NCBI RefSeq assembly: GCF_023634845.1
Contig: NZ_JAMLJL010000011.1
Span: 62,001 to 126,000, forward strand
Length of the DNA: 64,000 bases
Direction: 5' to 3'
DNA from: Flavobacterium amniphilum
Lineage (GTDB): Bacteria > Bacteroidota > Bacteroidia > Flavobacteriales > Flavobacteriaceae
Position numbers and translations under genes: made by a program. Below the pieces are notes generated by a model that was given only the letters and a program-made list of their open reading frames with translations, searched no databases and was not told where the DNA came from. This document shows, piece by piece, positions 1 to 64,000 of this stretch (positions within the stretch are counted from its first letter, which is position 1; the number at the start of each line of letters is the position of its first letter).

Positions 1-313
1 CATGAAATTGTTCGTCGTTTACCGTTTCTCCTGTTTCAAATGCCGGAATCTTTGTTCCGATAAAAAGGAGTAGGATACAATATGCAATAAGTCCGGCAGT
101 GATAAATGATAATTTCCGGACACCATCTTTCCCGAAATGTTCATTAATCAAATCGGTAGTCAGAAATACAACGGGCCAAGGTAAAATACCAATACTCATC
201 AGGAAAGGTCCAATCTGGATTAATTTACCTCCAATTAATTCCGCTACAATGGCATTCGTGATGAAAATGCCAGTGAGTATGATAAAAACAATATCTTTTT
301 TGGTCTTGAACAT
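1..313 (-). CDS. VUT family transporter, queuosine precursor transporter-like (partial, C-terminus outside the window)
   Basis: Only the first 104 residues are visible; the gene runs off the left edge. The ATG is at 313 and the protein begins MFKTKKDIVFIILTGIFI, a hydrophobic first helix. It continues with the segment NAIVAELIGGKLI, then FLMSIGILPWPVVF, then TDLINEHFGKDGVRK, followed by another hydrophobic helix. The order 'NxxAxxIGGKLI ... P.VF..TDLINE.FGK' is characteristic of the VUT/YhhQ inner-membrane family, whose characterised members import queuosine precursors (preQ0/preQ1). It lies 11 bp downstream of the TraB/GumN gene on the same strand, so the two may share a transcript. The family call is firm; the substrate is inferred from the family. 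Confidence 0.85.
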   Translation of the reverse strand, partial: MFKTKKDIVFIILTGIFITNAIVAELIGGKLIQIGPFLMSIGILPWPVVFLTTDLINEHFGKDGVRKLSFITAGLIAYCILLLFIGTKIPAFETGETVNDEQFH

Positions 314-324
314 TGTGTTAAAAA

Positions 325-3300
325 TTAGAATTCTTCATCATAACTATAATTATCATTATAGGTTGACGGGATTGAAAATTTGTGGTTGTCGTTTGTTATT
401 TCGTAAATGATTCTTTCAAGAGTATCTTTAAAATCATCTTTGCTTGTAACTGTGTGGTTTTTGAATACCTTATAAGCCTGAATGTTTATCTTATCATTTT
501 CATTTACAAAAGCAACAGTTTGTATTTCAATTTCTTCTTCCTTAGAATCTTCATTTTTTGTTTTTTCTTCAAAGAAGAAAACGGTAATTTTTTTGTTTTC
601 TTTTTGAATAATCCTTTTTTCGATTAAGTTCAGATTGTCTTTTTTGTTGAAATTGGATGATTTGTAGAATATTGATCTTGCAATTTCATCTTCTTTCAAA
701 TGATTAAGTTGTATTTTTTTATTTTCGGCTAAAAACTGTACTAATGGAAAAGCTAAATGTGAGTTTTCAAGAGTGTTTTTAACTTCATTTTTATTTGGCG
801 AATCATTTAAAATATCTAAACATAAAAGTTTGTAATTCAAAACCTGATCTTTTAAGTCTTTTGAATTTTGTGTTAATTCATTGATGGATGAATTAGTTGG
901 AAATTGTTTTAATATTTTCAAATACTCAAATAATTTGGTATTTGGATCATTTTCTTCAAGTTCTTCATCAACTGCAACAACAGCTTCGTCAATTGCCATG
1001 GCTGCTTCCTCGACTTCTACCACTGCAGCCTCTTCTTCTTTGATCGTTTCTCCATTGCTATTTTCTAATATAGCTTCTTCTTCACTCTCTAACATAGTTT
1101 GAGAATTGTTCAAAGATTTTTTATATTCTGCTTTTGCCTGTGTTAAAATCGCTTTTTGGTATTGTTTGATTTTTTTAGGTGTTACAAGCTTAGCATCAGA
1201 CAAGTTGTTGTAAAGCTCAACAATCGGGAAGCCATATTGCTCATTACTGTAAAATTGGAATATTTCCGGAAATAATTCTTTGCTATAGGCTGTGTCCTGT
1301 CCAAATGTTAAAAATAAATCACTTACCAATGATTTGTTGCTGGTAACCGGTAAGTCATGTTCCATTAATTCCAGTATTTTTTTATAGGCATCTTTGCTTT
1401 TTTGGCTGGCCAATGCATTTAGAATTGCTATTTGTGTACTGCTTTTTGTTGTTTTCTTTTTGTATAAATTTTCGAAAAGTGTGATTACTTCCGGACTTTT
1501 GACTTCTCCGATTTTTGCAATCAGTGCTTCAAATTCGGGAGTTTCTGAGCTTTTGTATTTGAATGAGTTAACAAAATCTGTTATTTTTTTTAAGTCTTTA
1601 ATTTCAATTTTCAGTGTTTGAACTGAATTCAATGCTGAGTAACGTATGGTGTCGTTTTTACTTTTGGCATCGCTTATGAATAATTCTATTTTGTTTGTAA
1701 AAGCGGCGTTGCTTTCAGTTGGTATTGGTTCAAAACTTTGGAATGCTTTTTCTATAAAGGCATCATCGTTTTTGTAATTTCTATCGACAACTGTTCTTAG
1801 TAAATAGATCCCATTGTTGCTAAAAACTACTTTTTGTTTTAAGGCCTGATTGCTTTTTTTTGCTGAAACCAAAGAGCTTAAACTGAAAATATTTTTATCA
1901 GTGTCAATAGTTTCTTTTTCTTCCAAAACATCACAGCTTTCTATTTTATTTGCATATAGTAATTCTGACCATTTAGAGGTTGGAACATCTACGTCATACC
2001 ATATTGAGCGGTCGAAATCGTCATTAGAACCTAAAACATTTTCAAATTTTATGAACTCTTTTTTAACCAATTTTTTTATGGTGTCAACGTTTTCAGCTTG
2101 AAAATATTTTGGGTATTTGAAATAGGCGAAATTTATCTTTTTGTTGGATGATGCAACAAAATCCTGAGTGTCTACCTTTGGTTCAAATAAATTTTTGTTT
2201 TTTCCTCTTTCTTCTTTTTTGTAAATGAATAAAGGTCTGTTTTCTTTTTCAGGGATTTCAATTTTATAATTGGAATCTAAATCGGTATACACCTTTGTAT
2301 TTTTGTTGTAATTGGATTTTTCAGTTTTAAATGAATCAAAAAACTTACGTATGTCTAAATTGTCAGCATTTACAGCTCCAAGTAAGAATGTTTTTTCGCC
2401 ATGTATAACTGATTTTAAAGTTATAGTTTTGTTTCCTATTTTAGTAGTTGATTCAATATTGCCGTTATTGATTGTGTATGTGATGTCATTGAATTTTACC
2501 TCGTAAACGTCATAGAAATCCTGATGTACTTCTCTTTGTTGGAATAAAGGATCTTCAAAATTATCGATATTGTGTGTCGAATTTTCCAAAAGGAAAAAAT
2601 ACTCTTTTTTGGTTTTATCAAAAGCTTGTAGCGAAATATCTTCAATACTGTTGTCGGTGTCGCCATATGCCAAATTGTAATAAGGGACAGTAACTGTAAA
2701 GCCTCCTTTTTTAGGAGTATAAGTTTCCCAACTGTTTTTAAATTCTTTAAGTTTGATTACATCAAAAAACTGATTTTCGAATAATTTTACATAATTGCCA
2801 ACTCCTGTGAACGAAACTGAGATCAATTCAAGCGGGGTTATGTAAAATTGGAAATGAAGATAGTTTCCGGTTTTTGTTTTGCTTTTTAAATCATATTTGC
2901 AGAAGCCCTCATGTTGAATGAATTTTTTGTCGATGATTTCACCTGGTATATTTTCAAAAAAGAGACTGTCCAGGGATTTATGATTGAATAATTCGTCTTT
3001 TTTGTTTAAAAAGTCATTTAACGGAATTCTGTTAAGGCTTAGAAGGCCTCCGTTCCCAAAGTCGGGTGAATAAACCTGGTTCTTTTCCTCATAATGTTTT
3101 TCATTTAACATGAGTTCAACCATTTTGTCTGAAGTGACCGTTTTTTTGAATTTAGGTTTGGCAAAAGTTTCCTCAATATTTTTTTTGATGCTGATTCCTT
3201 TGTTTGTCAATACGTCAAAAACAGGTGTGACTTTATAGCCTTTGTCGATCAATAGCTGGATCATCCCTTTTTTTCCTGCTAAATGGGCAGCACCAACAGC

Positions 3301-4056
3301 AGCAAAAATGTTGTTTCCTTTTTTAAGGATAGAGTCCAGGCTTTTGGTCATTATTTCGTTGCGGTTAATGATAAGTGCATGGTGTAAATGATTTGGATAC
3401 ATTAGCTTGTAAATGGAATCGAGCATTACGATGTTTTTCTCCCTGTATAACTCAAACATAAGATCATTTTGTCTTCTGTCTTTTAAAATAAGGTTTAGTT
3501 GCTTTGTTTTCAAAGCTTGATCTTTGTCCTCGGTTTTTTTTTCTTTACTTGCGTTTATGATGGATAAAAGTGATTCGGTGGCATCTTCCAGTCCGACACT
3601 TTTCTTATTGTATTTTTTACCTGTCTGAAATATAAAGGTGTCTAATATCGTGTTTTCAGAATAATCAGATTGATCGTCACTGGTTTCGGATAATACGTTT
3701 TTGAAAAAAACATTGTTTGTGAAAATAGCAGAAATTACCTCCTTGCTGATTGGGGTAAGGTTTGATTTTGTGTAGTAATTTCTGTAGCTGTTCAGGTTGT
3801 CTGTTTTGATGTACTGATATGAATCCAACCATGTTTCGGGATTACTTTCAGTGGCAATCATATCAGCATTCACAAGATTTTGGTAAAATGAATCCGATAA
3901 GTTGTATGAGATTTTTTCATTGACATGCATTGTACCATATAAGTAGGATTTTTTTGCAAGTCCGTTACCGGAAATTTCCCAGTGTAAACTGTTTTTTTGT
4001 TGGGCATAGCCGGTTAGCACAAGTAGCGAAGCTAAAAGAAGTAAAGTTTTTTTCAA
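325..4056 (-). CDS. Large secreted TraB/GumN-domain protein
   Basis: This is a 1243-residue protein if it starts at the TTG at 4056, which gives a textbook signal peptide (MKKTLLLLASLLVLTGYAQQ). A longer reading frame opens at another TTG at 4098, but that codon lies inside the tsf terminator hairpin. No ATG is available before the conserved domain. Residues about 20-285 form a TraB/GumN (Tiki-like) domain: GTMH at about 41-44 and the GAAHL-G-x-x-G motif near 255-262, followed by GYKVTPV. Proteins with only this domain are about 300 residues, so roughly 900 residues are extra. Those include a Lys/Glu-rich middle part of no recognised family and an acidic Glu/Ala tract around residues 985-1035. 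The export signal suggests a periplasmic or surface location. TraB/GumN relatives include putative metalloproteases, but I infer no specific substrate. Confidence 0.8.
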   Translation of the reverse strand: MKKTLLLLASLLVLTGYAQQKNSLHWEISGNGLAKKSYLYGTMHVNEKISYNLSDSFYQNLVNADMIATESNPETWLDSYQYIKTDNLNSYRNYYTKSNLTPISKEVISAIFTNNVFFKNVLSETSDDQSDYSENTILDTFIFQTGKKYNKKSVGLEDATESLLSIINASKEKKTEDKDQALKTKQLNLILKDRRQNDLMFELYREKNIVMLDSIYKLMYPNHLHHALIINRNEIMTKSLDSILKKGNNIFAAVGAAHLAGKKGMIQLLIDKGYKVTPVFDVLTNKGISIKKNIEETFAKPKFKKTVTSDKMVELMLNEKHYEEKNQVYSPDFGNGGLLSLNRIPLNDFLNKKDELFNHKSLDSLFFENIPGEIIDKKFIQHEGFCKYDLKSKTKTGNYLHFQFYITPLELISVSFTGVGNYVKLFENQFFDVIKLKEFKNSWETYTPKKGGFTVTVPYYNLAYGDTDNSIEDISLQAFDKTKKEYFFLLENSTHNIDNFEDPLFQQREVHQDFYDVYEVKFNDITYTINNGNIESTTKIGNKTITLKSVIHGEKTFLLGAVNADNLDIRKFFDSFKTEKSNYNKNTKVYTDLDSNYKIEIPEKENRPLFIYKKEERGKNKNLFEPKVDTQDFVASSNKKINFAYFKYPKYFQAENVDTIKKLVKKEFIKFENVLGSNDDFDRSIWYDVDVPTSKWSELLYANKIESCDVLEEKETIDTDKNIFSLSSLVSAKKSNQALKQKVVFSNNGIYLLRTVVDRNYKNDDAFIEKAFQSFEPIPTESNAAFTNKIELFISDAKSKNDTIRYSALNSVQTLKIEIKDLKKITDFVNSFKYKSSETPEFEALIAKIGEVKSPEVITLFENLYKKKTTKSSTQIAILNALASQKSKDAYKKILELMEHDLPVTSNKSLVSDLFLTFGQDTAYSKELFPEIFQFYSNEQYGFPIVELYNNLSDAKLVTPKKIKQYQKAILTQAKAEYKKSLNNSQTMLESEEEAILENSNGETIKEEEAAVVEVEEAAMAIDEAVVAVDEELEENDPNTKLFEYLKILKQFPTNSSINELTQNSKDLKDQVLNYKLLCLDILNDSPNKNEVKNTLENSHLAFPLVQFLAENKKIQLNHLKEDEIARSIFYKSSNFNKKDNLNLIEKRIIQKENKKITVFFFEEKTKNEDSKEEEIEIQTVAFVNENDKINIQAYKVFKNHTVTSKDDFKDTLERIIYEITNDNHKFSIPSTYNDNYSYDEEF

Positions 4057-4081
4057 GGCAAAATGGATTTGAGGTAAATAT

Positions 4082-4115
4082 AAAAAATCCTCTGTCAATA
4101 AAAGACAGAGGATTT
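4082..4115 (-). terminator. Rho-independent terminator of the rplM-rpsI-rpsB-tsf operon
   Basis: A perfect 12-bp inverted repeat (AAATCCTCTGTC at 4085-4096 with GACAGAGGATTT at 4104-4115) has a 7-nt loop and is followed on the minus strand by a run of T. It sits just downstream of the tsf stop codon and upstream of the TTG start of the TraB/GumN gene. Confidence 0.85.
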
Positions 4116-4142
4116 ATTTTTTATTTTGAGGATTTTTAAGAA

Positions 4143-5105
4143 TTATCCTAAAGTAACTCTTTTGAAACCTGTGATTTCAACATTGAATCCTTTAACGTAA
4201 TCACCAACTTTTTTACTGTCATCTTTGATGAAGTTTTGATCTAGTAATGCTTTTTCTTGATCTAAAGTAGTGTTGTCAGAGATAAAACGTTGAATTTTTC
4301 CTGGAATAATTTTGTCCCAAATTTGTTCTGGTTTACCTTCGGCTTTTAATTCAGCTTTAGCATCTTCTTCAGCTTGTTTTAAAACTTCTTCAGTTAATTG
4401 AGAGTAAGAAATATATTTAGGAACATTTTTTAAAGTTTTTCCTAAACGTTTTGCTTCTTCGTTTTCTTTTTCAATTATAGCAATACGAGCGGCAAGTTCA
4501 GAAGCAACGAAAGCAGGATCAAAATCTTTGTAAGATAATGTATCAGCTCCCATAGAAGCAACTTGCATTGAGATGTCTTTAGTTAAAACATCAGCATTTG
4601 CAATTGGAGTAGAAATTGCAGTTAAAGCAGCAATTTTGTTAACGTGAACGTAAGATCCAACGAAAGCGCCTTCTAAGATTTCAAAACCACCGATTTCGAT
4701 TTTTTCACCGATAACGCCAGTTTGCTCGATTAATTTTTCGGCAACAGTAATTCCGTTGAAATCTGAAGCTAAAAATTCTTCTTTAGAAGAGAAGTTAATA
4801 GCTCTTTCAACTAAATCTTTAGCTAAAGCTACGAATGCTTCATTCTTACCTACGAAGTCAGTTTCGCAGTTTAAAGTGATGATAGCTCCTTTAGTGTTGT
4901 CTGCATTGATAAAAGAAACAGCAGCTCCTTCAGAAGACTCACGGTCAGAACGGTTAGCAGCAACTTTTTGCCCTTTTTCTCTAAGGATTTGTATAGCTTT
5001 ATCGAAATCTCCATCAGCTTCAACTAAAGCTTTTTTACAGTCCATCATTCCGGCACCTGTAGATTGTCTTAATTTATTTACGTCTGCAGCAGTGATTGTT
5101 GCCAT
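4143..5105 (-). CDS. tsf: Translation elongation factor Ts
   Basis: A 320-residue EF-Ts, which recycles EF-Tu by promoting GDP release in the cytoplasm. The N-terminal UBA-like domain (residues 1-45) contains the signature VNKLRQSTGAGMMDCKKAL. The TDFVGKNEAF segment around residue 82 marks the start of the core domain that contacts EF-Tu. The length is slightly above the bacterial norm of about 280-300, as is common in Bacteroidota. It follows rpsB, the usual bacterial pairing, and is the last gene of the ribosomal operon before the terminator at 4082-4115. The ATG at 5105 is the obvious start. The 134-bp gap to rpsB contains a long imperfect hairpin. Confidence 0.98.
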   Translation of the reverse strand: MATITAADVNKLRQSTGAGMMDCKKALVEADGDFDKAIQILREKGQKVAANRSDRESSEGAAVSFINADNTKGAIITLNCETDFVGKNEAFVALAKDLVERAINFSSKEEFLASDFNGITVAEKLIEQTGVIGEKIEIGGFEILEGAFVGSYVHVNKIAALTAISTPIANADVLTKDISMQVASMGADTLSYKDFDPAFVASELAARIAIIEKENEEAKRLGKTLKNVPKYISYSQLTEEVLKQAEEDAKAELKAEGKPEQIWDKIIPGKIQRFISDNTTLDQEKALLDQNFIKDDSKKVGDYVKGFNVEITGFKRVTLG

Positions 5106-5147
5106 AGTGTTTTAAATTTAATGTTTGTTGTTTTTAAAATTAAAAAA

Positions 5148-5231
5148 TTCCAATCTTCAAATTCCAAATTCCAACTTTAATAAATCATCAAATTTGACAA
5201 TTCTTTGGAACTTGGAATTGAGATTGGAATC
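5148..5231. repeat. Imperfect inverted repeat of ATTCCAA-type units between rpsB and tsf
   Basis: The left arm (about 5148-5175) contains ATTCCAA three times. The right arm (about 5206-5231) is its near-complete reverse complement, differing by a few substitutions and two single-base gaps. The central loop is about 30 bp and AT-rich. Transcribed with the operon, it would form a long stem-loop between the two coding regions. It resembles the short intergenic hairpin repeats common in Flavobacteriaceae genomes. It could instead act as an RNA processing or stability element. Confidence 0.7.
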
Positions 5232-5239
5232 TATTTTAT

Positions 5240-5998
5240 TTATTCTTCTGAAGCTGCAGCTGGAGTTTCAACTTTCGCTTCTTCAGTAGCTTCTGCCTCT
5301 TTGTCTGAAGTTCTGTTAGATAAACCTTCAGTGATAGCAGCAGTAACTAATGATAATACTTTGTCAATTGATTTTGAAGCATCATCGTTCGCAGGGATTA
5401 CATAGTCAACCTGACGTGGGTCAGAGTTGGTATCAACCATTGCGAAAACAGGAATGTTTAATTTTTGAGCTTCTTTTACTGCGATGTGTTCAGCTTTGAT
5501 ATCTACTACGAATAATGCAGCAGGTAATCTTGACATATCAGAGATAGAACCTAAGTTTTTCTCTAATTTTGCACGTAGACGCTCAATTTGTAATTTCTCT
5601 TTTTTAGAAAGAGTATCAAATGTACCGTCTTTCTTCATTCTGTCGATAGAAGCCATTTTCTTAACGGCTTTACGGATAGTAACGAAGTTTGTTAACATAC
5701 CACCTGGCCATCTTTCAGTGATGTAAGGCATGTTTGCAGCCGCTGCTTTTTCAGCAACGATGTCTTTAGCTTGTTTTTTGGTAGCTACGAAAAGTACTTT
5801 TCTACCAGATGCAGCGATTTTTTTCAAAGCTTCGTTAGCCTCTTCAATTTTAGCTGCAGTTTTATATAGATTGATAATGTGGATACCATTACGCTCCATA
5901 TAGATGTAAGGAGCCATGTTTGGGTCCCATTTTCTAGTCATGTGTCCGAAATGAACACCTGCTTCTAGTAAGTCTTTAACTTCTACTTTATTTGCCAT
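5240..5998 (-). CDS. rpsB: 30S ribosomal protein S2
   Basis: A 252-residue S2 protein of the small ribosomal subunit. I chose the ATG at 5998 (MANKVEVKDLLEAGVHFGH), which matches the family N-terminus. A longer in-frame extension to 6064 has no S2 homology and was rejected. Conserved parts include GVHFGHMTRKWDP, IYMERNGIHIINL, the RWPGGMLTNF segment and VDTNSDP. The last 25 or so residues are an Ala/Glu-rich acidic tail, seen in many Bacteroidota S2 proteins. It lies between rpsI (141 bp upstream) and tsf (134 bp downstream) in one co-directional operon. The upstream gap contains a GC-rich leader. Confidence 0.98.
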   Translation of the reverse strand: MANKVEVKDLLEAGVHFGHMTRKWDPNMAPYIYMERNGIHIINLYKTAAKIEEANEALKKIAASGRKVLFVATKKQAKDIVAEKAAAANMPYITERWPGGMLTNFVTIRKAVKKMASIDRMKKDGTFDTLSKKEKLQIERLRAKLEKNLGSISDMSRLPAALFVVDIKAEHIAVKEAQKLNIPVFAMVDTNSDPRQVDYVIPANDDASKSIDKVLSLVTAAITEGLSNRTSDKEAEATEEAKVETPAAASEE

Positions 5999-6070
5999 TT
6001 TGTAATAGTTTACGTTCTGTTGAATTAGCAATGGTTGAGTAGCGATTGTCTCGGTCTGAACCATTTAGAT

Positions 6071-6104
6071 GCTAAACTAGTCTCCGGCCTCAGCGCGGAA
6101 AAGC
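6071..6104 (-). promoter_or_regulatory. GC-rich segment in the rpsB leader, possible structured RNA
   Basis: The 141-bp space between rpsI and rpsB is AT-rich except for this GC-rich patch. Read on the minus strand it contains TCCG...CGGA and GCT...AGC complementary ends. S2 leaders are autoregulatory in some bacteria, so a structured leader is plausible. The pairing seen here is short and I recognise no named RNA family. Confidence 0.3.
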
Positions 6105-6139
6105 AACAATAACTTAGTTTTAATAAATAATAATAAATA

Positions 6140-6526
6140 TTAACGTTTAGAGAATTGGAATCTCTTACGAGCTTTCTTCTGACCGAATTTCTTACGCTCA
6201 ACCATACGAGGGTCACGCGTTAATAAACCTTCTGGTTTTAAGATTGCTCTGTTTCCTTCTCCAACTTCACACATTGCTCTTGCAATAGCCATACGAACAG
6301 CTTCTGCCTGACCAGTTGTACCACCTCCGTAAACATTGATTTTTACGTCAAAGTTAGAAGCGTTTTCAGTCATAGCAAGAGGTTGCATTACTTTGTACTG
6401 TAAAGTTGCAGTAGGGAAGTAAGCATTAAATGCTTTTTTGTTTACAGTGATGTTTCCTGTACCTTCTGATACATAAACACGTGCCACGGCACATTTTCTT
6501 CTACCGATTTTGTGAATAACTGCCAT
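6140..6526 (-). CDS. rpsI: 30S ribosomal protein S9
   Basis: A 128-residue S9. It begins MAVIHKIGRRKCAVARVYV, contains NVYGGGTTGQAEAVRMAIARA, and ends in the family signature PRMVERKKFGQKKARKRFQFSKR; the basic C-terminal tail reaches the ribosomal P site in the family. Its ATG (6526-6524) overlaps the stop of rplM as TAATG, so translation is probably coupled. S13-type fusions or frameshifts are absent. Confidence 0.98.
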   Translation of the reverse strand: MAVIHKIGRRKCAVARVYVSEGTGNITVNKKAFNAYFPTATLQYKVMQPLAMTENASNFDVKINVYGGGTTGQAEAVRMAIARAMCEVGEGNRAILKPEGLLTRDPRMVERKKFGQKKARKRFQFSKR

Positions 6527-6981
6527 TACTTAAGATCGTTTAGATTAACGGTTTTAGGTGTTTGAGCAGCATGTTTGTGCTCTGGACCTACATTAACATT
6601 CAAATTACGGAATAATTGAGCACCTAATTTGTTTTTAGGTAACATTCCTTTTACAGCTTTTTCTACTAATAATGCAGGGTTTTTTTGTTGCATTACTTTA
6701 GCTGTTAAAAATCTTTGACCTCCTGGGTAACCTGTGTGACGAACGTAAGTTTTGTCATCTAATTTGTTTCCAGTTAGGTTGATTTTTTCTGCGTTGATAA
6801 CGATTACGTTATCTCCACAGTCCACGTGCGGTGTATAACTTGGTTTGTACTTACCTCTTAAAAGCATCGCAACTTTTGAAGCAAGACGACCTAAGTTATG
6901 ACCTTCAGCATCAACAACGATCCACTGTTTATCTGCAGTAGCTTTGTTTGCCGAAATTGTCTTGTAGCTTAATGTGTTCAC
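6526..6981 (-). CDS. rplM: 50S ribosomal protein L13
   Basis: A 151-residue L13 of the large ribosomal subunit. The start codon is GTG at 6981, giving MNTLSYKTISANKATADKQ as expected for flavobacterial L13. Conserved segments are WIVVDAEGHNLGRLASKVA, RGKYKPSYTPHVDCGD, YVRHTGYPGG and KGMLPKNKLG. It is the first gene of rplM-rpsI-rpsB-tsf, with a good promoter at 7028-7058. The leader holds a small CCC/GGG stem-loop at about 7014-7025. The stop overlaps the rpsI start (TAATG). Confidence 0.97.
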   Translation of the reverse strand: MNTLSYKTISANKATADKQWIVVDAEGHNLGRLASKVAMLLRGKYKPSYTPHVDCGDNVIVINAEKINLTGNKLDDKTYVRHTGYPGGQRFLTAKVMQQKNPALLVEKAVKGMLPKNKLGAQLFRNLNVNVGPEHKHAAQTPKTVNLNDLK

Positions 6982-7027
6982 AATAATTACTTTTTAATTA
7001 AACATTCCATTCCCAATTAAGGGAGTG

Positions 7028-7058
7028 CAAAAGTACAATTATTTATTTATAAAGCAAA
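7028..7058 (-). promoter_or_regulatory. Promoter of the rplM operon (Bacteroidota type)
   Basis: On the minus strand TTTG (7058-7055) is followed after 19 bp by TACTTTTG (7035-7028), an excellent match to the Bacteroidota primary sigma factor consensus TTG / TAnnTTTG. It lies about 45 bp upstream of the rplM start codon. Confidence 0.75.
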
Positions 7059-7205
7059 TAGCATTTTAAAAATTCTTTTTTTGTTGCTATTCAATTGGTT
7101 ATGTCTTTCTTCTGTTTTTGAATCATTGTCAATAAGTTTCTTCTTGTTTTACTAATGGATAGATAATAATTTTATTTGTTATTTTTACAGGATAATACGT
7201 ATATC

Positions 7206-8231
7206 ATGAAGCCAAAAGCGACCTTAAAAGAAATAGCCAAAGATTTAGGAGTTTCTGTATCAACTGTTTCGAAAGCGTTGAGTGACAGCCCGGAAATCAG
7301 TGAGGCTTCGAAAATACGCATCAAGGAATATGCGGCGATCCGTAATTATAAGCCAAACAGTATGGCGCAGAACCTGAAGCGTCAGCGTACCAATACCATA
7401 GGTGTGATTATTCCGAATATCCTGAATCCTTTTTTTGCGAAGGTTTTCAGTGGGATTGAAAAGTATGCCAATACCAAGGGCTATAATGTGATTACGTATA
7501 TCTCAAATGAATCTTTTACCAAAGAGCAACAGGCCATTGATTTGTTGAGCAATGGTACGGTTGATGGTTTTATATTGTCGATTGCGGAAGAAACACAGAA
7601 GAAGAATGAGATATCCCATTTTAAGGAAGTGATAAAAGAAGGAGTGCCGATTGTGATGTTTGACCGGATCTCTGAGATTGTGGATTGTGATAAAGTCGTG
7701 GTGGATGATTATGACTCGGCGGTGCATGCCACACAGCATTTGATTACGACTGGATGCAAACGGATTGCTTTGTTGACCTGTGAAGCTAACCTGAGTGTGT
7801 CTCAATTGCGTATCAACGGTTATCTGGATACGTTAAAGGCAAATGATATTGCCAGAGATGAAGATTTGATTATTGCAGTGAATTCTGTAAAAGAATACGA
7901 TGAAAGACTGACGAACTTAATTGATAATATTATAGTGGACGGCATCTTTGCTTTGGATGAACATGCTTCAACTTTAGCGATGAAGCTGGCCGTGAAGAAA
8001 GGTATTAAAATACCGGATGAATTATCGATGGTGGGGTTTGCCGATGGTGCCTGGTCGAGAAGACTGACGCCGAGTTTAGCCACAATCAGCCAGCACGGAC
8101 CGCAGATTGGTGCGGAGGCTGCTAAACTACTTATTGACCGCATTGAGAAAAAAGCAGAGAAAAACGTTTACAAAACCACCATTATAAAAACGGAGTTGCG
8201 TTATCGTGATTCGGTACGGAAGCCGGTTTAA
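7206..8231 (+). CDS. LacI family transcriptional regulator (orphan)
   Basis: A 341-residue LacI/GalR-type repressor. I chose the ATG at 7206 (MKPKATLKEIAKDLGVSVST); the frame can be extended 10 codons upstream with a sequence unlike the family. The helix-turn-helix is at residues 4-25 (LKEIAKDLGVSVSTVSKALS), then the hinge region YKPNSMAQNLK. A periplasmic-binding-protein-like sensor domain follows from about residue 60 (TIGVIIPNILNPFF...FDRISEIVDCDKV...GFADGAWSRRLTPSLATISQ). It resembles the second LacI protein at 41376 along its whole length, so both belong to one subgroup. No sugar genes flank it, so its targets are probably elsewhere. It converges on the next gene with stop codons overlapping by 4 bp. 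Confidence 0.93.
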   Translation: MKPKATLKEIAKDLGVSVSTVSKALSDSPEISEASKIRIKEYAAIRNYKPNSMAQNLKRQRTNTIGVIIPNILNPFFAKVFSGIEKYANTKGYNVITYISNESFTKEQQAIDLLSNGTVDGFILSIAEETQKKNEISHFKEVIKEGVPIVMFDRISEIVDCDKVVVDDYDSAVHATQHLITTGCKRIALLTCEANLSVSQLRINGYLDTLKANDIARDEDLIIAVNSVKEYDERLTNLIDNIIVDGIFALDEHASTLAMKLAVKKGIKIPDELSMVGFADGAWSRRLTPSLATISQHGPQIGAEAAKLLIDRIEKKAEKNVYKTTIIKTELRYRDSVRKPV

Positions 8232-8608
8232 TTCTTTTCTTTTTTAACCTTCTGAATAATGGAATACATTATGTTTCCAAGAAGAAAAAGGATGCTTAAA
8301 ATAAAAAGAAATAGTATGTAACTGTTTATTGAAAAATAAAAGACTAATAGTAAAATAACAGATAGTGCAGATATGTAATTGTTAGTTTTAACTTTTAAAA
8401 TAAACCTGGTAATATAAAGTGATGCCAGAATATTAGCGAACGGTAATGTCAAATTACTTATGTCCCATGCCCAGCCTACCGTTTTGTTTATGCCTATTTC
8501 TCCAAAACACCATGAACTTAAGGCTAGTGTGGTATAGAGCGTCAAAGAAAATGTGACTAAGAATTTTATAAAGAGAACAAGAAACTTCATGTTTGTTGAT
8601 TTACTCAT
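8228..8608 (-). CDS. Small predicted membrane protein, unknown function
   Basis: A 126-residue protein with about four hydrophobic segments (MKFLVLFIKFLVTFSLTLYT near the start, then roughly 46-65, 76-95 and 96-115) and no recognised domain. The start at 8608 overlaps the upstream gene by 8 bp; an internal ATG at 8590 would also begin at a hydrophobic segment. It is probably co-transcribed with the preceding secreted protein and polA. I assign no function. Confidence 0.6.
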   Translation of the reverse strand: MSKSTNMKFLVLFIKFLVTFSLTLYTTLALSSWCFGEIGINKTVGWAWDISNLTLPFANILASLYITRFILKVKTNNYISALSVILLLVFYFSINSYILFLFILSILFLLGNIMYSIIQKVKKEKN

Positions 8609-9161
8609 TACTCCAATTAGTACAGAAAATAGTCATGCCTCCCATGCAATTATTAGTGCCCATAATTAGACCTGCATTAAATAAGGTGTGAGCATACTTT
8701 ATGGTTTCCAATTCATTTTCAGGATAGATTTTTCCTTTCTTCTCCTTATTGAATTTCTTTGCGATTTTGGCTATGTCTTTTTCGATGGAAAACTTCTTTA
8801 GATCTTCAAGAGAATATTGATGTGGATTAACTCTTTCAATAGCTTTTGGATTTGAAAACTCAAAATATCGGTCTTTTTTGTTTAGTGCAAAATCAAAAGC
8901 TGTTTGTATTTGCTCTCCTGTGTAATCGGTGAGTTTTAACTCGCGCATTAGGGCGGAGATTAAATCAGGTGATTCCAGGCAAACCTCTTTTATGGTGTTT
9001 TGATTGAGGTCTTTGTAAGTAATCACCAAAAATGAAGGTGCGGTTGAATTGCAAGTGTTCAGTGCTTTCTTGTAATTTTCGTATAAAACGTTATCTCCAA
9101 TGTTTTGTCCGAAGGAAATCATTGGAGATAATATGATTAGTATGAAAAGTAGGTGTTTCAT
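8601..9161 (-). CDS. Secreted protein of unknown function
   Basis: A 186-residue protein with a clear signal peptide (MKHLLFILIILSPMISFGQN). The mature part has several cysteines: one near residue 38, one in a CLESPDLI stretch, and two near the end (NNCMGGMTIFC), which could form disulfides outside the cytoplasm. I do not recognise the fold. It begins only 9 bp after polA on the same strand and overlaps the next gene by 8 bp, so the three appear co-transcribed, although the pairing with polA may be incidental. Confidence 0.65.
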   Translation of the reverse strand: MKHLLFILIILSPMISFGQNIGDNVLYENYKKALNTCNSTAPSFLVITYKDLNQNTIKEVCLESPDLISALMRELKLTDYTGEQIQTAFDFALNKKDRYFEFSNPKAIERVNPHQYSLEDLKKFSIEKDIAKIAKKFNKEKKGKIYPENELETIKYAHTLFNAGLIMGTNNCMGGMTIFCTNWSNE

Positions 9162-9170
9162 GAATTAAAA

Positions 9171-12017
9171 TCAATGTGCTTCAAGCCAGTCTCTTCCCAG
9201 TCCGACTTCCACTTCAAGGGGAACGGCCATTTTGAAGGCGTTCTCCATTTCATGTTTGATCATGGATTTGATTTTTTCCAGTTCCGAGTTGTGGACATCG
9301 AACACCAATTCATCATGTACCTGTAACAACATCTTAGACTGCCAGTTTTCTGCTTTCAGTTTTTTATGGATGTTGATCATGGCTATTTTGATGATATCGG
9401 CGGCGCTTCCCTGGATAGGAGCGTTCACGGCATTACGTTCGGCACCACCGCGTACAATGGCGTTTGCTGAATTAATGTCTTTTAAATATCGTCTTCTTCC
9501 CGAAATGGTTTCCACATAACCGTTGTCACGGGCGAAATCCACTTGGTTTGCCATGTAAGATTTCAGTTTCGGGTAGGTTTTGTAGTAAGCATCAATCAGG
9601 TCGGCGCTTTCTTTTCTGGATAAATTCGTCTGGTTTGACAATCCAAAGGCAGAAACCCCGTATATAATTCCGAAGTTAACCGTTTTAGCATTGCTTCGCT
9701 GTTCTTTTGTTACTTCTTCCAAGGCTACGTTGAATACTTTGGCAGCGGTACTTCTGTGGATGTCCTCATTATTTTGGAAAGCGGCAATCATATTTTCTTC
9801 TCCACTTAAAGCGGCGATGATGCGCAATTCAATTTGTGAGTAATCGGCAGAGAGTAAGGTGTGGTTTTCATCACGGGCGATGAAAGCCTTTCTGATCTGG
9901 CGGCCTCTTTCGGTGCGGATAGGAATGTTTTGTAAGTTCGGGTTGTTCGAACTCAAACGTCCGGTAGCGGCAACGGTTTGCATATAATCAGTATGTACGC
10001 GTTGGGTCTTGCTGTCTACCTGTGTTGGCAATGCATCCACATAGGTACTTTTCAGTTTTACCAGTTGGCGCCATTCCAGAATATCTTTTACAATCTGGTG
10101 GTCATTGGCTAAGTAACTCAATACCTCTTCGCCGGTAGCGTATTGACCCGTTTTGGTCTTCTTTTGTTTGGCACCGCCAATCTTTAATTTATCGAATAAA
10201 ATATCGCCTAACTGTTTTGGAGAAGCCAGGTTGAATTTCTCTCCTGCTTCTTCGTATATTTTGTTTTCAAAAGCGTCTATTTCTATTTGCATATCGGCAG
10301 ACATTGCTTTGAGGAAGTTTTCATCCAGGTTGATGCCTTCGCGTTCCATATCGGCGAGCACCTGTACCAAAGGAATTTCGATTTCATCGAATAGTTTTTT
10401 GGTGCCTACTTTCTCCAGGATAGGCTGGAAATGTTCTTTCAGCTGTAGGGTTACATCGGCATCTTCGGTGGCGTATTCTTTGATGTCTTCAAGTGCAACG
10501 TCACGCATTGATAATTGGTTTTTGCCTTTCTTACCAATTAGGGATTCGATGGATTTCGGGGAATACTTTAAGTACGTTTCCGATAATACGTCCATGTTGT
10601 GGCGCATATCAGGATTGATTAAGTAGTGGGCGATCATGGTATCGAATAAATTTCCTTTGACTTCAATACCGTAATTAGCCAATACCTTTAAATCGTATTT
10701 CATGTTCTGGCCGATTTTCTCAATGGCTTCATTTTCGAAGAACGGACGGAATTTATCTACTAAAGCCTGGGTTTCTTCCTGGTTTTCCGGACACGGAACG
10801 TAGAAGCCTTTACCTTTTTCGTAGGAGAATGACATTCCTACCAGTTCAGCATTCAAGGCATCGATACCGGTTGTTTCGGTGTCAAAACATACCGAAGGCT
10901 GATTCATTAAGTTCTGAATCAATAGTTTTACCGGTAAGTCACCCTGTACAATCTGATACAAATGCGTTGTGTTCTCGAGAGTGGCATAGCCTGAATGTGG
11001 TACGGGCGTATCGTTTTCTTCGTCAGAGAAACCGAACAGGTCGAATTGGTTTTCGTTTTTCGGGGTGGATTTTTTAGCAGACTTAGTTGCTTCGCCATTA
11101 CCGTTACCGTCTATTTCATTGTAATCTTTACCCGATCCGAATAATTTGTCGAATTGTGTTTTAAGTTGGCGGAATTCCAGTTCCTGGAAAATAGCATCTG
11201 TTTTCTCCACATCCGGTTTAGACAGTTCGAAATCTTCGGCGTCGAAAGTTACCGGACAGTCGAGTAGGATAGTGGCTAATTTCTTGGATAGTAACCCTTG
11301 TTCTTTATTCGCTTCAATTTTATCTTTAATGGCACCTTTCAGTTGGTGTGTATTATCCAATAAGTTTTCGATAGAACCGTATTCAGCTAAGAATTTCTTG
11401 GCTGTTTTTTCCCCTACGCCCGGTAGTCCCGGAATATTATCCACTGCATCCCCCATCATAGCGAGGAAGTCGATAACCTGTAACGGATCCTGTATTTCGA
11501 ACTTGGCTTTTACTTCTTCCACGCCCCAGATTTCGATATCATTTCCTAATCGGGCTGGGCGGTACATGAAGATATTTTCGGAGACTAATTGTCCGAAATC
11601 CTTATCAGGAGTTACCATGAAAACCTGATAGCCTTCTTTTTCGGCCTGTTTTGATAAAGTTCCGATTAAGTCATCGGCTTCAAACCCTGATTTTTCAATA
11701 ATGGGGATATGCATGGCTCTCAGGAAATCCTGAATATACGGAACGGCTATTTTGATGGCTTCCGGAGTTGCGTCGCGGTTAGCTTTATATTCGGTATACA
11801 TTTCCAGTCGGTAGTCACTTCCGCCTTTGTCAAAAGCAACGGCCAGATGATTCGGTTTTTCCCTGCGGATAATATCGATCAAAGAGTTCATGAATCCCAG
11901 GATGGCTGAGGTGTCCATTCCTTTGGAGTTAATTCTCGGGTTTTTGATAAAGGCGTAATATCCCCTGAAGATTAAGGCGTATGCATCGAGCAGGAAAAGG
12001 CGTTTTTGTTCTGACAT
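9171..12017 (-). CDS. polA: DNA polymerase I
   Basis: A 948-residue family A DNA polymerase that fills repair gaps and removes Okazaki primers. I chose the ATG at 12017 (MSEQKRLFLLDAYALIFRGY). The N-terminal 5'-3' exonuclease spans about 1-290 (helix-hairpin-helix GLPGVGEKTAKKFL). The 3'-5' proofreading domain is about 350-540 and keeps its DTET motif near 379, so it looks active, unlike the degenerate domain of some bacterial PolA. The polymerase domain follows: motif A DYSQIELRIIAALSG near 725, PIQGSAADIIK near 869 and motif C QVHDELVFDV near 902. The length matches the family. A promoter -7 box lies 23 bp upstream of the start codon. Confidence 0.97.
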   Translation of the reverse strand: MSEQKRLFLLDAYALIFRGYYAFIKNPRINSKGMDTSAILGFMNSLIDIIRREKPNHLAVAFDKGGSDYRLEMYTEYKANRDATPEAIKIAVPYIQDFLRAMHIPIIEKSGFEADDLIGTLSKQAEKEGYQVFMVTPDKDFGQLVSENIFMYRPARLGNDIEIWGVEEVKAKFEIQDPLQVIDFLAMMGDAVDNIPGLPGVGEKTAKKFLAEYGSIENLLDNTHQLKGAIKDKIEANKEQGLLSKKLATILLDCPVTFDAEDFELSKPDVEKTDAIFQELEFRQLKTQFDKLFGSGKDYNEIDGNGNGEATKSAKKSTPKNENQFDLFGFSDEENDTPVPHSGYATLENTTHLYQIVQGDLPVKLLIQNLMNQPSVCFDTETTGIDALNAELVGMSFSYEKGKGFYVPCPENQEETQALVDKFRPFFENEAIEKIGQNMKYDLKVLANYGIEVKGNLFDTMIAHYLINPDMRHNMDVLSETYLKYSPKSIESLIGKKGKNQLSMRDVALEDIKEYATEDADVTLQLKEHFQPILEKVGTKKLFDEIEIPLVQVLADMEREGINLDENFLKAMSADMQIEIDAFENKIYEEAGEKFNLASPKQLGDILFDKLKIGGAKQKKTKTGQYATGEEVLSYLANDHQIVKDILEWRQLVKLKSTYVDALPTQVDSKTQRVHTDYMQTVAATGRLSSNNPNLQNIPIRTERGRQIRKAFIARDENHTLLSADYSQIELRIIAALSGEENMIAAFQNNEDIHRSTAAKVFNVALEEVTKEQRSNAKTVNFGIIYGVSAFGLSNQTNLSRKESADLIDAYYKTYPKLKSYMANQVDFARDNGYVETISGRRRYLKDINSANAIVRGGAERNAVNAPIQGSAADIIKIAMINIHKKLKAENWQSKMLLQVHDELVFDVHNSELEKIKSMIKHEMENAFKMAVPLEVEVGLGRDWLEAH

Positions 12018-12039
12018 GACTGAAAATTTGTAAAGAATC

Positions 12040-12047
12040 CAAAAGTA
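12040..12047 (-). promoter_or_regulatory. Candidate polA promoter -7 box
   Basis: The minus strand reads TACTTTTG, a full match to TAnnTTTG, 23 bp upstream of the polA ATG. No TTG was found at the usual distance upstream, so the -33 element is weak. A 13-bp palindromic ACAAAACTTTTGT overlaps its upstream side. Confidence 0.45.
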
Positions 12048-12059
12048 CAAAACTTTTGT

Positions 12060-12240
12060 GAAGTTGGTTAGGGTTTGTTGTTAGTAGTTTATGGTTTGTA
12101 GTTTGTTATTTATTGTTTGTGGTTTGTGGTTGCTTTTTCTCTATTCCCGTGTTGATTTGTTTAATGGTGTATAAGGCTTTTTCGTGCTGCAACAGTGCTA
12201 CAACAGTGCTACAACAGTGCTATATCTACGCTATATCCAT
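12060..12240. repeat. Non-coding gap with G/T-rich tract and five phased 11-bp repeats
   Basis: The space between polA and the next gene (12018-12414, about 400 bp) holds no convincing gene. First comes a strand-biased tract rich in GTTTGT (12065-12132). Then five consecutive 11-bp units follow at 12185-12239: TGCTGCAACAG, TGCTACAACAG, TGCTACAACAG, TGCTATATCTA, CGCTATATCCA. Since 11 is not a multiple of three the repeat is not coding, but it is close to one helical turn. The rest is plain AT-rich sequence. Confidence 0.75.
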
Positions 12241-12414
12241 TACTTGGATTGTAGAATTACGGGATTTAAAGATTACAAGGTTTGCGAATAAACTGATGGG
12301 GTATTTAACTGTAAATTTTAACAAAGAGGAAGTGATGTTGTAAGTTATAAATTATTAAATTTATGTATTGATTTGAAAGTCAGTTCGTTATTTGAAATTT
12401 TTAATTTATTGGAC

Positions 12415-13905
12415 ATGAAAAAAATACCACCGCAAAGAAAGGTTATGTTAACCTGCTTGTTGTTTTTTATGCTGATAACAAGTACTATGTCTGGACAGGT
12501 CGGGATAGGGACAGTTACCCCCGACGCAAGCTCTGTATTAGATGTCGTATCGACAACTAAAGGAATGTTAACACCAAGAATGACTACTGCACAGCGAACC
12601 GCCATATTAAATGCTGCGAACGGTTTGCTTGTGTATGACACCGATTTAAAGTCTTTTTATCACTATGACACCGTTTCGGCGGGCTGGATAAAAGTCAGTT
12701 CTGCAACTGACGGAAGGCTGAAATACAAAATTGTTAAATCTACTGATGTCCTTGCGACAGTGCTGGCTGCTGAACTGGCAGCAGGAGGCGGTACCAAATA
12801 TCTTTTGGATACCGGGACACTCTATGAAATCAACGGGACTGTCAATCTGAATTTACCCATAGAATTGAACAATGCCTATCTCAACGGGCAGGATTCGGGG
12901 GAAGATAAATTAATAAGAACTTCGGGAGATCTTTTTACCGGTACGACCGGAGGCACTTTGCGTGTGCTTACCCTTTCGGCCCCTTCGGGCAATGTTTTCA
13001 ATATAGACGGTGGCGGGACAGCCAGTATGGTATTCCGGGATTGCATTGTGACGGGTTCGTCTGCGGTGGGATCCGTAAAGAATTTTGCCCTGTTTTTTGT
13101 GAGTATTGTCCAGTATATTGGGAATACCAACGGTGTAACATATGAAAACATCAGTAAGCTGTTAATCAGTAACGCAGGATGGTTTGGTAACAATTCTGGG
13201 ACCTACGAGAAATTAACAGGGACATTTGCTTTAGTGACCAAGCAGGGAGGTTTCAGTGAGGTGGTTGGGGCAAATACTGGTTTTGATGTTTCTGCGAACC
13301 CGACCATAACCGGTGATGCCGTGATGGAAGCTACAGTTTTTACCGGAACGCTTACAACGGGTAAATATGTTAATGCTTATACAGTAGGTACCTATACCGG
13401 GTATAATTTTAATAATAACTGGAGTGTGCGCTGTCCCGGGATTCCTACAGAAATTGACGCTTCCGCAGTTGGTGATTTTGCGGTTGATTATGCAGTGGGC
13501 AGCGGGGCGAGTACGACATTTAATAATTCCAATCCCAGTAATATAATTAAAGTGCAGGGCGTTTCCACATCCTCTAATTTATTCCGGTTTTCCACAGATG
13601 GCGGTGTGAGCAACCGGTTGAAATACTTAGGTAAAAAGAAGCGTATTTTCCAGGTGACCGGTTCCATCTCTTTTCAGGTTGCCGGGGTGGGGACTTATAT
13701 TATTTACATAGCCAAAAACGGTACCGTTATTTCCCAATATAAGATTTACGGTAGGGGACTGGCTGCCAATGATATTCTGGTATTGCCTTTGGGTGCAACG
13801 GTTGAGTTAGTGACCAATGATTATGTTGAAGTTTATGCCCAGCGTTATGCCGGAGGGAACAATGATGCGATTATAACACCGAATATGACATTAATAGTAA
13901 AATGA
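12415..13905 (+). CDS. Secreted surface protein with tail-fibre-like N-terminal repeat
   Basis: A 496-residue exported protein. I chose the ATG at 12415 (MKKIPPQRKVMLTCLLFF), giving a signal peptide ending near STMSGQ. After it comes QVGIGTVTPDASSVLDVVST followed by KGMLTPRMTTAQRTAI and NGLLVYDTDLKSFYHYD. This module is very common in surface proteins of Flavobacteriaceae and resembles the start of phage-tail-fibre-like adhesins. The remainder is rich in Gly, Thr, Ser and Asn, has few charges and looks like beta-structure; the last about 120 residues form a compact beta-rich domain. There is no T9SS sorting domain. A terminator follows at 13928-13955. The role (adhesion or surface coat) is inferred from composition only. 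Confidence 0.75.
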   Translation: MKKIPPQRKVMLTCLLFFMLITSTMSGQVGIGTVTPDASSVLDVVSTTKGMLTPRMTTAQRTAILNAANGLLVYDTDLKSFYHYDTVSAGWIKVSSATDGRLKYKIVKSTDVLATVLAAELAAGGGTKYLLDTGTLYEINGTVNLNLPIELNNAYLNGQDSGEDKLIRTSGDLFTGTTGGTLRVLTLSAPSGNVFNIDGGGTASMVFRDCIVTGSSAVGSVKNFALFFVSIVQYIGNTNGVTYENISKLLISNAGWFGNNSGTYEKLTGTFALVTKQGGFSEVVGANTGFDVSANPTITGDAVMEATVFTGTLTTGKYVNAYTVGTYTGYNFNNNWSVRCPGIPTEIDASAVGDFAVDYAVGSGASTTFNNSNPSNIIKVQGVSTSSNLFRFSTDGGVSNRLKYLGKKKRIFQVTGSISFQVAGVGTYIIYIAKNGTVISQYKIYGRGLAANDILVLPLGATVELVTNDYVEVYAQRYAGGNNDAIITPNMTLIVK

Positions 13906-13927
13906 TTACTTTTTTGTCCCGCTTAAG

Positions 13928-13955
13928 ACCACATTCCACCGGGGTGTGGTTTTTT
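13928..13955 (+). terminator. Terminator after the tail-fibre-like gene
   Basis: ACCACA (13928-13933) pairs with TGTGGT (13945-13950), with some additional CC/GG pairing inside, followed by a run of T. It lies 22 bp past the stop at 13905. Confidence 0.75.
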
Positions 13956-13992
13956 GCGTTTTGCCTTTTATTCATAGTTTAGTTTTTGAGCA

Positions 13993-14029
13993 ATAAAAAG
14001 CCCGGTGCCATGCAATTGTACCGGGCTTA
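13993..14029 (-). terminator. Terminator after the FISUMP/GEVED gene
   Basis: AAGCCCGGT (13999-14007) pairs with ACCGGGCTT (14020-14028); on the minus strand the stem is followed by TTTTT. It ends the gene that stops at 14080. Confidence 0.85.
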
Positions 14030-14079
14030 TGGCTTTTACACAGTAAGTAGGTAAAAGCAGGTGTAAAAATGGACTTTAC

Positions 14080-15543
14080 TTAGTTTTTGATTATGCTGCG
14101 GGTTGCCTGGTTACCGTTTTTAAAGTTGATTTTGACAAAGTAGATGCCGTTAGGGTAACCTGACAGATTGATTTGTTTTTCTTTAGTTTCGGCGATTAGC
14201 TGGCCCAGACTATTGTATATACTGACTGTGTTTATTATTTCAGTAGTTTCGATGTTCGCCCAATTGTTTGTTGGTACAGGATATATATTAAAAGCTGTTG
14301 CATTGAAATCATCATTACCGAGATTTTCCTGAATATTGATTGTATAATCTTCCACTTGTCCGTAGTAGGCATTCAGGCATGCATCGAATTCCCCTTCTTC
14401 ATAGACATTCCATTGGTCTTTGATGATTCTCATTCTGGTTGTTCCGATTGTAGCATTAGCAGGTATTTCGATTGTTATTGCAGCTTCGACCGCATCAGTG
14501 CCTGTTGAAGGCATCAAGCTTGTGTGGTAATATTCGGTTGCCATGTCGAAAGTACCGTCATTATTCCAGTCCAAAAATGCCCTGATGTCATGTTCGAATT
14601 GTCCTGCCGTATTTCCTTTTACCGTCAATGTGTACGTATTTCCGCGCTGGACATTGCCAATAATCTGTGTGAAATCTTCGTACGCAGCCGTACCGTTTAC
14701 CGATTCAGAAGTGATGTTGCTGATATCTGCAAAATTCACTAAAGTAAGCGGTTCCACATCATGGTCGACCGATACGGTGCAGTAGGATACCGGAGGGATG
14801 GTTTTCATGCAACGGAGAGATGCACCCTGCTTGCGGAAAGTACCGGCTGACGGATTTGCAATGGCATTGCTGTAGTATAAATGCTTGACATAATTGGGAT
14901 TAGTGTTGCTTGTGGTTTTACTCCAGTAATAACCTCTTTGGCCCACAAATGAGTAGTTTCCCGTTGCATTTCTGGTACCACCTACCGTTAATTTCAGATT
15001 GCTGGCAAAAGCTTTGGCTACATTAGTTATTTCTTCATCAGTAATTAGCTTTTCCCAGTTTGCTTCGGTGGGAGTTGTCCAGTTTACTCCAAGTAATTTA
15101 CAGGGGTCACATCCATTTTCGGCGGTTGCCGCAGCTGGTGTTGCCGCTTCCCAAGTATCAGACTGCAGGCTGCCAGACCACCAATCACCATAAAAGTCAT
15201 GAGATCCTCCATTCAAACCAAATGGATTATTTGGATTCAATGAAGCAGAGGCGAGAGAAGAAGTCCTGTTTTGGTGTCCGTCGTCCCAGCGTCCCCACTG
15301 AAAACAGTCTCCATATGAATTTTCGTCAGTAGCTGCAATGGCTACATTTGAACTGCCCAGGTTTTGTTGAAGCCATACATTTCCGTCTTTCGCCCTTACT
15401 GTTGTGTATGTTACTGTCGTACCTTTGTAGTTAAAAGTTACCGAGCCTAAATCGCCCGGGTTGTTTCCGGGATCATTGGTGGTTTGTGCCTGTGAATGGC
15501 CATGTATCAGTAACATCGCCAGGAACGCATATTTTTTCATCAT
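14080..15543 (-). CDS. T9SS-secreted protein with FISUMP and GEVED domains
   Basis: A 487-residue exported protein. The signal peptide is MMKKYAFLAMLLIHGHSQAQ. Residues about 30-250 form a FISUMP domain (Fibrobacter succinogenes major paralogous domain): VRAKDGNVWLQQNLGSS, FQWGRWDDGHQ, GVNWTTPTEANWEKL, GYYWSKT and SLRCMKT. Residues about 320-405 are a GEVED-type domain (FLDWNNDGTFD, TIGTTRMRI, YGQVEDYTI). The last 75 residues are a type A T9SS sorting domain (FNIYPVPTNN, VSIYNSLGQLIAE, GIYFVKI, ending SIIKN), which directs export across the outer membrane and usually surface anchoring. The ligand is unknown. A -7 box at 15566-15573 and a terminator at 13993-14029 suggest a single-gene transcript. 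Confidence 0.88.
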   Translation of the reverse strand: MMKKYAFLAMLLIHGHSQAQTTNDPGNNPGDLGSVTFNYKGTTVTYTTVRAKDGNVWLQQNLGSSNVAIAATDENSYGDCFQWGRWDDGHQNRTSSLASASLNPNNPFGLNGGSHDFYGDWWSGSLQSDTWEAATPAAATAENGCDPCKLLGVNWTTPTEANWEKLITDEEITNVAKAFASNLKLTVGGTRNATGNYSFVGQRGYYWSKTTSNTNPNYVKHLYYSNAIANPSAGTFRKQGASLRCMKTIPPVSYCTVSVDHDVEPLTLVNFADISNITSESVNGTAAYEDFTQIIGNVQRGNTYTLTVKGNTAGQFEHDIRAFLDWNNDGTFDMATEYYHTSLMPSTGTDAVEAAITIEIPANATIGTTRMRIIKDQWNVYEEGEFDACLNAYYGQVEDYTINIQENLGNDDFNATAFNIYPVPTNNWANIETTEIINTVSIYNSLGQLIAETKEKQINLSGYPNGIYFVKINFKNGNQATRSIIKN

Positions 15544-15565
15544 AGAATGTATAATTTTAGAACAG

Positions 15566-15573
15566 CAAAACTA
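15566..15573 (-). promoter_or_regulatory. Candidate promoter -7 box of the FISUMP/GEVED gene
   Basis: The minus strand reads TAGTTTTG, a full TAnnTTTG match, 23 bp upstream of the ATG at 15543. The -33 region is A/T-rich with no clear TTG. The rest of the 272-bp divergent space up to 15815 shows no other clear element. Confidence 0.45.
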
Positions 15574-15815
15574 GTTTATTTAGACTAAATAAAAATAATT
15601 TAGTATTCACTTTTGTTGAATTTTTATTTTTCCGGCAGTAAAAATTCAGAAGATTAAAAAAATGAATGTTCTTATTTCGAATGTGCAAAATAGAAGAGAG
15701 AAATTCAGCCTTTTTTTGTTTTCAGAAGTTTGAAATAATCAAATAGTTAAATTTTGATTAACAAAAACCTATTGTGTTGAGTTTCTTTGTTATTTTGTGT
15801 AAAATTTTTTGAAAA

Positions 15816-17051
15816 ATGATGTTCCGTTTTCTCGTTATAGCTTTTATACTATTGCTTGTTGAGGTGTATTCCTATCAGGTAGTCAGAACTTTATTGAAAT
15901 CCAAGTGGTTTCTTTATGGGTATCAGGTGTTGAGTTTGATTGTATTTGTGTATATTTTTTACACGATTTTCAATTATGACCGTAAAGTAGGCCAGACCCA
16001 TAGAAGTTTATTTGCATTGGGATTGATGCTTACGATTTACCTTCCTAAGATTGTGATGACTGTTTTTATGTTTGGTGAGGATGTGGTGCGTTTAATTGCC
16101 GGTAGCATTAATTATTTCATAGAGTATGATAACAGTCCGGAATTTTTACCCTCGAGAAGGAAATTTGTGAGTCAGATAGCCTTAGGTTTAGCTTCTGTTC
16201 CCTTTTTATCATTGATTTACGGAATTACTGTTGGAAAATACAATTACAAAGTTATCAGGCAAAATATTTTCTTTCCTGATTTACCGGATTCTTTTGACGG
16301 TTTTACCATTACCCATATATCTGATATTCATTCGGGCAGTTTTGATAACCCGGACAAGATCAATTATGCGGTTGATCTGATCAATGAGCAAAACTCAGAT
16401 ATTTTATTGTTTACTGGTGATATTGTGAATGCCAAGGCAGAAGAGATGCATCCTTGGATTGATACCTTTAACCGTTTGACCAAGCCTTCTTTTGGGAAAT
16501 ATTCGATTTTGGGTAATCATGATTATGGTGCTTATCTGGAATGGGATTCGGAAGAAGCAAAGGCTAAGAATTTTGAAGAAATCAAAGATTTGCACCGTCA
16601 GATTGATTTTAAGTTATTGTTGAATGAGCATGTCAAGCTGAAAAAAGACGGACAGGAAATCTCGCTTGTAGGAGTTGAGAACTGGGGGAAGCATTTTGGT
16701 GAGATGGGAGATCTTGTAAAAGCATCAGAAGGGTTGACCGATAAAGATTTTAAAGTATTGATGAGTCATGACCCGAGCCATTGGGAAGAGAAGGTGCAGC
16801 ATGATGATAAGCATTTCCAGTTAACACTGAGCGGTCATACCCATGGTATGCAGTTTGGTATTGAAATTCCGGGTTATTTTAAGTGGAGTTTAGCGCAGTA
16901 TATGTACAAATGCTGGGCAGGATTGTATGAAAGTGCCGGACGTTATGTGTATGTGAACCGTGGTTTTGGATTTCATGCTTATCCGGGAAGAGTGGGTATT
17001 ATGCCTGAAATTACGGTTATTAGGTTAAAAAAAGGACAAAATATAGCGTAA
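15816..17051 (+). CDS. Membrane-anchored metallophosphoesterase
   Basis: A 411-residue protein. The first about 150 residues contain roughly four transmembrane helices (FLVIAFILLLVEVYSY, WFLYGYQVLSLIVFVYIFYT and two more). They are followed by a calcineurin-like phosphoesterase domain with all metal-site motifs: HISDIHSG near 168, LFTGDIVN near 197, ILGNHDYG near 233 and LSGHTHGMQFG near 338. This matches the YaeI/YkuE-like group, in which the catalytic domain faces away from the cytoplasm or sits at the membrane. Some relatives hydrolyse lipid-linked phosphates such as UDP-diacylglucosamine, but the substrate here cannot be read from sequence. The thioredoxin-like gene follows after 52 bp with its own -7 box. 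Confidence 0.9.
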   Translation: MMFRFLVIAFILLLVEVYSYQVVRTLLKSKWFLYGYQVLSLIVFVYIFYTIFNYDRKVGQTHRSLFALGLMLTIYLPKIVMTVFMFGEDVVRLIAGSINYFIEYDNSPEFLPSRRKFVSQIALGLASVPFLSLIYGITVGKYNYKVIRQNIFFPDLPDSFDGFTITHISDIHSGSFDNPDKINYAVDLINEQNSDILLFTGDIVNAKAEEMHPWIDTFNRLTKPSFGKYSILGNHDYGAYLEWDSEEAKAKNFEEIKDLHRQIDFKLLLNEHVKLKKDGQEISLVGVENWGKHFGEMGDLVKASEGLTDKDFKVLMSHDPSHWEEKVQHDDKHFQLTLSGHTHGMQFGIEIPGYFKWSLAQYMYKCWAGLYESAGRYVYVNRGFGFHAYPGRVGIMPEITVIRLKKGQNIA

Positions 17052-17065
17052 TTTAGTAAAAACAC

Positions 17066-17073
17066 TATATTTG
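17066..17073 (+). promoter_or_regulatory. Candidate promoter -7 box of the thioredoxin-like gene
   Basis: TATATTTG matches TAnnTTTG and lies 31 bp before the ATG at 17104. The upstream -33 region lacks a clear TTG. Confidence 0.45.
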
Positions 17074-17103
17074 TATAACAAAGTTTAATTAAAATAATAA
17101 ACT

Positions 17104-17400
17104 ATGTCAAAATTTGGAGAACTTATCAATGCCCAGGTCCCGGTTTTAATCGATTTTTATACCGATTGGAATGAATCTTCACAGTCGATGCATCCGGTAA
17201 TTAAAGATGTCGCCGCTGCATTGGGTGACAGGGCCAAAGTCATTAAGATTGATGTAGATAAAAACCAGGAATTAGCCGAAGCACTTCGTATTAAAGGCTT
17301 GCCTACATTGATGATTTACAAAGAAGGGCAGATGAAATGGCGTCAGTCAGGAGAATTAGATGCCAACACTCTGATTACTTTGGTTCAGGATCAGATTTAA
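17104..17400 (+). CDS. Thioredoxin-fold protein without active-site cysteines
   Basis: A 98-residue single-domain thioredoxin fold with no signal peptide, so probably cytoplasmic. Typical features remain: VLIDFYTDW before the active-site turn, VIKIDVDKN, the cis-proline segment KGLPTLMIYK and the C-terminal helix. Where thioredoxins have W-C-G-P-C-K, this protein reads W-N-E-S-S-Q, and it contains no cysteine anywhere. It therefore cannot do disulfide exchange. It may act as a binding or chaperone module, or as a partner of another protein. It converges on the polysaccharide deacetylase gene, with stop codons overlapping by 4 bp. Confidence 0.88.
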   Translation: MSKFGELINAQVPVLIDFYTDWNESSQSMHPVIKDVAAALGDRAKVIKIDVDKNQELAEALRIKGLPTLMIYKEGQMKWRQSGELDANTLITLVQDQI

Positions 17401-18041
17401 TCTGATTGGACAGTAGCGAACACAAATCCTTTTTCTTTTAAAAACTTAATTGCTTTGGGTAGCGCATACTCAAGGTTTTTTCTTGCTTTTAGGCTATCGT
17501 GAAAAACGATGATGCTTCCGTTTTCTACTTTACGGGTAGCGTTTTTCAGGCAGTTTTCAGGCGTGACCGTTTTGTCGAAATCGGCAGTCAGAATATCCCA
17601 CATGATTATTTTATAGCCTTGATTTCTTAGTTTGGCTGATTGTTTGATGGTGACTTTGCCATAAGGCGGGCGGAATAGTTTTGCTTTGGTTTCATTTGCG
17701 TTGCATAGGATTGAAGCTTCACATTGTTCAATATTTTGTAAATAAACTGATGTTTTTGTTTTCCATCCGTTAAGGTGATTGAACGTATGATTGCCTATAG
17801 CATGTCCGTGTTGGATTATCTTCCGGAAAATATCCGGATGGTTTTCAATGTTCTTTCCGATGCAGAAAAAGGTTGCCGGGATGTTTTCTTCTTTCAGGAT
17901 GTTTAAAACCCATTCTGTGACTTCAGGAGTTGGTCCGTCATCAAACGTAAGGTATATTTTATTGTCCGGGTTGGGAATAGACCAGATTTGGCTTCTGAAA
18001 AGCCATTTGATTGTGTTATTTGTCTTGATCCAGTAAAACAT
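17397..18041 (-). CDS. Polysaccharide deacetylase family protein (NodB-like, CE4)
   Basis: A 214-residue NodB-homology deacetylase. I chose the ATG at 18041 (MFYWIKTNNTIKWLF). The frame can be extended to 18125, but the extension crosses the terminator hairpin at 18051-18083. Motif 1 is YLTFDDGPTPEVTEWVL (catalytic base and metal Asp). Motif 2 is GHAIGNHTFNH (both metal histidines, H-x-x-x-H). Motif 3 is FRPPYGK, then MWDILTADFD, and the late motif is IIVFHDS. All metal ligands are present, so it is probably an active metal-dependent N-acetyl or O-acetyl deacetylase acting on a glycan such as peptidoglycan or a surface polysaccharide. The N-terminus has a short hydrophobic part but no clear cleavable signal. 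Confidence 0.9.
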   Translation of the reverse strand: MFYWIKTNNTIKWLFRSQIWSIPNPDNKIYLTFDDGPTPEVTEWVLNILKEENIPATFFCIGKNIENHPDIFRKIIQHGHAIGNHTFNHLNGWKTKTSVYLQNIEQCEASILCNANETKAKLFRPPYGKVTIKQSAKLRNQGYKIIMWDILTADFDKTVTPENCLKNATRKVENGSIIVFHDSLKARKNLEYALPKAIKFLKEKGFVFATVQSD

Positions 18042-18049
18042 ACTGTAAA

Positions 18050-18084
18050 AATAAAGCTTTCGGTTTAACCCCGAAAGCTTTATT
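18050..18084 (-). terminator. Terminator after the DUF2723 gene
   Basis: A perfect 13-bp inverted repeat (ATAAAGCTTTCGG at 18051-18063 with its complement at 18071-18083) has a 7-nt loop. It lies between the DUF2723 stop (18106) and the deacetylase start (18041). It argues that the two minus-strand genes are separately transcribed. Confidence 0.8.
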
Positions 18085-18105
18085 GAAAAACTATGTTTTT
18101 GTGTT

Positions 18106-21100
18106 TTATTCCAGCTCAAGGCCAAAGCGTTCGAAACGCTGTGCGAAGCTGTTGAAAGCCGGTTTTAATTCGTTGTAAAAGGCTATGTCTTTATTTTCTT
18201 TGGCTACTTCCAGTAAACCTCTGTAGCGTTCTACATCTGTAACGATATCGATACCGAAATCATTCTGCTCGACTGGTTTAAGCGATGCAAAATATTTCAG
18301 TTCATCCTGGTATTTAGCTACCAGGTCTCTTAATACTTTCTGTGCTTTCGCTTTTTTGCCCAGTTTGTAGTAATTGTCGGCCAAAGGATCAACAAGGCTG
18401 TAAAACTCATAGTAGTCCAATGGTAATTTTGCGATAGCCAGGTCTACCACTTTTTCTGCTTTGTCAAATTTGCCTTCAGCTATCAGGGCATTAGCCAGAC
18501 GGTTAAAGTTAGTGCGGTATGAGATGCTGTTCTTTCTGGTTTCAGGATCGTGGTAGATATCGTTTCTTTCGCCGTTACCCCAAGTCCATTTCATAACATT
18601 GTTGTACATTATGTCTGTATCGATTCTTCCCATTTCGAAACTATAAGAGTCTTTTTCAAGAGGTGTTCTGATTGGAACCAAGCGGTAAATCATACCGTCC
18701 AGTTGTAAAAACTCCTTCATCCAGATGTAGTCGTCATCGGCAAAGGCACCCGGAGAGAAATAGATAGGTCTTTTCCAGTTGTTGTTTCTTACGATGTCCA
18801 GCATCATTAAGCGGTTTTTGTATAAGGCATCCCCTTTGATATCGATATCAATGTAAGGAACAATTGAATCATTGAGTTTGGTATTTACCACTTTGTTTGT
18901 GATAACTGCATTTTTGTCAACAGGGATGCGGATTTTGTTTGTCGGATAAAACTGGATCATGTGTCCGTTTCGCATTTCCACCAATGTTCTTGGGTCGTCG
19001 CTTGAAATGAAATTGAAGAATTCATTTACATTCATGCGTTCGTCAGTAGCCTTGTCAAAAATCAGATAGTCGCGTTTTTCACCCACATAATCTTTGTGTT
19101 TAAATGAAATTGGAACTGGGTCTGAGTCATGTGCTTTGCGTACCATGGCGTCTATATACCAGTCGGTCATTAATAAACTTGTGTTTACAATGCGTACATC
19201 GGTTCTGTATCCTTCGATTTCCTGTAAGTACCATAGCGGGAAAGTATCGTTGTCACCGATGGTAAATAAAATAGCGTTAGGTGCGCAGGAATCGAGGTAG
19301 GCTTTTGCCGAAGAAACGGCAGTGTATTTGTCTGAACGGTCATGATCGTCCCAGTTTTGGGTAGCCATCAATACCGGAGCAGCCAGTAAGCATGCTGTGA
19401 TTGCTACCGGAGCAGCAATGTTTGGCGTGATGAATTTTTTGATATAATCATAGATGGCATACACACCAATACCGATCCATATAGCAAATACATAGAATGA
19501 GCCCACCAATGCATAATCGCGTTCACGAGGTTCGAAAGGTCTTTCGTTCAGGTATATTTTCAAAGCCAAGCCAGTAAATAAGAACAAAGCCAAAAGCACA
19601 TAGAAGCTTTTCAGGTCTTTTTTTGCATGGAAGAAGAAGCCGATAAGACCTATGATAAACGGAAGGAAATAATATACATTTCTTCCTTTGTTGTTTTTCC
19701 AGTCGGCCGGAAGGTTTTTCTGGGAATCCAAGCGGAACGAATCGATGGCGTCGATACCACTGATCCAGTTACCGTCTTTTAAGTCAAATTCACCCTGTTT
19801 GTCGTTTTGTCTTCCTGTGAAATTCCACATCAGGTATCTCCAGTACATGTATCCGAATTGGTATTCGAACATGAACTGTAAGTTATCCATTGTAGTTGGT
19901 TTTTCCACAATAAGATATTGTCCGTATGTTTTCAGGAACTTATCGTAGTCTTCAAGTTCTAATTTTCCGGAAGCGTATGCAGCTTTGAATTCACTAACGA
20001 TCTGAGTCATTTGATCCATTTCGTTTTCGTCTTCAAATGCTCCAGGGTTAATGGTAAATTCCAGCGGTCTTGTAAAGCGCATGTAGTTTACATTGTGCTC
20101 GCCGCTCCACATACGGGGCAGTATCGCTTTGTGGTTATCGTCGGTATTTTGTTTTCCGTTTTTGAAATTGTTTACAATAACGTATTTTCCGGTAGCGTAG
20201 TCACGCTCGTAGTTCGGTTTTTCGTCGCTGTATGGGTTGTTTTCGTCCAGACCTGCGTATGCATCAGAGAACTGGGGGCCGTAAAATAATTTTTGTTCAC
20301 CGTATTGTTCACGGTTGTAATAGGCTAGAAGTTCGCGGGCATCCGAAGGTTTGTTTTCATTGATTGGTGTTTCTGCATTGGCACGTATTGGCAGCATTAG
20401 CCAAGTTGAGAATCCGATCAGGATAAATAAAACACACAGTAGAAGTGTATTGAATAAAACTTTTCCTTTTTCGCGGGTATATTTTAATCCGAAATGAAAG
20501 AAAGCAACCAATAAAATAGTGACAAAGATGGTTCCCGAGTTGAATGGTAATCCGATACTGTTTACCATGAAAACTTCAGTGGCACCGAAGAACGTCATGA
20601 TCCAAGGTAATAATAACTTGAAAATGAATAATAATATTGAAACCACTACAATGTTGGCAATAATGAAATTTTTGATTGTAACCTGTTTGTAGTGTTTGAA
20701 GTAGTATAGGAATCCGATTGACGGAATTGTTAATAAAGCCATGAAGTGAACTCCGAATGAAAGTCCGACTACCAAAGCAATTAATAAAAGCCATTTGTTG
20801 CTGCGCGGCGAATCCATTTCCTGTTCCCAGCGAAGGCCAAGCCAGAATAGTAAAGCGATAAGGAAAGTGGCCATGGCGTATACTTCGGCTTCCACGGCGT
20901 TAAACCAGAAGCTGTCAGAGAAGGTGAAAGCCATAGCTCCAACGAAAGAACTTCCTAAAATTGCAATTGAATTCGTTTTGGTTATTTCGGTTACAGCTAC
21001 TGTTATCTTTCTTAATACTATAGTTGAAGACCAGAACAAGAACAGAATGGTAAAAGCACTGGAGAATACAGACATCATGTTGACCATTAATGCTACATTT

Positions 21101-21318
21101 TCTTTTCCGATGGCAAACATTGAGAAAAAGGCACCGATCATTTGGAACAAAGGAGCTCCGGGTGGATGTCCTACTTCAAGATTGGCTGCTGTAGCGATAT
21201 ATTCGCCACAATCCCAGAAACTCATGGTAGGTTCAACGGTCAGGGAATAAACTAAAAGAGCGATAAAGAAGGAAGCCCATCCCAGAATGGTATTCCACTT
21301 ATTGAAGTTGAATGACAT
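18106..21318 (-). CDS. DUF2723 large membrane protein, glycosyltransferase-like
   Basis: A 1070-residue polytopic inner-membrane protein with the DUF2723 signature at its start: LVYSLTVEPTMSFWDCGEYI followed by NLEVGHPPGAPLFQMIGAFF. About ten hydrophobic helices cover residues 10-335 and a further group covers about 545-680. A soluble C-terminal part from about 690 contains IGDNDTFPLWYLQEIEGYR and ends in a helical TPR-like stretch (about 965-1040). The Asp/Glu and HPPGAP motifs near the first helix resemble those of lipid-dependent glycosyltransferases (GT-C fold, protein O-mannosyltransferase-like). A role in protein or lipid glycosylation at the periplasmic face is therefore likely but inferred. 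Family members are usually about 1000-1200 residues. Confidence 0.85.
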   Translation of the reverse strand: MSFNFNKWNTILGWASFFIALLVYSLTVEPTMSFWDCGEYIATAANLEVGHPPGAPLFQMIGAFFSMFAIGKENVALMVNMMSVFSSAFTILFLFWSSTIVLRKITVAVTEITKTNSIAILGSSFVGAMAFTFSDSFWFNAVEAEVYAMATFLIALLFWLGLRWEQEMDSPRSNKWLLLIALVVGLSFGVHFMALLTIPSIGFLYYFKHYKQVTIKNFIIANIVVVSILLFIFKLLLPWIMTFFGATEVFMVNSIGLPFNSGTIFVTILLVAFFHFGLKYTREKGKVLFNTLLLCVLFILIGFSTWLMLPIRANAETPINENKPSDARELLAYYNREQYGEQKLFYGPQFSDAYAGLDENNPYSDEKPNYERDYATGKYVIVNNFKNGKQNTDDNHKAILPRMWSGEHNVNYMRFTRPLEFTINPGAFEDENEMDQMTQIVSEFKAAYASGKLELEDYDKFLKTYGQYLIVEKPTTMDNLQFMFEYQFGYMYWRYLMWNFTGRQNDKQGEFDLKDGNWISGIDAIDSFRLDSQKNLPADWKNNKGRNVYYFLPFIIGLIGFFFHAKKDLKSFYVLLALFLFTGLALKIYLNERPFEPRERDYALVGSFYVFAIWIGIGVYAIYDYIKKFITPNIAAPVAITACLLAAPVLMATQNWDDHDRSDKYTAVSSAKAYLDSCAPNAILFTIGDNDTFPLWYLQEIEGYRTDVRIVNTSLLMTDWYIDAMVRKAHDSDPVPISFKHKDYVGEKRDYLIFDKATDERMNVNEFFNFISSDDPRTLVEMRNGHMIQFYPTNKIRIPVDKNAVITNKVVNTKLNDSIVPYIDIDIKGDALYKNRLMMLDIVRNNNWKRPIYFSPGAFADDDYIWMKEFLQLDGMIYRLVPIRTPLEKDSYSFEMGRIDTDIMYNNVMKWTWGNGERNDIYHDPETRKNSISYRTNFNRLANALIAEGKFDKAEKVVDLAIAKLPLDYYEFYSLVDPLADNYYKLGKKAKAQKVLRDLVAKYQDELKYFASLKPVEQNDFGIDIVTDVERYRGLLEVAKENKDIAFYNELKPAFNSFAQRFERFGLELE

Positions 21319-21417
21319 AGAATTTGTATTCGTTTTGTAATTTGCTACACAAAGAAACTGTTTTTTTGTCTAAAGAAAAGGTTAAAAATATTTTTTTTAC
21401 TTTTTTTTAAAAAAAAC

Positions 21418-21447
21418 TTGCGGAATTGAAAAAACGTTGTAAATTTG
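21418..21447 (+). promoter_or_regulatory. Promoter of tRNA-Gln
   Basis: TTG (21418-21420), then a 19-bp spacer, then TAAATTTG (21440-21447): a near-ideal Bacteroidota promoter. It predicts a tRNA precursor with a leader of roughly 45 nt before the mature 5' end at 21501. Confidence 0.75.
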
Positions 21448-21500
21448 CACTCGCAATAAGGAATTAATGCCGCCGGTGTTAAGAAATTAAGCAAAAAAAT

Positions 21501-21571
21501 TGGTCCATGGTGTAATGGTAACACTACGGTTTTTGGTGCCGTCTTTCTAGGTTCGAGTCCTAGTGGACCAA
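21501..21571 (+). tRNA. tRNA-Gln (anticodon UUG)
   Basis: The cloverleaf closes by eye. The acceptor stem is TGGTCCA/TGGACCA, the D arm is GTGT...ACAC, and the anticodon stem is ACGGT/GCCGT with loop TTTTGGT, giving anticodon TTG. The T arm is CTAGG/CCTAG with loop TTCGAGT. The mature length is 71 nt with discriminator A at 21571. The CCA end is not encoded, as is usual in this group. A strong promoter lies upstream and a terminator directly downstream. Confidence 0.95.
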
Positions 21572-21576
21572 CAAAT

Positions 21577-21605
21577 AAAGCTCTGAGAAATCAGGGCTTT
21601 TTTGT
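21577..21605 (+). terminator. Terminator of tRNA-Gln
   Basis: AAAGCTCTGA (21577-21586), a GAAA loop, then TCAGGGCTTT (21591-21600) and more T: a compact GNRA-looped hairpin 6 bp after the tRNA. Confidence 0.85.
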
Positions 21606-21628
21606 TTTTTATATATTTTTTATATTTG
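21601..21628 (+). promoter_or_regulatory. Candidate promoter of the lipoprotein gene
   Basis: TTTG (21601-21604), 16 bp, then TATATTTG (21621-21628), about 20 bp before the ATG at 21649. The spacing is slightly short and the -33 part overlaps the U-tract of the tRNA terminator. Confidence 0.4.
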
Positions 21629-21648
21629 GGTTAGCTAATTCGAACAGT

Positions 21649-22413
21649 ATGAAAAAAATAAGTATACTGATTCTCTGTTTTTTATTGTTTTCCTGTAAGG
21701 AAGAAAAAGCTGAAGAAAAGACAGAGGTGAAAACTGAAGAAGTATCTGCTGAGCAACCGGTTTTGAAAACGTATAATGGTTTTTTAAACGAATCTATTCC
21801 CTTTTTTATGCGTCTTGAATATTCAGATTCCGGAGTGAGCGGGGAATATGAATATGTTAAAGTGGGTAAGGTTGTCCGTTTAGAAGGTTATTTGGAAAAA
21901 GATTCGTTGTTTTTGAAGGAATTTGATGAGAAGAAAAATCATACTGCTACATTTAAAGGAGTTGTTTCAAAAAACCGTTCCGAAGTTTCCGGGAAATGGT
22001 TCTCCAATATAGCGCCTCATGTTTATGTGTTTAAAATGGGAGAAGGGAAGAAAGTCGTTAAGCGCAAGGAAGAAGTTGTTTTGGAAGGGGAGTATGAGAG
22101 TGCTTCTTATAGTGAGGGTGATGATGAAGTAGATGAAGAAGATGGAGATGGTGGTTATGTCGCTACACTTTCGATACGAAAGGAAACAGATACGAAGTAT
22201 TATTTTCAGATTTTAGTGGGGAGTACTAATTGTACCGGAGAAGTTGATGGTTATTTTGTGATTGATGAAAACGGTATGGGCAGGTATTCGTCAGAGGATT
22301 GCCGGGAACTGGTATTTAAATTCGGGAAAAATAAGGTAGAAGTAACGGAAAGCGACTGTGGCCTTCATGGTATGAGTTGTTCGTTTGCCGATACGTATGT
22401 AACGAATAAATAG
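21649..22413 (+). CDS. Lipoprotein of unknown function
   Basis: A 254-residue lipoprotein. MKKISILILCFLLFSCKEEK gives a lipobox with Cys at about residue 16, so the mature protein is membrane-anchored. A Glu/Lys-rich linker follows, then a beta-rich region with YNGFLNESIPFFMRLEY and GVVSKNRSEVSGKW. An acidic stretch (Glu/Asp/Gly near residues 160-170) precedes the C-terminal part, which has four cysteines (NCTGE, DCREL, DCGLHGMSC) that may pair outside the cytoplasm. I do not recognise the family. It stands alone between tRNA-Gln and a bidirectional terminator. Confidence 0.7.
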   Translation: MKKISILILCFLLFSCKEEKAEEKTEVKTEEVSAEQPVLKTYNGFLNESIPFFMRLEYSDSGVSGEYEYVKVGKVVRLEGYLEKDSLFLKEFDEKKNHTATFKGVVSKNRSEVSGKWFSNIAPHVYVFKMGEGKKVVKRKEEVVLEGEYESASYSEGDDEVDEEDGDGGYVATLSIRKETDTKYYFQILVGSTNCTGEVDGYFVIDENGMGRYSSEDCRELVFKFGKNKVEVTESDCGLHGMSCSFADTYVTNK

Positions 22414-22433
22414 CATGTATTTTTGATGAAAAT

Positions 22434-22465
22434 AAAAAAGGCCTTGATATTATCAGGGCCTTTTC
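22434..22465. terminator. Bidirectional terminator between convergent genes
   Basis: AAAAGGCC (22436-22443) pairs with GGCCTTTT (22457-22464), with additional TGATA/TATCA pairing inside. A-runs and T-runs on both sides serve the lipoprotein gene on the plus strand and the fbp operon on the minus strand. Confidence 0.85.
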
Positions 22466-22477
22466 TGTATAAAAGAT

Positions 22478-22954
22478 TTACAACCATTGTTTTTCTACTC
22501 CCGTTGCATCCAGAACATCGATCTCAAGAATAAACCTCATTTTTTCGGCTATCCGGAAAGCTTCTTCTTTGTCGTTGGTTTTGAAAAAGGTGATGTGTTT
22601 GTTTTTGTTGTAGAATACATTCAGCAGGATTATATCACTGGTGACGGATGTACTTGCTGTAACCACGGTAATTGTTTGTTTTTCTTTTGTTTTGAAAACA
22701 GAGACATAATCAAACTTCGGACACGGAATCCACTTTCCGAATTTTAATCTGAATAAGGATTTCATATTCCGGTAGGTTTTGTTGTCCAAATTTATTTCAG
22801 AACCTTCTTTGGTTATCAATCCCAAGCCTATTGCGATAAAAATAGAACCCATGAAGATGTTTTGGAAAAATCCCAAAATTCCTATTATCAGCACGAGATA
22901 TCCGAAAATCCTCTTGGGTAAAGGTGTTTCTTTTAAGTAGGTTATAATGCTCAT
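22478..22954 (-). CDS. Small membrane protein of unknown function
   Basis: A 158-residue protein with two hydrophobic segments near the start (FGYLVLIIGILGFF and IFMGSIFIAIGLGLIT), followed by a soluble part of beta character (SVFKTKEKQTITVVTASTSV). The last part reads NDKEEAFRIAEKMRFIL. Its ATG overlaps the fbp stop as TAATG, so it is translationally coupled to fbp. I do not recognise a family, and the link to sugar metabolism rests only on position. Confidence 0.6.
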   Translation of the reverse strand: MSIITYLKETPLPKRIFGYLVLIIGILGFFQNIFMGSIFIAIGLGLITKEGSEINLDNKTYRNMKSLFRLKFGKWIPCPKFDYVSVFKTKEKQTITVVTASTSVTSDIILLNVFYNKNKHITFFKTNDKEEAFRIAEKMRFILEIDVLDATGVEKQWL

Positions 22955-23961
22955 TATTTATTATTTGTCATAAACTCTTCTGCCTTTTCGACCATGTTAC
23001 GGCTTCCGCAAAAGAAAGGAACGCGTTGGTGCAGTTCAGTAGGTTGTATTTCCATGATGCGGCTGTAACCGTCAGAAGCTTTTCCGCCTGCCTGTTCGGC
23101 AATAAAAGCCATTGGGTTGCATTCGTATAACAAACGCAGTTTTCCTTTAGGAGCTTTTGAGCTGGTCGGGTAAAGGTAAATTCCTCCTTTGATCATGTTT
23201 CTGTGGAAATCGGAAACCAGACTTCCGATGTATCTTGAAGTATACGGACGGTCACCTTCTTCTGACTGACAATACTTGATGTAATCTTTTACACCTTGTG
23301 GGAAATGCACATAGTTACCTTCGTTGATCGAGTAAATTTTTCCGTCTTCTAAGTATTGCATGTTCGGATGTGAAAGGTAAAATGTTCCGATAGCCGGGTT
23401 TAAGGTAAATCCGTTAACGCCATGGCCGGTTGTGTATACCAGCATGGTTGAGGTTCCGTAAATCACATAACCTGCGGCCACCTGATTGACTCCGGGTTGC
23501 AGGAAATCTTCCAGTTGTACCGGTGTTCCCAGAGGAGTAACCCTTCTGTAAACAGAAAAGATGGTTCCTACCGAAACATTTACATCGATATTCGAAGAAC
23601 CATCCAAAGGATCCATTAATACGACATATTTGTTGTTGTGGCTGTTGTCTGATCCGGCAACCGTAATGAAATCGTCATTTTCTTCTGAGGCAATTCCGCA
23701 AACGATTTCCCTGTTGATCAGGGTTTGGATGAAAACTTCATTCGCGTAAACATCTAATTTCTGTTGGTCTTCGCCCTGAACATTCTGATCGCCTGCCGCG
23801 CCCACGATGTCAACTAATCCGGCCTTGTTTACTTTGTAGTTGACCACTTTTGCGGCTAAACGGATCGAGTTGATAATTCTGGATAATTCACCTGAAGAGT
23901 ATTGGAAATCATTTTGCTTTTCGATGATAAATTCACCAAGGGTTTTATTGCGTTCTTCCAT
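22954..23961 (-). CDS. fbp: Fructose-1,6-bisphosphatase class I
   Basis: A 335-residue gluconeogenic phosphatase that converts fructose 1,6-bisphosphate to fructose 6-phosphate in the cytoplasm. I chose the ATG at 23961 ([18 protein letters not shown]), which matches the family start; 13 upstream codons in frame are not conserved. The metal site is visible as [20 protein letters not shown], preceded by the Glu of CGIASEEND. The substrate-binding part includes [20 protein letters not shown] and [17 protein letters not shown]. The length is normal for the class. It is followed by a coupled small membrane-protein gene and lies divergent to the M48 peptidase. Confidence 0.97.
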
Positions 23962-24110
23962 GTAAGAAATCGTTGTAGTTAGTCCCGCAAATATCATCAT
24001 TTATTTTCAAAGATCCGGCATACTTGTTTTCTAATTTGCACGTTTTCAAAAAGAGAAGTGAATTAACAAAAAACTTGCAAACAGGTTGTTTTTATCACTT
24101 TAAGTTATTT

Positions 24111-24118
24111 TATCTTTG
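24111..24118 (+). promoter_or_regulatory. Candidate promoter -7 box of the M48 peptidase gene
   Basis: TATCTTTG fully matches TAnnTTTG, 22 bp before the ATG at 24141. A TTG lies 23 bp further upstream (24085-24087), which is at the long end of accepted spacing. Confidence 0.5.
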
Positions 24119-24140
24119 TTATTCAATAAAAAATACAATC

Positions 24141-24962
24141 ATGGAAACTAAAAAGATATTCTGTTCTGTTCTGTTATTGGGATTTTGCTCGTTGCAGGCC
24201 CAGATTAATTTAGGAGAAAAAGCGCTAGGAGCTTTGCAGAAAGGCGTTACCAGTTTTACATTCAGCGATGAAGATGCGGCTAAATTATCGAAAGAAGCTG
24301 TAGATAAAATGGATAAGGAAAATGTTGTGGCGGGACCTAAGGATCCTTATACTATCCGATTGAACAAACTGTTCGGTAAGCACAAAAATGAGGGCGGACT
24401 GGTTTTGAATTATAAAGTCTATAAAGTGAAAGAAGTTAATGCTTTTGCAACAGCAGACGGAAGTGTGCGTGTTTTTTCAGGCTTGATGGATATTATGGAT
24501 GACAATGAGTTGCTGGCGGTTATCGGTCATGAAATCGGCCATGTGATTAATCATGATTCGCGTGATGCTATTAAGGCAGCTTACCGTAATGAAGCTCTTT
24601 TGGATGCGGCGGGTTCTTCGTCAGACAAAGTGGCTAAAGTGACTGACGGGCAATTGGGTAAAATAGGGGCGGCTTTGGTAAACAATGCCCACAGCCGTAA
24701 GCAGGAAAGTGATGCCGATACCTATTCGTATGAATTCATGAAGCGTAATAAATATAATGTGAATGCGGTGGAATCTGCTTTTGCCATTCTGGCGAAACTG
24801 AATGAAGGAGCAGAATCCAATATCATTACCAAGATGATGAGTTCGCATCCTGATCCGAAAGACAGAGCCCAAAAAGCAAAAGAAAGAGCCGTGGCTGAAG
24901 GATTGTACAAACCGTATGTTAAGATTGTTCCTAAAAAAACGACTGCTAAAAAGAAAAAATAA
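24141..24962 (+). CDS. M48 family metallopeptidase (periplasmic)
   Basis: A 273-residue zinc peptidase. I chose the ATG at 24141, giving a signal peptide (METKKIFCSVLLLGFCSLQAQ); 39 upstream in-frame codons are not conserved. The zinc site is AVIGHEIGHVINHDSRD (HExxH near residue 136), with the third ligand Glu in SRKQESDADTYSYEF. SSHPDPKDRAQK near the end is typical of the Oma1/LoiP-like group, which degrades misfolded exported proteins. The C-terminus is very Lys-rich. The next gene begins 1 bp after the stop, so the two are probably an operon. Confidence 0.9.
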   Translation: METKKIFCSVLLLGFCSLQAQINLGEKALGALQKGVTSFTFSDEDAAKLSKEAVDKMDKENVVAGPKDPYTIRLNKLFGKHKNEGGLVLNYKVYKVKEVNAFATADGSVRVFSGLMDIMDDNELLAVIGHEIGHVINHDSRDAIKAAYRNEALLDAAGSSSDKVAKVTDGQLGKIGAALVNNAHSRKQESDADTYSYEFMKRNKYNVNAVESAFAILAKLNEGAESNIITKMMSSHPDPKDRAQKAKERAVAEGLYKPYVKIVPKKTTAKKKK

Positions 24963-24963
24963 T

Positions 24964-25437
24964 ATGATTATCCGAAAAGGAACCCAAAATGACATGGCCG
25001 ATGTGCTGGAGCTTATCCGTGAACTGGCTATTTTTGAAAAAGAACCTGATGCTGTTGTGATTACGGTTGGGGATTTAGAGCGTGACGGATTTGGAGAAAA
25101 TCCTTTATTCCAGACTTTCATTGCTGAAGAAGCCGGAGAGATTATCGGTATGGCATTGTATTACTACCGTTATTCGACCTGGAAAGGAAGAACCATCCAT
25201 TTGGAAGATTTGATCGTAAAAGCAGATAAGCGCGGGACAGGAGCCGGTTTTGCCCTGTACCAGGAAATTATCAAGCAGGGTAAAAAGGACAATGTACGCC
25301 GTATTGAATGGAATGTGCTGGATTGGAACCAGCATGCCATAGATTTTTATGAAAAATCAGGAGCTGTGGTTCTTGATGACTGGAGTGTGGTTCAAATGAG
25401 CGAAGAAGGAATCAGTGCATTCCTGAATAAATTATAA
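24964..25437 (+). CDS. GNAT family N-acetyltransferase (diamine acetyltransferase-like)
   Basis: A 157-residue acetyl-CoA-dependent acetyltransferase. I chose the ATG at 24964 (MIIRKGTQNDMADVLEL), 1 bp after the M48 stop. The acetyl-CoA loop is KRGTGAGFALYQEI near residue 85. The pattern IIGMALYYYRYSTWKGRTIH followed by LEDLIVKADKRG, and the ending WNVLDWNQHAIDFYEKSGA, resembles the spermidine/spermine N1-acetyltransferase-like branch. A polyamine or thialysine substrate is thus plausible but inferred. No link to the preceding peptidase is known. Confidence 0.88.
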   Translation: MIIRKGTQNDMADVLELIRELAIFEKEPDAVVITVGDLERDGFGENPLFQTFIAEEAGEIIGMALYYYRYSTWKGRTIHLEDLIVKADKRGTGAGFALYQEIIKQGKKDNVRRIEWNVLDWNQHAIDFYEKSGAVVLDDWSVVQMSEEGISAFLNKL

Positions 25438-25505
25438 ATATTAACAACAATCAAAACCATGAGGCTTCGGTTATGGGGCCGGCGTGTTTTGAAATTTAAA
25501 CAACT

Positions 25506-26756
25506 ATGAGAATTTTTAAATTTGGAGGAGCTTCTGTGAGAGATGCTGCCGGTGTGAAAAACGTTTTTGACGTTCTGCAAAAAGTAGGTTATGAGGAAGT
25601 ATTATTAGTAGTTTCCGCAATGGGAAAAACTACGAATGCTTTGGAAGTAGTGATAAAGAACTATTTCGAGAAGTCTTCCCAGTTGAATGCATCGGTTCAG
25701 GAAATAAAGAAGTACCATAACCAGATTCTCCTTGATTTGTTTGAAGAAGAACACGAGGTTTTCCTTGATGTGCGTGACCATTTTGCTGACCTGGAGTATT
25801 TCTTACGCAGTAACAAATCGCCAAATTACAACTTCGTATATGATCAGATTGTGAGTTACGGGGAGATTATTTCCACTACCATCGTGAGTCACTACATGAG
25901 TTCGCAGGGAATTAAATCCGAGTGGATTGATGTGCGCAATTATATTAAAACCGATAATACATACCGTGATGCCAATGTGAACTGGGATACTACCCAAAAA
26001 GCCATTGCCAAGATCGCTAAAAAGAAATCGTTGTTTGTGACCCAGGGATTTGTAGGTGCTGATGAAAACGGATTTACGACTACTTTGGGTCGTGAAGGTT
26101 CAGATTATACCGCGGCTATTTTTGCTTATTGTTTAAATGTTGAAAGCGTAACGATCTGGAAAGACGTTCCCGGAGTTATGAATGCCGATCCGCGTTATTT
26201 TGAAAACGCTACCCTTTTAAACCAGATTTCATACCGTGAAGCCATCGAGCTAGCTTTCTACGGTGCTAGTGTAATCCATCCGAAGACGTTACAGCCATTA
26301 CAGCGAAAAGAGATTCCTTTGTATGTGAAATCCTTTATTAATCCTTTATTGCCAGGAACGAGTGTTTCAAAGGGCGAAGATTTAGAGCCGAAATTGCCTT
26401 GTTTTATCGTGAAGAAAGACCAGTTGCTGATTTCATTGTCATCTATTGATTTTTCATTTATTATGGAAGAGAACATTAGTGAAATTTTCGGATTGCTTCA
26501 CCAGCACAAAATCAGAGTAAGTTTAATCCAAAATTCGGCTATCAGTTTCTCTGTTTGTGTGGAAGATAAATTCGGAAACTTTAAAGAATTGCATAAAACG
26601 CTCGCGAAGAAATTCAAAGTATCTTACAATGAAAACGTTTCGTTATATACCATCCGTCATTTTGATGATAAAGCCATGAAAATGGTGGAACAGAACAAAA
26701 CAGTTTTATTACGTCAGATGAGCCGTGAAACACTTCAGGTGGTAACGAAAGAATAA
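25506..26756 (+). CDS. Aspartate kinase (monofunctional)
   Basis: A 416-residue aspartokinase catalysing the first step from aspartate to lysine, threonine and methionine. The N-terminal kinase domain starts MRIFKFGGASVRDAAGVKN (KFGGASV motif at 5-11). It includes GFVGADENGFTTTLGREGSD and TIWKDVPGVMNADPRYF, then SYREAIELAFYGASVIHPKT. The C-terminal about 120 residues form an ACT-like region, suggesting feedback control by an amino acid. There is no fused homoserine dehydrogenase. It follows the acetyltransferase after 68 bp. That gap contains an unusually GC-rich patch near 25472-25490 but no clear promoter. Confidence 0.95.
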   Translation: MRIFKFGGASVRDAAGVKNVFDVLQKVGYEEVLLVVSAMGKTTNALEVVIKNYFEKSSQLNASVQEIKKYHNQILLDLFEEEHEVFLDVRDHFADLEYFLRSNKSPNYNFVYDQIVSYGEIISTTIVSHYMSSQGIKSEWIDVRNYIKTDNTYRDANVNWDTTQKAIAKIAKKKSLFVTQGFVGADENGFTTTLGREGSDYTAAIFAYCLNVESVTIWKDVPGVMNADPRYFENATLLNQISYREAIELAFYGASVIHPKTLQPLQRKEIPLYVKSFINPLLPGTSVSKGEDLEPKLPCFIVKKDQLLISLSSIDFSFIMEENISEIFGLLHQHKIRVSLIQNSAISFSVCVEDKFGNFKELHKTLAKKFKVSYNENVSLYTIRHFDDKAMKMVEQNKTVLLRQMSRETLQVVTKE

Positions 26757-26863
26757 ATAATCGATTAACGGTTTATTTAGTCGGTAATTAGCCGGTAAAA
26801 ATGAATTTTTGGCATATTTTTAGTAGTAATTTTATAATGTAAAACATTTAAAAACAGATTATT

Positions 26864-27490
26864 ATGAAAAAAATACTGACATTAAGATTGTTTTTAACTG
26901 GATTTTTGTTAATCCAAGTTGCTGTTTTTGCACAGAATGAAAAAGTAAAAATTTTTCAGAGCAAATCGGATGATGCCTGTTTAATTGTATTTCCGAACAG
27001 CCCGGAACCTTTAATGGTTATGACCAGCAGTACCGGTGGTTGTACCGTAGTGAAAACCATGGCGGCAGATGATTGGACCGAAATGTCGAGTTCCACAGTT
27101 GTTACCACTTGTGTTGCAGAGCCAAAACCGGTAGCTGAAGCTGTTACCAGAGGAGTGAAATCACCAAGAGATGCTGCATCCGGTTTGGCTACAGGAAAAA
27201 GACAGCATAAGCCTATTATGTTGAGTAGTCTTACATTGGATGCTTTGGATCCTGATTCAGACGGTGACGGTATTGAAGTTTATTCTTTTTCATGGGGTAT
27301 GTCGAATGCGGGAGCGATGAGTTCCGGTGCATCCGCTTCCAACGGAAAAAAAGCCGGATATAATGTGAAAGAGAATGTGAAAAGAACAGTGTCTCCAGGT
27401 GGTGGCTGCTGTAGTGACGGTGTTTGTACCGTAACTGTTTCCGTTGATAAGAAGCATACAAAATCAGGACATGTGACATTGCTGAAATAA
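26864..27490 (+). CDS. Secreted protein with CC-x-x-G-x-C motif, paralogue 1
   Basis: A 208-residue exported protein with signal peptide (MKKILTLRLFLTGFLLIQVA...FAQ). I do not recognise a family. It shares several segments with the gene at 27636: KPIMLSSLTLDAL, FSWGMSNAGAMSS and the C-terminal GGGCCSDGVCTVTVSVDKKH ending in HVTLLK. It is richer in Gly/Ser and has a longer middle (residues about 95-125, basic with RGVKSPRDAASG). The CC-x-x-G-x-C cluster suggests a disulfide or metal site. A weak -7 box TATTTTTA lies at 26815-26822, and a small hairpin follows the stop. Confidence 0.7.
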   Translation: MKKILTLRLFLTGFLLIQVAVFAQNEKVKIFQSKSDDACLIVFPNSPEPLMVMTSSTGGCTVVKTMAADDWTEMSSSTVVTTCVAEPKPVAEAVTRGVKSPRDAASGLATGKRQHKPIMLSSLTLDALDPDSDGDGIEVYSFSWGMSNAGAMSSGASASNGKKAGYNVKENVKRTVSPGGGCCSDGVCTVTVSVDKKHTKSGHVTLLK

Positions 27491-27512
27491 AAACACAAAT
27501 CCGGTTGTGTTT
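27491..27512 (+). terminator. Hairpin after paralogue 1
   Basis: AAACACAA (27491-27498) pairs perfectly with TTGTGTTT (27505-27512) around a 6-nt loop, directly at the stop codon of the upstream gene. The U-tract is short, so it may be a weak terminator or attenuator. Confidence 0.55.
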
Positions 27513-27635
27513 CAATCCATCAGAGGATGAATGCACCGTTGAATACTTGTATTTTGTAGAATAACCAATTGATTTTGAGTTTTTTACTTTAAAATTCCTT
27601 ATATTTAATTCGCTTAAATATTTACCAGAGGATTT

Positions 27636-28193
27636 ATGAGAACAAAATTCAGATTCTATTGGTTATTTTTTTTCATCCTGTTGGGCTGTTTTGACTGTTT
27701 TTCACAAGTTAATGATCGGAGTATCAGGATTTTTGAGAAGAAGAAAGTAGAAAATCCGGTAGATGCTTCCTCTTGGAATGACCATCTTTTGGTTTTTCCG
27801 TCTCCTGATTCTTATTTGATGGTAGAAATTAATGACCAGAAGTCCTGGATTGTTGATGTGGTCAATTGGAATGAATGGGTTGAATTGCCGGAAAACACGC
27901 TGGTGATGATACAACCGGTTGCCATAGGCCGCAGATCGGAAGTTATTCCGCTTCATAAAAGGGATTATAAGCCTTTCCTGCTTTCCAGTTTTACATTGAA
28001 TTCTTTTGCCAAAGAAGATTTTGAATCCAATATGTTTTCACTTTCCTGGGGTATTGCGGAAAACGGCGTCATCAGTGCGCAGACATCCAAAAAAATCATT
28101 TCCAATAATTGCTGTACCAACGGAACCTGTTCGTTGATTATTTCCTTCAATAAGAAGAATTCCAAAATTGAGCACATTACACTTCCCAATTGA
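27636..28193 (+). CDS. Secreted protein with CC-x-x-G-x-C motif, paralogue 2
   Basis: A 185-residue exported protein; the N-terminus FYWLFFFILLGCFDCFSQ is a signal sequence. It is a diverged relative of the preceding gene. KPFLLSSFTLNSF matches KPIMLSSLTLDAL, FSLSWGIAENGVISA matches FSWGMSNAGAMSS, and NNCCTNGTCSLIISFNKKN ending HITLPN matches the other C-terminus. The N-terminal half (HLLVFPSPDSYLMVEINDQ) also aligns with CLIVFPNSPEPLMVMTSS. Function is unknown. It is followed after 62 bp by the large outer-membrane protein on the same strand, which has its own -7 box. Confidence 0.7.
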   Translation: MRTKFRFYWLFFFILLGCFDCFSQVNDRSIRIFEKKKVENPVDASSWNDHLLVFPSPDSYLMVEINDQKSWIVDVVNWNEWVELPENTLVMIQPVAIGRRSEVIPLHKRDYKPFLLSSFTLNSFAKEDFESNMFSLSWGIAENGVISAQTSKKIISNNCCTNGTCSLIISFNKKNSKIEHITLPN

Positions 28194-28225
28194 ATTTGGT
28201 AATAGCTTTTTTGGCTTAATTACAA

Positions 28226-28233
28226 TATCTTTG
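28226..28233 (+). promoter_or_regulatory. Candidate promoter -7 box of the outer-membrane protein gene
   Basis: TATCTTTG fully matches TAnnTTTG, 22 bp before the ATG at 28256. No TTG occurs at the usual -33 distance. Confidence 0.45.
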
Positions 28234-28255
28234 GAACTTTTGAGTTTTTTTTAAT

Positions 28256-31200
28256 ATGGCTAAAAGTCAGGCTTTTTACGTAGTTTTTCTTTTTTTTCTA
28301 GTATCGCTGAATGTATTGGCACAAGAAACTCCGTACCATTTAAAAAAAATCCCGGTTACAAAAGACACCATCCGTATTGACAGTGTGAGTATCAATCAAA
28401 GTTTTTTTAAAGTACTTGATTCCAAAGGTGAAGTTATAGATACTGCTTTTTATAAGGTTGATTTCAAAAAAGCGGTTTTGGTTTTTAAAAGTGACTATGA
28501 AAGCAAAGATACTTTAACCGTCCGTTATCTTAAGTTTCCTGAATTCCTTACTAAAGAATATACAATTTATGATAAAAGCAGGGTTGTAAGTAACGATAAA
28601 GGACTGACTTCATTGTACAAAGTGTCGAACGCATCCGTGCGGAAAAATGCTCCGTTTGAAGGCTTGAATACTTCGGGGAGCATTACCAGGGGAATTACTA
28701 TCGGTAACAACCAGAATGCTTCGGTAAATTCTAACCTGGACTTGCAGATAACCGGGAAACTCTCTGATAAAGTAAGTTTGAGAGCTTCCATCCAGGATAG
28801 TAATATTCCGTTACAGGAAGGAGGTTATTCCCAGCGGTTAGATGAATTTGACCAGATTTTTATTGAACTTTTTTCGGATAAGTGGAATATCCGGGCCGGG
28901 GATTTGTTTTTGGAAAACAGAAAATCAAAGTTCCTGAATTTCAATAAAAAAGTGCAGGGTCTGGCGACACATTTTACTTTTGGGACACCTGAAAAGAAAA
29001 CTGAGGTATATGCATCGGGCGCATTGGTGCGCGGGCAATATGCAAAGAGTACTTTTACCGGTCAGGAAGGGAATCAAGGACCTTATAAGTTAAAAGGACC
29101 GAACGGTGAATTGTACATTCTTGTTATTTCCGGTTCTGAGCGGGTTTATGTAAACGGAATACTGCTCAAGCGTGGGGAAAACAATGACTATATCATTGAC
29201 TACAATGCCGGGGAAGTCATTTTTACTTCGCTTTTTCCGATTACTTCGGAAATGCGTATTTCGATAGAGTATCAGTATTCCGACCGCAATTATACCCGTT
29301 TTGTGACCTATGCCGGTGTTAATCATGAGCAGGAAAAGTGGAGCCTTTCCGGTTATCTTTATTCGGAGAATGATGTGAAAAACCAACCCGTACAGCAAAA
29401 TCTTTCGGAAGAGCAGGTTGCTGTTTTAGCCGATGCCGGCGATGATCCCAATCAGATGACTGCGCCTTCAGCTGTTGAAGAATCCTATTCGGAGAATAAA
29501 ATCCTGTATAAAAAAGTGATTATAGATGCTGTTGAGGTTTTTGAATATTCCACAAATCCCAATGACGTTTTGTATAATGTAAAATTCAGTCTGGTAGGGA
29601 ATAATTTGGGGAATTACAGACAAAAAAGTACCATCACAAACGGACGTGTATTTGAGTATGTGTCGCCTATAGGAGGTGTTCCGCAAGGAAATTATGAGTC
29701 GTTTATCCGTTTGGTTGCACCTACAAAAATACAATTGGCTACTCTGCTGGGAAAATATAATCCCAGTGAAAAAACCACTGCCGATTTTGAGTTGGCCGTA
29801 AGCAACAACGATAAAAATCTATTCTCAGGAATTGATGATGGGGATAATCACGGTTTAGCCGGGAAGATTAATTTCAGACAGCGTTTGTGGACTAAAAAGT
29901 GGATAATAGACGGTTTTGGGAATTACCAGTTAATTCAGAAGAATTTTAAAAGTATTGAACGTTTGTTTTCGATTGAGTTTGATCGGGACTGGAATTTATC
30001 GAATCCTACGGGGAATCAATTATTAGCCGTTACCGGATTGCAATTTGCATTGGGTAACCAGTCCAATTGGAAGTATCAGTTGGAAGTGCTGGATTTCTCC
30101 GAGAGCTTTTCAGGAAAAAGAAATGTGATTTCCGGGTTTTACAAGACTGGTAACTGGATTGTTACGAATGATGGGAGTTGGATGAAAAGTGACAGCAATT
30201 TGGCTACCTCTGATTTTTTACGGAATCAAACCCTCACAAAATTGCATCATAAAAAGAACTGGATAGGCGGGAGTATTCGTTTGGAAGACAATCAGGAGAA
30301 AGATAAAGTAACGAACCAATTATCTGCTTTAAGCCAGAAGTTCACCGAGATGGGTGCTTTTATTGGCCGTGGAGATTCGACTAAGGTATATGTGGAATTG
30401 GGTTATCTTAACCGTGTAAATGACAGTTTGCAATCAGGCCAACTGGAACGGGTGAATACCTCCCGGTCGTATTATATCAAATCAAAGTTAATCCAGACCG
30501 ATAAAAGCGATTTGTCGGTTTTTGTCAACTACCGTAATTTGAAATTCAAGGATGGCAGGGATGATGAACCTTCGCTGAATTCCAGAATTTTGTACAATGA
30601 CCGTTATTTTAACCAAATGGTGCAGCTTACCGCGGCGTATGAAACCACTTCCGGAACATTGCCACAGCAGGAATTTACTTTCTTGGAGGTTGAGCCTGGA
30701 CGCGGTATTTATGCCTGGAACGATTACAACAATAACGGGATTCAGGAAATACAGGAATTTGAAGTGGCGCTTTTCCCGGATCAGGCCAAGTATGTGAAAG
30801 TCTTTTTGCCAAATCAGATTTTTGTGAAAACCCACCAGAATAAATTTTCCCAATCGATTACTTTGAATCCTGTTGTGTGGCAAAATAAGAGCGGATTAAA
30901 AAAAATTGCCTCCTTTTTTTACAATCAGACTTCTTATTTGATTGAAAGAAAAATAAAACGTGACGAAGCTAATTTCGATTTGAACCCGTTTGCTAAAAGC
31001 GGCGATGATTTATTAGGGTTGAATTCAAGTTTCCGGAACAGTTTGTTTTACAACCGCGGTAAGCAAAAGCATTCGGTGACCTATACTTTTATTACCAATG
31101 AGTTGCGTTCGCTGCAAAGTTCTGGCGTGCAGGAAGTGGAAAATAAATCCCATCAGTTGCAATATTTGCATTTGTACCGGAAAACATGGTTGTTTTCTGT

Positions 31201-31663
31201 GTCCGGAAAGAGTTCGGAAAGTTCCAACACTTCAGAAAATTATGCTTCCAGAAATTTCAGTATCAGCGGTAAGCAATTTGAGCCGAAGATTTCGTATCTG
31301 TTTAATAAAAATGCCAGCCTGGATGTATTTTATGAATTCCAGGACAAGGAAAATAAAATCAACGGACAGGAATCGCTGCAACAAAATAAGTTTGGCTTAT
31401 CGTTTAATCTTGCGAGTGAAAAGAAAATAACCCTTAACGGAGAATTTTCTTTGGTAAGCAATAAATTTTCCGGAAGTGAATTTTCGCCTGTTGGATTTCA
31501 AATGCTGGAAGGACTTCAGGCCGGTAAAAACAGTACCTGGCGTTTACTACTCCAAAAAAACCTGACCCAGTTTTTAGATATCAATGTGAATTACCAAGGA
31601 AGGAAAAGTGAAGGAATTAATGTGATTCATACAGGTAATATTCAGTTAAGAGCCTATTTTTAA
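28256..31663 (+). CDS. Large predicted outer-membrane beta-barrel protein, uncharacterised
   Basis: A 1135-residue exported protein with signal peptide MAKSQAFYVVFLFFLVSLNV...AQ. A conserved block at residues about 135-235 reads GSITRGITIGNNQNASVNSN, DLQITGKLSDKVSLRASIQD and RAGDLFLENRKSKFLNFNKK. A second block at about 275-340 contains GPNGELYILVISGSERVYVN and YIIDYNAGEVIFTSLFPIT. From about 340 to the end, alternating polar/aromatic strands and turns dominate, ending in an aromatic residue (QLRAYF), as expected for an outer-membrane beta-barrel. No TonB plug or T9SS sorting domain was seen. The family is known to me only as an uncharacterised Bacteroidota protein. The tandem CC-motif paralogues lie immediately upstream. 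Confidence 0.75.
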   Translation: MAKSQAFYVVFLFFLVSLNVLAQETPYHLKKIPVTKDTIRIDSVSINQSFFKVLDSKGEVIDTAFYKVDFKKAVLVFKSDYESKDTLTVRYLKFPEFLTKEYTIYDKSRVVSNDKGLTSLYKVSNASVRKNAPFEGLNTSGSITRGITIGNNQNASVNSNLDLQITGKLSDKVSLRASIQDSNIPLQEGGYSQRLDEFDQIFIELFSDKWNIRAGDLFLENRKSKFLNFNKKVQGLATHFTFGTPEKKTEVYASGALVRGQYAKSTFTGQEGNQGPYKLKGPNGELYILVISGSERVYVNGILLKRGENNDYIIDYNAGEVIFTSLFPITSEMRISIEYQYSDRNYTRFVTYAGVNHEQEKWSLSGYLYSENDVKNQPVQQNLSEEQVAVLADAGDDPNQMTAPSAVEESYSENKILYKKVIIDAVEVFEYSTNPNDVLYNVKFSLVGNNLGNYRQKSTITNGRVFEYVSPIGGVPQGNYESFIRLVAPTKIQLATLLGKYNPSEKTTADFELAVSNNDKNLFSGIDDGDNHGLAGKINFRQRLWTKKWIIDGFGNYQLIQKNFKSIERLFSIEFDRDWNLSNPTGNQLLAVTGLQFALGNQSNWKYQLEVLDFSESFSGKRNVISGFYKTGNWIVTNDGSWMKSDSNLATSDFLRNQTLTKLHHKKNWIGGSIRLEDNQEKDKVTNQLSALSQKFTEMGAFIGRGDSTKVYVELGYLNRVNDSLQSGQLERVNTSRSYYIKSKLIQTDKSDLSVFVNYRNLKFKDGRDDEPSLNSRILYNDRYFNQMVQLTAAYETTSGTLPQQEFTFLEVEPGRGIYAWNDYNNNGIQEIQEFEVALFPDQAKYVKVFLPNQIFVKTHQNKFSQSITLNPVVWQNKSGLKKIASFFYNQTSYLIERKIKRDEANFDLNPFAKSGDDLLGLNSSFRNSLFYNRGKQKHSVTYTFITNELRSLQSSGVQEVENKSHQLQYLHLYRKTWLFSVSGKSSESSNTSENYASRNFSISGKQFEPKISYLFNKNASLDVFYEFQDKENKINGQESLQQNKFGLSFNLASEKKITLNGEFSLVSNKFSGSEFSPVGFQMLEGLQAGKNSTWRLLLQKNLTQFLDINVNYQGRKSEGINVIHTGNIQLRAYF

Positions 31664-31727
31664 TTTATAAATGCAGATTGTAAAAAATTTAGTATTTTTA
31701 GTATGTTAACATTTAAACAATCTGAAA

Positions 31728-32396
31728 ATGAAAAAGTTACTTGTATTGTGTTTCGTGTTTATTTTCTCAAACACATTCTTTGCCCAGGAAACTACTGCTG
31801 AAAAGAAAACAAAAGCAGAGATAGAAAAAGCCGAAAAAGCCAAAGCTGCAAAAGAGAAGCGTGAAAAAGCAAAAGCGGCCAAGGCTAAAAAAGAATTAGC
31901 CGATGCCAAAAAAGAAAAGGCAGCAGCTACAAAAGAAAAGGCGGAAGCGAAGAAAGAAAAAGCAGCGGCAACAAAAGAGAAAGCTGATGCAACCAAAGCA
32001 AAGGCGAAAGAAACTGCTGCCAAAAAAGAGAAAGAAGTTAAAACAAAAGCGAATAGTGCTTCTGAAACAGGTAAGACAAAATCTACAGCAGGTAAAGCAA
32101 AAGCAACTGCCAATAAAGCCGATGCAAAAGTCAAAGACGAATCAGATAAGGCAAAAGCCAAAGCAAAAACGACCAAAGCAGAAGCAAGTGATAAAGTAGC
32201 AAAAACCAAAACTACTGCTAAAAAAGCGGTAGCCAAAAAAGAAAGAGAGACGACCGAGAAAGCCAATCCGAACACTACTGATAAAGTAATCGGGAAATAC
32301 AAAGAAAGAAAAGTGTTTGAAGGACCGAGAGGCGGTAAATATTACATCAATAAAAACGGAAACAAGACGTATATTGATGATGATCAGTTAGAATAA
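31728..32396 (+). CDS. Secreted Lys/Ala-rich protein with C-terminal GPRGGKYY module
   Basis: A 222-residue protein. A signal peptide (MKKLLVLCFVFIFSNTFFAQ) is followed by about 155 residues of nearly pure Lys, Ala, Glu and Thr. These make imperfect repeats such as KAKAAKEKREKAKAAK and AAATKEKAEAKKEKAAATKE, likely a long charged helix. The last about 35 residues form a separate module, FEGPRGGKYYINKNGNKTYI, resembling the PBCV-type basic adaptor domain (GPRGGKYY followed by a G-K-K-Y-I pattern). It could bind an anionic surface polymer or DNA outside the cytoplasm; that is inference. The promoter region has an inverted repeat CAGATTGT (31674-31681)/ACAATCTG (31717-31724) flanking a TATTTTTA box. 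A shared bidirectional terminator follows. Confidence 0.75.
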   Translation: MKKLLVLCFVFIFSNTFFAQETTAEKKTKAEIEKAEKAKAAKEKREKAKAAKAKKELADAKKEKAAATKEKAEAKKEKAAATKEKADATKAKAKETAAKKEKEVKTKANSASETGKTKSTAGKAKATANKADAKVKDESDKAKAKAKTTKAEASDKVAKTKTTAKKAVAKKERETTEKANPNTTDKVIGKYKERKVFEGPRGGKYYINKNGNKTYIDDDQLE

Positions 32397-32414
32397 TTCC
32401 AATACAGCAAACAA

Positions 32415-32446
32415 TAAAAAAGCCCAGGTTTATCCCGGGCTTTTTT
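32415..32446. terminator. Bidirectional terminator at the end of the sus operon
   Basis: AAAAAAGCCCAGG pairs with CCCGGGCTTTTTT around a short loop, with A and T runs on both sides. It separates the Lys/Ala-rich gene (plus) from the last gene of the susCDE-amylase operon (minus). Confidence 0.85.
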
Positions 32447-32475
32447 GATTTAACAAATTTAACTATTTCAAACAA

Positions 32476-35355
32476 CTATTCTTTGATCAATTTGATTGTT
32501 CCCTGTTGGTTTGTTTCATTTGTAAGCTTGACAAAATATAGTCCGCTGTTCAGGTTTTCCACAGAGAAGTTGTGTTGAGCCGCAAAACCACCCTTAAATG
32601 TTTTTACCAACTGACCGGTCAGATTGTATATTTCTACTGTTTTGACAGCTTCCGATAAGTTGAAATAACCATTTGAAGGATTAGGATACAAAACAATGGA
32701 ATTGGCTAAATTGAAACCCTCATTGTTTAAGCTTTGTGCGGGTTGGTTTCCGTAAATTCTGAAGCCGCCAGAGGGAACAGAGATTACAGCCTGTGTATCG
32801 GTCACATTCATCGAAGTTCCGTCTATTAAATTATACCAAGTACCCGCATAAGGAAAGTTAGGGTTGATGGTTAAATTAGCGACAGAAAAATTAGCCAGAA
32901 CTACCACATTTTTAAGGGTTGAAGCCGGTAAGGCATTATCGAAAACATACAGGCGTTGTTTTACAGTGCTTCCGTCAGTATTGATAGTGTAATCGCCTTC
33001 AAAAACAGCCTCCTGGGTTTTAAGGATATTGAACTTAGTCCAATTATTGTAAATGGTATTCCGTGTTGGATCAGTAAGCCAGTTTTCTGTCCATTGCGGT
33101 TGCGGTTTTGTGGCCAGTTTGCAATCTCCTGAAGTAGGGTCGCTTTCAGTGTTTACCGTTCCGTTGCTACAGGTATAAATGGAGTCATCCATGCCTAAAT
33201 CAGCAAAATGCCAGATCATTTTCGGACCCGGAACCAAAATAGAAACGGCTCCGATGGCTGACATACGGTTTAAAGTATTCGGGAGATTATTGTATACAGG
33301 AAAAGCTCCTGCGGCATTTCCAGTTGTCATAGCTGTATAAACCAAACGTTCTTTGTCATGGCTTTCCGGATATCCCAACAGTCTTTTTCCAAGGAAAGAA
33401 GCTCGGCTTTTATGTCCGATGCCGGTTATATCGGCTCCGGCAACCCCTTTTATAAGCGGTTCATACTGAGAAGTCATTTCACCCCACATCATAACCCCTT
33501 TGCTTGGGTTTTCCGCTATTCGGTAATTTGCCCATTCTTTTTCTTCGTTTTCGGTGCCTAAGTGCTCGAAAATTGCATAATGTGTTGGGTCTGCAGTCCA
33601 GCAATTGTCTACATATTCTTTTAGAACTGCAACGCGGTCAGCCTGATAACTGTTTGTACACGATTCATCAGCAGCTGAACAGTTCTGAGTAAAACCTTTG
33701 GTTAAATCCCATCTGAAACCATCAATTTTGAATTCCTGTATCCAGTATTTAGTTACTTTTTTTACGTATTCTTTGGTATAAGCCGAGGCATGGTTGAAAT
33801 CGGATCCAACACTGTAACTGTGTCTGGCTACCGTATTGAAATATGGATTTTCAGTGCTTGGGTCACCCCAGCCGTCACCATCAGGATCATTCATCCACAT
33901 ACGCACCATGGGATTTCTTCCGAAAGCATGGTTAAAAGCAATATCCAGAATAACAGCAATTCCATTTGAATGACAGAGGTCTACGAATTCTTTCAATTTT
34001 GCCGAAGGTCCGTAATGCTTGTCCAAAGCCATGTGGAAAGAAGTATTGTATCCCCAGCTTTCGTTACCTTCAAATTCCATTACCGGCATTAATTCGATGG
34101 CGTTTATTTTCAGGTTTTTGAAATAACTGATTTTGTCTATTAAATCCTGAAAATTCCTGTCGGAATCAAAATCCCGGATTAGTGCTTCGTAGACGATTAA
34201 GTCTTCTTTTTTAGGTTTTGTAAAAGAAGTGTTTATCCATGGATAAGCCGTTTGTCCGGTTTGTAAAACGGTAACTTCCCTTTCCTGACCGGCAGGATAA
34301 ACTGGCATATTCGGATAGGTTGAAACCGGTGTCCAGGGATCATCATAAGGAGATAATACCAATGTTGAATAAGGATCGGCAGCTTTGACAAAGGAAGGTG
34401 AATTTGCTATTGGCGTCTGGTCTACCACCCAATATTGGTAATTCTCTGATTGTCCCGGAGTTAATCCCGTTAACTCCAGCCAGAATTTTCCTGAAACAGG
34501 ATCTTTTTTCATGGCATAAGCCGTTGATGGTTGGTAATTATTGAAACTACCTGCTACATATACAAAATCTTTCCCCGGGGCGGTCAAAACCAAAGTCGCC
34601 CGTGTAGCGTCACCCGGATTGTAATTGATTCCGTCTTCAAGTCCGGCTGGGATTGCCTGTGAAATAGTTCCCGGGTTGATGATGACATTGAATTTTTTGG
34701 AAAATGTTACAACACCTTGTGTAATAATGAGTTCGTATGCTTTGTTAGTGGTGATGTTTGTGTCGTTGTAGCTATAGGAAGAACCGGAAAAAGTATTGAT
34801 TTGTGTTCCATTGGCCAATAAAATGTAATTAGCATTTCCATTAGTGTTGTTGGCTGTAATATTGAGGTTCCCGCCTGACGAAATTATGGTATTTGAATTT
34901 AATCCGGGAGAAGTCAGATTTGCCTGAAAAGTACCAACTTCTGCATAAATATCCTGTGATTTTTTATCACCGGTTCCGTTTTTTGCTTTAATCAGAAAGC
35001 CAATCCTGCCAATTCCTGTCCGGCTGTAAAAAGTGGTAGGGGAAAAAGTTATGGTATAGGTGTCGTTTCCTGAATTGTAGGTTAAGCGGTTAGCTTCATT
35101 AGAAGCTGTCCATGTTCCGTTGGTAGGGCAATCTAAACTGTTTGTATCATTGATATCGTAAGACCACGACCATAAATACAGGGCGTTTCCGGCTACTCCC
35201 CAAGTGCCTTCATTAATTGAAGATCCCTGAAAAGTCAAAGTAACGGATTGATTTTCGTCGAATGTGCCTGGTGAAACACTATAGCTTACTGTTTGCTGTT
35301 GTGACCAAGATACCATCGATATGAAAAACAATATGAATAAAATAATTTTTTTCAT
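32476..35355 (-). CDS. T9SS-secreted GH13 family alpha-glucan hydrolase
   Basis: A 959-residue surface enzyme for starch or maltodextrin. The signal peptide is MKKIILFILFFISMVSWSQQ. It is followed by immunoglobulin-like beta domains (to about 230) and a CBM48-like E-set region (about 240-335; LVLTAPGKDFVYVAGSFNNY). The GH13 barrel spans about 385-770: region I VILDIAFNHAFGRNP near 473, region II GFRWDLTKGF with the catalytic Asp near 551, region III IFEHLG with the acid/base Glu near 600, region IV YPESHDKERLVY near 664. Region IV reads ESHD rather than the ENHD/DNHD of classic amylases, closer to branching or debranching enzymes. The last about 75 residues are a type A T9SS sorting domain (YPNPSNGYFNLS ... 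GLYFVKL). It replaces SusG in this locus. Confidence 0.9.
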   Translation of the reverse strand: MKKIILFILFFISMVSWSQQQTVSYSVSPGTFDENQSVTLTFQGSSINEGTWGVAGNALYLWSWSYDINDTNSLDCPTNGTWTASNEANRLTYNSGNDTYTITFSPTTFYSRTGIGRIGFLIKAKNGTGDKKSQDIYAEVGTFQANLTSPGLNSNTIISSGGNLNITANNTNGNANYILLANGTQINTFSGSSYSYNDTNITTNKAYELIITQGVVTFSKKFNVIINPGTISQAIPAGLEDGINYNPGDATRATLVLTAPGKDFVYVAGSFNNYQPSTAYAMKKDPVSGKFWLELTGLTPGQSENYQYWVVDQTPIANSPSFVKAADPYSTLVLSPYDDPWTPVSTYPNMPVYPAGQEREVTVLQTGQTAYPWINTSFTKPKKEDLIVYEALIRDFDSDRNFQDLIDKISYFKNLKINAIELMPVMEFEGNESWGYNTSFHMALDKHYGPSAKLKEFVDLCHSNGIAVILDIAFNHAFGRNPMVRMWMNDPDGDGWGDPSTENPYFNTVARHSYSVGSDFNHASAYTKEYVKKVTKYWIQEFKIDGFRWDLTKGFTQNCSAADESCTNSYQADRVAVLKEYVDNCWTADPTHYAIFEHLGTENEEKEWANYRIAENPSKGVMMWGEMTSQYEPLIKGVAGADITGIGHKSRASFLGKRLLGYPESHDKERLVYTAMTTGNAAGAFPVYNNLPNTLNRMSAIGAVSILVPGPKMIWHFADLGMDDSIYTCSNGTVNTESDPTSGDCKLATKPQPQWTENWLTDPTRNTIYNNWTKFNILKTQEAVFEGDYTINTDGSTVKQRLYVFDNALPASTLKNVVVLANFSVANLTINPNFPYAGTWYNLIDGTSMNVTDTQAVISVPSGGFRIYGNQPAQSLNNEGFNLANSIVLYPNPSNGYFNLSEAVKTVEIYNLTGQLVKTFKGGFAAQHNFSVENLNSGLYFVKLTNETNQQGTIKLIKE

Positions 35356-35370
35356 ACTTATAGATAAATT

Positions 35371-35398
35371 AAAAAGGCTGGGTTAACCAGCCTTTTTT
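35371..35398 (-). terminator. Hairpin terminator between susE and the amylase gene
   Basis: AAAAAGGCTGG (35371-35381) pairs with CCAGCCTTTTT around the loop GTTAA, followed on the minus strand by a T-run. It lies between the susE stop (35408) and the amylase start (35355), inside an otherwise continuous operon. It may reduce rather than abolish read-through. Confidence 0.8.
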
Positions 35399-35407
35399 GG
35401 TGTGTTT

Positions 35408-36532
35408 TTAGTTAAAAGTTATGGTCTTGTTAACTGTATCAATTTTAAATCTTTTTGTTGCAGTTGTGCCAACATATCTAAAGTTACTGTCACCATCATT
35501 AGCGTTAACAAAATCTGCAGAAATGGTATAACCGTCAGCGATGTATCCCGGGAAATTTCTGTTAGGAGAACCCCAGCTGTCACCTCCGTCGTTAGCAAAC
35601 CAAACTCTGAATGCTTCATTGTTCTTTAATTCGACAGGAACTTCATATATTCCGGTGTCAATTTTTCCAAGTTCAGTTTCGTTGTCACCGGCCCAGCTCC
35701 ATCCGCCCGGAGTTGCAGCACCAACCAGCCAGTAAGAACTATTCGTGTTTGATCCCTGGAAAGCAGTGATGGTTTTGTTGTTTTCATCTATTTTCAAACG
35801 ATGGGTACCAGGTGTTCCGGTAAATCTGAAATTACTGTCACCGTCGTTTGCATTGACTAATGTTGAGTTGATTACATATCCGGCACCAGTATAGTATGGA
35901 TAATTTCTTCCTGATCCCCAATCTCCTTCTGTTGTGAAAAAACGGAATGAATCATTAGCAAAATCAACTGTTGAAGTTAAAACGTTGTCATTACAGAATA
36001 ATACGACAGGACTGTTCCAGTTCCATCCTGCACCTACCAAACCTGCACCAACTGCATATTGATTCAGGCATCCAAAAGGAGTAACCGAAAGAGTAATGCT
36101 GTTTGAATACTGAGGTTCTGCACCTGTAGTGCCAACAGTGGCTTTGATTCTTACATCAATTGTTCCTTCCGTGAATGGCGCTACTCCCAATAACAAAGAA
36201 TTAAGATTTAGTTCAGCAACATTAACCGTTGCATTTGTTGTAGGAGAAGTTGTAATGTCTACCGGCGCGGCAAAATTTGTTCCGTTTTTAGCAAATTGAA
36301 CTGTGTAGGTTACAGCAGTAGGAACAGTGTAAATTGCAGGTTCCCATGTGAAAGTAACGGCCGGATTATTAGGAGTCGCTTCTGATAAAATTATTGAAGT
36401 TCCTGTTGAAGGCGTAACGATTTCGAAAGACGCGTCTTCAGGTTCCAGAATTTTGAAATTATTTTCATCTTCACACGAATTCAATATCAATGCGATTATA
36501 CTGAGAGATAAATATTTGAATATATTTTTCAT
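35408..36532 (-). CDS. SusE-like outer-membrane starch-binding lipoprotein
   Basis: A 374-residue lipoprotein. MKNIFKYLSLSIIALILNSC gives a lipobox at Cys20. An N-terminal SusE domain (about 25-150) has the TPSTGTSIILSEATPNNPAV pattern followed by VTFTWEPA, the usual SusE opening. Two tandem carbohydrate-binding-like repeats follow, each with a WxW...G aromatic start (AGWNWNSPV and GGWSWAGDN) and a near-identical ending NANDGDSNFRF / NANDGDSNFRY, then TxxRxKID-NKTIT. The two repeats probably hold starch helices at the surface. The gene is 12 bp after susD and precedes the terminator at 35371-35398. Confidence 0.88.
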   Translation of the reverse strand: MKNIFKYLSLSIIALILNSCEDENNFKILEPEDASFEIVTPSTGTSIILSEATPNNPAVTFTWEPAIYTVPTAVTYTVQFAKNGTNFAAPVDITTSPTTNATVNVAELNLNSLLLGVAPFTEGTIDVRIKATVGTTGAEPQYSNSITLSVTPFGCLNQYAVGAGLVGAGWNWNSPVVLFCNDNVLTSTVDFANDSFRFFTTEGDWGSGRNYPYYTGAGYVINSTLVNANDGDSNFRFTGTPGTHRLKIDENNKTITAFQGSNTNSSYWLVGAATPGGWSWAGDNETELGKIDTGIYEVPVELKNNEAFRVWFANDGGDSWGSPNRNFPGYIADGYTISADFVNANDGDSNFRYVGTTATKRFKIDTVNKTITFN

Positions 36533-36543
36533 AGCTAATGAAT

Positions 36544-38142
36544 TTAGTAATTAGGATTTTGGGTTAAATTAGGGTTGGAAGCTAAGCTAGCCGCCGGTAT
36601 TGGGTACACGTTAAAATGAGCCGGTAACGCAATACCGCTTTGACTGTTTCCTTTCCAGGTCCAGTTGTAAGAACCTCCGGTGAATTTATGGAAACGGATA
36701 AGATCTTGTCTTCTGTGGGATTCCCAGTGTAGTTCCCTTGCTCTTTCGTCTAATATAAAATCCAATGTTAAATCAGATGAAAGGATGTTTGCTGTTGTTC
36801 CGTTGTTAGCTCTTTCCCTTAAATTGTTAACATAAGTCAAGGCCTGGCTTGTTGTGGTATTTCCGCCTCCTCTTAATGCGCATTCTGCATACATTAAATA
36901 AACATCGGCTAATCTGAACAAGGGAAAATCAGTATCCACAAAAGTTTGATTGGATCCAGGAACTCCGGTAGAGCTTATGTTAGAATACTTGGCTAAAATG
37001 TATCCTTGTTTTTGTGTTGAAATAGATGCAATTTCAATTGGTCTTTCAGCTGAAATAATCGTTTTTCTTTCATCATTGTTGAATTGAATGCCGTCAAATT
37101 TCTGAACAAACTGTTTTCTAAGACGGATGGCACCGCCCCAGCCTCCGGCACCAACGCCCATTGAAGCTCCATTTTGTTCAAGTGATCCTACCTGACCATT
37201 GATCATCACCGTAGTTGGTCCATAATTTTGCGTTGCTGTTCCGTCAGACTGGATGCTGAAAATCATTTCGGTCGATGTGTGGTTATCTGCTTTGAAATTG
37301 TCCAGATAATTATCTTCCAATGTATACCCGCCGCCAATTACATTATTGCACATTGCTGCACACTCAGTATATTTAGGCTGATTGATATATACTTCTGCAT
37401 TCAGGTATAATTTAGCCAGAATCATCCATGCCATTGCCTTATCCAAACGGCCATATTCGTTCGTTCTGGGTTCTTTTAAAGAAGGTAGGACAGAAGTTAA
37501 TTCACTTTCAATGTAATTGAATAATTCGGCTCTGTCGTATTCAGGACCGGCAGTATTAATTGGATCATTTTCAGTTACCAGAGCTGCTTTTCCGAATAAG
37601 TCCATTAAATGATAATAAGCCAAAGCTCTCAATACTTTAACTTCGTTTCTGTATAATGCAATATCATTTAATAATTGAGTATCTGTAACACCTCTTGAGC
37701 TTAATTTTTCAGGAGTTGTCTGGCGTAAATATTCATTTACCAATGCTACCTGGAACATTGCTCTTCCGAACATACCTCTTAAAATAGGATTGTTTGCGTT
37801 CCATGTATTTCTTTGGATTTCACCAACACCCGGGTCACTTTCATAACTCCAGATGGCCTGGTCTGCTGCTAAGTCCTGCATGTACCATAAACATCGTCCA
37901 TATTGACTTGTTCCGGCGTCTATTCCCTGAATATTTGATGATTCGGCACCATTTAGTCCGGTTAAAGATAAATTTCCGTAAATACCTGCCAATCCTTGCT
38001 TGTATGATTCATTTGTTGAGAAAAAGGCATCTGAAAGGAAAATGTCATCATCTTCCGGTGTCACATTCAAATCATCGGTACATGAAGTGAAAAATGTCAG
38101 AAATCCAAGGATGTAAATTATGTTATATTTTAATTTCTTCAT
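36544..38142 (-). CDS. SusD/RagB family starch-binding lipoprotein
   Basis: A 532-residue outer-membrane lipoprotein that covers the SusC channel like a lid. The lipobox is LGFLTFFTSCTDDLNVTPED. The SusD-type TPR fold begins with FFSTNESYKQGLAGIYGNLS and continues with EVKVLRALAYYHLMDLFG and KAMAWMILAKLYLNAEVY. RARELHWESHRRQDLIRFHK and the ending VYPIPAASLASNPNLTQNPN are hallmarks of the family C-terminus. The gene lies 10 bp after susC and 12 bp before susE. Confidence 0.95.
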   Translation of the reverse strand: MKKLKYNIIYILGFLTFFTSCTDDLNVTPEDDDIFLSDAFFSTNESYKQGLAGIYGNLSLTGLNGAESSNIQGIDAGTSQYGRCLWYMQDLAADQAIWSYESDPGVGEIQRNTWNANNPILRGMFGRAMFQVALVNEYLRQTTPEKLSSRGVTDTQLLNDIALYRNEVKVLRALAYYHLMDLFGKAALVTENDPINTAGPEYDRAELFNYIESELTSVLPSLKEPRTNEYGRLDKAMAWMILAKLYLNAEVYINQPKYTECAAMCNNVIGGGYTLEDNYLDNFKADNHTSTEMIFSIQSDGTATQNYGPTTVMINGQVGSLEQNGASMGVGAGGWGGAIRLRKQFVQKFDGIQFNNDERKTIISAERPIEIASISTQKQGYILAKYSNISSTGVPGSNQTFVDTDFPLFRLADVYLMYAECALRGGGNTTTSQALTYVNNLRERANNGTTANILSSDLTLDFILDERARELHWESHRRQDLIRFHKFTGGSYNWTWKGNSQSGIALPAHFNVYPIPAASLASNPNLTQNPNY

Positions 38143-38152
38143 GGTTTAAATT

Positions 38153-41149
38153 TTAAAATTTCACGTTTGCACCAAATAAAATCTGTCTTTGTCTTGGGTA
38201 GATCGTATTATCGATACCTCCGGTGATTTCTGGATCCAATCCGCTGTATTTTGTGATAACGAATGGGTTTTGGACACCAATGTTAAATCTTAAAGATGCT
38301 TTTCCGTCTATCCATTTCGGAATGGTATAGCCTAAAGTGGCATTGTCCATTCTTAAAAATGAAGCGTTTTCAATGTAGTAATCAGATAAAATAACGTCTG
38401 AAGTTGTAGTGAACCCGCTTTCCAATGCAGAAGAAGGTATATTGCCTAATACAGTATTGTCTTTTAATAGGTTCAATTGTGCTCTTGAAGAATTCACGTT
38501 GTTGTAAATCCTGTTTCCGATGCTCGCTCTCAGGTTAAAAGAGAAGTCAAAGTTTTTATAATTCATATTGGATTGGAATCCCAGAACAAAATCCGGATCC
38601 GGATTATTGTAAATGTAACGGTCGTTATTGTTGATGATTCCGTCGTTGTTTAAATCGGCATAAGCACCTTCGATTGGATTGTTGTCAGCATCGTACAACT
38701 GTTTGTAAACGAAGAATGAATTAGGAGTATATCCTTCACTGTGTACTTGTATTGTACCACCGGTACCACCTCCGATTCCACCAACAAGAATATTTGATCC
38801 GAAAGCCAACTCTTTGATGCGTCTTTCGTATTTAGTGGCGTTAAAATTAAGGTTCCAGTTCCAGTTTTCGGTTTTAGCAACTTCAGCATTAATATTCAAT
38901 TCAATACCTTTAGTGGTAAAACTACCAATGTTTTGCCATCCGGCATTAGAAAAGTTACCTCCATCTGCAAAAGCCACATTGGCTAATAAATCATCTGATT
39001 GTTTGTAAAATGCATCAATGCTTCCTGTAATTCGGTTGTTTAGGATTCCGTAATCCAAGCCTGCATTATACGTAGTGGTTTCTTCCCATTTCAGGAAAGG
39101 GTTTGTTGGTGAAGGCAATCCCACTATGTAAGTTTCGGGACCAAAATAATACTGAGAATTTGTATTACCTGTTGAATAAATAGGAAGGTAGTAATTCCTT
39201 GCATCATTAGGTAAATCTTGTTGTCCTGTGATACCCCATCCCAATCTCAGTTTTAAATCTGAAATTACACTGTCTTCTTTCAGTAAATCCTTGTTCATTT
39301 TCCAGGCAAAGGAAGCGGCTGGGAAATTACCCCATTTTTCATTGGTAGGAAAACGGGAAGAACCGTCTCTTCTATATGTCAGTGTTAATAAGTATTTTTC
39401 ATTAAGAGTAAGGTTTGTTCTTCCGAAAAAACCAATTAAAACCAAATCAGTGTCAATTGTTGTCTCCGGCCCTGCAGAAGTTGGGTTTAATCTGTTTCTT
39501 GTTGTGAAATTCTCTGATTCGAATTTCTGATATGAATAACCTGCGGTGGCTTCCAGGTTTAGTTTGCCAATTTGCTTATTGTACACTAAGTATCCGTCAA
39601 ATAGTTTATTTGTCGATTCAGAGCTTTCAAACTGGTCGTTACCGTATTTTCCTGAAAAACTGGTTCCGTTTCCGTCTGCCGTACCGGCATATTTAGGTAA
39701 GAAAAGGGATCTTTCTCCTTTGATTTTATCTATACCTACGTTTACTACAGCTCTTAGATCAGGGAAAAAGTGTAATTTGTAGTCAGCCTGTACGTTTCCG
39801 AAAATTCGGTTTACAAGTCCTGTGTCATTTCTCAGTAAAAGTTCAGAAACCGGATTTCGGGCTGTATTGGATAATTCAGTTGGGCTGGTTGTGTTTTCGT
39901 AATAACCTCCCCAAATGGATCCGTCCAAGCGAACAGGTTTTGTAGGGTCAAAACGCAAAGCACCGCCTTCAACACCATTAGTGAATCTATTTCTTTCGTT
40001 TGAGTAATTTGCATTTACGGAAAGCTTAAGATGATCTTTAAATAATGTTGGATTCAAAGCTAAACCAACAGAATTTCGGGTGAATTTATTTGTGAGTCTT
40101 AGACCTAACTGATAAGTGTTTCCTAGCGTTAAACGAGTTGGGACAGCTTTAAATAAGTTACCTCTTAAAGTTAAATCCTGATTTACTGTTTCTGTGGTTT
40201 TTCTGTAAATTTCTTTCTGCCAATCAGTGTTGTATAGAATTCTACCTTCAATAATGCCCGGAGTTGCCAGATTATCAGTTGCAGATGTAGTTGGATCATC
40301 AATGCCTAAAAGATTAGTCTCATCCGGGAAGTAAGTTTCAATAGCATTGACGAATTCAGAACTATTCAGTACATCTACTGTTTTTTGTAATTTTCCAATA
40401 CTGAATTGGACATTGTAATCGACTGAAAGATTTTTGCTTCCTTTTTTAGTTGTGATGATAATGACCCCGTTTGAAGCTCTTGACCCATAGATTGCAGTTG
40501 CAGAAGCATCTTTTAAAATTGTCATTGATTCAATCGTACTTGGATTTAAAGAAGCAAGGAATGAAGTACTTCCGGTTGCTGTTTTGTTTTCAATCGGAAG
40601 TCCATCAATAACAATAAGCGGGTCATTACTTGTAAATAAGGAAGAACCACCCCTGATTCTGATTTCCGAACCTGATCCGGGTGCTCCGCTCGTATTTATG
40701 GTTACTCCGGCAACTCTGCCATTCAACAGGTTTTCAGCTGTTAAGATAGCACCTTTGTTAAATTCTTTGGTTGATAGTACTGAAGCAGATCCCGTTGCAT
40801 CCTTTTTCTTTACGGAACCATATCCAACCACAACCACTTCATCCAGTTTTGAAGATTCTTCCTGCATTACAACAGTGATGTTGTTTTGCCCGGAGAATGT
40901 TATGGTTTGTTCTTTGAAGCCCAAAAAAGTAAATAAGACAGCATCACCATTTTTTAAATTTGATAATGAAAATTGTCCGTCAAAATTTGTGGAAACCCCA
41001 TTATTTGTTCCTTTTACCGTTACGTTGACACCAGGGAGTGGCTGACCCGTGGTTTTGTCGGTGACAACTCCTTGTAATTTACTTTGAGCCAGTAAATTAA
41101 GTGGTAACATAAGTACTAAAAGTAACAACTTTTTATACGATGTTTTCAT
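38153..41149 (-). CDS. SusC/RagA family TonB-dependent outer-membrane transporter
   Basis: A 998-residue TonB-dependent porin for maltodextrin uptake. After the signal peptide (MKTSYKKLLLLVLMLPLNLL) comes a carboxypeptidase-regulatory-like domain (about 22-97: LQGVVTDKTTGQPLPGVNVT...). The SusC signature EVVVVGYGSVKKKDATGSAS follows, and then the plug (about 115-225: NGRVAGVTINTSGAPGSGSE ... DASATAIYGSRASNGVIIIT). The barrel runs to the C-terminal aromatic ending ILFGANVKF. It is the first gene of the operon and divergent from the LacI regulator, with a 226-bp shared control region. Confidence 0.95.
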   Translation of the reverse strand: MKTSYKKLLLLVLMLPLNLLAQSKLQGVVTDKTTGQPLPGVNVTVKGTNNGVSTNFDGQFSLSNLKNGDAVLFTFLGFKEQTITFSGQNNITVVMQEESSKLDEVVVVGYGSVKKKDATGSASVLSTKEFNKGAILTAENLLNGRVAGVTINTSGAPGSGSEIRIRGGSSLFTSNDPLIVIDGLPIENKTATGSTSFLASLNPSTIESMTILKDASATAIYGSRASNGVIIITTKKGSKNLSVDYNVQFSIGKLQKTVDVLNSSEFVNAIETYFPDETNLLGIDDPTTSATDNLATPGIIEGRILYNTDWQKEIYRKTTETVNQDLTLRGNLFKAVPTRLTLGNTYQLGLRLTNKFTRNSVGLALNPTLFKDHLKLSVNANYSNERNRFTNGVEGGALRFDPTKPVRLDGSIWGGYYENTTSPTELSNTARNPVSELLLRNDTGLVNRIFGNVQADYKLHFFPDLRAVVNVGIDKIKGERSLFLPKYAGTADGNGTSFSGKYGNDQFESSESTNKLFDGYLVYNKQIGKLNLEATAGYSYQKFESENFTTRNRLNPTSAGPETTIDTDLVLIGFFGRTNLTLNEKYLLTLTYRRDGSSRFPTNEKWGNFPAASFAWKMNKDLLKEDSVISDLKLRLGWGITGQQDLPNDARNYYLPIYSTGNTNSQYYFGPETYIVGLPSPTNPFLKWEETTTYNAGLDYGILNNRITGSIDAFYKQSDDLLANVAFADGGNFSNAGWQNIGSFTTKGIELNINAEVAKTENWNWNLNFNATKYERRIKELAFGSNILVGGIGGGTGGTIQVHSEGYTPNSFFVYKQLYDADNNPIEGAYADLNNDGIINNNDRYIYNNPDPDFVLGFQSNMNYKNFDFSFNLRASIGNRIYNNVNSSRAQLNLLKDNTVLGNIPSSALESGFTTTSDVILSDYYIENASFLRMDNATLGYTIPKWIDGKASLRFNIGVQNPFVITKYSGLDPEITGGIDNTIYPRQRQILFGANVKF

Positions 41150-41259
41150 ACATTTTGTTTAAGTTAGAAAATTGTTTTGGTGGGCATACATTTTACTTCG
41201 ATAAGTTAAATTTATATAAATTTTAAAACAATTTTCAGGAACACTTGTTAAAACATAAC

Positions 41260-41273
41260 CGCAAACGTTTTCG
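41260..41273. promoter_or_regulatory. Candidate LacI-type operator in the susC-regulator intergenic region
   Basis: CGcAAACGTTTtCG is a palindrome centred on CG, with ten of twelve flanking positions paired. It matches the general LacI-family operator form with a central CpG (AAACGTTT). It lies between the divergent susC and LacI-type genes, about 110 bp from each. The 8-bp core also occurs by chance in the aspartate kinase gene, so sequence alone is not decisive. A simpler AACGTT lies at 42410-42415 before the transporter. Confidence 0.5.
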
Positions 41274-41375
41274 TGTTGAAAACTTTTAAGAAAAAGCATA
41301 TTTTTAGGTAAAAAATTTTCATTCATAAAAATAAAATTTACCTTTATTTTCAAATTATCAATTTTATATTCTGTA

Positions 41376-42392
41376 ATGAGGAAAAAAATTACCCTGAAAC
41401 AAATTGCAAAAGAATTGGATGTTTCGATTTCCACCGTGTCAAAATCATTAAGGAACAGTCCGGAAATTGGAGAAGAAACAAGAGAAAAAGTACAGGCTTT
41501 CGCCAAATTGTATAATTACAAGCCAAATAATATTGCTTTGAGTTTAAAAAACAGAAAAACCAAGACCATCGGAATCATTATTCCTGAAATCGTACATCAC
41601 TTTTTTGCGACTGTTATCAGTGGTATAGAACACTACGCTAATGATTACGGATACAATGTTATTGTATGTCTTTCGGATGAATCTTTTGACAAGGAAGTAA
41701 TCAATATGGAAATGTTGGCCGGTGGCAGTATAGACGGATTTATAATGTCATTGTCTAAAGAAACACAAAATAAAGGTGATTTTCATCATATATCAGAAGC
41801 AATCAATCAGGGAATGCCGGTTGTCATGTTTGACCGTGTGACCAATGATATTTTTTGTGATAAGGTAATTATTGATGATAAAACGGCTGCGCAGGATGCT
41901 GTGAATTTCCTGGTTTTTAAAGGAATGAAGAAAATTGGTATCATCACCACGGTTGATTATGTGAGTGTGGGTAAACTGAGAACCGATGGTTATTTACAGG
42001 CATTCAGACAGAATAACCTGATTGTAAAGGATGAACTGATTTTAAAAATCGAGGATATAGAAAATTGCGCAGTTGAAATTGAAAAGTTTGTTGCCGAACA
42101 TGATATGGATGGAATTTTTGCCGTTAATGAATTATTTGCCGTAACTGCCATCAAAGCAGCCAGTAAATTAGGTAAAAGAGTTCCCGAAGATTTATCGGTA
42201 ATCGGATTTACGGACGGGATCATATCCAAATTCTCAACACCATCGATTACAACCGTAAGTCAGGATGGAGTGGAAATGGGGAAGAGGGCTGCTAAATTAT
42301 TGATTGACCGATTGGAAAATGATGAGGATGATGAGTTCTACACAGTTGAAATTGTAGAGACGTATCTGGTCGAAAGAGAGTCGACCCGATAA
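41376..42392 (+). CDS. LacI family regulator of the maltodextrin locus
   Basis: A 338-residue LacI/GalR-type protein. The helix-turn-helix is at residues 4-24 (LKQIAKELDVSISTVSKSLR), the hinge at YKPNNIALSLK, and the sugar-sensing domain runs from about 60 (TIGIIIPEIVHHFFATVISG ... VMFDRVTNDIFCDKVIIDD ... GFTDGIISKFSTPSITTVSQ). It resembles the orphan regulator at 7206 throughout. Its position between the divergent sus operon and the maltose-import operon strongly suggests that it controls both. A candidate TACCTTTA -7 box is at 41339-41346. No SusR-type membrane sensor is present in the window. Confidence 0.93.
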   Translation: MRKKITLKQIAKELDVSISTVSKSLRNSPEIGEETREKVQAFAKLYNYKPNNIALSLKNRKTKTIGIIIPEIVHHFFATVISGIEHYANDYGYNVIVCLSDESFDKEVINMEMLAGGSIDGFIMSLSKETQNKGDFHHISEAINQGMPVVMFDRVTNDIFCDKVIIDDKTAAQDAVNFLVFKGMKKIGIITTVDYVSVGKLRTDGYLQAFRQNNLIVKDELILKIEDIENCAVEIEKFVAEHDMDGIFAVNELFAVTAIKAASKLGKRVPEDLSVIGFTDGIISKFSTPSITTVSQDGVEMGKRAAKLLIDRLENDEDDEFYTVEIVETYLVERESTR

Positions 42393-42521
42393 AAAGTTAT
42401 TAAGACTCTAACGTTGTAGTGAAGAAATTCATTTTCCGGATGGAGCATGATTGGAATCAATCATTATATTTACCACAATTATCAAGCATATACTTTTACT
42501 TCGAAAATAAAAATATGTATT

Positions 42522-42568
42522 GATAAGCACAAAACGCTTATCGTAGTATAAACTTTAAATTACGATAA
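42522..42568 (+). promoter_or_regulatory. Three-arm inverted repeat before the sugar transporter gene
   Basis: Arm 1 GATAAGC (42522-42528) pairs with GCTTATC (42536-42542). The same second arm, read as TTATCGTA (42538-42545), pairs perfectly with arm 3 TACGATAA (42561-42568), whose last base is the A of the start codon. The two pairings exclude each other. This could be a double-stranded operator pair or a leader RNA switch that exposes or hides the start codon. The rest of the gap from 42393 holds only weak promoter-like boxes (TATATTTA at 42465-42472, TACTTTTA at 42491-42498). Confidence 0.5.
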
Positions 42569-43926
42569 TGGAAAAGCGTAAATTAGGTTTCTGGGAAATT
42601 TGGAACATGAGTTTCGGTTTCTTGGGAATACAATTCGGATTTGCACTGCAAGGCGGGTTCATGTCAAGGATCTTCCAGACATTGGGTGCAGAACCGCATG
42701 AAATTCCGGGACTGTGGATAGCAGCCCCTCTTACAGGATTGATTGTTCAGCCAATTATTGGTTATCTGAGCGATAATACCTGGTCACCCCGTTTTGGAAG
42801 AAGAAAACCCTATTTTTTAATTGGAGCGATACTGAGTTCTTTTGCGCTCTTTTTTGTTCCGTATTCATCAGCTTTATGGATTGCTGCCGGTTTCTTGTGG
42901 ATTCTTGATGCTTCCATTAATGTCAGTATGGAACCTTTCAGGGCTTTGGTTGCTGATAAGCTTCCCGATTCGCAACGGTCTTATGGGTTTGTATTGCAAA
43001 CACTTATTATCGGTATCGGAACATGGATCGCTTCAAACTTACCTTGGTTAGTGAATAAAATGGGGTTTGAGGATAATTCAGCACCCGGAGTTATTCCCGA
43101 GTATGTAAAAATAGCGTTCGGAATCGGTGCTTTGGTTTTTCTCATCAGTATTCTGTATACTGTTCTGACTACTAAAGAATATCCGCCAAAGGATATCGAA
43201 GCTTTCAAAGCAGAAAAAAGGGATAAAAATTTCTTTGGTGACTTGTTGGCTTCTTTGAAGGAAATGCCTTCCACAATGAAGAAACTGGGAATTATCCAGT
43301 TCTTCAGTTGGTTTGCTTTTTTTACCATGTGGAGTATGGCTACACCGGCTTTGACTGAACATGTGTTTAATTCCCCGGCTCCCAACAAAGAACTTTTTGA
43401 TTTTACAAAACCGGGCCAACAGGAAGTGTTTGATACTGCCAATAAATTATTCCAGACGGCATCTGATAAAGTTGGCTCAGCCATGGGATTGTACGGTTTG
43501 TCTTCTATGGCTTTTGCATTGTTGCTGACATTCTATGCGGCTAAAAGGAGTGTGAACAGAAAGTATATCCATATGTTTTCATTGATTGCCGGTGGAGTTG
43601 GTTTTATTTTAATGGGTTTTATTAAAGACCAAAGCTGGCTCAATGTTTCATTTCTTCTTATAGGTCTTTCATGGGGAAGTATCTTGTCCATGCCTTATGC
43701 CATGCTTTCGAGTTCTGTCAATGAGAACAAAATGGGAATGATGATGGGATTGTTCAATATGTTTATTGTAATTCCGCAAATCATCGCCTCATTGGGAGGA
43801 GTCAATACGTTGTCAAAACTGTTCGGAGATTCAGCAATTGCTCCAATGCTTCTGGCAGGAACCTCACTTGTGTTGGGAGGGTTGTGTAACTTTTTAATTA
43901 CAGAGGAAAAAGCAATAAAAGGATAA
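42568..43926 (+). CDS. MFS sugar transporter (maltose/maltodextrin importer, SLC45/GPH-like)
   Basis: A 452-residue inner-membrane carrier with about 12 helices. It begins FWEIWNMSFGFLGIQFGFAL and carries the loop GYLSDNTWSPRFGRRKPYF between helices 2 and 3, the D-x-x-x-x-R-x-G-R-R-x-P pattern of the sucrose/maltose proton symporter (SLC45/GPH-like) branch. The central loop (about 215-285) is charged. It starts a tight plus-strand series: pgmB follows after 4 bp, then GH65, GH13, GH31 and GH13. It most likely brings maltose or short maltodextrins from the periplasm to the cytoplasmic phosphorylase. Confidence 0.9.
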   Translation: MEKRKLGFWEIWNMSFGFLGIQFGFALQGGFMSRIFQTLGAEPHEIPGLWIAAPLTGLIVQPIIGYLSDNTWSPRFGRRKPYFLIGAILSSFALFFVPYSSALWIAAGFLWILDASINVSMEPFRALVADKLPDSQRSYGFVLQTLIIGIGTWIASNLPWLVNKMGFEDNSAPGVIPEYVKIAFGIGALVFLISILYTVLTTKEYPPKDIEAFKAEKRDKNFFGDLLASLKEMPSTMKKLGIIQFFSWFAFFTMWSMATPALTEHVFNSPAPNKELFDFTKPGQQEVFDTANKLFQTASDKVGSAMGLYGLSSMAFALLLTFYAAKRSVNRKYIHMFSLIAGGVGFILMGFIKDQSWLNVSFLLIGLSWGSILSMPYAMLSSSVNENKMGMMMGLFNMFIVIPQIIASLGGVNTLSKLFGDSAIAPMLLAGTSLVLGGLCNFLITEEKAIKG

Positions 43927-43930
43927 AGTC

Positions 43931-44587
43931 ATGAGTAAAAAAGCATTCATATTCGATTTGGACGGCGTGATCGTCGATACGGCAAAATATCATTTTATGG
44001 CCTGGCAGAAATTGGCGGAGAGTTTAGATATACTTTTTACTCCCGAACACAATGAAGAACTCAAAGGAGTAAGCCGGGTTCGTTCCCTTGAAATCATTTT
44101 AGGATTGGGGCGTGTCGAAGCTTCCGAAGAGGATAAGCAAAAATGGCTGATTCAAAAAAATGAAGATTACCTGTCTTATATTGAAAAGATGGATGAATCG
44201 GAAATCTTGCCAAATGTCAGGGAAACACTCGAATTTATAAGAAGAAATAACCAAGGTGTCGCTTTGGGATCTGCGAGTAAAAATGCACGTCCCATACTTG
44301 AAAAAGTTGGATTACTGCATTTTTTCGACGTGATTGTTGATGGTAACGATGTTACCAATGCTAAGCCTGACCCTGAGGTATTTGTCAGGGCAGCTCAATT
44401 ATTGGGTGTTTCAAACGAAAATGCCATTGTTTTTGAAGATTCGGTTGCCGGTATACAGGCTGCAAATATTGCCAGTATGCTAAGCATCGGAATAGGAGAC
44501 AAAAATGTACTCAAAGAAGCTGAGTACTGTTTCCCGAATTTTCTGTACATGGACAATAGTTTCATCGAAACGCTAATTAAAAATTAA
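43931..44587 (+). CDS. pgmB: Beta-phosphoglucomutase
   Basis: A 218-residue HAD-family mutase converting beta-D-glucose 1-phosphate to glucose 6-phosphate. The nucleophile motif FIFDLDGVIVDTAKYHF (Asp at about 9 and 11) and the cap sequence LKGVSRVRSLEIIL are typical of beta-PGM. GSASKNA is HAD motif II, and KPDPEVFVRAA with VFEDSVAGIQAA are motifs III/IV. It has no signal peptide, so it is cytoplasmic. It directly uses the beta-glucose 1-phosphate made by the following GH65 phosphorylase. It lies 4 bp after the transporter and 61 bp before GH65. Confidence 0.95.
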   Translation: MSKKAFIFDLDGVIVDTAKYHFMAWQKLAESLDILFTPEHNEELKGVSRVRSLEIILGLGRVEASEEDKQKWLIQKNEDYLSYIEKMDESEILPNVRETLEFIRRNNQGVALGSASKNARPILEKVGLLHFFDVIVDGNDVTNAKPDPEVFVRAAQLLGVSNENAIVFEDSVAGIQAANIASMLSIGIGDKNVLKEAEYCFPNFLYMDNSFIETLIKN

Positions 44588-44648
44588 AACAGATTAATGA
44601 TGAATCTGGGAATTTAGGTTTTTCAGATTTTCAAATTTCAAAATAAAA

Positions 44649-46958
44649 ATGAATCAGGATTATATTGTACCAGATAATTGGTCCATCATAGAAGAAGGGT
44701 TTGATGCAGAGAGAGTAAAATCATCTGAAAGTTTGTTCAGTATTGGTAACGGAGCCATGGGGCAGCGTGCCAATTTTGAAGAAGCATATTCAGGGAAAAC
44801 ATTTCAGGGAAGTTACATAGCAGGGGTTTATTATCCCGATAAAACCAAAGTGGGATGGTGGAAAAACGGTTATCCCGAATATTTTGCCAAAGTATTGAAT
44901 GCACCCAACTGGATTGGGATCAATATTGAAATCAATGGGGAAAACCTTGATTTGGCTAAATGTTCCTCAGTAAAAAAATTCCGTCGTGAATTAAACATGC
45001 AGGAAGGAATTTACTACCGCTCGTTTGAGGCTCTACTTCAAAACGGAACAGAAGTTTCGGTAAAGGTAACCCGTTTTCTTTCACTGGATTTGGATGAAAT
45101 GGGTGCGATCAAATATGAAATCACTCCGTTGAATTCAAAAGCAGATATTGTTTTCAAACCATACGTTGATGCAGGTGTGCATAATGAAGATGCCAACTGG
45201 GAAGGAAAATTCTGGGAGCCTCAAAATGTAAAACATTCCGGGAATGAAGCTTTTGTGACTGCACGTACGTTTAAAACGCATTTTACGGCAACGACTTTCA
45301 TGCAAAATGCCTTTTTTGTAGATGGCAATAATCAGAATGCTATTCCGGTAAATGTTGAAGAAACTTCAGATAAAGTAGTTTTTGTATATAAAATTTCGGC
45401 GGGAAAAGGTCAAACTGTAGCCATTCAGAAATATGGTGGTTATACGGTTTCGATGAATCATTCTGTAGAAAGCCTGGTTCAGGCAGCTCAAAATATACTT
45501 GCGAAAGCTAATGCCAACGGATTTGATACTTTAATTGAAAATCAGAAAAATGCCTGGGCAAAAATCTGGGAAATGAGTGACATTACTATTGAAGGAGATG
45601 TTAAAGCCCAACAGGGAATCCGTTTCAATATTTTCCAATTAAACCAAACCTATTTAGGGAAAGATTCGCGATTGAATATCGGTCCGAAAGGATTTACAGG
45701 AGAAAAGTATGGTGGCTCAACTTATTGGGATACTGAAGCCTACTGTATTCCGTTTTATATGGCGACCAAAGACCAGGAAGTAGCCCGTAATTTATTGGCA
45801 TACCGTTACAACCAACTGGACAGGGCGATTGAAAACGCCGGTAAGCTTGGATTCAAAAACGGAGCGGCCCTTTATCCGATGGTTACTATGAACGGTGAAG
45901 AATGCCACAACGAATGGGAAATTACTTTCGAAGAAATACACCGCAACGGAGCCATTGCGTTTGCCATTTACAACTATTATCGTTTTACCGGTGATTACAG
46001 TTACATACCTGAAAAAGGATTGGAAGTGTTAATCGGGATTGCACGTTTCTGGCACCAAAGGGCAAACTTTTCAACGAAGCGCAGCCAATATGTGATTTTG
46101 GGTGTTACAGGACCAAACGAATACGAAAACAACGTCAATAATAACTGGTACACTAATTACATTGCGAAATGGTGTATTCAATATGCTTTGGAACAAATCC
46201 ATCATGTTGAAAAAGAATATCCGGCTGATTATTCCAGAATCATTGATAAAGTAAAACTGACTGCTACCGAAATGGAATCCATGAAAAAAGTAGCGGACAA
46301 TATGTATTTCCCGTATTCAAAAGAGCATAATGTTTACTTGCAGCAGGATGGTTTTCTGGATAAGGAATTAGTAAAAGTATCCGATTTGGATAAAGCCGAA
46401 AGACCGATCAACCAAAAATGGTCTTGGGATCGTATCTTGCGTTCACCTTATATCAAACAGGCTGATACCTTACAAGGGTTTTATTTCTTTGAGGATCATT
46501 TCTCAAAAGAAGAATTGGAGCGTCATTTTGATTTTTATGAGCCGTTTACCGTTCATGAAAGTTCGTTATCGCCTTGTGTACACTCAATTCAGGCTGCTGT
46601 TTTAGGCCGGATGGAACAGGCGTATACTTTTTACCTAAGAACTTCCCGTCTGGATTTGGATGATTACAACAAAGAAGTTCATGAAGGATTGCACATTACA
46701 TCTATGGCAGGAACCTGGATGAGTATAGTGGAAGGTTTCGGTGGAATGCGTGTTAAAAAAGGCGAATTGTATTTTGAACCAAGAATTCCTTCTCAGTGGA
46801 AAGATTATTCGTTTAAAATTAATTTCCGTAACCAGATTCTTAAAGTTTCTGTTTCGCAAAATCAAACCCAATTTTCTTTGGAAGGAAATGCCGCAATTGA
46901 GGTGCATGTTTTCGGAAAAGAAATAGCCGTGCAACCGAACAGTTTAGTAACCGTATAA
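44649..46958 (+). CDS. Maltose phosphorylase (GH65)
   Basis: A 769-residue GH65 enzyme that phosphorolyses maltose to glucose and beta-glucose 1-phosphate. The N-terminal beta-sandwich (about 1-270) starts with SLFSIGNGAMGQRANFEEAY. The (alpha/alpha)6 catalytic domain follows with GSTYWDTEAYCIPFYM and the acid region HNEWEITFEEIHRNGAIAFA, including the general acid Glu. VTGPNEYENNVNNNWYTNY forms the substrate/phosphate pocket. There is no signal peptide, which fits cytoplasmic action after import. The pgmB gene before it strongly supports phosphorylase rather than hydrolase activity. Trehalose or kojibiose phosphorylase is less likely given the starch locus. Confidence 0.93.
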   Translation: MNQDYIVPDNWSIIEEGFDAERVKSSESLFSIGNGAMGQRANFEEAYSGKTFQGSYIAGVYYPDKTKVGWWKNGYPEYFAKVLNAPNWIGINIEINGENLDLAKCSSVKKFRRELNMQEGIYYRSFEALLQNGTEVSVKVTRFLSLDLDEMGAIKYEITPLNSKADIVFKPYVDAGVHNEDANWEGKFWEPQNVKHSGNEAFVTARTFKTHFTATTFMQNAFFVDGNNQNAIPVNVEETSDKVVFVYKISAGKGQTVAIQKYGGYTVSMNHSVESLVQAAQNILAKANANGFDTLIENQKNAWAKIWEMSDITIEGDVKAQQGIRFNIFQLNQTYLGKDSRLNIGPKGFTGEKYGGSTYWDTEAYCIPFYMATKDQEVARNLLAYRYNQLDRAIENAGKLGFKNGAALYPMVTMNGEECHNEWEITFEEIHRNGAIAFAIYNYYRFTGDYSYIPEKGLEVLIGIARFWHQRANFSTKRSQYVILGVTGPNEYENNVNNNWYTNYIAKWCIQYALEQIHHVEKEYPADYSRIIDKVKLTATEMESMKKVADNMYFPYSKEHNVYLQQDGFLDKELVKVSDLDKAERPINQKWSWDRILRSPYIKQADTLQGFYFFEDHFSKEELERHFDFYEPFTVHESSLSPCVHSIQAAVLGRMEQAYTFYLRTSRLDLDDYNKEVHEGLHITSMAGTWMSIVEGFGGMRVKKGELYFEPRIPSQWKDYSFKINFRNQILKVSVSQNQTQFSLEGNAAIEVHVFGKEIAVQPNSLVTV

Positions 46959-46964
46959 TTTTAT

Positions 46965-47001
46965 AACCCTAATGGAGCTTTTTTGCTTTGTTAGGGTTTT
47001 T
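46965..47001 (+). terminator. Intra-operon hairpin between GH65 and GH13
   Basis: AACCCTAA (46965-46972) pairs with TTAGGGTT (46991-46998), with AGC/GCT in the loop, followed by a T-run. It ends 12 bp before the GH13 start codon, so it may attenuate transcription into the hydrolase genes. Confidence 0.7.
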
Positions 47002-47013
47002 ATCTTTCATAAA

Positions 47014-48843
47014 ATGAAACATATATTTTTCTTCCTTTTAATTAGTTTTTCGGCTTTGGCCCAAATAGAAAAGGTCGAACCGCCTTTTTGGTATGAAGGG
47101 ATGACCCATTCAGATCTGCAAATACTATTTTATGGTAAGAATATAGCACAAAATACAGTTTTGGTTTCCAATGGTGTTGTCATTAAATCGGTCCAAAAAA
47201 CCGAAAACCAAAACTACCTTTTCGTGACCATTGATACCAAAAATGTAACAGCGCAGGATTTGGTTTTTACTTTCAAAAACGGGAAAAAATCGTTTACGAA
47301 GAAATATCCGATTAAGAAAAGGAAAACCAATTCAAAGGAAAGAAAAAGCTTTGACAGCTCGGATATGGTTTACCTCATAATGCCGGACCGTTTCGCGAAC
47401 GGAAATCCGAATAATGATTCTACAGTAGATACGCAGGAAAAAGGCGACCGTAAAAATCCGGGAGGAAGACACGGCGGAGATATCGAAGGGATTGTTCAAA
47501 ATCTGGATTATTTGCAAAGTCTGGGAGTAACGGCACTTTGGAGTACACCGCTTTGTGAAGACAATGATAAAGTCTATTCCTATCATACTTACGGGCAATC
47601 GGATGTGTATAAAATTGATTCGCGCTACGGAACCAATGAAGATTATGTACGCCTTTCCGCAGAAATGAAAAAGCGTAACCTGAAATTGATCATGGATTAC
47701 GTAACAAATCATTGGGGTGCCGAACACTGGATGTTTAAGGATTTGCCTTCGTATGATTGGTTTCATCAGTTTCCGGGATTTGCACAAAGCAATTACCGGA
47801 TGACGACACAATTTGATTCCAATGCTTCCGAAAGAGATGCAAAATATTGTATGGATGGATGGTTTGTGCCTTCGATGCCGGATTTGAACCAATCGAATCC
47901 TTTGGTGGTGAATTATTTGGTGCAAAATGCCATTTGGTGGATTGAATATGCCGATTTGGACGGGTTCCGTGTGGATACGTATTCTTATAACGACAAGGAA
48001 GGCATTGCAAAATGGACTAAGGCAATTACTGATGAATATCCGTATTTCAATATTGTAGGTGAAGTATGGATGCACAATCAGGCGCAAATATCCTATTGGC
48101 AAAAAGACAGTCCGATTTCAAAAATACAAAGTTATAATTCGTATCTGCCAAGTGTGATGGATTTTACGTTACATGATGTTTTCGGAAATGTGTTCAATGA
48201 AGACAATGCCAATTGGAGCGATGGTATGATTAAGTTTTATGAAAACTTCACTAATGATTTTCTGTACGCGAATCCAAATAACCTTTTGATTTTTGCTGAG
48301 AATCATGATACCAACCGATTGAACCAGATTTATAAAAATGATTTCAAAAAATATCAGATGACCTTGGCAATTTTAGCAACCATGCGCGGAATACCACAAT
48401 TGTATGCCGGATCTGAAATCGGTATGGCCGGCGATAAAGGAAAAGGTGATGCTGACATCCGTCAGGATTTTCCCGGAGGCTGGAAAGAAGATGCCAATAA
48501 TGCTTTTTCGGCTTCAGGACGAACCGAATTGCAAAAACAATATTTTGATGTTACGGCTAAATTGTTCAACTGGAGAAAAAATAAAGCTGTAATCCACTCC
48601 GGAAAATTGAAACATTACATTCCCGAAAATAATGTCTATGTGTATTTCCGTTACAGCGATACCGAAAATGTGATGGTTGTAATCAATAATAATAAGGAAA
48701 AGCAAATAATAAAGTTGGATCGTTTTAAAGAAAGTATACAATATTATAAATCAGGGAAAGATGTGCTTTCAGGAATGACATATGATGTAACCAAAGAGAT
48801 TACCGTTGATGGGAAATCGGCCTTAATTTTAGAATTGAACTAA
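47014..48843 (+). CDS. Periplasmic GH13 cyclomaltodextrinase/neopullulanase-like enzyme (SusA role)
   Basis: A 609-residue GH13 enzyme. I chose the ATG at 47014, giving a signal peptide (MKHIFFFLLISFSALAQ). An N-terminal cyclomaltodextrinase-type beta domain (about 20-110: PFWYEGMTHSDLQILFYGKN) precedes the barrel. VYLIMPDRFANGNPNND opens the catalytic domain; region I is LIMDYVTNHWGAEH, region II GFRVDTYSYND (nucleophile Asp), region III YFNIVGEVW (acid/base Glu) and region IV FAENHDTNRL. The likely role is cutting imported maltodextrins in the periplasm, like Bacteroides SusA. The next gene begins 2 bp after the stop. Confidence 0.93.
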   Translation: MKHIFFFLLISFSALAQIEKVEPPFWYEGMTHSDLQILFYGKNIAQNTVLVSNGVVIKSVQKTENQNYLFVTIDTKNVTAQDLVFTFKNGKKSFTKKYPIKKRKTNSKERKSFDSSDMVYLIMPDRFANGNPNNDSTVDTQEKGDRKNPGGRHGGDIEGIVQNLDYLQSLGVTALWSTPLCEDNDKVYSYHTYGQSDVYKIDSRYGTNEDYVRLSAEMKKRNLKLIMDYVTNHWGAEHWMFKDLPSYDWFHQFPGFAQSNYRMTTQFDSNASERDAKYCMDGWFVPSMPDLNQSNPLVVNYLVQNAIWWIEYADLDGFRVDTYSYNDKEGIAKWTKAITDEYPYFNIVGEVWMHNQAQISYWQKDSPISKIQSYNSYLPSVMDFTLHDVFGNVFNEDNANWSDGMIKFYENFTNDFLYANPNNLLIFAENHDTNRLNQIYKNDFKKYQMTLAILATMRGIPQLYAGSEIGMAGDKGKGDADIRQDFPGGWKEDANNAFSASGRTELQKQYFDVTAKLFNWRKNKAVIHSGKLKHYIPENNVYVYFRYSDTENVMVVINNNKEKQIIKLDRFKESIQYYKSGKDVLSGMTYDVTKEITVDGKSALILELN

Positions 48844-48845
48844 AC

Positions 48846-51260
48846 ATGAAGAAGTTTTTAATCGTATTATTCATTTCGGCTTTTTCTTTTGCCCAAAACC
48901 CGGAACGGAAATACCTTTCGCATAAATCCACGCCAAACGGTTTGGAAGTTTCAGTTTCAGACGGGACTTATTTTATTCATTTCAAAAATGATTTCATCTG
49001 TGAAACTTCTTTTGTTCCAAAAGGTGAAAGTTTTAAACCGGAATCGCATTCGGTGGTTTTGGATAAAAAAATTGGTCACAGTCAGACAAAATCGGAGGAT
49101 TTTCTGCAACTGAACAGTAAGACAGTTTCTGTCAGAATTAATTATAAACCCTTTCAAATTTCGTATTACCATAACGGCAAGTTGATTACTTCCGAAAAAG
49201 CAGGTTATTTCAAAAGGAAACACCTGCCGATGGATTTGGTGAAAGATAATATCAAAGCCGATTCTACTGAAGTGATCCAATTCAATCTTGCATCTGATGA
49301 GGTTTTATACGGAGGCGGAGCGCGTGTGTTGGGAATGAACCGGCGCGGGAATAAATTACCCTTGTACAACCGTGCCCACTATGGTTATGAAACACGTTCT
49401 GAACTGATGAACTTCACGTTACCGATTGTGATTTCGTCTAAAAAATACCTGATTCATTTTGACAATGCTCCGGTTGGTTATCTGGATTTAGACAGTCAGC
49501 AGAACAATACACTGGAATATGAAACCATTTCAGGAAGAAAAACCTACCAGATTATAATTGATGATTCCTGGGAAGATTTGATTTCGAATTATACAAAATT
49601 AACCGGAAGACAACCGATGCCGCCGCGTTGGGTATTGGGTAATTTTGCCTCCCGTTTTGGTTATCATTCGGAAGCGGAAGCCCGTAAAACCATTGCGGAA
49701 TTTCAGAAAGAAAAAATACCGGTGGATGCCATCATTCTGGATTTGTACTGGTTCGGAAAAGATATTCAGGGAACGATGGGTAATCTGGAAGTCTTCCGGG
49801 ATAGTTTTCCGGATTTTGAGAAAATGGTAGCCGATTTCAATACAATGGGAATCAAAACCATTCCGATTACCGAACCGTTTATTTTAACGACTTCATCCAA
49901 ATGGAACGAAGCAGCCGATAAAAAAGTATTGGTTACAAAATCTGACGGAACTCCGGCAACCTGGGATTTTTATTTCGGGAATACAGGTTTAGTTGATGTT
50001 TTCAAACCGGAAGGAAAATCATGGTTCTGGAATATTTATAAAGATTTGGCCAATAAAGGAGCGGCAGGTGTTTGGGGCGATCTTGGTGAACCCGAAGTGT
50101 TTCCGTCATTTGCTAATACCGTGGCCGGAACTGCTGATGAAGTGCATAACTTGTACGGTAATCATTGGGCGAAAATGATTTTTGAAGGCTATCAGAAAGA
50201 TTTTCCAAATCAACGGCCTTTTATCTTAATGCGTGCCGGAACTTCAGGTTCACAACGGTACGGCATGATTCCGTGGAGCGGTGATGTGAACCGTACCTGG
50301 GGTGGTTTGTCCGGTCAGACCGAAATTGCATTGCAAATGGGGATGCAGGGTTTTGGCTATATGCATTCGGATCTGGGTGGATTTGCCGGAGCTAATCTTG
50401 ACGATGAGTTGTATATCCGTTGGTTGCAATATGGTGTTTTCAATCCGGTATTCCGTCCACATGCACAGGAAGAAGTGCCTTCCGAGCCGGTTTTCAGAAG
50501 TGAAAAAGCAAAAGTTTTGGCTAAAAAAGCGATTGAATTGCGTTATATGTTACTGCCGTATAATTACAATCTGGCTTTTCAGAATCATAAAAAAGGAGTT
50601 CCCCTAATGCGTCCTTTGTTTTTTGAAGAAGATGAAAATCCTAATTTACTAACACAATCGGATTCCTACTTGTGGGGTGAGGATTTTTTGGTGCACCCCA
50701 TTAAAGAAAAAGGGCAACAGACGGCTGAGGTGTATTTTCCTAAAACTGCCAACTGGTATGATTTTTATACGCATGAGAAATATGATGGCGGAACTATAAA
50801 ATCGGTAGATGTATCTGAAGAAAGTATTCCGGTTTTTGTCCGTGGCGGAAGCTTTATCCCGATGGCTTATGTTTCCCAAAATACGGAAGGTTACAATCAA
50901 AATGAGTTAACGGTTCATTATTATCATGATGCTTCGGTCAAAGAAAGTGAAAGGGAATTTTATTTCGATGACGGTAAAACCCCGGAGGCTTATGAAAAAG
51001 GAATGTACGAGATGTTGGAGTTTGAATCTAATTCTGAAGGTAAAACCTTGGAGTTGGAAATTGAATGTGAATTGGGTGAAAAGTATAAATCAGCTGATAA
51101 AACCATCACACTTCTGCTTCATAATATAGCTGCCAAACCAAAATCGGTTAAATCAATTAACGGAGAAATTAAAACCTCTTATACAGATTCAGCAAAAGTG
51201 CTGGAGATTAAATGTAAAGTAAAACCAAATCAGGAAACCAAAATTAAAATCAAACTATAA
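48846..51260 (+). CDS. GH31 alpha-glucosidase
   Basis: An 804-residue exported GH31 enzyme releasing glucose from the non-reducing ends of maltodextrins. The signal peptide is MKKFLIVLFISAFSFAQ. An N-terminal beta-sandwich (about 25-235) is followed by the barrel with PRWVLGNFASRFGYHSEAE, then VDAIILDLYWFGKDIQG. GVWGDLGEPEVFPS contains the nucleophile Asp and IPWSGDVNRTWGGL contains the acid/base Asp. PVFRPHAQEE and YLWGEDFLVHPI complete the family pattern. It is probably periplasmic and complements the GH13 enzymes (in Bacteroides the comparable SusB is GH97). It overlaps the following GH13 gene as TAATG. Confidence 0.93.
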   Translation: MKKFLIVLFISAFSFAQNPERKYLSHKSTPNGLEVSVSDGTYFIHFKNDFICETSFVPKGESFKPESHSVVLDKKIGHSQTKSEDFLQLNSKTVSVRINYKPFQISYYHNGKLITSEKAGYFKRKHLPMDLVKDNIKADSTEVIQFNLASDEVLYGGGARVLGMNRRGNKLPLYNRAHYGYETRSELMNFTLPIVISSKKYLIHFDNAPVGYLDLDSQQNNTLEYETISGRKTYQIIIDDSWEDLISNYTKLTGRQPMPPRWVLGNFASRFGYHSEAEARKTIAEFQKEKIPVDAIILDLYWFGKDIQGTMGNLEVFRDSFPDFEKMVADFNTMGIKTIPITEPFILTTSSKWNEAADKKVLVTKSDGTPATWDFYFGNTGLVDVFKPEGKSWFWNIYKDLANKGAAGVWGDLGEPEVFPSFANTVAGTADEVHNLYGNHWAKMIFEGYQKDFPNQRPFILMRAGTSGSQRYGMIPWSGDVNRTWGGLSGQTEIALQMGMQGFGYMHSDLGGFAGANLDDELYIRWLQYGVFNPVFRPHAQEEVPSEPVFRSEKAKVLAKKAIELRYMLLPYNYNLAFQNHKKGVPLMRPLFFEEDENPNLLTQSDSYLWGEDFLVHPIKEKGQQTAEVYFPKTANWYDFYTHEKYDGGTIKSVDVSEESIPVFVRGGSFIPMAYVSQNTEGYNQNELTVHYYHDASVKESEREFYFDDGKTPEAYEKGMYEMLEFESNSEGKTLELEIECELGEKYKSADKTITLLLHNIAAKPKSVKSINGEIKTSYTDSAKVLEIKCKVKPNQETKIKIKL

Positions 51261-52645
51261 TGAAGAAATTAATCAGCATATTGGGTATTCTGGTCATCAG
51301 TTTTCAGATGACAGCCCAAAACAAAAAAGGAATTACCAATAATTATAAGTCTTCTGCATTGGATAATGCAGTGATTTACGAAGCAAACATTCGTCAGTAT
51401 TCTCAGGAAGGAACTTTCAACGCGTTTACAAAAGATATTCCGAAATTGAAAAAGTTGGGCGTGAAAATTATCTGGCTGATGCCCATTCACGAAGTGGGAA
51501 TGAAAAACCGCAAAGCTTACGGGAATGTTTCAATTGAGCAAATTCCGGAAAATGAAAAAGCGAAATATTTCGGAAGTCATTATTCGGTTAAAGATTACAG
51601 AAGTGTGACGCCTAATTACGGAACCCAAAAAGATTTTGACAAACTGGTGCAAACCGCCCACAAAAACGGAATGTATGTTATTTTGGACTGGGTGGCTAAC
51701 CACACGGCTTGGGATCATGCCTGGATGACAAACCATCCTGAATATTACACAAAAGGTAAAGACGGGAAATTTGTATCTCCTTTTGACTGGACTGATGTGG
51801 CCGACCTGAATTATGATAATCCTGAAATGCGCAAAGCAATGCTGGAAGACATGAAATACTGGATTACTGATCATAATATTGATGGTTTCCGTTGTGATGT
51901 GGCCATGGAAGTGCCAAGGGATTTTTGGGATAACACATCGGCCGAATTGAATAAGGTGAAACCTGTTTTTATGTTAATGGAAGCCGAACAGCCTGATTTG
52001 ATGCAGGATGCTTTTGATATGCAATACGGCTGGACAGTGCATCATATTTTCAATAAAATTTACAAAGGGGAGAACACGGTGAAAGATTTTGATGCTTATA
52101 TCGAAAAAGTGTCAACTTCAAATGAAGCCGATGATATCTATATGAACTTTACGTCAAACCATGATGAAAATTCATGGAACGGTACCGAATATGAGCGTCT
52201 GAATGATGCTGTGGAAACGTTTGCGGCACTGACTTTTATCATGCCTGGAATGCCTTTGGTTTATAACGGACAGGAATATGATTTGAACAGAAGACTGAAA
52301 TTCTTTGAAAAAGATCAATTTCCACATACGGTTGGTAAAATGATGGCAGTATATCAGAAGTTAGGAAAACTGAAATCAGAAAACCCGGCATTGAACGGTG
52401 GTAAATCGGCTGCAGCTTACAAAAGAATCCAAACTTCAGCAGATGACAAAGTATTGGCTTTTCAGCGTGAAGCAAAAGGTAAAAAGGTAATTTATTTGGG
52501 AAATTTAAGTAAAACCGCACAGGAATTTACCGTCGGATTTGATGGTAAATATTTGGATTACATGTCGGGTAAAGAGGTAATTCTTACAAAAGGGCAAAAA
52601 CTGGGTTTCAAACCCTGGGAATACAAAATATTAACTGTTAAGTAA
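51260..52645 (+). CDS. GH13 alpha-amylase
   Basis: A 461-residue compact GH13 enzyme with signal peptide (MKKLISILGILVISFQMTAQ). Region I is YVILDWVANHTAWDHAWM, region II IDGFRCDVAMEVP (nucleophile Asp), region III VFMLMEAEQPDL (acid/base Glu), region IV NFTSNHDENSWNGTEYE. A short C-terminal beta domain follows. There is no T9SS sorting domain, so it is probably periplasmic. Its start overlaps the GH31 stop by one base (TAATG) and a strong terminator follows, marking the end of the operon. Confidence 0.92.
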   Translation: MKKLISILGILVISFQMTAQNKKGITNNYKSSALDNAVIYEANIRQYSQEGTFNAFTKDIPKLKKLGVKIIWLMPIHEVGMKNRKAYGNVSIEQIPENEKAKYFGSHYSVKDYRSVTPNYGTQKDFDKLVQTAHKNGMYVILDWVANHTAWDHAWMTNHPEYYTKGKDGKFVSPFDWTDVADLNYDNPEMRKAMLEDMKYWITDHNIDGFRCDVAMEVPRDFWDNTSAELNKVKPVFMLMEAEQPDLMQDAFDMQYGWTVHHIFNKIYKGENTVKDFDAYIEKVSTSNEADDIYMNFTSNHDENSWNGTEYERLNDAVETFAALTFIMPGMPLVYNGQEYDLNRRLKFFEKDQFPHTVGKMMAVYQKLGKLKSENPALNGGKSAAAYKRIQTSADDKVLAFQREAKGKKVIYLGNLSKTAQEFTVGFDGKYLDYMSGKEVILTKGQKLGFKPWEYKILTVK

Positions 52646-52650
52646 TCAGA

Positions 52651-52679
52651 AAAACGTCTTTTTTAAAGGCGTTTTTTTT
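52651..52679 (+). terminator. Terminator of the maltodextrin operon
   Basis: AAAACGTCTTT pairs with AAAGGCGTTTT (one internal T.G wobble), followed by eight T. It lies just after the last GH13 stop at 52645. Confidence 0.85.
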
Positions 52680-52689
52680 AATTTTGGGT

Positions 52690-53352
52690 ATGCTTAAAAT
52701 TGGTCATCGCGGTGCAAAAGGTCATGTGGCCGAAAATACCATCGAATCATTTCTGAAAGCCTTTGAATTGGGCGCAGACGGAATTGAACTCGACGTGCAT
52801 TTATCTGCAGATGGCGAAGCTGTGGTCATTCATGATGAAACCGTTGACCGGACTATTAAGAATGCGGCCGGTTTCGTAAAAGATTTTACAGTTGATGAAT
52901 TTAAAAAATTAGGAATTCCGACATTGGTTGAGGTTTTTCATATACTGCCCGAAGACAAACTTCTGAATATTGAAATAAAAGATCCGTTAGCGACTAAAAT
53001 CGTGGTGGAAGAAATCGGGAAAATTTTGCGGTTGGGGGAAATCCAGTTGCAAAATATTCTGGTGTCGAGTTTTGCATGGCCAATACTCAAAGAGGTAAAA
53101 GAATTAAATTCGCTGATCCGGATTGGTGTCCTGACTGAGGGAGATCCGGAAGCAGCTTTGGTGTTTGCGAAAGAAATCAGTGCTTTCAGTATCCATCCTT
53201 TTTTTGGTTCGCTGAATGGCGATTTTGTCGGGAAAGCAAAACAAAATGGTTTCCAGATTCATACTTGGACGGTAAATTCATCCGAAGATATTACCTTTGT
53301 CAGGAATTTAGGCGTTGATGCCATTATTTCTGATTTCCCGGATAGATTATGA
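52690..53352 (+). CDS. Glycerophosphodiester phosphodiesterase family protein
   Basis: A 220-residue GDPD-fold enzyme that hydrolyses glycerophosphodiesters to glycerol 3-phosphate and an alcohol. I chose the ATG at 52690; a TTG two codons earlier is less likely. Family motifs are complete: IGHRGAKGHVAENTIESF (catalytic His, Arg, Glu and Asn), GADGIELDVHLSADGEAVVI (metal Glu and Asp) and HDETVDRT, then LLNIEIKD, QIHTWTVNS and GVDAIISDFPDRL. No signal peptide is present, so it is probably cytoplasmic. Its stop overlaps the start of the next gene (ATGA). Confidence 0.93.
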   Translation: MLKIGHRGAKGHVAENTIESFLKAFELGADGIELDVHLSADGEAVVIHDETVDRTIKNAAGFVKDFTVDEFKKLGIPTLVEVFHILPEDKLLNIEIKDPLATKIVVEEIGKILRLGEIQLQNILVSSFAWPILKEVKELNSLIRIGVLTEGDPEAALVFAKEISAFSIHPFFGSLNGDFVGKAKQNGFQIHTWTVNSSEDITFVRNLGVDAIISDFPDRL

Positions 53353-54575
53353 TTGTAAATTACGATGTAGTGATTGTTGGAGGTGGAGCCGCTGGTTTTT
53401 TCACGGCTATTAACGTGGTGGAAAATAACCCTAAACTTAAAGTGGCTATTTTGGAACGCGGAAAGGAAGTGCTTTCGAAAGTCCGTGTTTCGGGTGGTGG
53501 GCGTTGTAATGTAACCCATGCCTGTTTTATCCCGAATGATTTAGTGAAATTTTATCCAAGGGGAGAAAAAGAGTTAAGAGGTCCGTTTCATCAATTCTGT
53601 TCCGGAGATACCATCGAATGGTTTGAAAAGCACGGGGTCGAACTCAAAATTGAGGAAGACGGCCGCATGTTTCCGGTAACAGATTCTTCACAAACCATAA
53701 TCGATTGTTTTTTGAGTGCCACTAAGAAGTTGGGAATTGATGTGCTTACAGGCCAAAGTGTGCAATCCATTTTTAAAGGTGAAAATTATTTTAAGATTGA
53801 AACCAACCAGCAATCCTTCAAATGTGATAAATTAGTCATGACGACCGGGAGTAATCCTAAAATCTGGGAAATGATGACCGGATTCGGACATTCAATCGTC
53901 GAACCCGTTCCTTCCTTGTTTACCTTCAATATAAAAGACAACCGGATTAAAGATTTGATGGGTGTATCAGCCATTGCTTCGGTAAAAGTTAAAGACAGTA
54001 AACTGAAAGCATCCGGACCTTTGCTTATCACACATTGGGGAATGAGCGGACCCGGAATTTTACGCTTGTCTGCCTGGGGTGCAAGAGAACTGGCAACCAA
54101 AAAATACCAATTCACTTTGCAGGTCAACTGGCTGAATGATTTGGATTTTGATACGGTTCTGGATGATTTGAAAGAGATTAAGGAAGAGAACTCAAAAAAA
54201 ATAGTGTCTAAATTCTGCCCCTTTGATTTCCCGAAAAGACTTTGGGAGAGTTTGTTGCTGGCTTCTGAAATTAAGCCGGATACAAAATGGGCTGATGTTT
54301 CCAAAAAACAACTCACAGATTTGGTTAATCAGTTAACAAACGGTCAATTTCAGGTAAACGGTAAGAGTACATTCAAAGAAGAATTCGTAACGGCAGGCGG
54401 AATTGATTTAAAAGAAATCAATTTCAAAACCATGGAAAGTAAATTGCATCCGAATTTATTTTTTGCAGGTGAAATTTTAAATATTGATGCCATAACCGGA
54501 GGATTCAATTTTCAAAATGCCTGGACCGGTGGTTTTATCGTGGCAAATGCAATAACAGAAAATTTGCCGAAGTAA
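53349..54575 (+). CDS. BaiN/HI0933-like FAD-dependent oxidoreductase
   Basis: A 408-residue flavoprotein. YDVVIVGGGAAGFFTAINVV is the FAD dinucleotide-binding motif. RVSGGGRCNVTHACF is the hallmark of the HI0933/BaiN family (also called aminoacetone oxidase-like). The middle part contains DKLVMTTGSNPKIWEMMTGF and HWGMSGPGILRLSAWGAREL, and the C-terminus returns to the FAD domain with FFAGEILNIDAITGGFNFQN followed by AWTGGF. The physiological substrate of most members is unknown. It is coupled to the GDPD gene by a 4-bp overlap. Directly past its stop are three in-frame 21-bp repeats. Confidence 0.92.
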   Translation: MIVNYDVVIVGGGAAGFFTAINVVENNPKLKVAILERGKEVLSKVRVSGGGRCNVTHACFIPNDLVKFYPRGEKELRGPFHQFCSGDTIEWFEKHGVELKIEEDGRMFPVTDSSQTIIDCFLSATKKLGIDVLTGQSVQSIFKGENYFKIETNQQSFKCDKLVMTTGSNPKIWEMMTGFGHSIVEPVPSLFTFNIKDNRIKDLMGVSAIASVKVKDSKLKASGPLLITHWGMSGPGILRLSAWGARELATKKYQFTLQVNWLNDLDFDTVLDDLKEIKEENSKKIVSKFCPFDFPKRLWESLLLASEIKPDTKWADVSKKQLTDLVNQLTNGQFQVNGKSTFKEEFVTAGGIDLKEINFKTMESKLHPNLFFAGEILNIDAITGGFNFQNAWTGGFIVANAITENLPK

Positions 54576-54638
54576 GCCTTGGGAAGAGCGAAGTACGTCT
54601 CGGATGAAGTGAAGTACGCCTTGGAAGAAGATAAGTAA
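54576..54638 (+). repeat. Three degenerate 21-bp tandem repeats in frame after a stop codon
   Basis: After the TAA of the oxidoreductase (54573-54575) come three 21-bp units ending in AAGTAC, AAGTAC and AAGTAA. In the same frame they translate as ALGRAKY, VSDEVKY and ALEEDK-stop. The end of the gene (CCGAAGTAA) looks like a shortened further copy. Only the stop codon separates the repeats from the gene. Confidence 0.7.
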
Positions 54639-54699
54639 GACACTGACCAATACGAATACGGTATAGACCAAGATGTAAAAGAATCCTGATTCTAAGAAA

Positions 54700-54718
54700 A
54701 ACTGTTTTTTAAACGGTT
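54700..54718. terminator. Weak hairpin between convergent genes
   Basis: AACTGTTT pairs with AAACGGTT (one T.G wobble) around a 3-nt loop, at the TspO stop codon. It is short and has no long U-tract on either strand. Confidence 0.35.
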
Positions 54719-55208
54719 AAATGTTTAAATACCAAATACTGCCGTTTAAAACCAATGCAAAACTCACCCAAATCAAATAAGGATACAACAATTTACCTGC
54801 TTCAATATCTAATTTTTTGAATACTTTGATGGTTTCGAAAATCAGTAGCCAAAGCAAAATGATTTCAATAAAGGCTAAAAAAGGATTGCATAGTCCAAAG
54901 AATAAAAAAGGCCACAAAGCATTCAAAATCATCTGAACCACAAAAATAGTGATGGCATTTTTTTGCTGGAGTTTTGAATTTCTGCTCTTTCCCGGACGGC
55001 TCCAGATAATCGCCACACTTAGGCCCAGTAATACATACAAAACAATCCATACCGGGGCAAAAAGCCAGTTGGGCGGATTAAAGAAAGGTTTGATAAGGGT
55101 TGGGTACCATGTTTCAATGGAAGAATGGGTAGCAAATCCGGAGACTATCCCAACCAGTAAACAGGAAACAACAGCAACAATACCCTTGCTTAACGTAATT
55201 TTTTTCAA
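54717..55208 (-). CDS. TspO/MBR family membrane protein
   Basis: A 163-residue five-helix membrane protein of the translocator/peripheral benzodiazepine receptor family. I placed the start at the TTG at 55208 (MKKITLSKGIVAVVSCLLVG) because the family is about 155-165 residues. A 30-codon extension to another TTG would run into the promoter of the divergent mvaD gene. Signature motifs are WYPTLIKPFFNPPNWLFAPVW, LLGLSVAIIWSR, ALWPFLFFG and LYPYLIWVSFALVLN, ending in an Asn-rich NGSIWYLN. Family members bind tetrapyrroles and cholesterol; the role here is unknown. Confidence 0.9.
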   Translation of the reverse strand: MKKITLSKGIVAVVSCLLVGIVSGFATHSSIETWYPTLIKPFFNPPNWLFAPVWIVLYVLLGLSVAIIWSRPGKSRNSKLQQKNAITIFVVQMILNALWPFLFFGLCNPFLAFIEIILLWLLIFETIKVFKKLDIEAGKLLYPYLIWVSFALVLNGSIWYLNI

Positions 55209-55278
55209 GTCGTTTTCGTTTTTAGTTTTTTCAAAAATAAAGAATAACCAATAACTTTTACAAAACTGTTGAAAAAAG

Positions 55279-55286
55279 TATCTTTG
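55279..55286 (+). promoter_or_regulatory. Candidate promoter -7 box of mvaD
   Basis: TATCTTTG fully matches TAnnTTTG, 16 bp before the mvaD ATG at 55303. A T-run at 55256-55259 sits 19 bp upstream where TTG is expected. Confidence 0.5.
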
Positions 55287-55302
55287 CCCAAATTTCAAGC
55301 TA

Positions 55303-56385
55303 ATGATTTCGGAAAAGGATTTTATAACTTCAAACTATACATTGTCTGTAGATAATGGGGATTTCATATGGAGTGCACCCAGTAACATCGCTTTGGTAAA
55401 ATATTGGGGGAAAAAAGACAAGCAGATTCCTGCCAACCCATCCATCAGTTTTACGCTGAATAATTGCAAAACAATTACTAAGATGGCTTTTGCCAAAAAG
55501 GAAAACGACCGGGATTTTTCTTTTGATTTGTTGTTTGAAGGAAAACCGAAAGAAGATTTCAAACCTAAAATCCAAAAATTTTTAGAGCGCATTTTTGAAT
55601 ATTGCCCTTATCTGAAAGATTTTCATTTTACCATTGATACCGAAAATACATTTCCGCACAGTTCGGGGATTGCTTCTTCGGCATCCGGTATGGCGGCCTT
55701 GGCAATGAATATCATGAGCCTTGAAAAAAAGCTTTGTCCTGAAATGACAGATGATTTTTTCTTTCAAAAAGCTTCTTTGCTGGCGCGTTTAGGATCGGGT
55801 AGTGCCTGCAGGAGCGTGAAAGGTGAAGTTGTGGTTTGGGGAAACCATGCTGAAATTAAGGATAGTTCTGATTTATTCGGAGTAGAATTTCCGTCGGCAG
55901 TTCATGCTAATTTTAAAAACTATCAGGATACCATTTTGTTGGTTGATAAAGGGGAAAAACAGGTTTCGAGTACAGTTGGGCACGATTTGATGCATGACCA
56001 TCCGTTTGCCGAAAGACGTTTTACACAGGCACATGAAAATCTTTCCAAAATAAAAGCGGTTCTGGAGAATGGAAACGTGGAGGAATTTATCAAAATAGTT
56101 GAGAGCGAGGCGCTGACTTTGCATGCGATGATGATGACTTCAATGCCTTATTTTATCTTAATGAAACCCAATACACTGGAAATCATCAATGCCATCTGGA
56201 AATTTAGGAATGAGACCGGAATACCGGTTTGTTTTACATTGGATGCCGGTGCGAACGTACATGTTTTATATCCTGAATATACTAAAGAAAAAGTTTTAGA
56301 GTTTATTAAGAGCAAATTAGTTGGCTATTGTCAAAATGGTCAATATATTTGTGACGAAATTGGGCATGGTGCCATGTCAATTTAA
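55303..56385 (+). CDS. mvaD: Diphosphomevalonate decarboxylase
   Basis: A 360-residue GHMP-family enzyme making isopentenyl diphosphate from diphosphomevalonate, the last step of the classical mevalonate pathway. APSNIALVKYWGKKDKQIP is the substrate/ATP start motif. FPHSSGIASSASGMAALAMN is the phosphate-binding loop. RLGSGSACRSVKGEVVVWG follows, with PVCFTLDAGANVHVLYP near the C-terminus. It is cytoplasmic. It begins the co-directional mvaD, mevalonate kinase, UbiA and TPR group. The last residues include a Cys/His-containing tail (CQNGQYICDEIGHG). Confidence 0.96.
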   Translation: MISEKDFITSNYTLSVDNGDFIWSAPSNIALVKYWGKKDKQIPANPSISFTLNNCKTITKMAFAKKENDRDFSFDLLFEGKPKEDFKPKIQKFLERIFEYCPYLKDFHFTIDTENTFPHSSGIASSASGMAALAMNIMSLEKKLCPEMTDDFFFQKASLLARLGSGSACRSVKGEVVVWGNHAEIKDSSDLFGVEFPSAVHANFKNYQDTILLVDKGEKQVSSTVGHDLMHDHPFAERRFTQAHENLSKIKAVLENGNVEEFIKIVESEALTLHAMMMTSMPYFILMKPNTLEIINAIWKFRNETGIPVCFTLDAGANVHVLYPEYTKEKVLEFIKSKLVGYCQNGQYICDEIGHGAMSI

Positions 56386-56433
56386 TTTGTATCTTTATAA
56401 CTGTAAACTGATTACCGTTAACTTTTTAACTAT

Positions 56434-57372
56434 ATGAAAGGACCTCTATTCTACTCAAAAATTCTTCTTTTCGGGGAGTACGGAATTATTAAAGATTCTA
56501 AAGGATTAGCTATTCCTTATAATTTTTACAATGGTGCTTTGAAGATAGAAGAAAATCCTTCTGCTGAGGCTGTTAAGTCAAATCAAAGTCTAAATCGTTT
56601 TGCTGTTTATCTTGAAAATTTACAGGCTGAACAACCGGAGCTGGTTAGTTTTAATATGACTGCCTTAAAAGCTGACGTTGAAAACGGAATGTATTTTGAT
56701 TCAAGTATTCCGCAGGGTTATGGAGTAGGAAGCAGCGGCGCTTTGGTTGCGGCTATTTATGACAAATATGCCAATAATAAAATAACGGTTCTTGAAAACT
56801 TAACGAGAGAGAAGTTATTACAGTTAAAAGCGATTTTTTCACAAATGGAATCGTTTTTCCACGGGAAAAGTTCTGGATTGGATCCGTTGAACAGTTATTT
56901 AAGTATTCCTATTTTAATTAATTCCAAAGATAATATCGAAGCAACCGGAATTCCTACGCAAAGTGCAAATGGAAAAGGGGCTGTTTTCTTATTGGATTCA
57001 GGAATTGTAGGAGAAACCGCTCCGATGGTGCATATTTTTATGGAAAACCTGAAAGAAGAAGGTTTCCGTAAAATGTTGAAATCACAATTCATTAAATATA
57101 CAGATGCCTGTGTGGAGAACTTTTTGCACGGCGATGTCAAGTCATTGTTCTCAAATACCAAAAAACTTTCCAAAGTTGTTTTGAATAACTTCAAACCAAT
57201 GATTCCGGAGCAATTCCACCAGGTATGGCAAAATGGAATTGATACTAACGATTACTACCTTAAATTATGCGGTTCAGGAGGTGGAGGCTATATTCTCGGC
57301 TTTACACAAGATTGGGCAAAAGCTAAAGAATCGTTAAAAGACTACAAATTGGAAGTGGTTTATCAGTTTTAA
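56434..57372 (+). CDS. Mevalonate kinase (GHMP family)
   Basis: A 312-residue GHMP kinase. LLFGEYGIIKDSKGLAIPY is the N-terminal substrate motif. SSIPQGYGVGSSGALVAAIY is the ATP phosphate-binding loop. HGKSSGLDPLNSYLSIPIL contains the catalytic Asp, and LCGSGGGGYILGFT is the C-terminal motif. Placed 48 bp after mvaD, it is most likely the mevalonate kinase; phosphomevalonate kinase or another GHMP function is less likely. It is cytoplasmic. Confidence 0.9.
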   Translation: MKGPLFYSKILLFGEYGIIKDSKGLAIPYNFYNGALKIEENPSAEAVKSNQSLNRFAVYLENLQAEQPELVSFNMTALKADVENGMYFDSSIPQGYGVGSSGALVAAIYDKYANNKITVLENLTREKLLQLKAIFSQMESFFHGKSSGLDPLNSYLSIPILINSKDNIEATGIPTQSANGKGAVFLLDSGIVGETAPMVHIFMENLKEEGFRKMLKSQFIKYTDACVENFLHGDVKSLFSNTKKLSKVVLNNFKPMIPEQFHQVWQNGIDTNDYYLKLCGSGGGGYILGFTQDWAKAKESLKDYKLEVVYQF

Positions 57373-57413
57373 TGTTTATTTTCGGAAGTGGAATCACTTT
57401 CAAATTATAGATC

Positions 57414-58331
57414 ATGCTCACCAGAAAAACAAAATTATTACTGATGAAAATCCTCAGTTTGTTTTCTGTGGTGCGTGGTTATAATATTCCCATTATTGTT
57501 TTAGCGCAGTATTTGTCTTCCATATTTATTCTGGCTCCGGAAAGAAGAGCATTGGATGTTATTTTGGATTGGCGCCTTTTTATTTTAGTGTTTGTTTCAA
57601 CACTGACAATCGCATCAGGCTATATTATCAATAACTTTTACGACTCAGAAAAGGATTTAATTAACCGTCCGAATAAATCGATGTTGGATCGGCTGGTAAG
57701 TCAAAAAACCAAATTGCAGGTATATTTTGCCCTTAATTTTCTGGCAACGGCTTTGGCTTTTATTATTTCGTTCAGGGCAGCCTTGTTTTTTGCAGTTTAT
57801 ATTTTCCTGATCTGGTTTTATTCCCATAAACTTAAAAAGTATCCTATTGTAGGTAACCTTACTGCATCGTTATTGGCCGTATTGCCTTTCTTCGGTATTT
57901 TGCTGTATTTCAAAAACTTTTATGCCGTAATTTTTGCCCACGCTTCTTTCTTATTACTACTGATATTAATCCGGGAAATGGTCAAGGATTTGGAAAACAT
58001 CAAAGGAGATATCGCAAATAATTACCAGACAGTACCGGTGCGTTTTGGTGAGAAAATTTCGAAACAGGTTATCACATTCTTGACAATTTCAACTGTTTTT
58101 CCGGTCTATGTCCTGATAGAGAAGTTTGATGTGGGGTATATGGATATTTATTTTTACATCACTTTCATCGCATTAATCGGTTTCCTGTTTAAATTGTGGA
58201 AATCAAATTTGCAATCGGATTATGTTTATCTTCATAATATGCTTAAAGTGCTTATTGTAGCCGGAGTTTTTTGTATTATCTTGATTAATCCCGAGGTTCT
58301 GATCCACGGCAGGGCGATTTTACGTATATGA
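57414..58331 (+). CDS. UbiA family prenyltransferase (geranylgeranylglycerol-phosphate geranylgeranyltransferase-like)
   Basis: A 305-residue polytopic membrane protein with about eight helices. The two prenyl-diphosphate Mg sites of UbiA proteins are visible: NNFYDSEKDLINRPNKSM near residue 75 and EMVKDLENIKGDIANNYQT near 192. Homologues next to mevalonate genes in Flavobacteriaceae are usually named geranylgeranylglycerol-phosphate geranylgeranyltransferase. That would imply a prenylated glycerol-phosphate lipid, otherwise typical of archaea; the acceptor cannot be told from sequence. The gene overlaps the next by ATGA. Confidence 0.88.
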   Translation: MLTRKTKLLLMKILSLFSVVRGYNIPIIVLAQYLSSIFILAPERRALDVILDWRLFILVFVSTLTIASGYIINNFYDSEKDLINRPNKSMLDRLVSQKTKLQVYFALNFLATALAFIISFRAALFFAVYIFLIWFYSHKLKKYPIVGNLTASLLAVLPFFGILLYFKNFYAVIFAHASFLLLLILIREMVKDLENIKGDIANNYQTVPVRFGEKISKQVITFLTISTVFPVYVLIEKFDVGYMDIYFYITFIALIGFLFKLWKSNLQSDYVYLHNMLKVLIVAGVFCIILINPEVLIHGRAILRI

Positions 58332-59116
58332 AATATTTAATTTTCCTTTTGGTTCCATTTGTTTTTTATGCTCAGAACGAAGGGAAAAACGATGCTCAAA
58401 ATGCAATTATAAAAGAGTATCTTGATGATTGTGCCCATCGGTATAACTATATTATTCAGATGAAAGAATGGCAAAATTGCATCGATGAAGGTTTGAAGAA
58501 AGACAGTACGATTGCTTATTTGTGGCAACAGAAAGCAATGCCTTATTTCAAGGCAAGAAAGTATGAAGCCGGGATGCCGTATATCGATAAAGCGGTGCGT
58601 TATAATGCCGAAAGATGGCAGCCTTACAGAGCTTTTATCAAATGCATTTTTGCAAAAACGTATAAAGAAGCCATTGCCGATTTTGAAGACTGTAAAAAGA
58701 AATATGGAAACGGTTATGTTATGGATCATACGTATGATTTTTACATGGCATTGAGTTATTTGCAATTGAATGAATATCAGTTGGCTGAAAAACTGTTACA
58801 GAATTATGTAGATGACATGCTGGCTAAAAACGGTGAAGAATGGGTTCATTTTACGGCGTTATTTTATTTGGGAATTTCTAAATACGAGCAAAATAAGCTT
58901 GAAGAAGCAATTGCCGAATTTGACAGAGCCTTGAAAAAGTATCCAAATTATTCAGAGGTTAAAACCTATAAAGGAATTTGTCTTTATAAATTAGGAAAAA
59001 AAGAAGCCTCTGAAAAGATAATGAAGGAAGCAGAGTCTGATTACAAACAAGGTTATAAGATGACCGAAGACAATGCTGTTTATGAAACCTATCCTTATCA
59101 ATTGAGAAGGAAGTGA
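58328..59116 (+). CDS. Secreted TPR-repeat protein
   Basis: A 262-residue exported protein. The signal peptide is MKYLIFLLVPFVFYAQ. TPR-like helical pairs are visible at about 65-110 (AYLWQQKAMPYFKARKYEAG), 140-165 and 175-240 (GISKYEQNKLEEAIAEFDRA and TYKGICLYKLGKKEASEKIM). Such repeats usually mediate protein contacts. Its ATG overlaps the stop of the UbiA gene (ATGA), so the two are translationally coupled, but the reason is unclear. Two cysteines near residues 35 and 56 might form a disulfide. Confidence 0.8.
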   Translation: MKYLIFLLVPFVFYAQNEGKNDAQNAIIKEYLDDCAHRYNYIIQMKEWQNCIDEGLKKDSTIAYLWQQKAMPYFKARKYEAGMPYIDKAVRYNAERWQPYRAFIKCIFAKTYKEAIADFEDCKKKYGNGYVMDHTYDFYMALSYLQLNEYQLAEKLLQNYVDDMLAKNGEEWVHFTALFYLGISKYEQNKLEEAIAEFDRALKKYPNYSEVKTYKGICLYKLGKKEASEKIMKEAESDYKQGYKMTEDNAVYETYPYQLRRK

Positions 59117-59135
59117 TTCTGAAATTAGAATTCCC

Positions 59136-59143
59136 TATCTTTG
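59136..59143 (+). promoter_or_regulatory. Candidate promoter -7 box of the pseudouridine synthase gene
   Basis: TATCTTTG fully matches TAnnTTTG, 16 bp before the ATG at 59160. The -33 region has no clear TTG. Confidence 0.45.
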
Positions 59144-59159
59144 CAAAAAGATTTGAAAA

Positions 59160-60047
59160 ATGAATAACGGAAGAGGGAATAGTAAACGTAATACAACCGG
59201 TAAGTCAAGTGCAGGAGGAAAAAGACCAAGTGCAGCTGCAAAATCAGGATTTAAAAAAGGAAATACTAAATCTGATGCTCCAAAATCCAAACCATCTTTT
59301 GATAAGCCTAAAGCAAAAACTGTTAAAAAGGAGAAGAACGATGATATCCGTCTGAATAAATATATTTCGAATTCAGGTGTGTGTTCACGCCGTGATGCCG
59401 ATATTTATATTCAGTCAGGAAATGTGAAGGTAAACGGAGAAGTGATTACTGAGATGGGCTATCAGGTGAAACCCGGAGATGTGGTAAATTTTGACGGCAG
59501 TGTCATTATTCCTGAAAAGAAAGAGTATGTATTGTTAAATAAACCAAAAGGGTTTACTACTTCAAAAGACGAAGATGCAAGTGCTAACAACGTTTTGGAT
59601 TTAGTCCGAAATGCTACAAAAGCTAAATTACAGCCTGTTGGACGCATGGATAAAACGACAACAGGACTGTTGTTGTTTACCAATGATACTGATATGATCC
59701 GTAAATTTACTGAACCAAATCAGCGATCTTCAAAAGTGTACCAGGTTTCTTTGGATCGTAATCTGAAATATGAAGATTTGGAGAAAATTGGATCCGGAGT
59801 AACAATCGACAATCATAAAATTTGGGTGGAAGAGATATCTTATGTTGAAAATGCTCCGAAATCTGAAATCGGATTGAAGATGAAAACCAGTAACGTGAAA
59901 GTTGTCCGCAATATTTTCGAACATCTGGATTATAATGTACTAAAAGTTGACCGCGTTATTTTTGCCGGTCTGACCAAAAAAAATATCGGAAGAGGATACT
60001 GGAGGCTTCTGACTGAACAAGAAGTTATTAATCTGAAAAATAGCTAA
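59160..60047 (+). CDS. RluB/RsuA-family pseudouridine synthase
   Basis: A 295-residue RNA-modifying enzyme. The first about 60 residues are a basic, Gly/Ser/Lys-rich disordered extension (GNSKRNTTGKSSAGGKRPS), common in Bacteroidota members. An S4 RNA-binding domain follows (about 62-110: IRLNKYISNSGVCSRRDADI). The catalytic domain has VLLNKPKGFTTSKDEDA and LQPVGRMDKTTTGLLLFTND, the latter with the catalytic Asp near residue 164. RVIFAGLTKKNIGRGYWRLL ends the domain. The likely target is 23S rRNA, as for RluB; the exact site is inferred. A strong terminator follows. Confidence 0.92.
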   Translation: MNNGRGNSKRNTTGKSSAGGKRPSAAAKSGFKKGNTKSDAPKSKPSFDKPKAKTVKKEKNDDIRLNKYISNSGVCSRRDADIYIQSGNVKVNGEVITEMGYQVKPGDVVNFDGSVIIPEKKEYVLLNKPKGFTTSKDEDASANNVLDLVRNATKAKLQPVGRMDKTTTGLLLFTNDTDMIRKFTEPNQRSSKVYQVSLDRNLKYEDLEKIGSGVTIDNHKIWVEEISYVENAPKSEIGLKMKTSNVKVVRNIFEHLDYNVLKVDRVIFAGLTKKNIGRGYWRLLTEQEVINLKNS

Positions 60048-60065
60048 TTGTAAATTTAATCTTTG

Positions 60066-60098
60066 AAATTCCTGTTAAATATTTAACAGGAATTTTTT
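60066..60098 (+). terminator. Terminator after the pseudouridine synthase gene
   Basis: A perfect 30-bp palindrome (60066-60095) centred on TA, with arms starting AAATTCCTGTTAAAT, is followed by TTT. It lies 19 bp past the stop at 60047. Confidence 0.8.
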
Positions 60099-60145
60099 AT
60101 TTAGGATGCATTCCATTAGTTTTATGCAACCTAAAAACAAAATAG

Positions 60146-61909
60146 ATGAAGAAAATAGCAGTTTTAGGAATTGCCCTGGTTGGTTTGTTTCAGCTGACAG
60201 GTTGTTCCAAAAAATCAAGTCAGGACTTTGCAAAGCTGACACAGGATTATTTCAAAGGGAAAAATGAGTTGGATCCAATTAATGCAACTTTAAACGGTCA
60301 AAATGAATTCAATGACCAGTTTGCTTTTGAAATGACTGATTCCTACCGTAAAAAACAAGCCGCTTTTTTTGATAAATATCAGAAGGAACTGTCTGAATAT
60401 GATTTGGGAAATTTATCTGAAGAGGAAAAAATCAGTTACGAAATTATCAAATGGGAAACCGAAGTAGGAAAGGATTTGCTTAAAACGGATGCTAACCTGA
60501 TGCCGGTGCATCAATTTTCGGGCACTCATTTAATGATGACACAATTTGCCAGCGGTACAGCTGCACAGCCTTTTAAAACAGAAAAAGATTACCGTAATTT
60601 CTTAAAACGTATGGATGCTTATAGCGTTTGGATCGATTCGGCTATCGTTTATATGAAAAAAGGAATGGCAAAGAAAATTGTATTGCCAAAAGCGTTGACC
60701 GAAAAAGTAATTCCGCAATTTGCCGATCAAATCACACCGAAAGTGGAAGACAATTTGTTTTATTCAACGATTAAAACGATGCCGACTGATTTTTCTGAAA
60801 CTACAAAAACGGCTTTGAAAGCAGAATATTCTAAAATGATTTCTGGAAAATTAATGCCGCAATATCAAAAAATGACCGATTTCTTAAAGAATGAATATCT
60901 GCCGGCTTCCAGAACGACAAGCGGGATCGGAAGTCTGCCGGGCGGGGATGAATTGTATAAGGTTTATGCTAAACAATGGACTACCACGACAACTACAATT
61001 GAGGATATCCATAAATTGGGATTGAAAGAAGTTGCCCGTTTGAAAGCCGAAATGGAGAAGGTTAAAAATCAGGTTGGTTTCAAGGGAACCATAGTTGAAT
61101 TCTTCGATTATGTTCGTGCCAAAAAGGAATTGATGCCTTTTAAAAAACCGGAAGAAGTAATTGCAAACTTTAATGTCATTCACCAGAAAATAAAACCGAA
61201 TGTTGATAAACTGTTCGCATTACAACCTAAAACACCTTTTGAAGTGAGAAGAGTAGAAGCATTCCGAGAAAAAACCGCAAGTGCTGAATATATTCAGGGT
61301 GCTGCAGATGGTTCGCGTCCTGGTATTTTTTATGTGCCTATCCCGGATGTGACGAAGTATAATTATTATGGGGATGAAGATTTGTTTCTACATGAAGCTA
61401 TTCCAGGTCATCATTTCCAGATTTCATTGCAACAGGAAAATAAAGAATTGCCTGATTTCAGAAGATTTAACTGGTTTGGGGCTTATGGTGAAGGTTGGGC
61501 TTTGTATACAGAAAGTTTAGGGACTGAATTGGGGTTATATGAAGATCCGTACCAATATTTCGGAATGTTAGGAAATGAAATGCACCGCGCTATCCGTTTG
61601 GTTGTGGATACCGGTTTGCATTCGAAAGGATGGACAAGGGAGCAGGCAATCAAGTATTCATTGGAAAATGAAGCGGAAAGCGAAGCCAGTATCGTTTCGG
61701 AAATTGAACGTTATATGGCTATTCCCGGGCAGGCTTTGTCTTATAAGCTTGGTCAGTTAAAAATTATGGAATTGCGCAGAAAAGCCTCGACTGAGATGAG
61801 TGATAAATTTGACATCAAGGTTTTTCACCAAAAAGTATTGGAGTCAGGTGTAATGCCGCTGGCACTTTTGGAAACAAAAATTAATGATTGGATTAAAACG
61901 GGGAATTAA
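60146..61909 (+). CDS. DUF885 family lipoprotein, predicted metallopeptidase-like
   Basis: A 587-residue lipoprotein. MKKIAVLGIALVGLFQLTGC is the lipobox. The DUF885 domain covers the rest, with LFLHEAIPGHHFQISLQQEN near residue 415 as a zinc-type HExxxGHH motif. FNWFGAYGEGWALYTESLG and NEAESEASIVSEIERYMAIP provide further conserved Glu and His positions. LGQLKIMELRRKA ends the family pattern. Related proteins resemble M32/M2-like gluzincin peptidases, so a periplasmic or surface peptidase is likely, though activity is unproven. A terminator overlaps its stop codon. Confidence 0.88.
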   Translation: MKKIAVLGIALVGLFQLTGCSKKSSQDFAKLTQDYFKGKNELDPINATLNGQNEFNDQFAFEMTDSYRKKQAAFFDKYQKELSEYDLGNLSEEEKISYEIIKWETEVGKDLLKTDANLMPVHQFSGTHLMMTQFASGTAAQPFKTEKDYRNFLKRMDAYSVWIDSAIVYMKKGMAKKIVLPKALTEKVIPQFADQITPKVEDNLFYSTIKTMPTDFSETTKTALKAEYSKMISGKLMPQYQKMTDFLKNEYLPASRTTSGIGSLPGGDELYKVYAKQWTTTTTTIEDIHKLGLKEVARLKAEMEKVKNQVGFKGTIVEFFDYVRAKKELMPFKKPEEVIANFNVIHQKIKPNVDKLFALQPKTPFEVRRVEAFREKTASAEYIQGAADGSRPGIFYVPIPDVTKYNYYGDEDLFLHEAIPGHHFQISLQQENKELPDFRRFNWFGAYGEGWALYTESLGTELGLYEDPYQYFGMLGNEMHRAIRLVVDTGLHSKGWTREQAIKYSLENEAESEASIVSEIERYMAIPGQALSYKLGQLKIMELRRKASTEMSDKFDIKVFHQKVLESGVMPLALLETKINDWIKTGN

Positions 61910-61923
61910 CTCCCTGTTTTTTT
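61895..61923 (+). terminator. Terminator overlapping the DUF885 stop codon
   Basis: AAAACGGGGA (61895-61904) pairs with TCCCTGTTTT (61911-61920, one G.T wobble) around a 6-nt loop containing the TAA stop at 61907-61909, followed by more T. Confidence 0.7.
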
Positions 61924-61989
61924 ATGCTTATTTTTTAAAACATAGTTAAATTAAGTAGGTAAATTCATTATAAAACCAAAAGAGCATCT

Positions 61990-61997
61990 TATTTTTG
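61990..61997 (+). promoter_or_regulatory. Candidate promoter -7 box of the AsmA-like gene
   Basis: TATTTTTG matches TAnnTTTG, 19 bp before the ATG at 62017. No clear -33 TTG was seen. Confidence 0.4.
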
Positions 61998-62016
61998 TAG
62001 TATCAAAGTGCAGATC

Positions 62017-64000
62017 ATGAAAATAGTATTTAAGGTTTTGAAAATTAGCGCCATAGCAATTGGTTCTGTTTTATTGTTGATGTTTGTTTTGCCAATGCTT
62101 TTTCCGGGAAAAATAGCAGAAGAAGTTAAAGGTTTTGCAAATAAAAAACTCAACGGCGAACTGAATTTCAAAGAAGCGAATTTGTCTTTTTTCAGTCACT
62201 TCCCATCGTTGACTTTAACACTTACTGATTTTTCACTTAAAGGATCTGCTCCTTTCCAAAACGAAAATCTGGTTAAAGCAGATGATATTTCTTTCGGAGT
62301 GAATTTGATGAGTCTGCTTTTCGACAGTTCGGTGAAGATTGATGAAATTTATATTTCTGATGCGGAAATGAATGTTCTGGTTAATGAACAAGGTCAGGCT
62401 AATTACAATGTATATGTTTCTGAAAAGAAGCAGGAAAAAGAAAAACCTGGAGAAACGTCTCTTCGTTTGGACCGTATTCAAATCGAAAACACGCATCTGA
62501 CTTACAATGATAAATCGGCTAATATCCTGATTAACGCTGTTGGCTTTAATTATTTGGGGAAAGGAGATTTTGATAAAGCTATTTTTGATTTGGAAACAGA
62601 AGCTGAAATTGATTCTTTTGATTTTGCCTTCGGAGGTGAAGAGTATCTTAAAAATAAAAAGGTAAATGCTAATCTTATTACACAAATCAATACAAGCTCA
62701 TTGGCTTTTGTGTTTCAGCAGAATAATTTGGTTATAAACCAACTCCCAATTGATTTTATCGGAAAACTGAATTTTCTTAAAAGTGGTTATGAGTTGGATT
62801 TTAATGTGAAGTCGGATGATAGTAACCTGCATGATTTTTTTACAGCTTTACCGCCTCAGTATGTGAAATGGCTTGAAAAAACTGAAATTCAGGGTAAAAC
62901 GGATCTTCTTTTGACTCTCAAGGGAATTTATAATGTCGAAGAAAATAAAAAACCGGATTTGGCTTTTGCCATGAATATCCGTAATGGTTTGGTTAATTAC
63001 AATGCTTCAAAAAATCCAGCATCGGGACTGACTTTAAAACTGGATACAAAACTACCTTCACTGGATGTAGATAAGTTATTAGTTAAAATAACTCCTTTGT
63101 CCTTTAAAATGGGACAGGATTATTTTGACGGAACTATTGAAACTGTTGGCTTGACTTCTCCTAACATCAATGCGAAAATTAAATCCAATCTGGATTTGAA
63201 AAAATTGCATGAAGGTTTAGGGATTCAGAATATGGATTTCTCAGGTAAATTGATTGCTGATGTCACAGCAAAAGGGATCTATGATCAAAATAAAAGATTG
63301 TTTCCTGTTACAAAGGGTAATGTTGTGTTGCAAAATGCAAGCTTGAAAACACAATGGTATCCCAATCCTGTTTCGGCGATTAATTTGACTGCCAATGTGG
63401 ATAATAGTACAGGAATGTATAAAGATCTTAAAGTGAAAGTGACACCGGCTTCCTTTGATTTTGAAGGGAAAAAGATGTATGTGAATGCGTCGTTTGAGAA
63501 TTTCGACGATATTCTTTATGATATAAAAGCTAAAGGTGAAATTGATTTGGGAAGGATTTATAAAGTTTTTTCTCAGGAAGATTTGGATATCAAAGGTTTT
63601 GTAAGAGCAGATTTGGCCCTTAAAGGAAGACAAAGTGATGCAACCGGTGGAAGGTATAACCGTTTAAACAACAGCGGAACCTTGTTCTTGCAAAATATAA
63701 GCACTACTTCTAGTTATCTGCCAAAACCATTTGTAATTAAAGAAGGTTTTTTCTCTTTTAATCAAAATCAAATGAATTTTAAAAATTTTCTGGCTTCTTA
63801 CGGTCAGTCTGATTTTAAGATGAATGGACAAATGCAAAATGTAATCAATTTTGTAATGTCTGATAAAGCAATTTTGAAAGGAGAGTTCAGAGTGGAATCG
63901 AATTATCTTAATGTGGACGAATTCGCGGGAGGGGTGGCATCAAAAGAAGTTGGGAATTCTCAGGCGAATAATTCTAAGTCTGCTTCCTCAGGTGTAGTTG
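62017..64000 (+). CDS. AsmA family protein (partial, C-terminus outside the window)
   Basis: The first about 661 residues are visible; the frame is open to the right edge. It starts MKIVFKVLKISAIAIGSVLL, a single N-terminal membrane anchor. It is followed by GKIAEEVKGFANKKLNGELN, then SFFSHFPSLTLTLTDFSLKG and KIDEIYISDAEMNVLVNEQG, the AsmA N-terminal pattern. The rest is a long repetitive beta-strand region with periodic short strands, as in AsmA/TamB/YhdP proteins that bridge the envelope and are linked to phospholipid transport or outer-membrane homeostasis. A role in envelope lipid transport here is inferred from the family. Confidence 0.88.
   Translation, partial: MKIVFKVLKISAIAIGSVLLLMFVLPMLFPGKIAEEVKGFANKKLNGELNFKEANLSFFSHFPSLTLTLTDFSLKGSAPFQNENLVKADDISFGVNLMSLLFDSSVKIDEIYISDAEMNVLVNEQGQANYNVYVSEKKQEKEKPGETSLRLDRIQIENTHLTYNDKSANILINAVGFNYLGKGDFDKAIFDLETEAEIDSFDFAFGGEEYLKNKKVNANLITQINTSSLAFVFQQNNLVINQLPIDFIGKLNFLKSGYELDFNVKSDDSNLHDFFTALPPQYVKWLEKTEIQGKTDLLLTLKGIYNVEENKKPDLAFAMNIRNGLVNYNASKNPASGLTLKLDTKLPSLDVDKLLVKITPLSFKMGQDYFDGTIETVGLTSPNINAKIKSNLDLKKLHEGLGIQNMDFSGKLIADVTAKGIYDQNKRLFPVTKGNVVLQNASLKTQWYPNPVSAINLTANVDNSTGMYKDLKVKVTPASFDFEGKKMYVNASFENFDDILYDIKAKGEIDLGRIYKVFSQEDLDIKGFVRADLALKGRQSDATGGRYNRLNNSGTLFLQNISTTSSYLPKPFVIKEGFFSFNQNQMNFKNFLASYGQSDFKMNGQMQNVINFVMSDKAILKGEFRVESNYLNVDEFAGGVASKEVGNSQANNSKSASSGVV

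What the first reader, a model, noticed from the sequence alone, without database searches (positions are those of the whole stretch)
26864..31663. Tandem unknown secreted paralogues with a CC-x-x-G-x-C motif next to a large uncharacterised outer-membrane protein
Two adjacent secreted proteins share at least three segments (LLSS/MLSS-x-TL, FSWG/LSWG, CC-x-x-G-x-C-x(5-6)-S-x-N/DKK) but match no family I know. Directly after them, on the same strand, is a 1135-residue predicted barrel with two conserved periplasmic-looking blocks. Small cysteine-rich exported proteins beside an outer-membrane protein could be substrates, plugs or surface partners. The functional link is inference from position only.
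Basis: partly seen in the sequence, partly recalled or inferred. Interest (0 to 1): 0.55.

Follow-up and report, generated by a model that had tools for sequence, protein, structure and literature searches.

The report
Exported protein carrying secretion-tube loop sequences
One of two neighbouring exported bacterial proteins contains, almost letter for letter, a loop of the tube protein (Hcp) of a bacterial injection machine, in both of its known versions and without the rest of that protein, so a piece of a molecular machine may have been reused elsewhere.

Summary
Two adjacent exported ORFs (P0001, P0002) are paralogues (E 8e-20), followed by a 1135-aa predicted barrel. None reaches a Pfam or NCBIfam cut-off. 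The barrel link is not supported: the barrel is in 365 of 398 genus genomes, a full-length relative of the pair in one besides the window's (G230, P0002 type); 23 of the 30 closest barrel loci have aspartokinase directly upstream.

The surprise lies in P0001. It holds the extended-loop region of the type VI tube protein Hcp in both subtype versions (SPRDAASGLATGKRQHKP; IEVYSFSWGMSNAG), in series and without a recognisable Hcp barrel. Nineteen residues are identical to an exported Cellvibrio protein while codons agree no better than chance there. Exported proteins with the same segments in other orders occur in Flavobacteriales, Ferruginibacter, an Ignavibacteria MAG and Cellvibrio. P0002 and its orthologue lack the SPRD segment. 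I infer, without proof, a portable contact module on an exported scaffold; decay from an exported Hcp is nearly as likely.

The parts
26864..27490 (+). P0001, 208-aa exported protein with two Hcp-loop-like segments
27155..27214 (+). segment VKSPRDAASGLATGKRQHKP (residues 98-117): SPRD version of the Hcp extended-loop region; 19 residues identical to exported Cellvibrio proteins L033 and L035
   Evidence: profile A3, whose rows do not include P0001 but were found through it, hits here in the own genome at E 1.4e-5
27272..27349 (+). segment IEVYSFSWGMSNAGAMSSGASASNGK (residues 137-162): SWG version of the same Hcp region
   Evidence: (Pfam T6SS_HCP E 0.0017, below cut-off)
27350..27394 (+). KAGYNVKENVKRTVS (residues 163-177): resembles a segment near the N-terminus of the exported mosaics and, by eye, the C-terminus of SWG-type Hcp; weak alone
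   Evidence: score 52 against L020; 5 of 200 shuffles reach it; phmmer domain score -0.4
27407..27427 (+). CC-x-x-G-x-C motif of P0001 (residues 182-188)
27636..28193 (+). P0002, 185-aa exported paralogue without the SPRD segment and with only a degenerate SWG segment
28110..28130 (+). CC-x-x-G-x-C motif of P0002 (residues 159-165), inside the stretch that resembles VISTDDCPNGTCTVVASWS of mosaic L020
   Evidence: score 54; 1 of 200 shuffles reaches it
28256..31663 (+). P0003, 1135-aa predicted outer-membrane barrel; conserved neighbour of aspartokinase, judged not part of the paralogue system

Best explanation
P0001 and P0002 are small exported proteins of one rare family, placed between aspartokinase and an unrelated, nearly universal barrel gene. 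P0001 carries two versions of the extended-loop region of the T6SS tube protein Hcp, one like each of two Hcp subtypes, and possibly a third Hcp-like tail, with no recognisable Hcp barrel (these sequence statements are shown). I infer that the loop works here as a portable contact module: in Hcp it makes loop-to-loop contacts between stacked rings, and on an exported scaffold it would let copies stick to each other or to other loop-bearing exported proteins at the cell surface or in the periplasm. P0002, without the SPRD loop, would be the plain subunit of the pair. The mechanism is inference.
For: Best ungapped scores against 9 Hcps: P0001 75 (residues 137-162) and 69 (86-121), above all 200 shuffles (max 63); P0002 41 (reached by 2.5% of shuffles); P0009 nothing above the 95% level. 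Against 11 Hcps P0001 scores 101; the next of 43 window ORFs of 150 aa or more scores 49. In an alignment of 9 Hcps the SPRD segment falls in columns 65-80, WSWGMSNSGS in 59-68 and GKVNVQDLS in 78-86, i.e. one region in alternative versions; P0001 has two versions in series. Nineteen residues identical to exported Cellvibrio proteins, with identical codons 7 of 19 against 6.3 expected for L033. In one Hcp1 the extended loop (Asp40-Arg56) makes loop-loop contacts between rings and mutating two of its residues stops stacking (passages of PMC4650826); loop L2,3 differs between Hcp types (passages of PMC5874247). Exported proteins with the same segments in other orders. An Ignavibacteria member passes the cut-offs of both CarboxypepD_reg and T6SS_HCP.
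Against: P0001 was found in one genome only. The unbiased database scores are modest: Pfam E 0.0017 below cut-off, PDB sequences E 0.27 and 0.54. The yardstick Hcps and the mosaics were themselves found through P0001 or its relatives, so the shuffle tests and E 1.4e-5 overstate independence; only one of the nine Hcps is annotated as such (L123). Exported, nearly full-length Hcps exist (L132, L148), and L148 joins an SWG and a GLPTGKRQHKP stretch in one loop, which fits decay from such a protein. The P0001 model is useless (pLDDT 39), that of mosaic P0004 weak (53; no Foldseek match at E 0.001). That the segments lie in the published loop is inferred from alignment. Four of 13 codon comparisons (L009a, L010, L020, L028; not independent) share more codons than expected, p 0.009-0.042 uncorrected. 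There is no binding or assembly evidence, and gain in P0001 cannot be told from loss in P0002.
Confidence: 0.33

Rival explanations
1. P0001 is a decayed descendant of an exported Hcp-domain protein, and the loop segments remain only because they evolve slowly; no contact function is implied.
For: Exported proteins with fuller Hcp pieces in Hcp order exist: Cellvibrio L033-L036, L131, L132 and L148; L148 has an SWG and a GLPTGKRQHKP stretch in one chain. An archaeal MAG protein has several Hcp-like domains in tandem (L037, by eye).
Against: In P0001 the SPRD version precedes the SWG version with about 20 residues between, unlike L148. P0002 and P0009, with the same N-terminal part, lack the SPRD segment. 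No other T6SS_HCP match was found in the own genome at E 1.
Confidence: 0.32
2. The exported loops bind or block the Hcp tube of an attacking neighbour (decoy or shield).
For: Loop likeness to Hcp at protein level, the export signal (by eye), and no other Hcp match in the own genome.
Against: Nothing was tested; P0001 resembles both subtypes, and no link to T6SS defence genes was looked for.
Confidence: 0.1
3. The pair works with the downstream barrel as plug, substrate or surface partner.
For: Same-strand adjacency in the window, and in G230 for the P0002 type. A different exported mosaic family is followed by a 381-398-aa barrel-like gene in 9 of 14 loci.
Against: Barrel in 365 of 398 genomes, full-length pair relatives in 2; in 23 of 30 close loci nothing of 90 aa or more lies between aspartokinase and barrel. 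The two kinds of barrel-like protein were not compared.
Confidence: 0.08
4. The likeness to Hcp is chance or low-complexity resemblance.
For: Both segments are short, the Pfam score is below cut-off and PDB sequence matches are weak.
Against: Shuffles, window control, 19 identical residues.
Confidence: 0.03

Closest known systems
Hcp / TssD, T6SS tube protein (Pfam PF05638, TIGR03344)
   Same: P0001 residues 137-162 and 86-121 resemble the extended-loop region of two Hcp subtypes.
   Different: Below cut-off (19.1 against 23.5 bits); only 26 of 129 profile positions matched; export signal by eye; two loop versions in one chain; the rest of the barrel sequence is not recognisable.
Exported Hcp-segment mosaics of Flavobacteriales (alignment A4; no name found)
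   Same: Shared segments SPRDAASGL-x-TGKRQHKP, SWG, KAGYNVK-x-NVK and C-x-x-G-x-C; signal peptide by eye.
   Different: Order differs: KAGYNVK is near the N-terminus there and near the C-terminus in P0001; C-x-x-G-x-C precedes SWG there and follows it in P0001; no MAINEKG-tail match in the window genome at E 0.01.
Exported Cellvibrio Hcp-like proteins (L033-L036)
   Same: KSPRDAASGLATGKRQHKP identical over 19 residues in L033 and L035; export signal by eye.
   Different: They keep an Hcp-like start and the stretch after the loop (D-K-x-S/T-P); L033 passes PF05638 (41.6 bits).
Carboxypeptidase regulatory-like / prealbumin-type beta-sandwich (PF13620)
   Same: One mosaic-like protein (L060) passes this cut-off beside T6SS_HCP; the weak P0004 model is mostly strands.
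   Different: P0001 and P0002 show no match.

Membership tests
Hcp / T6SS_HCP (PF05638) | score over the curated cut-off | tested here: not met
   P0001 19.1 bits against 23.5; P0002 no match
Hcp / T6SS_HCP (PF05638) | match over the whole domain, i.e. the beta-barrel | tested here: not met
   profile positions 18-43 of 129 only; local segments only
Hcp / T6SS_HCP (PF05638) | hexameric ring that stacks into a tube | not testable with these tools
   P0001 model pLDDT 39
Hcp / T6SS_HCP (PF05638) | T6SS genes nearby | tested here: inconclusive
   the ORF list of 20000-40000 was only read by eye: aspartokinase, barrel, SusC/SusD-like and metabolic genes, nothing I recognised as T6SS; no profile search for T6SS genes was run
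Exported Hcp-segment mosaics (A4) | SPRD segment | tested here: met
   profile A3 (rows without P0001, but found through it) E 1.4e-5 in the own genome
Exported Hcp-segment mosaics (A4) | same order of segments | tested here: not met
Exported Hcp-segment mosaics (A4) | C-terminal MAINEKG tail | tested here: not met
   no match to A7 in G000 at E 0.01; P0001 ends SGHVTLLK
CarboxypepD_reg (PF13620) | score over cut-off | tested here: not met
   no match for P0001 or P0002 up to E 1
Known fold for mosaic relative P0004 | clear structural match | tested here: inconclusive
   best Z 5.4 on a pLDDT 53 model

The most novel reading that the evidence does not exclude
The extended loop of Hcp is a free-standing, portable peptide module used outside type VI secretion: several lineages of exported proteins have taken it up repeatedly, in both subtype versions and in changing order, because the exact peptide itself mediates assembly or recognition at the cell surface. 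The pair P0001/P0002 would be one duplication in which one copy has the module and the other does not.
Probability: 0.24. Interest if true: 0.82.

Novelty: new variant of a known kind. Interest (0 to 1): 0.57.

Why it matters
Hcp loops are studied as parts of a secretion tube. If the same peptide is kept at protein level in exported proteins without the tube fold, the loop has a function of its own that can be tested directly with P0001 against P0002. A large survey of Hcp genes dropped Hcp domains under 70 aa and genes with a PEP-CTERM signal (passage of the methods of PMC8262886), so mosaics with short matches would have been filtered out there.

Tried and rejected
Barrel partnership: not supported. 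Known family for the barrel: no Pfam or NCBIfam cut-off; PDB sequences gave seven chance-level rows for P0003 (E 0.68-0.71) and none for its six-row profile. Weak Pfam and NCBIfam rows for P0001/P0002 (for example streptolysinS E 0.0054, pPIWI_RE_REase E 0.009) were taken as chance because they are far below cut-off.

Mobile or viral origin of the segments: 262 viral stretches matched a pattern of A3 but none encodes a relative; no viral match of the degenerate SPRD pattern; no plasmid match for P0002 up to E 1 (P0001 was not searched there). Phage records: 1 for P0001 (E 0.6), 2 for P0004 (E 1e-4 and 9e-4). Plasmids: 15 records for P0004; those annotated under the match are Hcps. Recent DNA copying: codons agree about as expected in 9 of 13 comparisons, with a nominal excess in 4, so not supported across phyla and not excluded within Bacteroidota.

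The first genome-contig scan with A1 found no relative. Structures: P0001 model useless; P0004 model weak; its best structural neighbours (Z up to 5.4) are scattered beta-rich domains. No Hcp was among the rows shown, which excludes nothing. Promoter and terminator scans gave a promoter-like site before P0001 (26809-26838, 11 of 12) but no more sites than shuffles (5 against 5.0); I drew nothing from it.

Papers: no paper holds the string DAASGLPTGK. Searches for exported or mosaic Hcp listed nothing whose title or abstract start describes such proteins. Only listings were seen, except passages of PMC4650826, PMC8262886 and PMC5874247.

Rows left out or faulty: A4 omits L007/L027 (undetermined bases), L022 (in-frame stop), L026 (no clear start) and copies of rows already in it; its last row (L009) is the part after the stop of the gene seen in L022. 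In one search L127 was mis-framed by my script (three residues), so that yardstick had two Hcps, not three. One search read minus-strand loci in the wrong direction and was replaced. One search printed 20 proteins; L130, L140 and L145 slipped through its pattern.
Full report
What is there. The three ORFs are as described. P0001 and P0002 are paralogues at 25% identity, E 8e-20. No curated cut-off in Pfam or NCBIfam is reached by any of the three. Both small proteins begin with a hydrophobic stretch that reads as a signal peptide (by eye).

Distribution. With P0002 alone, 1 of 100 genomes (the window's own) has a match at E 0.001. With the two-row profile A1, 12 of 398 genus genomes match at E 0.01, the window's included. 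Besides it only G230 matches over most of the length. That gene lies between aspartokinase and the barrel, as in the window, and is 39% identical to P0002 and 24% to P0001. Seven of the other ten genomes (G336, G208, G364, G044, G101, G356, G242) match through segments of larger exported proteins; G122, G113 and G204 look like chance or broken stretches. The barrel P0003 is in 365 of 398. In the 30 closest loci, window included, the nearest listed upstream ORF is aspartokinase in 23, another ORF in 5, and a P0002-type gene in 2 (ORFs of 90 aa or more). tblastn on the upstream 1560 bases gave, outside these two, one row at E 0.87.

The Hcp segments. Pfam gives T6SS_HCP for P0001 at E 0.0017, below cut-off, over residues 135-160. 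phmmer against PDB sequences gives weak matches of residues 90-123 to Hcp3 and 133-163 to Hcp1 (E 0.27 and 0.54). These are the unbiased scores. Against 9 proteins that read as canonical Hcps (one, L123, annotated as such) the two segments score 75 and 69, above all of 200 shuffles (max 63), while P0002 reaches 41 (2.5% of shuffles) and P0009 nothing above the 95% level. Against 11 such Hcps P0001 scores 101, and the next of 43 window ORFs of 150 aa or more scores 49. These Hcps were fetched through relatives of P0001, so the tests show likeness rather than an unbiased search result. A profile of five exported relatives finds the SPRD segment in the own genome at E 1.4e-5; its rows exclude P0001 but were found through it. 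The own genome has no other T6SS_HCP match at E 1.

Same loop twice. In an alignment of nine Hcps the SPRD segment of one subtype (columns 65-80) lies where the other has WSWGMSNSGS (59-68) and GKVNVQDLS (78-86), so they are alternative versions of one region. P0001 has the SPRD version at 98-117 and the SWG version at 137-162. A third segment, KAGYNVKENVKRTVS, matches the exported mosaics (score 52, reached by 5 of 200 shuffles) and is weak alone. One exported, nearly full-length Hcp (L148) joins an SWG and a GLPTGKRQHKP stretch in one loop, so mixing of the versions is not unique to P0001.

Exported mosaics. Relatives found in genus genomes and in a pattern scan of the named genome collection are proteins of about 200-260 aa, exported by eye. 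They combine the same segments in another order: KAGYNVK or GYDLKKNVK near the N-terminus, one or two SPRD segments, GKVNVQD, C-P-x-G-x-C, SWG, and a MAINEKG tail. Fourteen named loci carry the family: Flavobacterium, Lutibacter, Aequorivita, Halomarinibacterium, Ferruginibacter and records named only Flavobacteriaceae or Bacteroidetes. Three of five members tested pass PF05638, but only over profile positions of about 28-72. A neighbouring exported gene family has other Hcp segments (for example TEKQHYTIKMTNAD against TEKQHYTIKLTNAN of a Bacteroidota Hcp, 0 of 200 shuffles). Cellvibrio, an Ignavibacteria MAG and unnamed Bacteroidota (L131, L147) have further combinations. In 345 genomes of the phylum, 32 match the SPRD profile A6 at E 0.01, the window genome (part of the profile) included. 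Of 20 proteins that one search printed, 16 read as canonical Hcps without a signal and 4 (L131, L132, L147, L148) as exported. The MAINEKG profile matches 1 of 345.

Protein-level sharing. VKSPRDAASGLATGKRQHKP is 19 of 20 identical to Cellvibrio L033, and 19 residues are identical without a break in L033 and L035. Identical codons are 7 of 19 for L033, against 6.3 expected from codon usage (p 0.45). In 4 of 13 comparisons, not independent, the excess is nominally significant (L009a 0.013, L010 0.016, L020 0.042, L028 0.009; uncorrected), so closer DNA kinship with other Bacteroidota is not excluded.

How it may work. In one Hcp1 the extended loop Asp40-Arg56 makes contacts between the loops of stacked rings, and mutating two loop residues stops dodecamer formation (passages of PMC4650826). 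Loop L2,3 differs between Hcp types and was needed for effector delivery by two Hcps of an E. coli (passages of PMC5874247). That P0001's segments correspond to this loop follows from alignment, not from a structure. My inference is that an exported scaffold with this loop can self-associate or dock on other loop-bearing proteins. Decay from an exported Hcp that kept its slowest part is nearly as likely. The models give little help: P0001 pLDDT 39; P0004 pLDDT 53, mostly strands, with residues 101-158 (SPRD to GKVNVQD) below 50. One mosaic-like protein passes both CarboxypepD_reg and T6SS_HCP cut-offs, which would fit a beta-sandwich scaffold with Hcp loops.

Known or new. P0001 is not an Hcp: cut-off and coverage fail. 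It shares segments with, but is not a full member of, the exported mosaics. I found no description in the searches named under Tried and rejected. A published Hcp survey removed domains under 70 aa and genes with a PEP-CTERM signal (passage of PMC8262886), which would hide mosaics with short matches. I rate it a new variant of a known kind, with a more novel reading left open.

Noticed in passing
L048 5643-8840 (Euryarchaeota MAG): A 1065-aa ORF whose C-terminal part carries KRGYDYYK, APRDAASGLPTGKRQH and MAINEKGLPGEKKPKK and ends in GHVSLLK (P0001 ends in GHVTLLK): the same short segments in an archaeal protein of other build.
   Followed up: no
   Followed up: no
L041 around 8001-8063 (Sphingobacteriaceae MAG): A low-complexity protein of about 106 aa, exported by eye, with the tail MAINEKGLPGEKKPAKTTT, otherwise unlike the mosaics.
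   Followed up: partly
L037 641-5164 (Thermoplasmata MAG): A 1507-aa protein, apparently exported, with several Hcp-like domains in tandem (read by eye).
   Followed up: no
L019-L032: In 9 of 14 loci the mosaic gene is followed by a 381-398-aa barrel-like gene; one Flavobacterium example has no Pfam match over cut-off. In 6 of 14 it is preceded by a small exported gene family with other Hcp segments.
   Followed up: partly
L042, L053 (Acidobacteria MAG): Two Hcps of one MAG end in KAGYDVKKGQKV and KAGYDIKKGQKV, close to the KAGYNVK segment of P0001.
   Followed up: no
window 31728-32396 (+): Lys/Ala-rich exported protein after the barrel with a C-terminal PBCV_basic_adap match (21.0 against 20.4 bits); similar genes appear after the barrel in several relatives (by eye).
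   Followed up: partly
L022 844-1587: The mosaic gene has an in-frame stop near codon 46.
   Followed up: no
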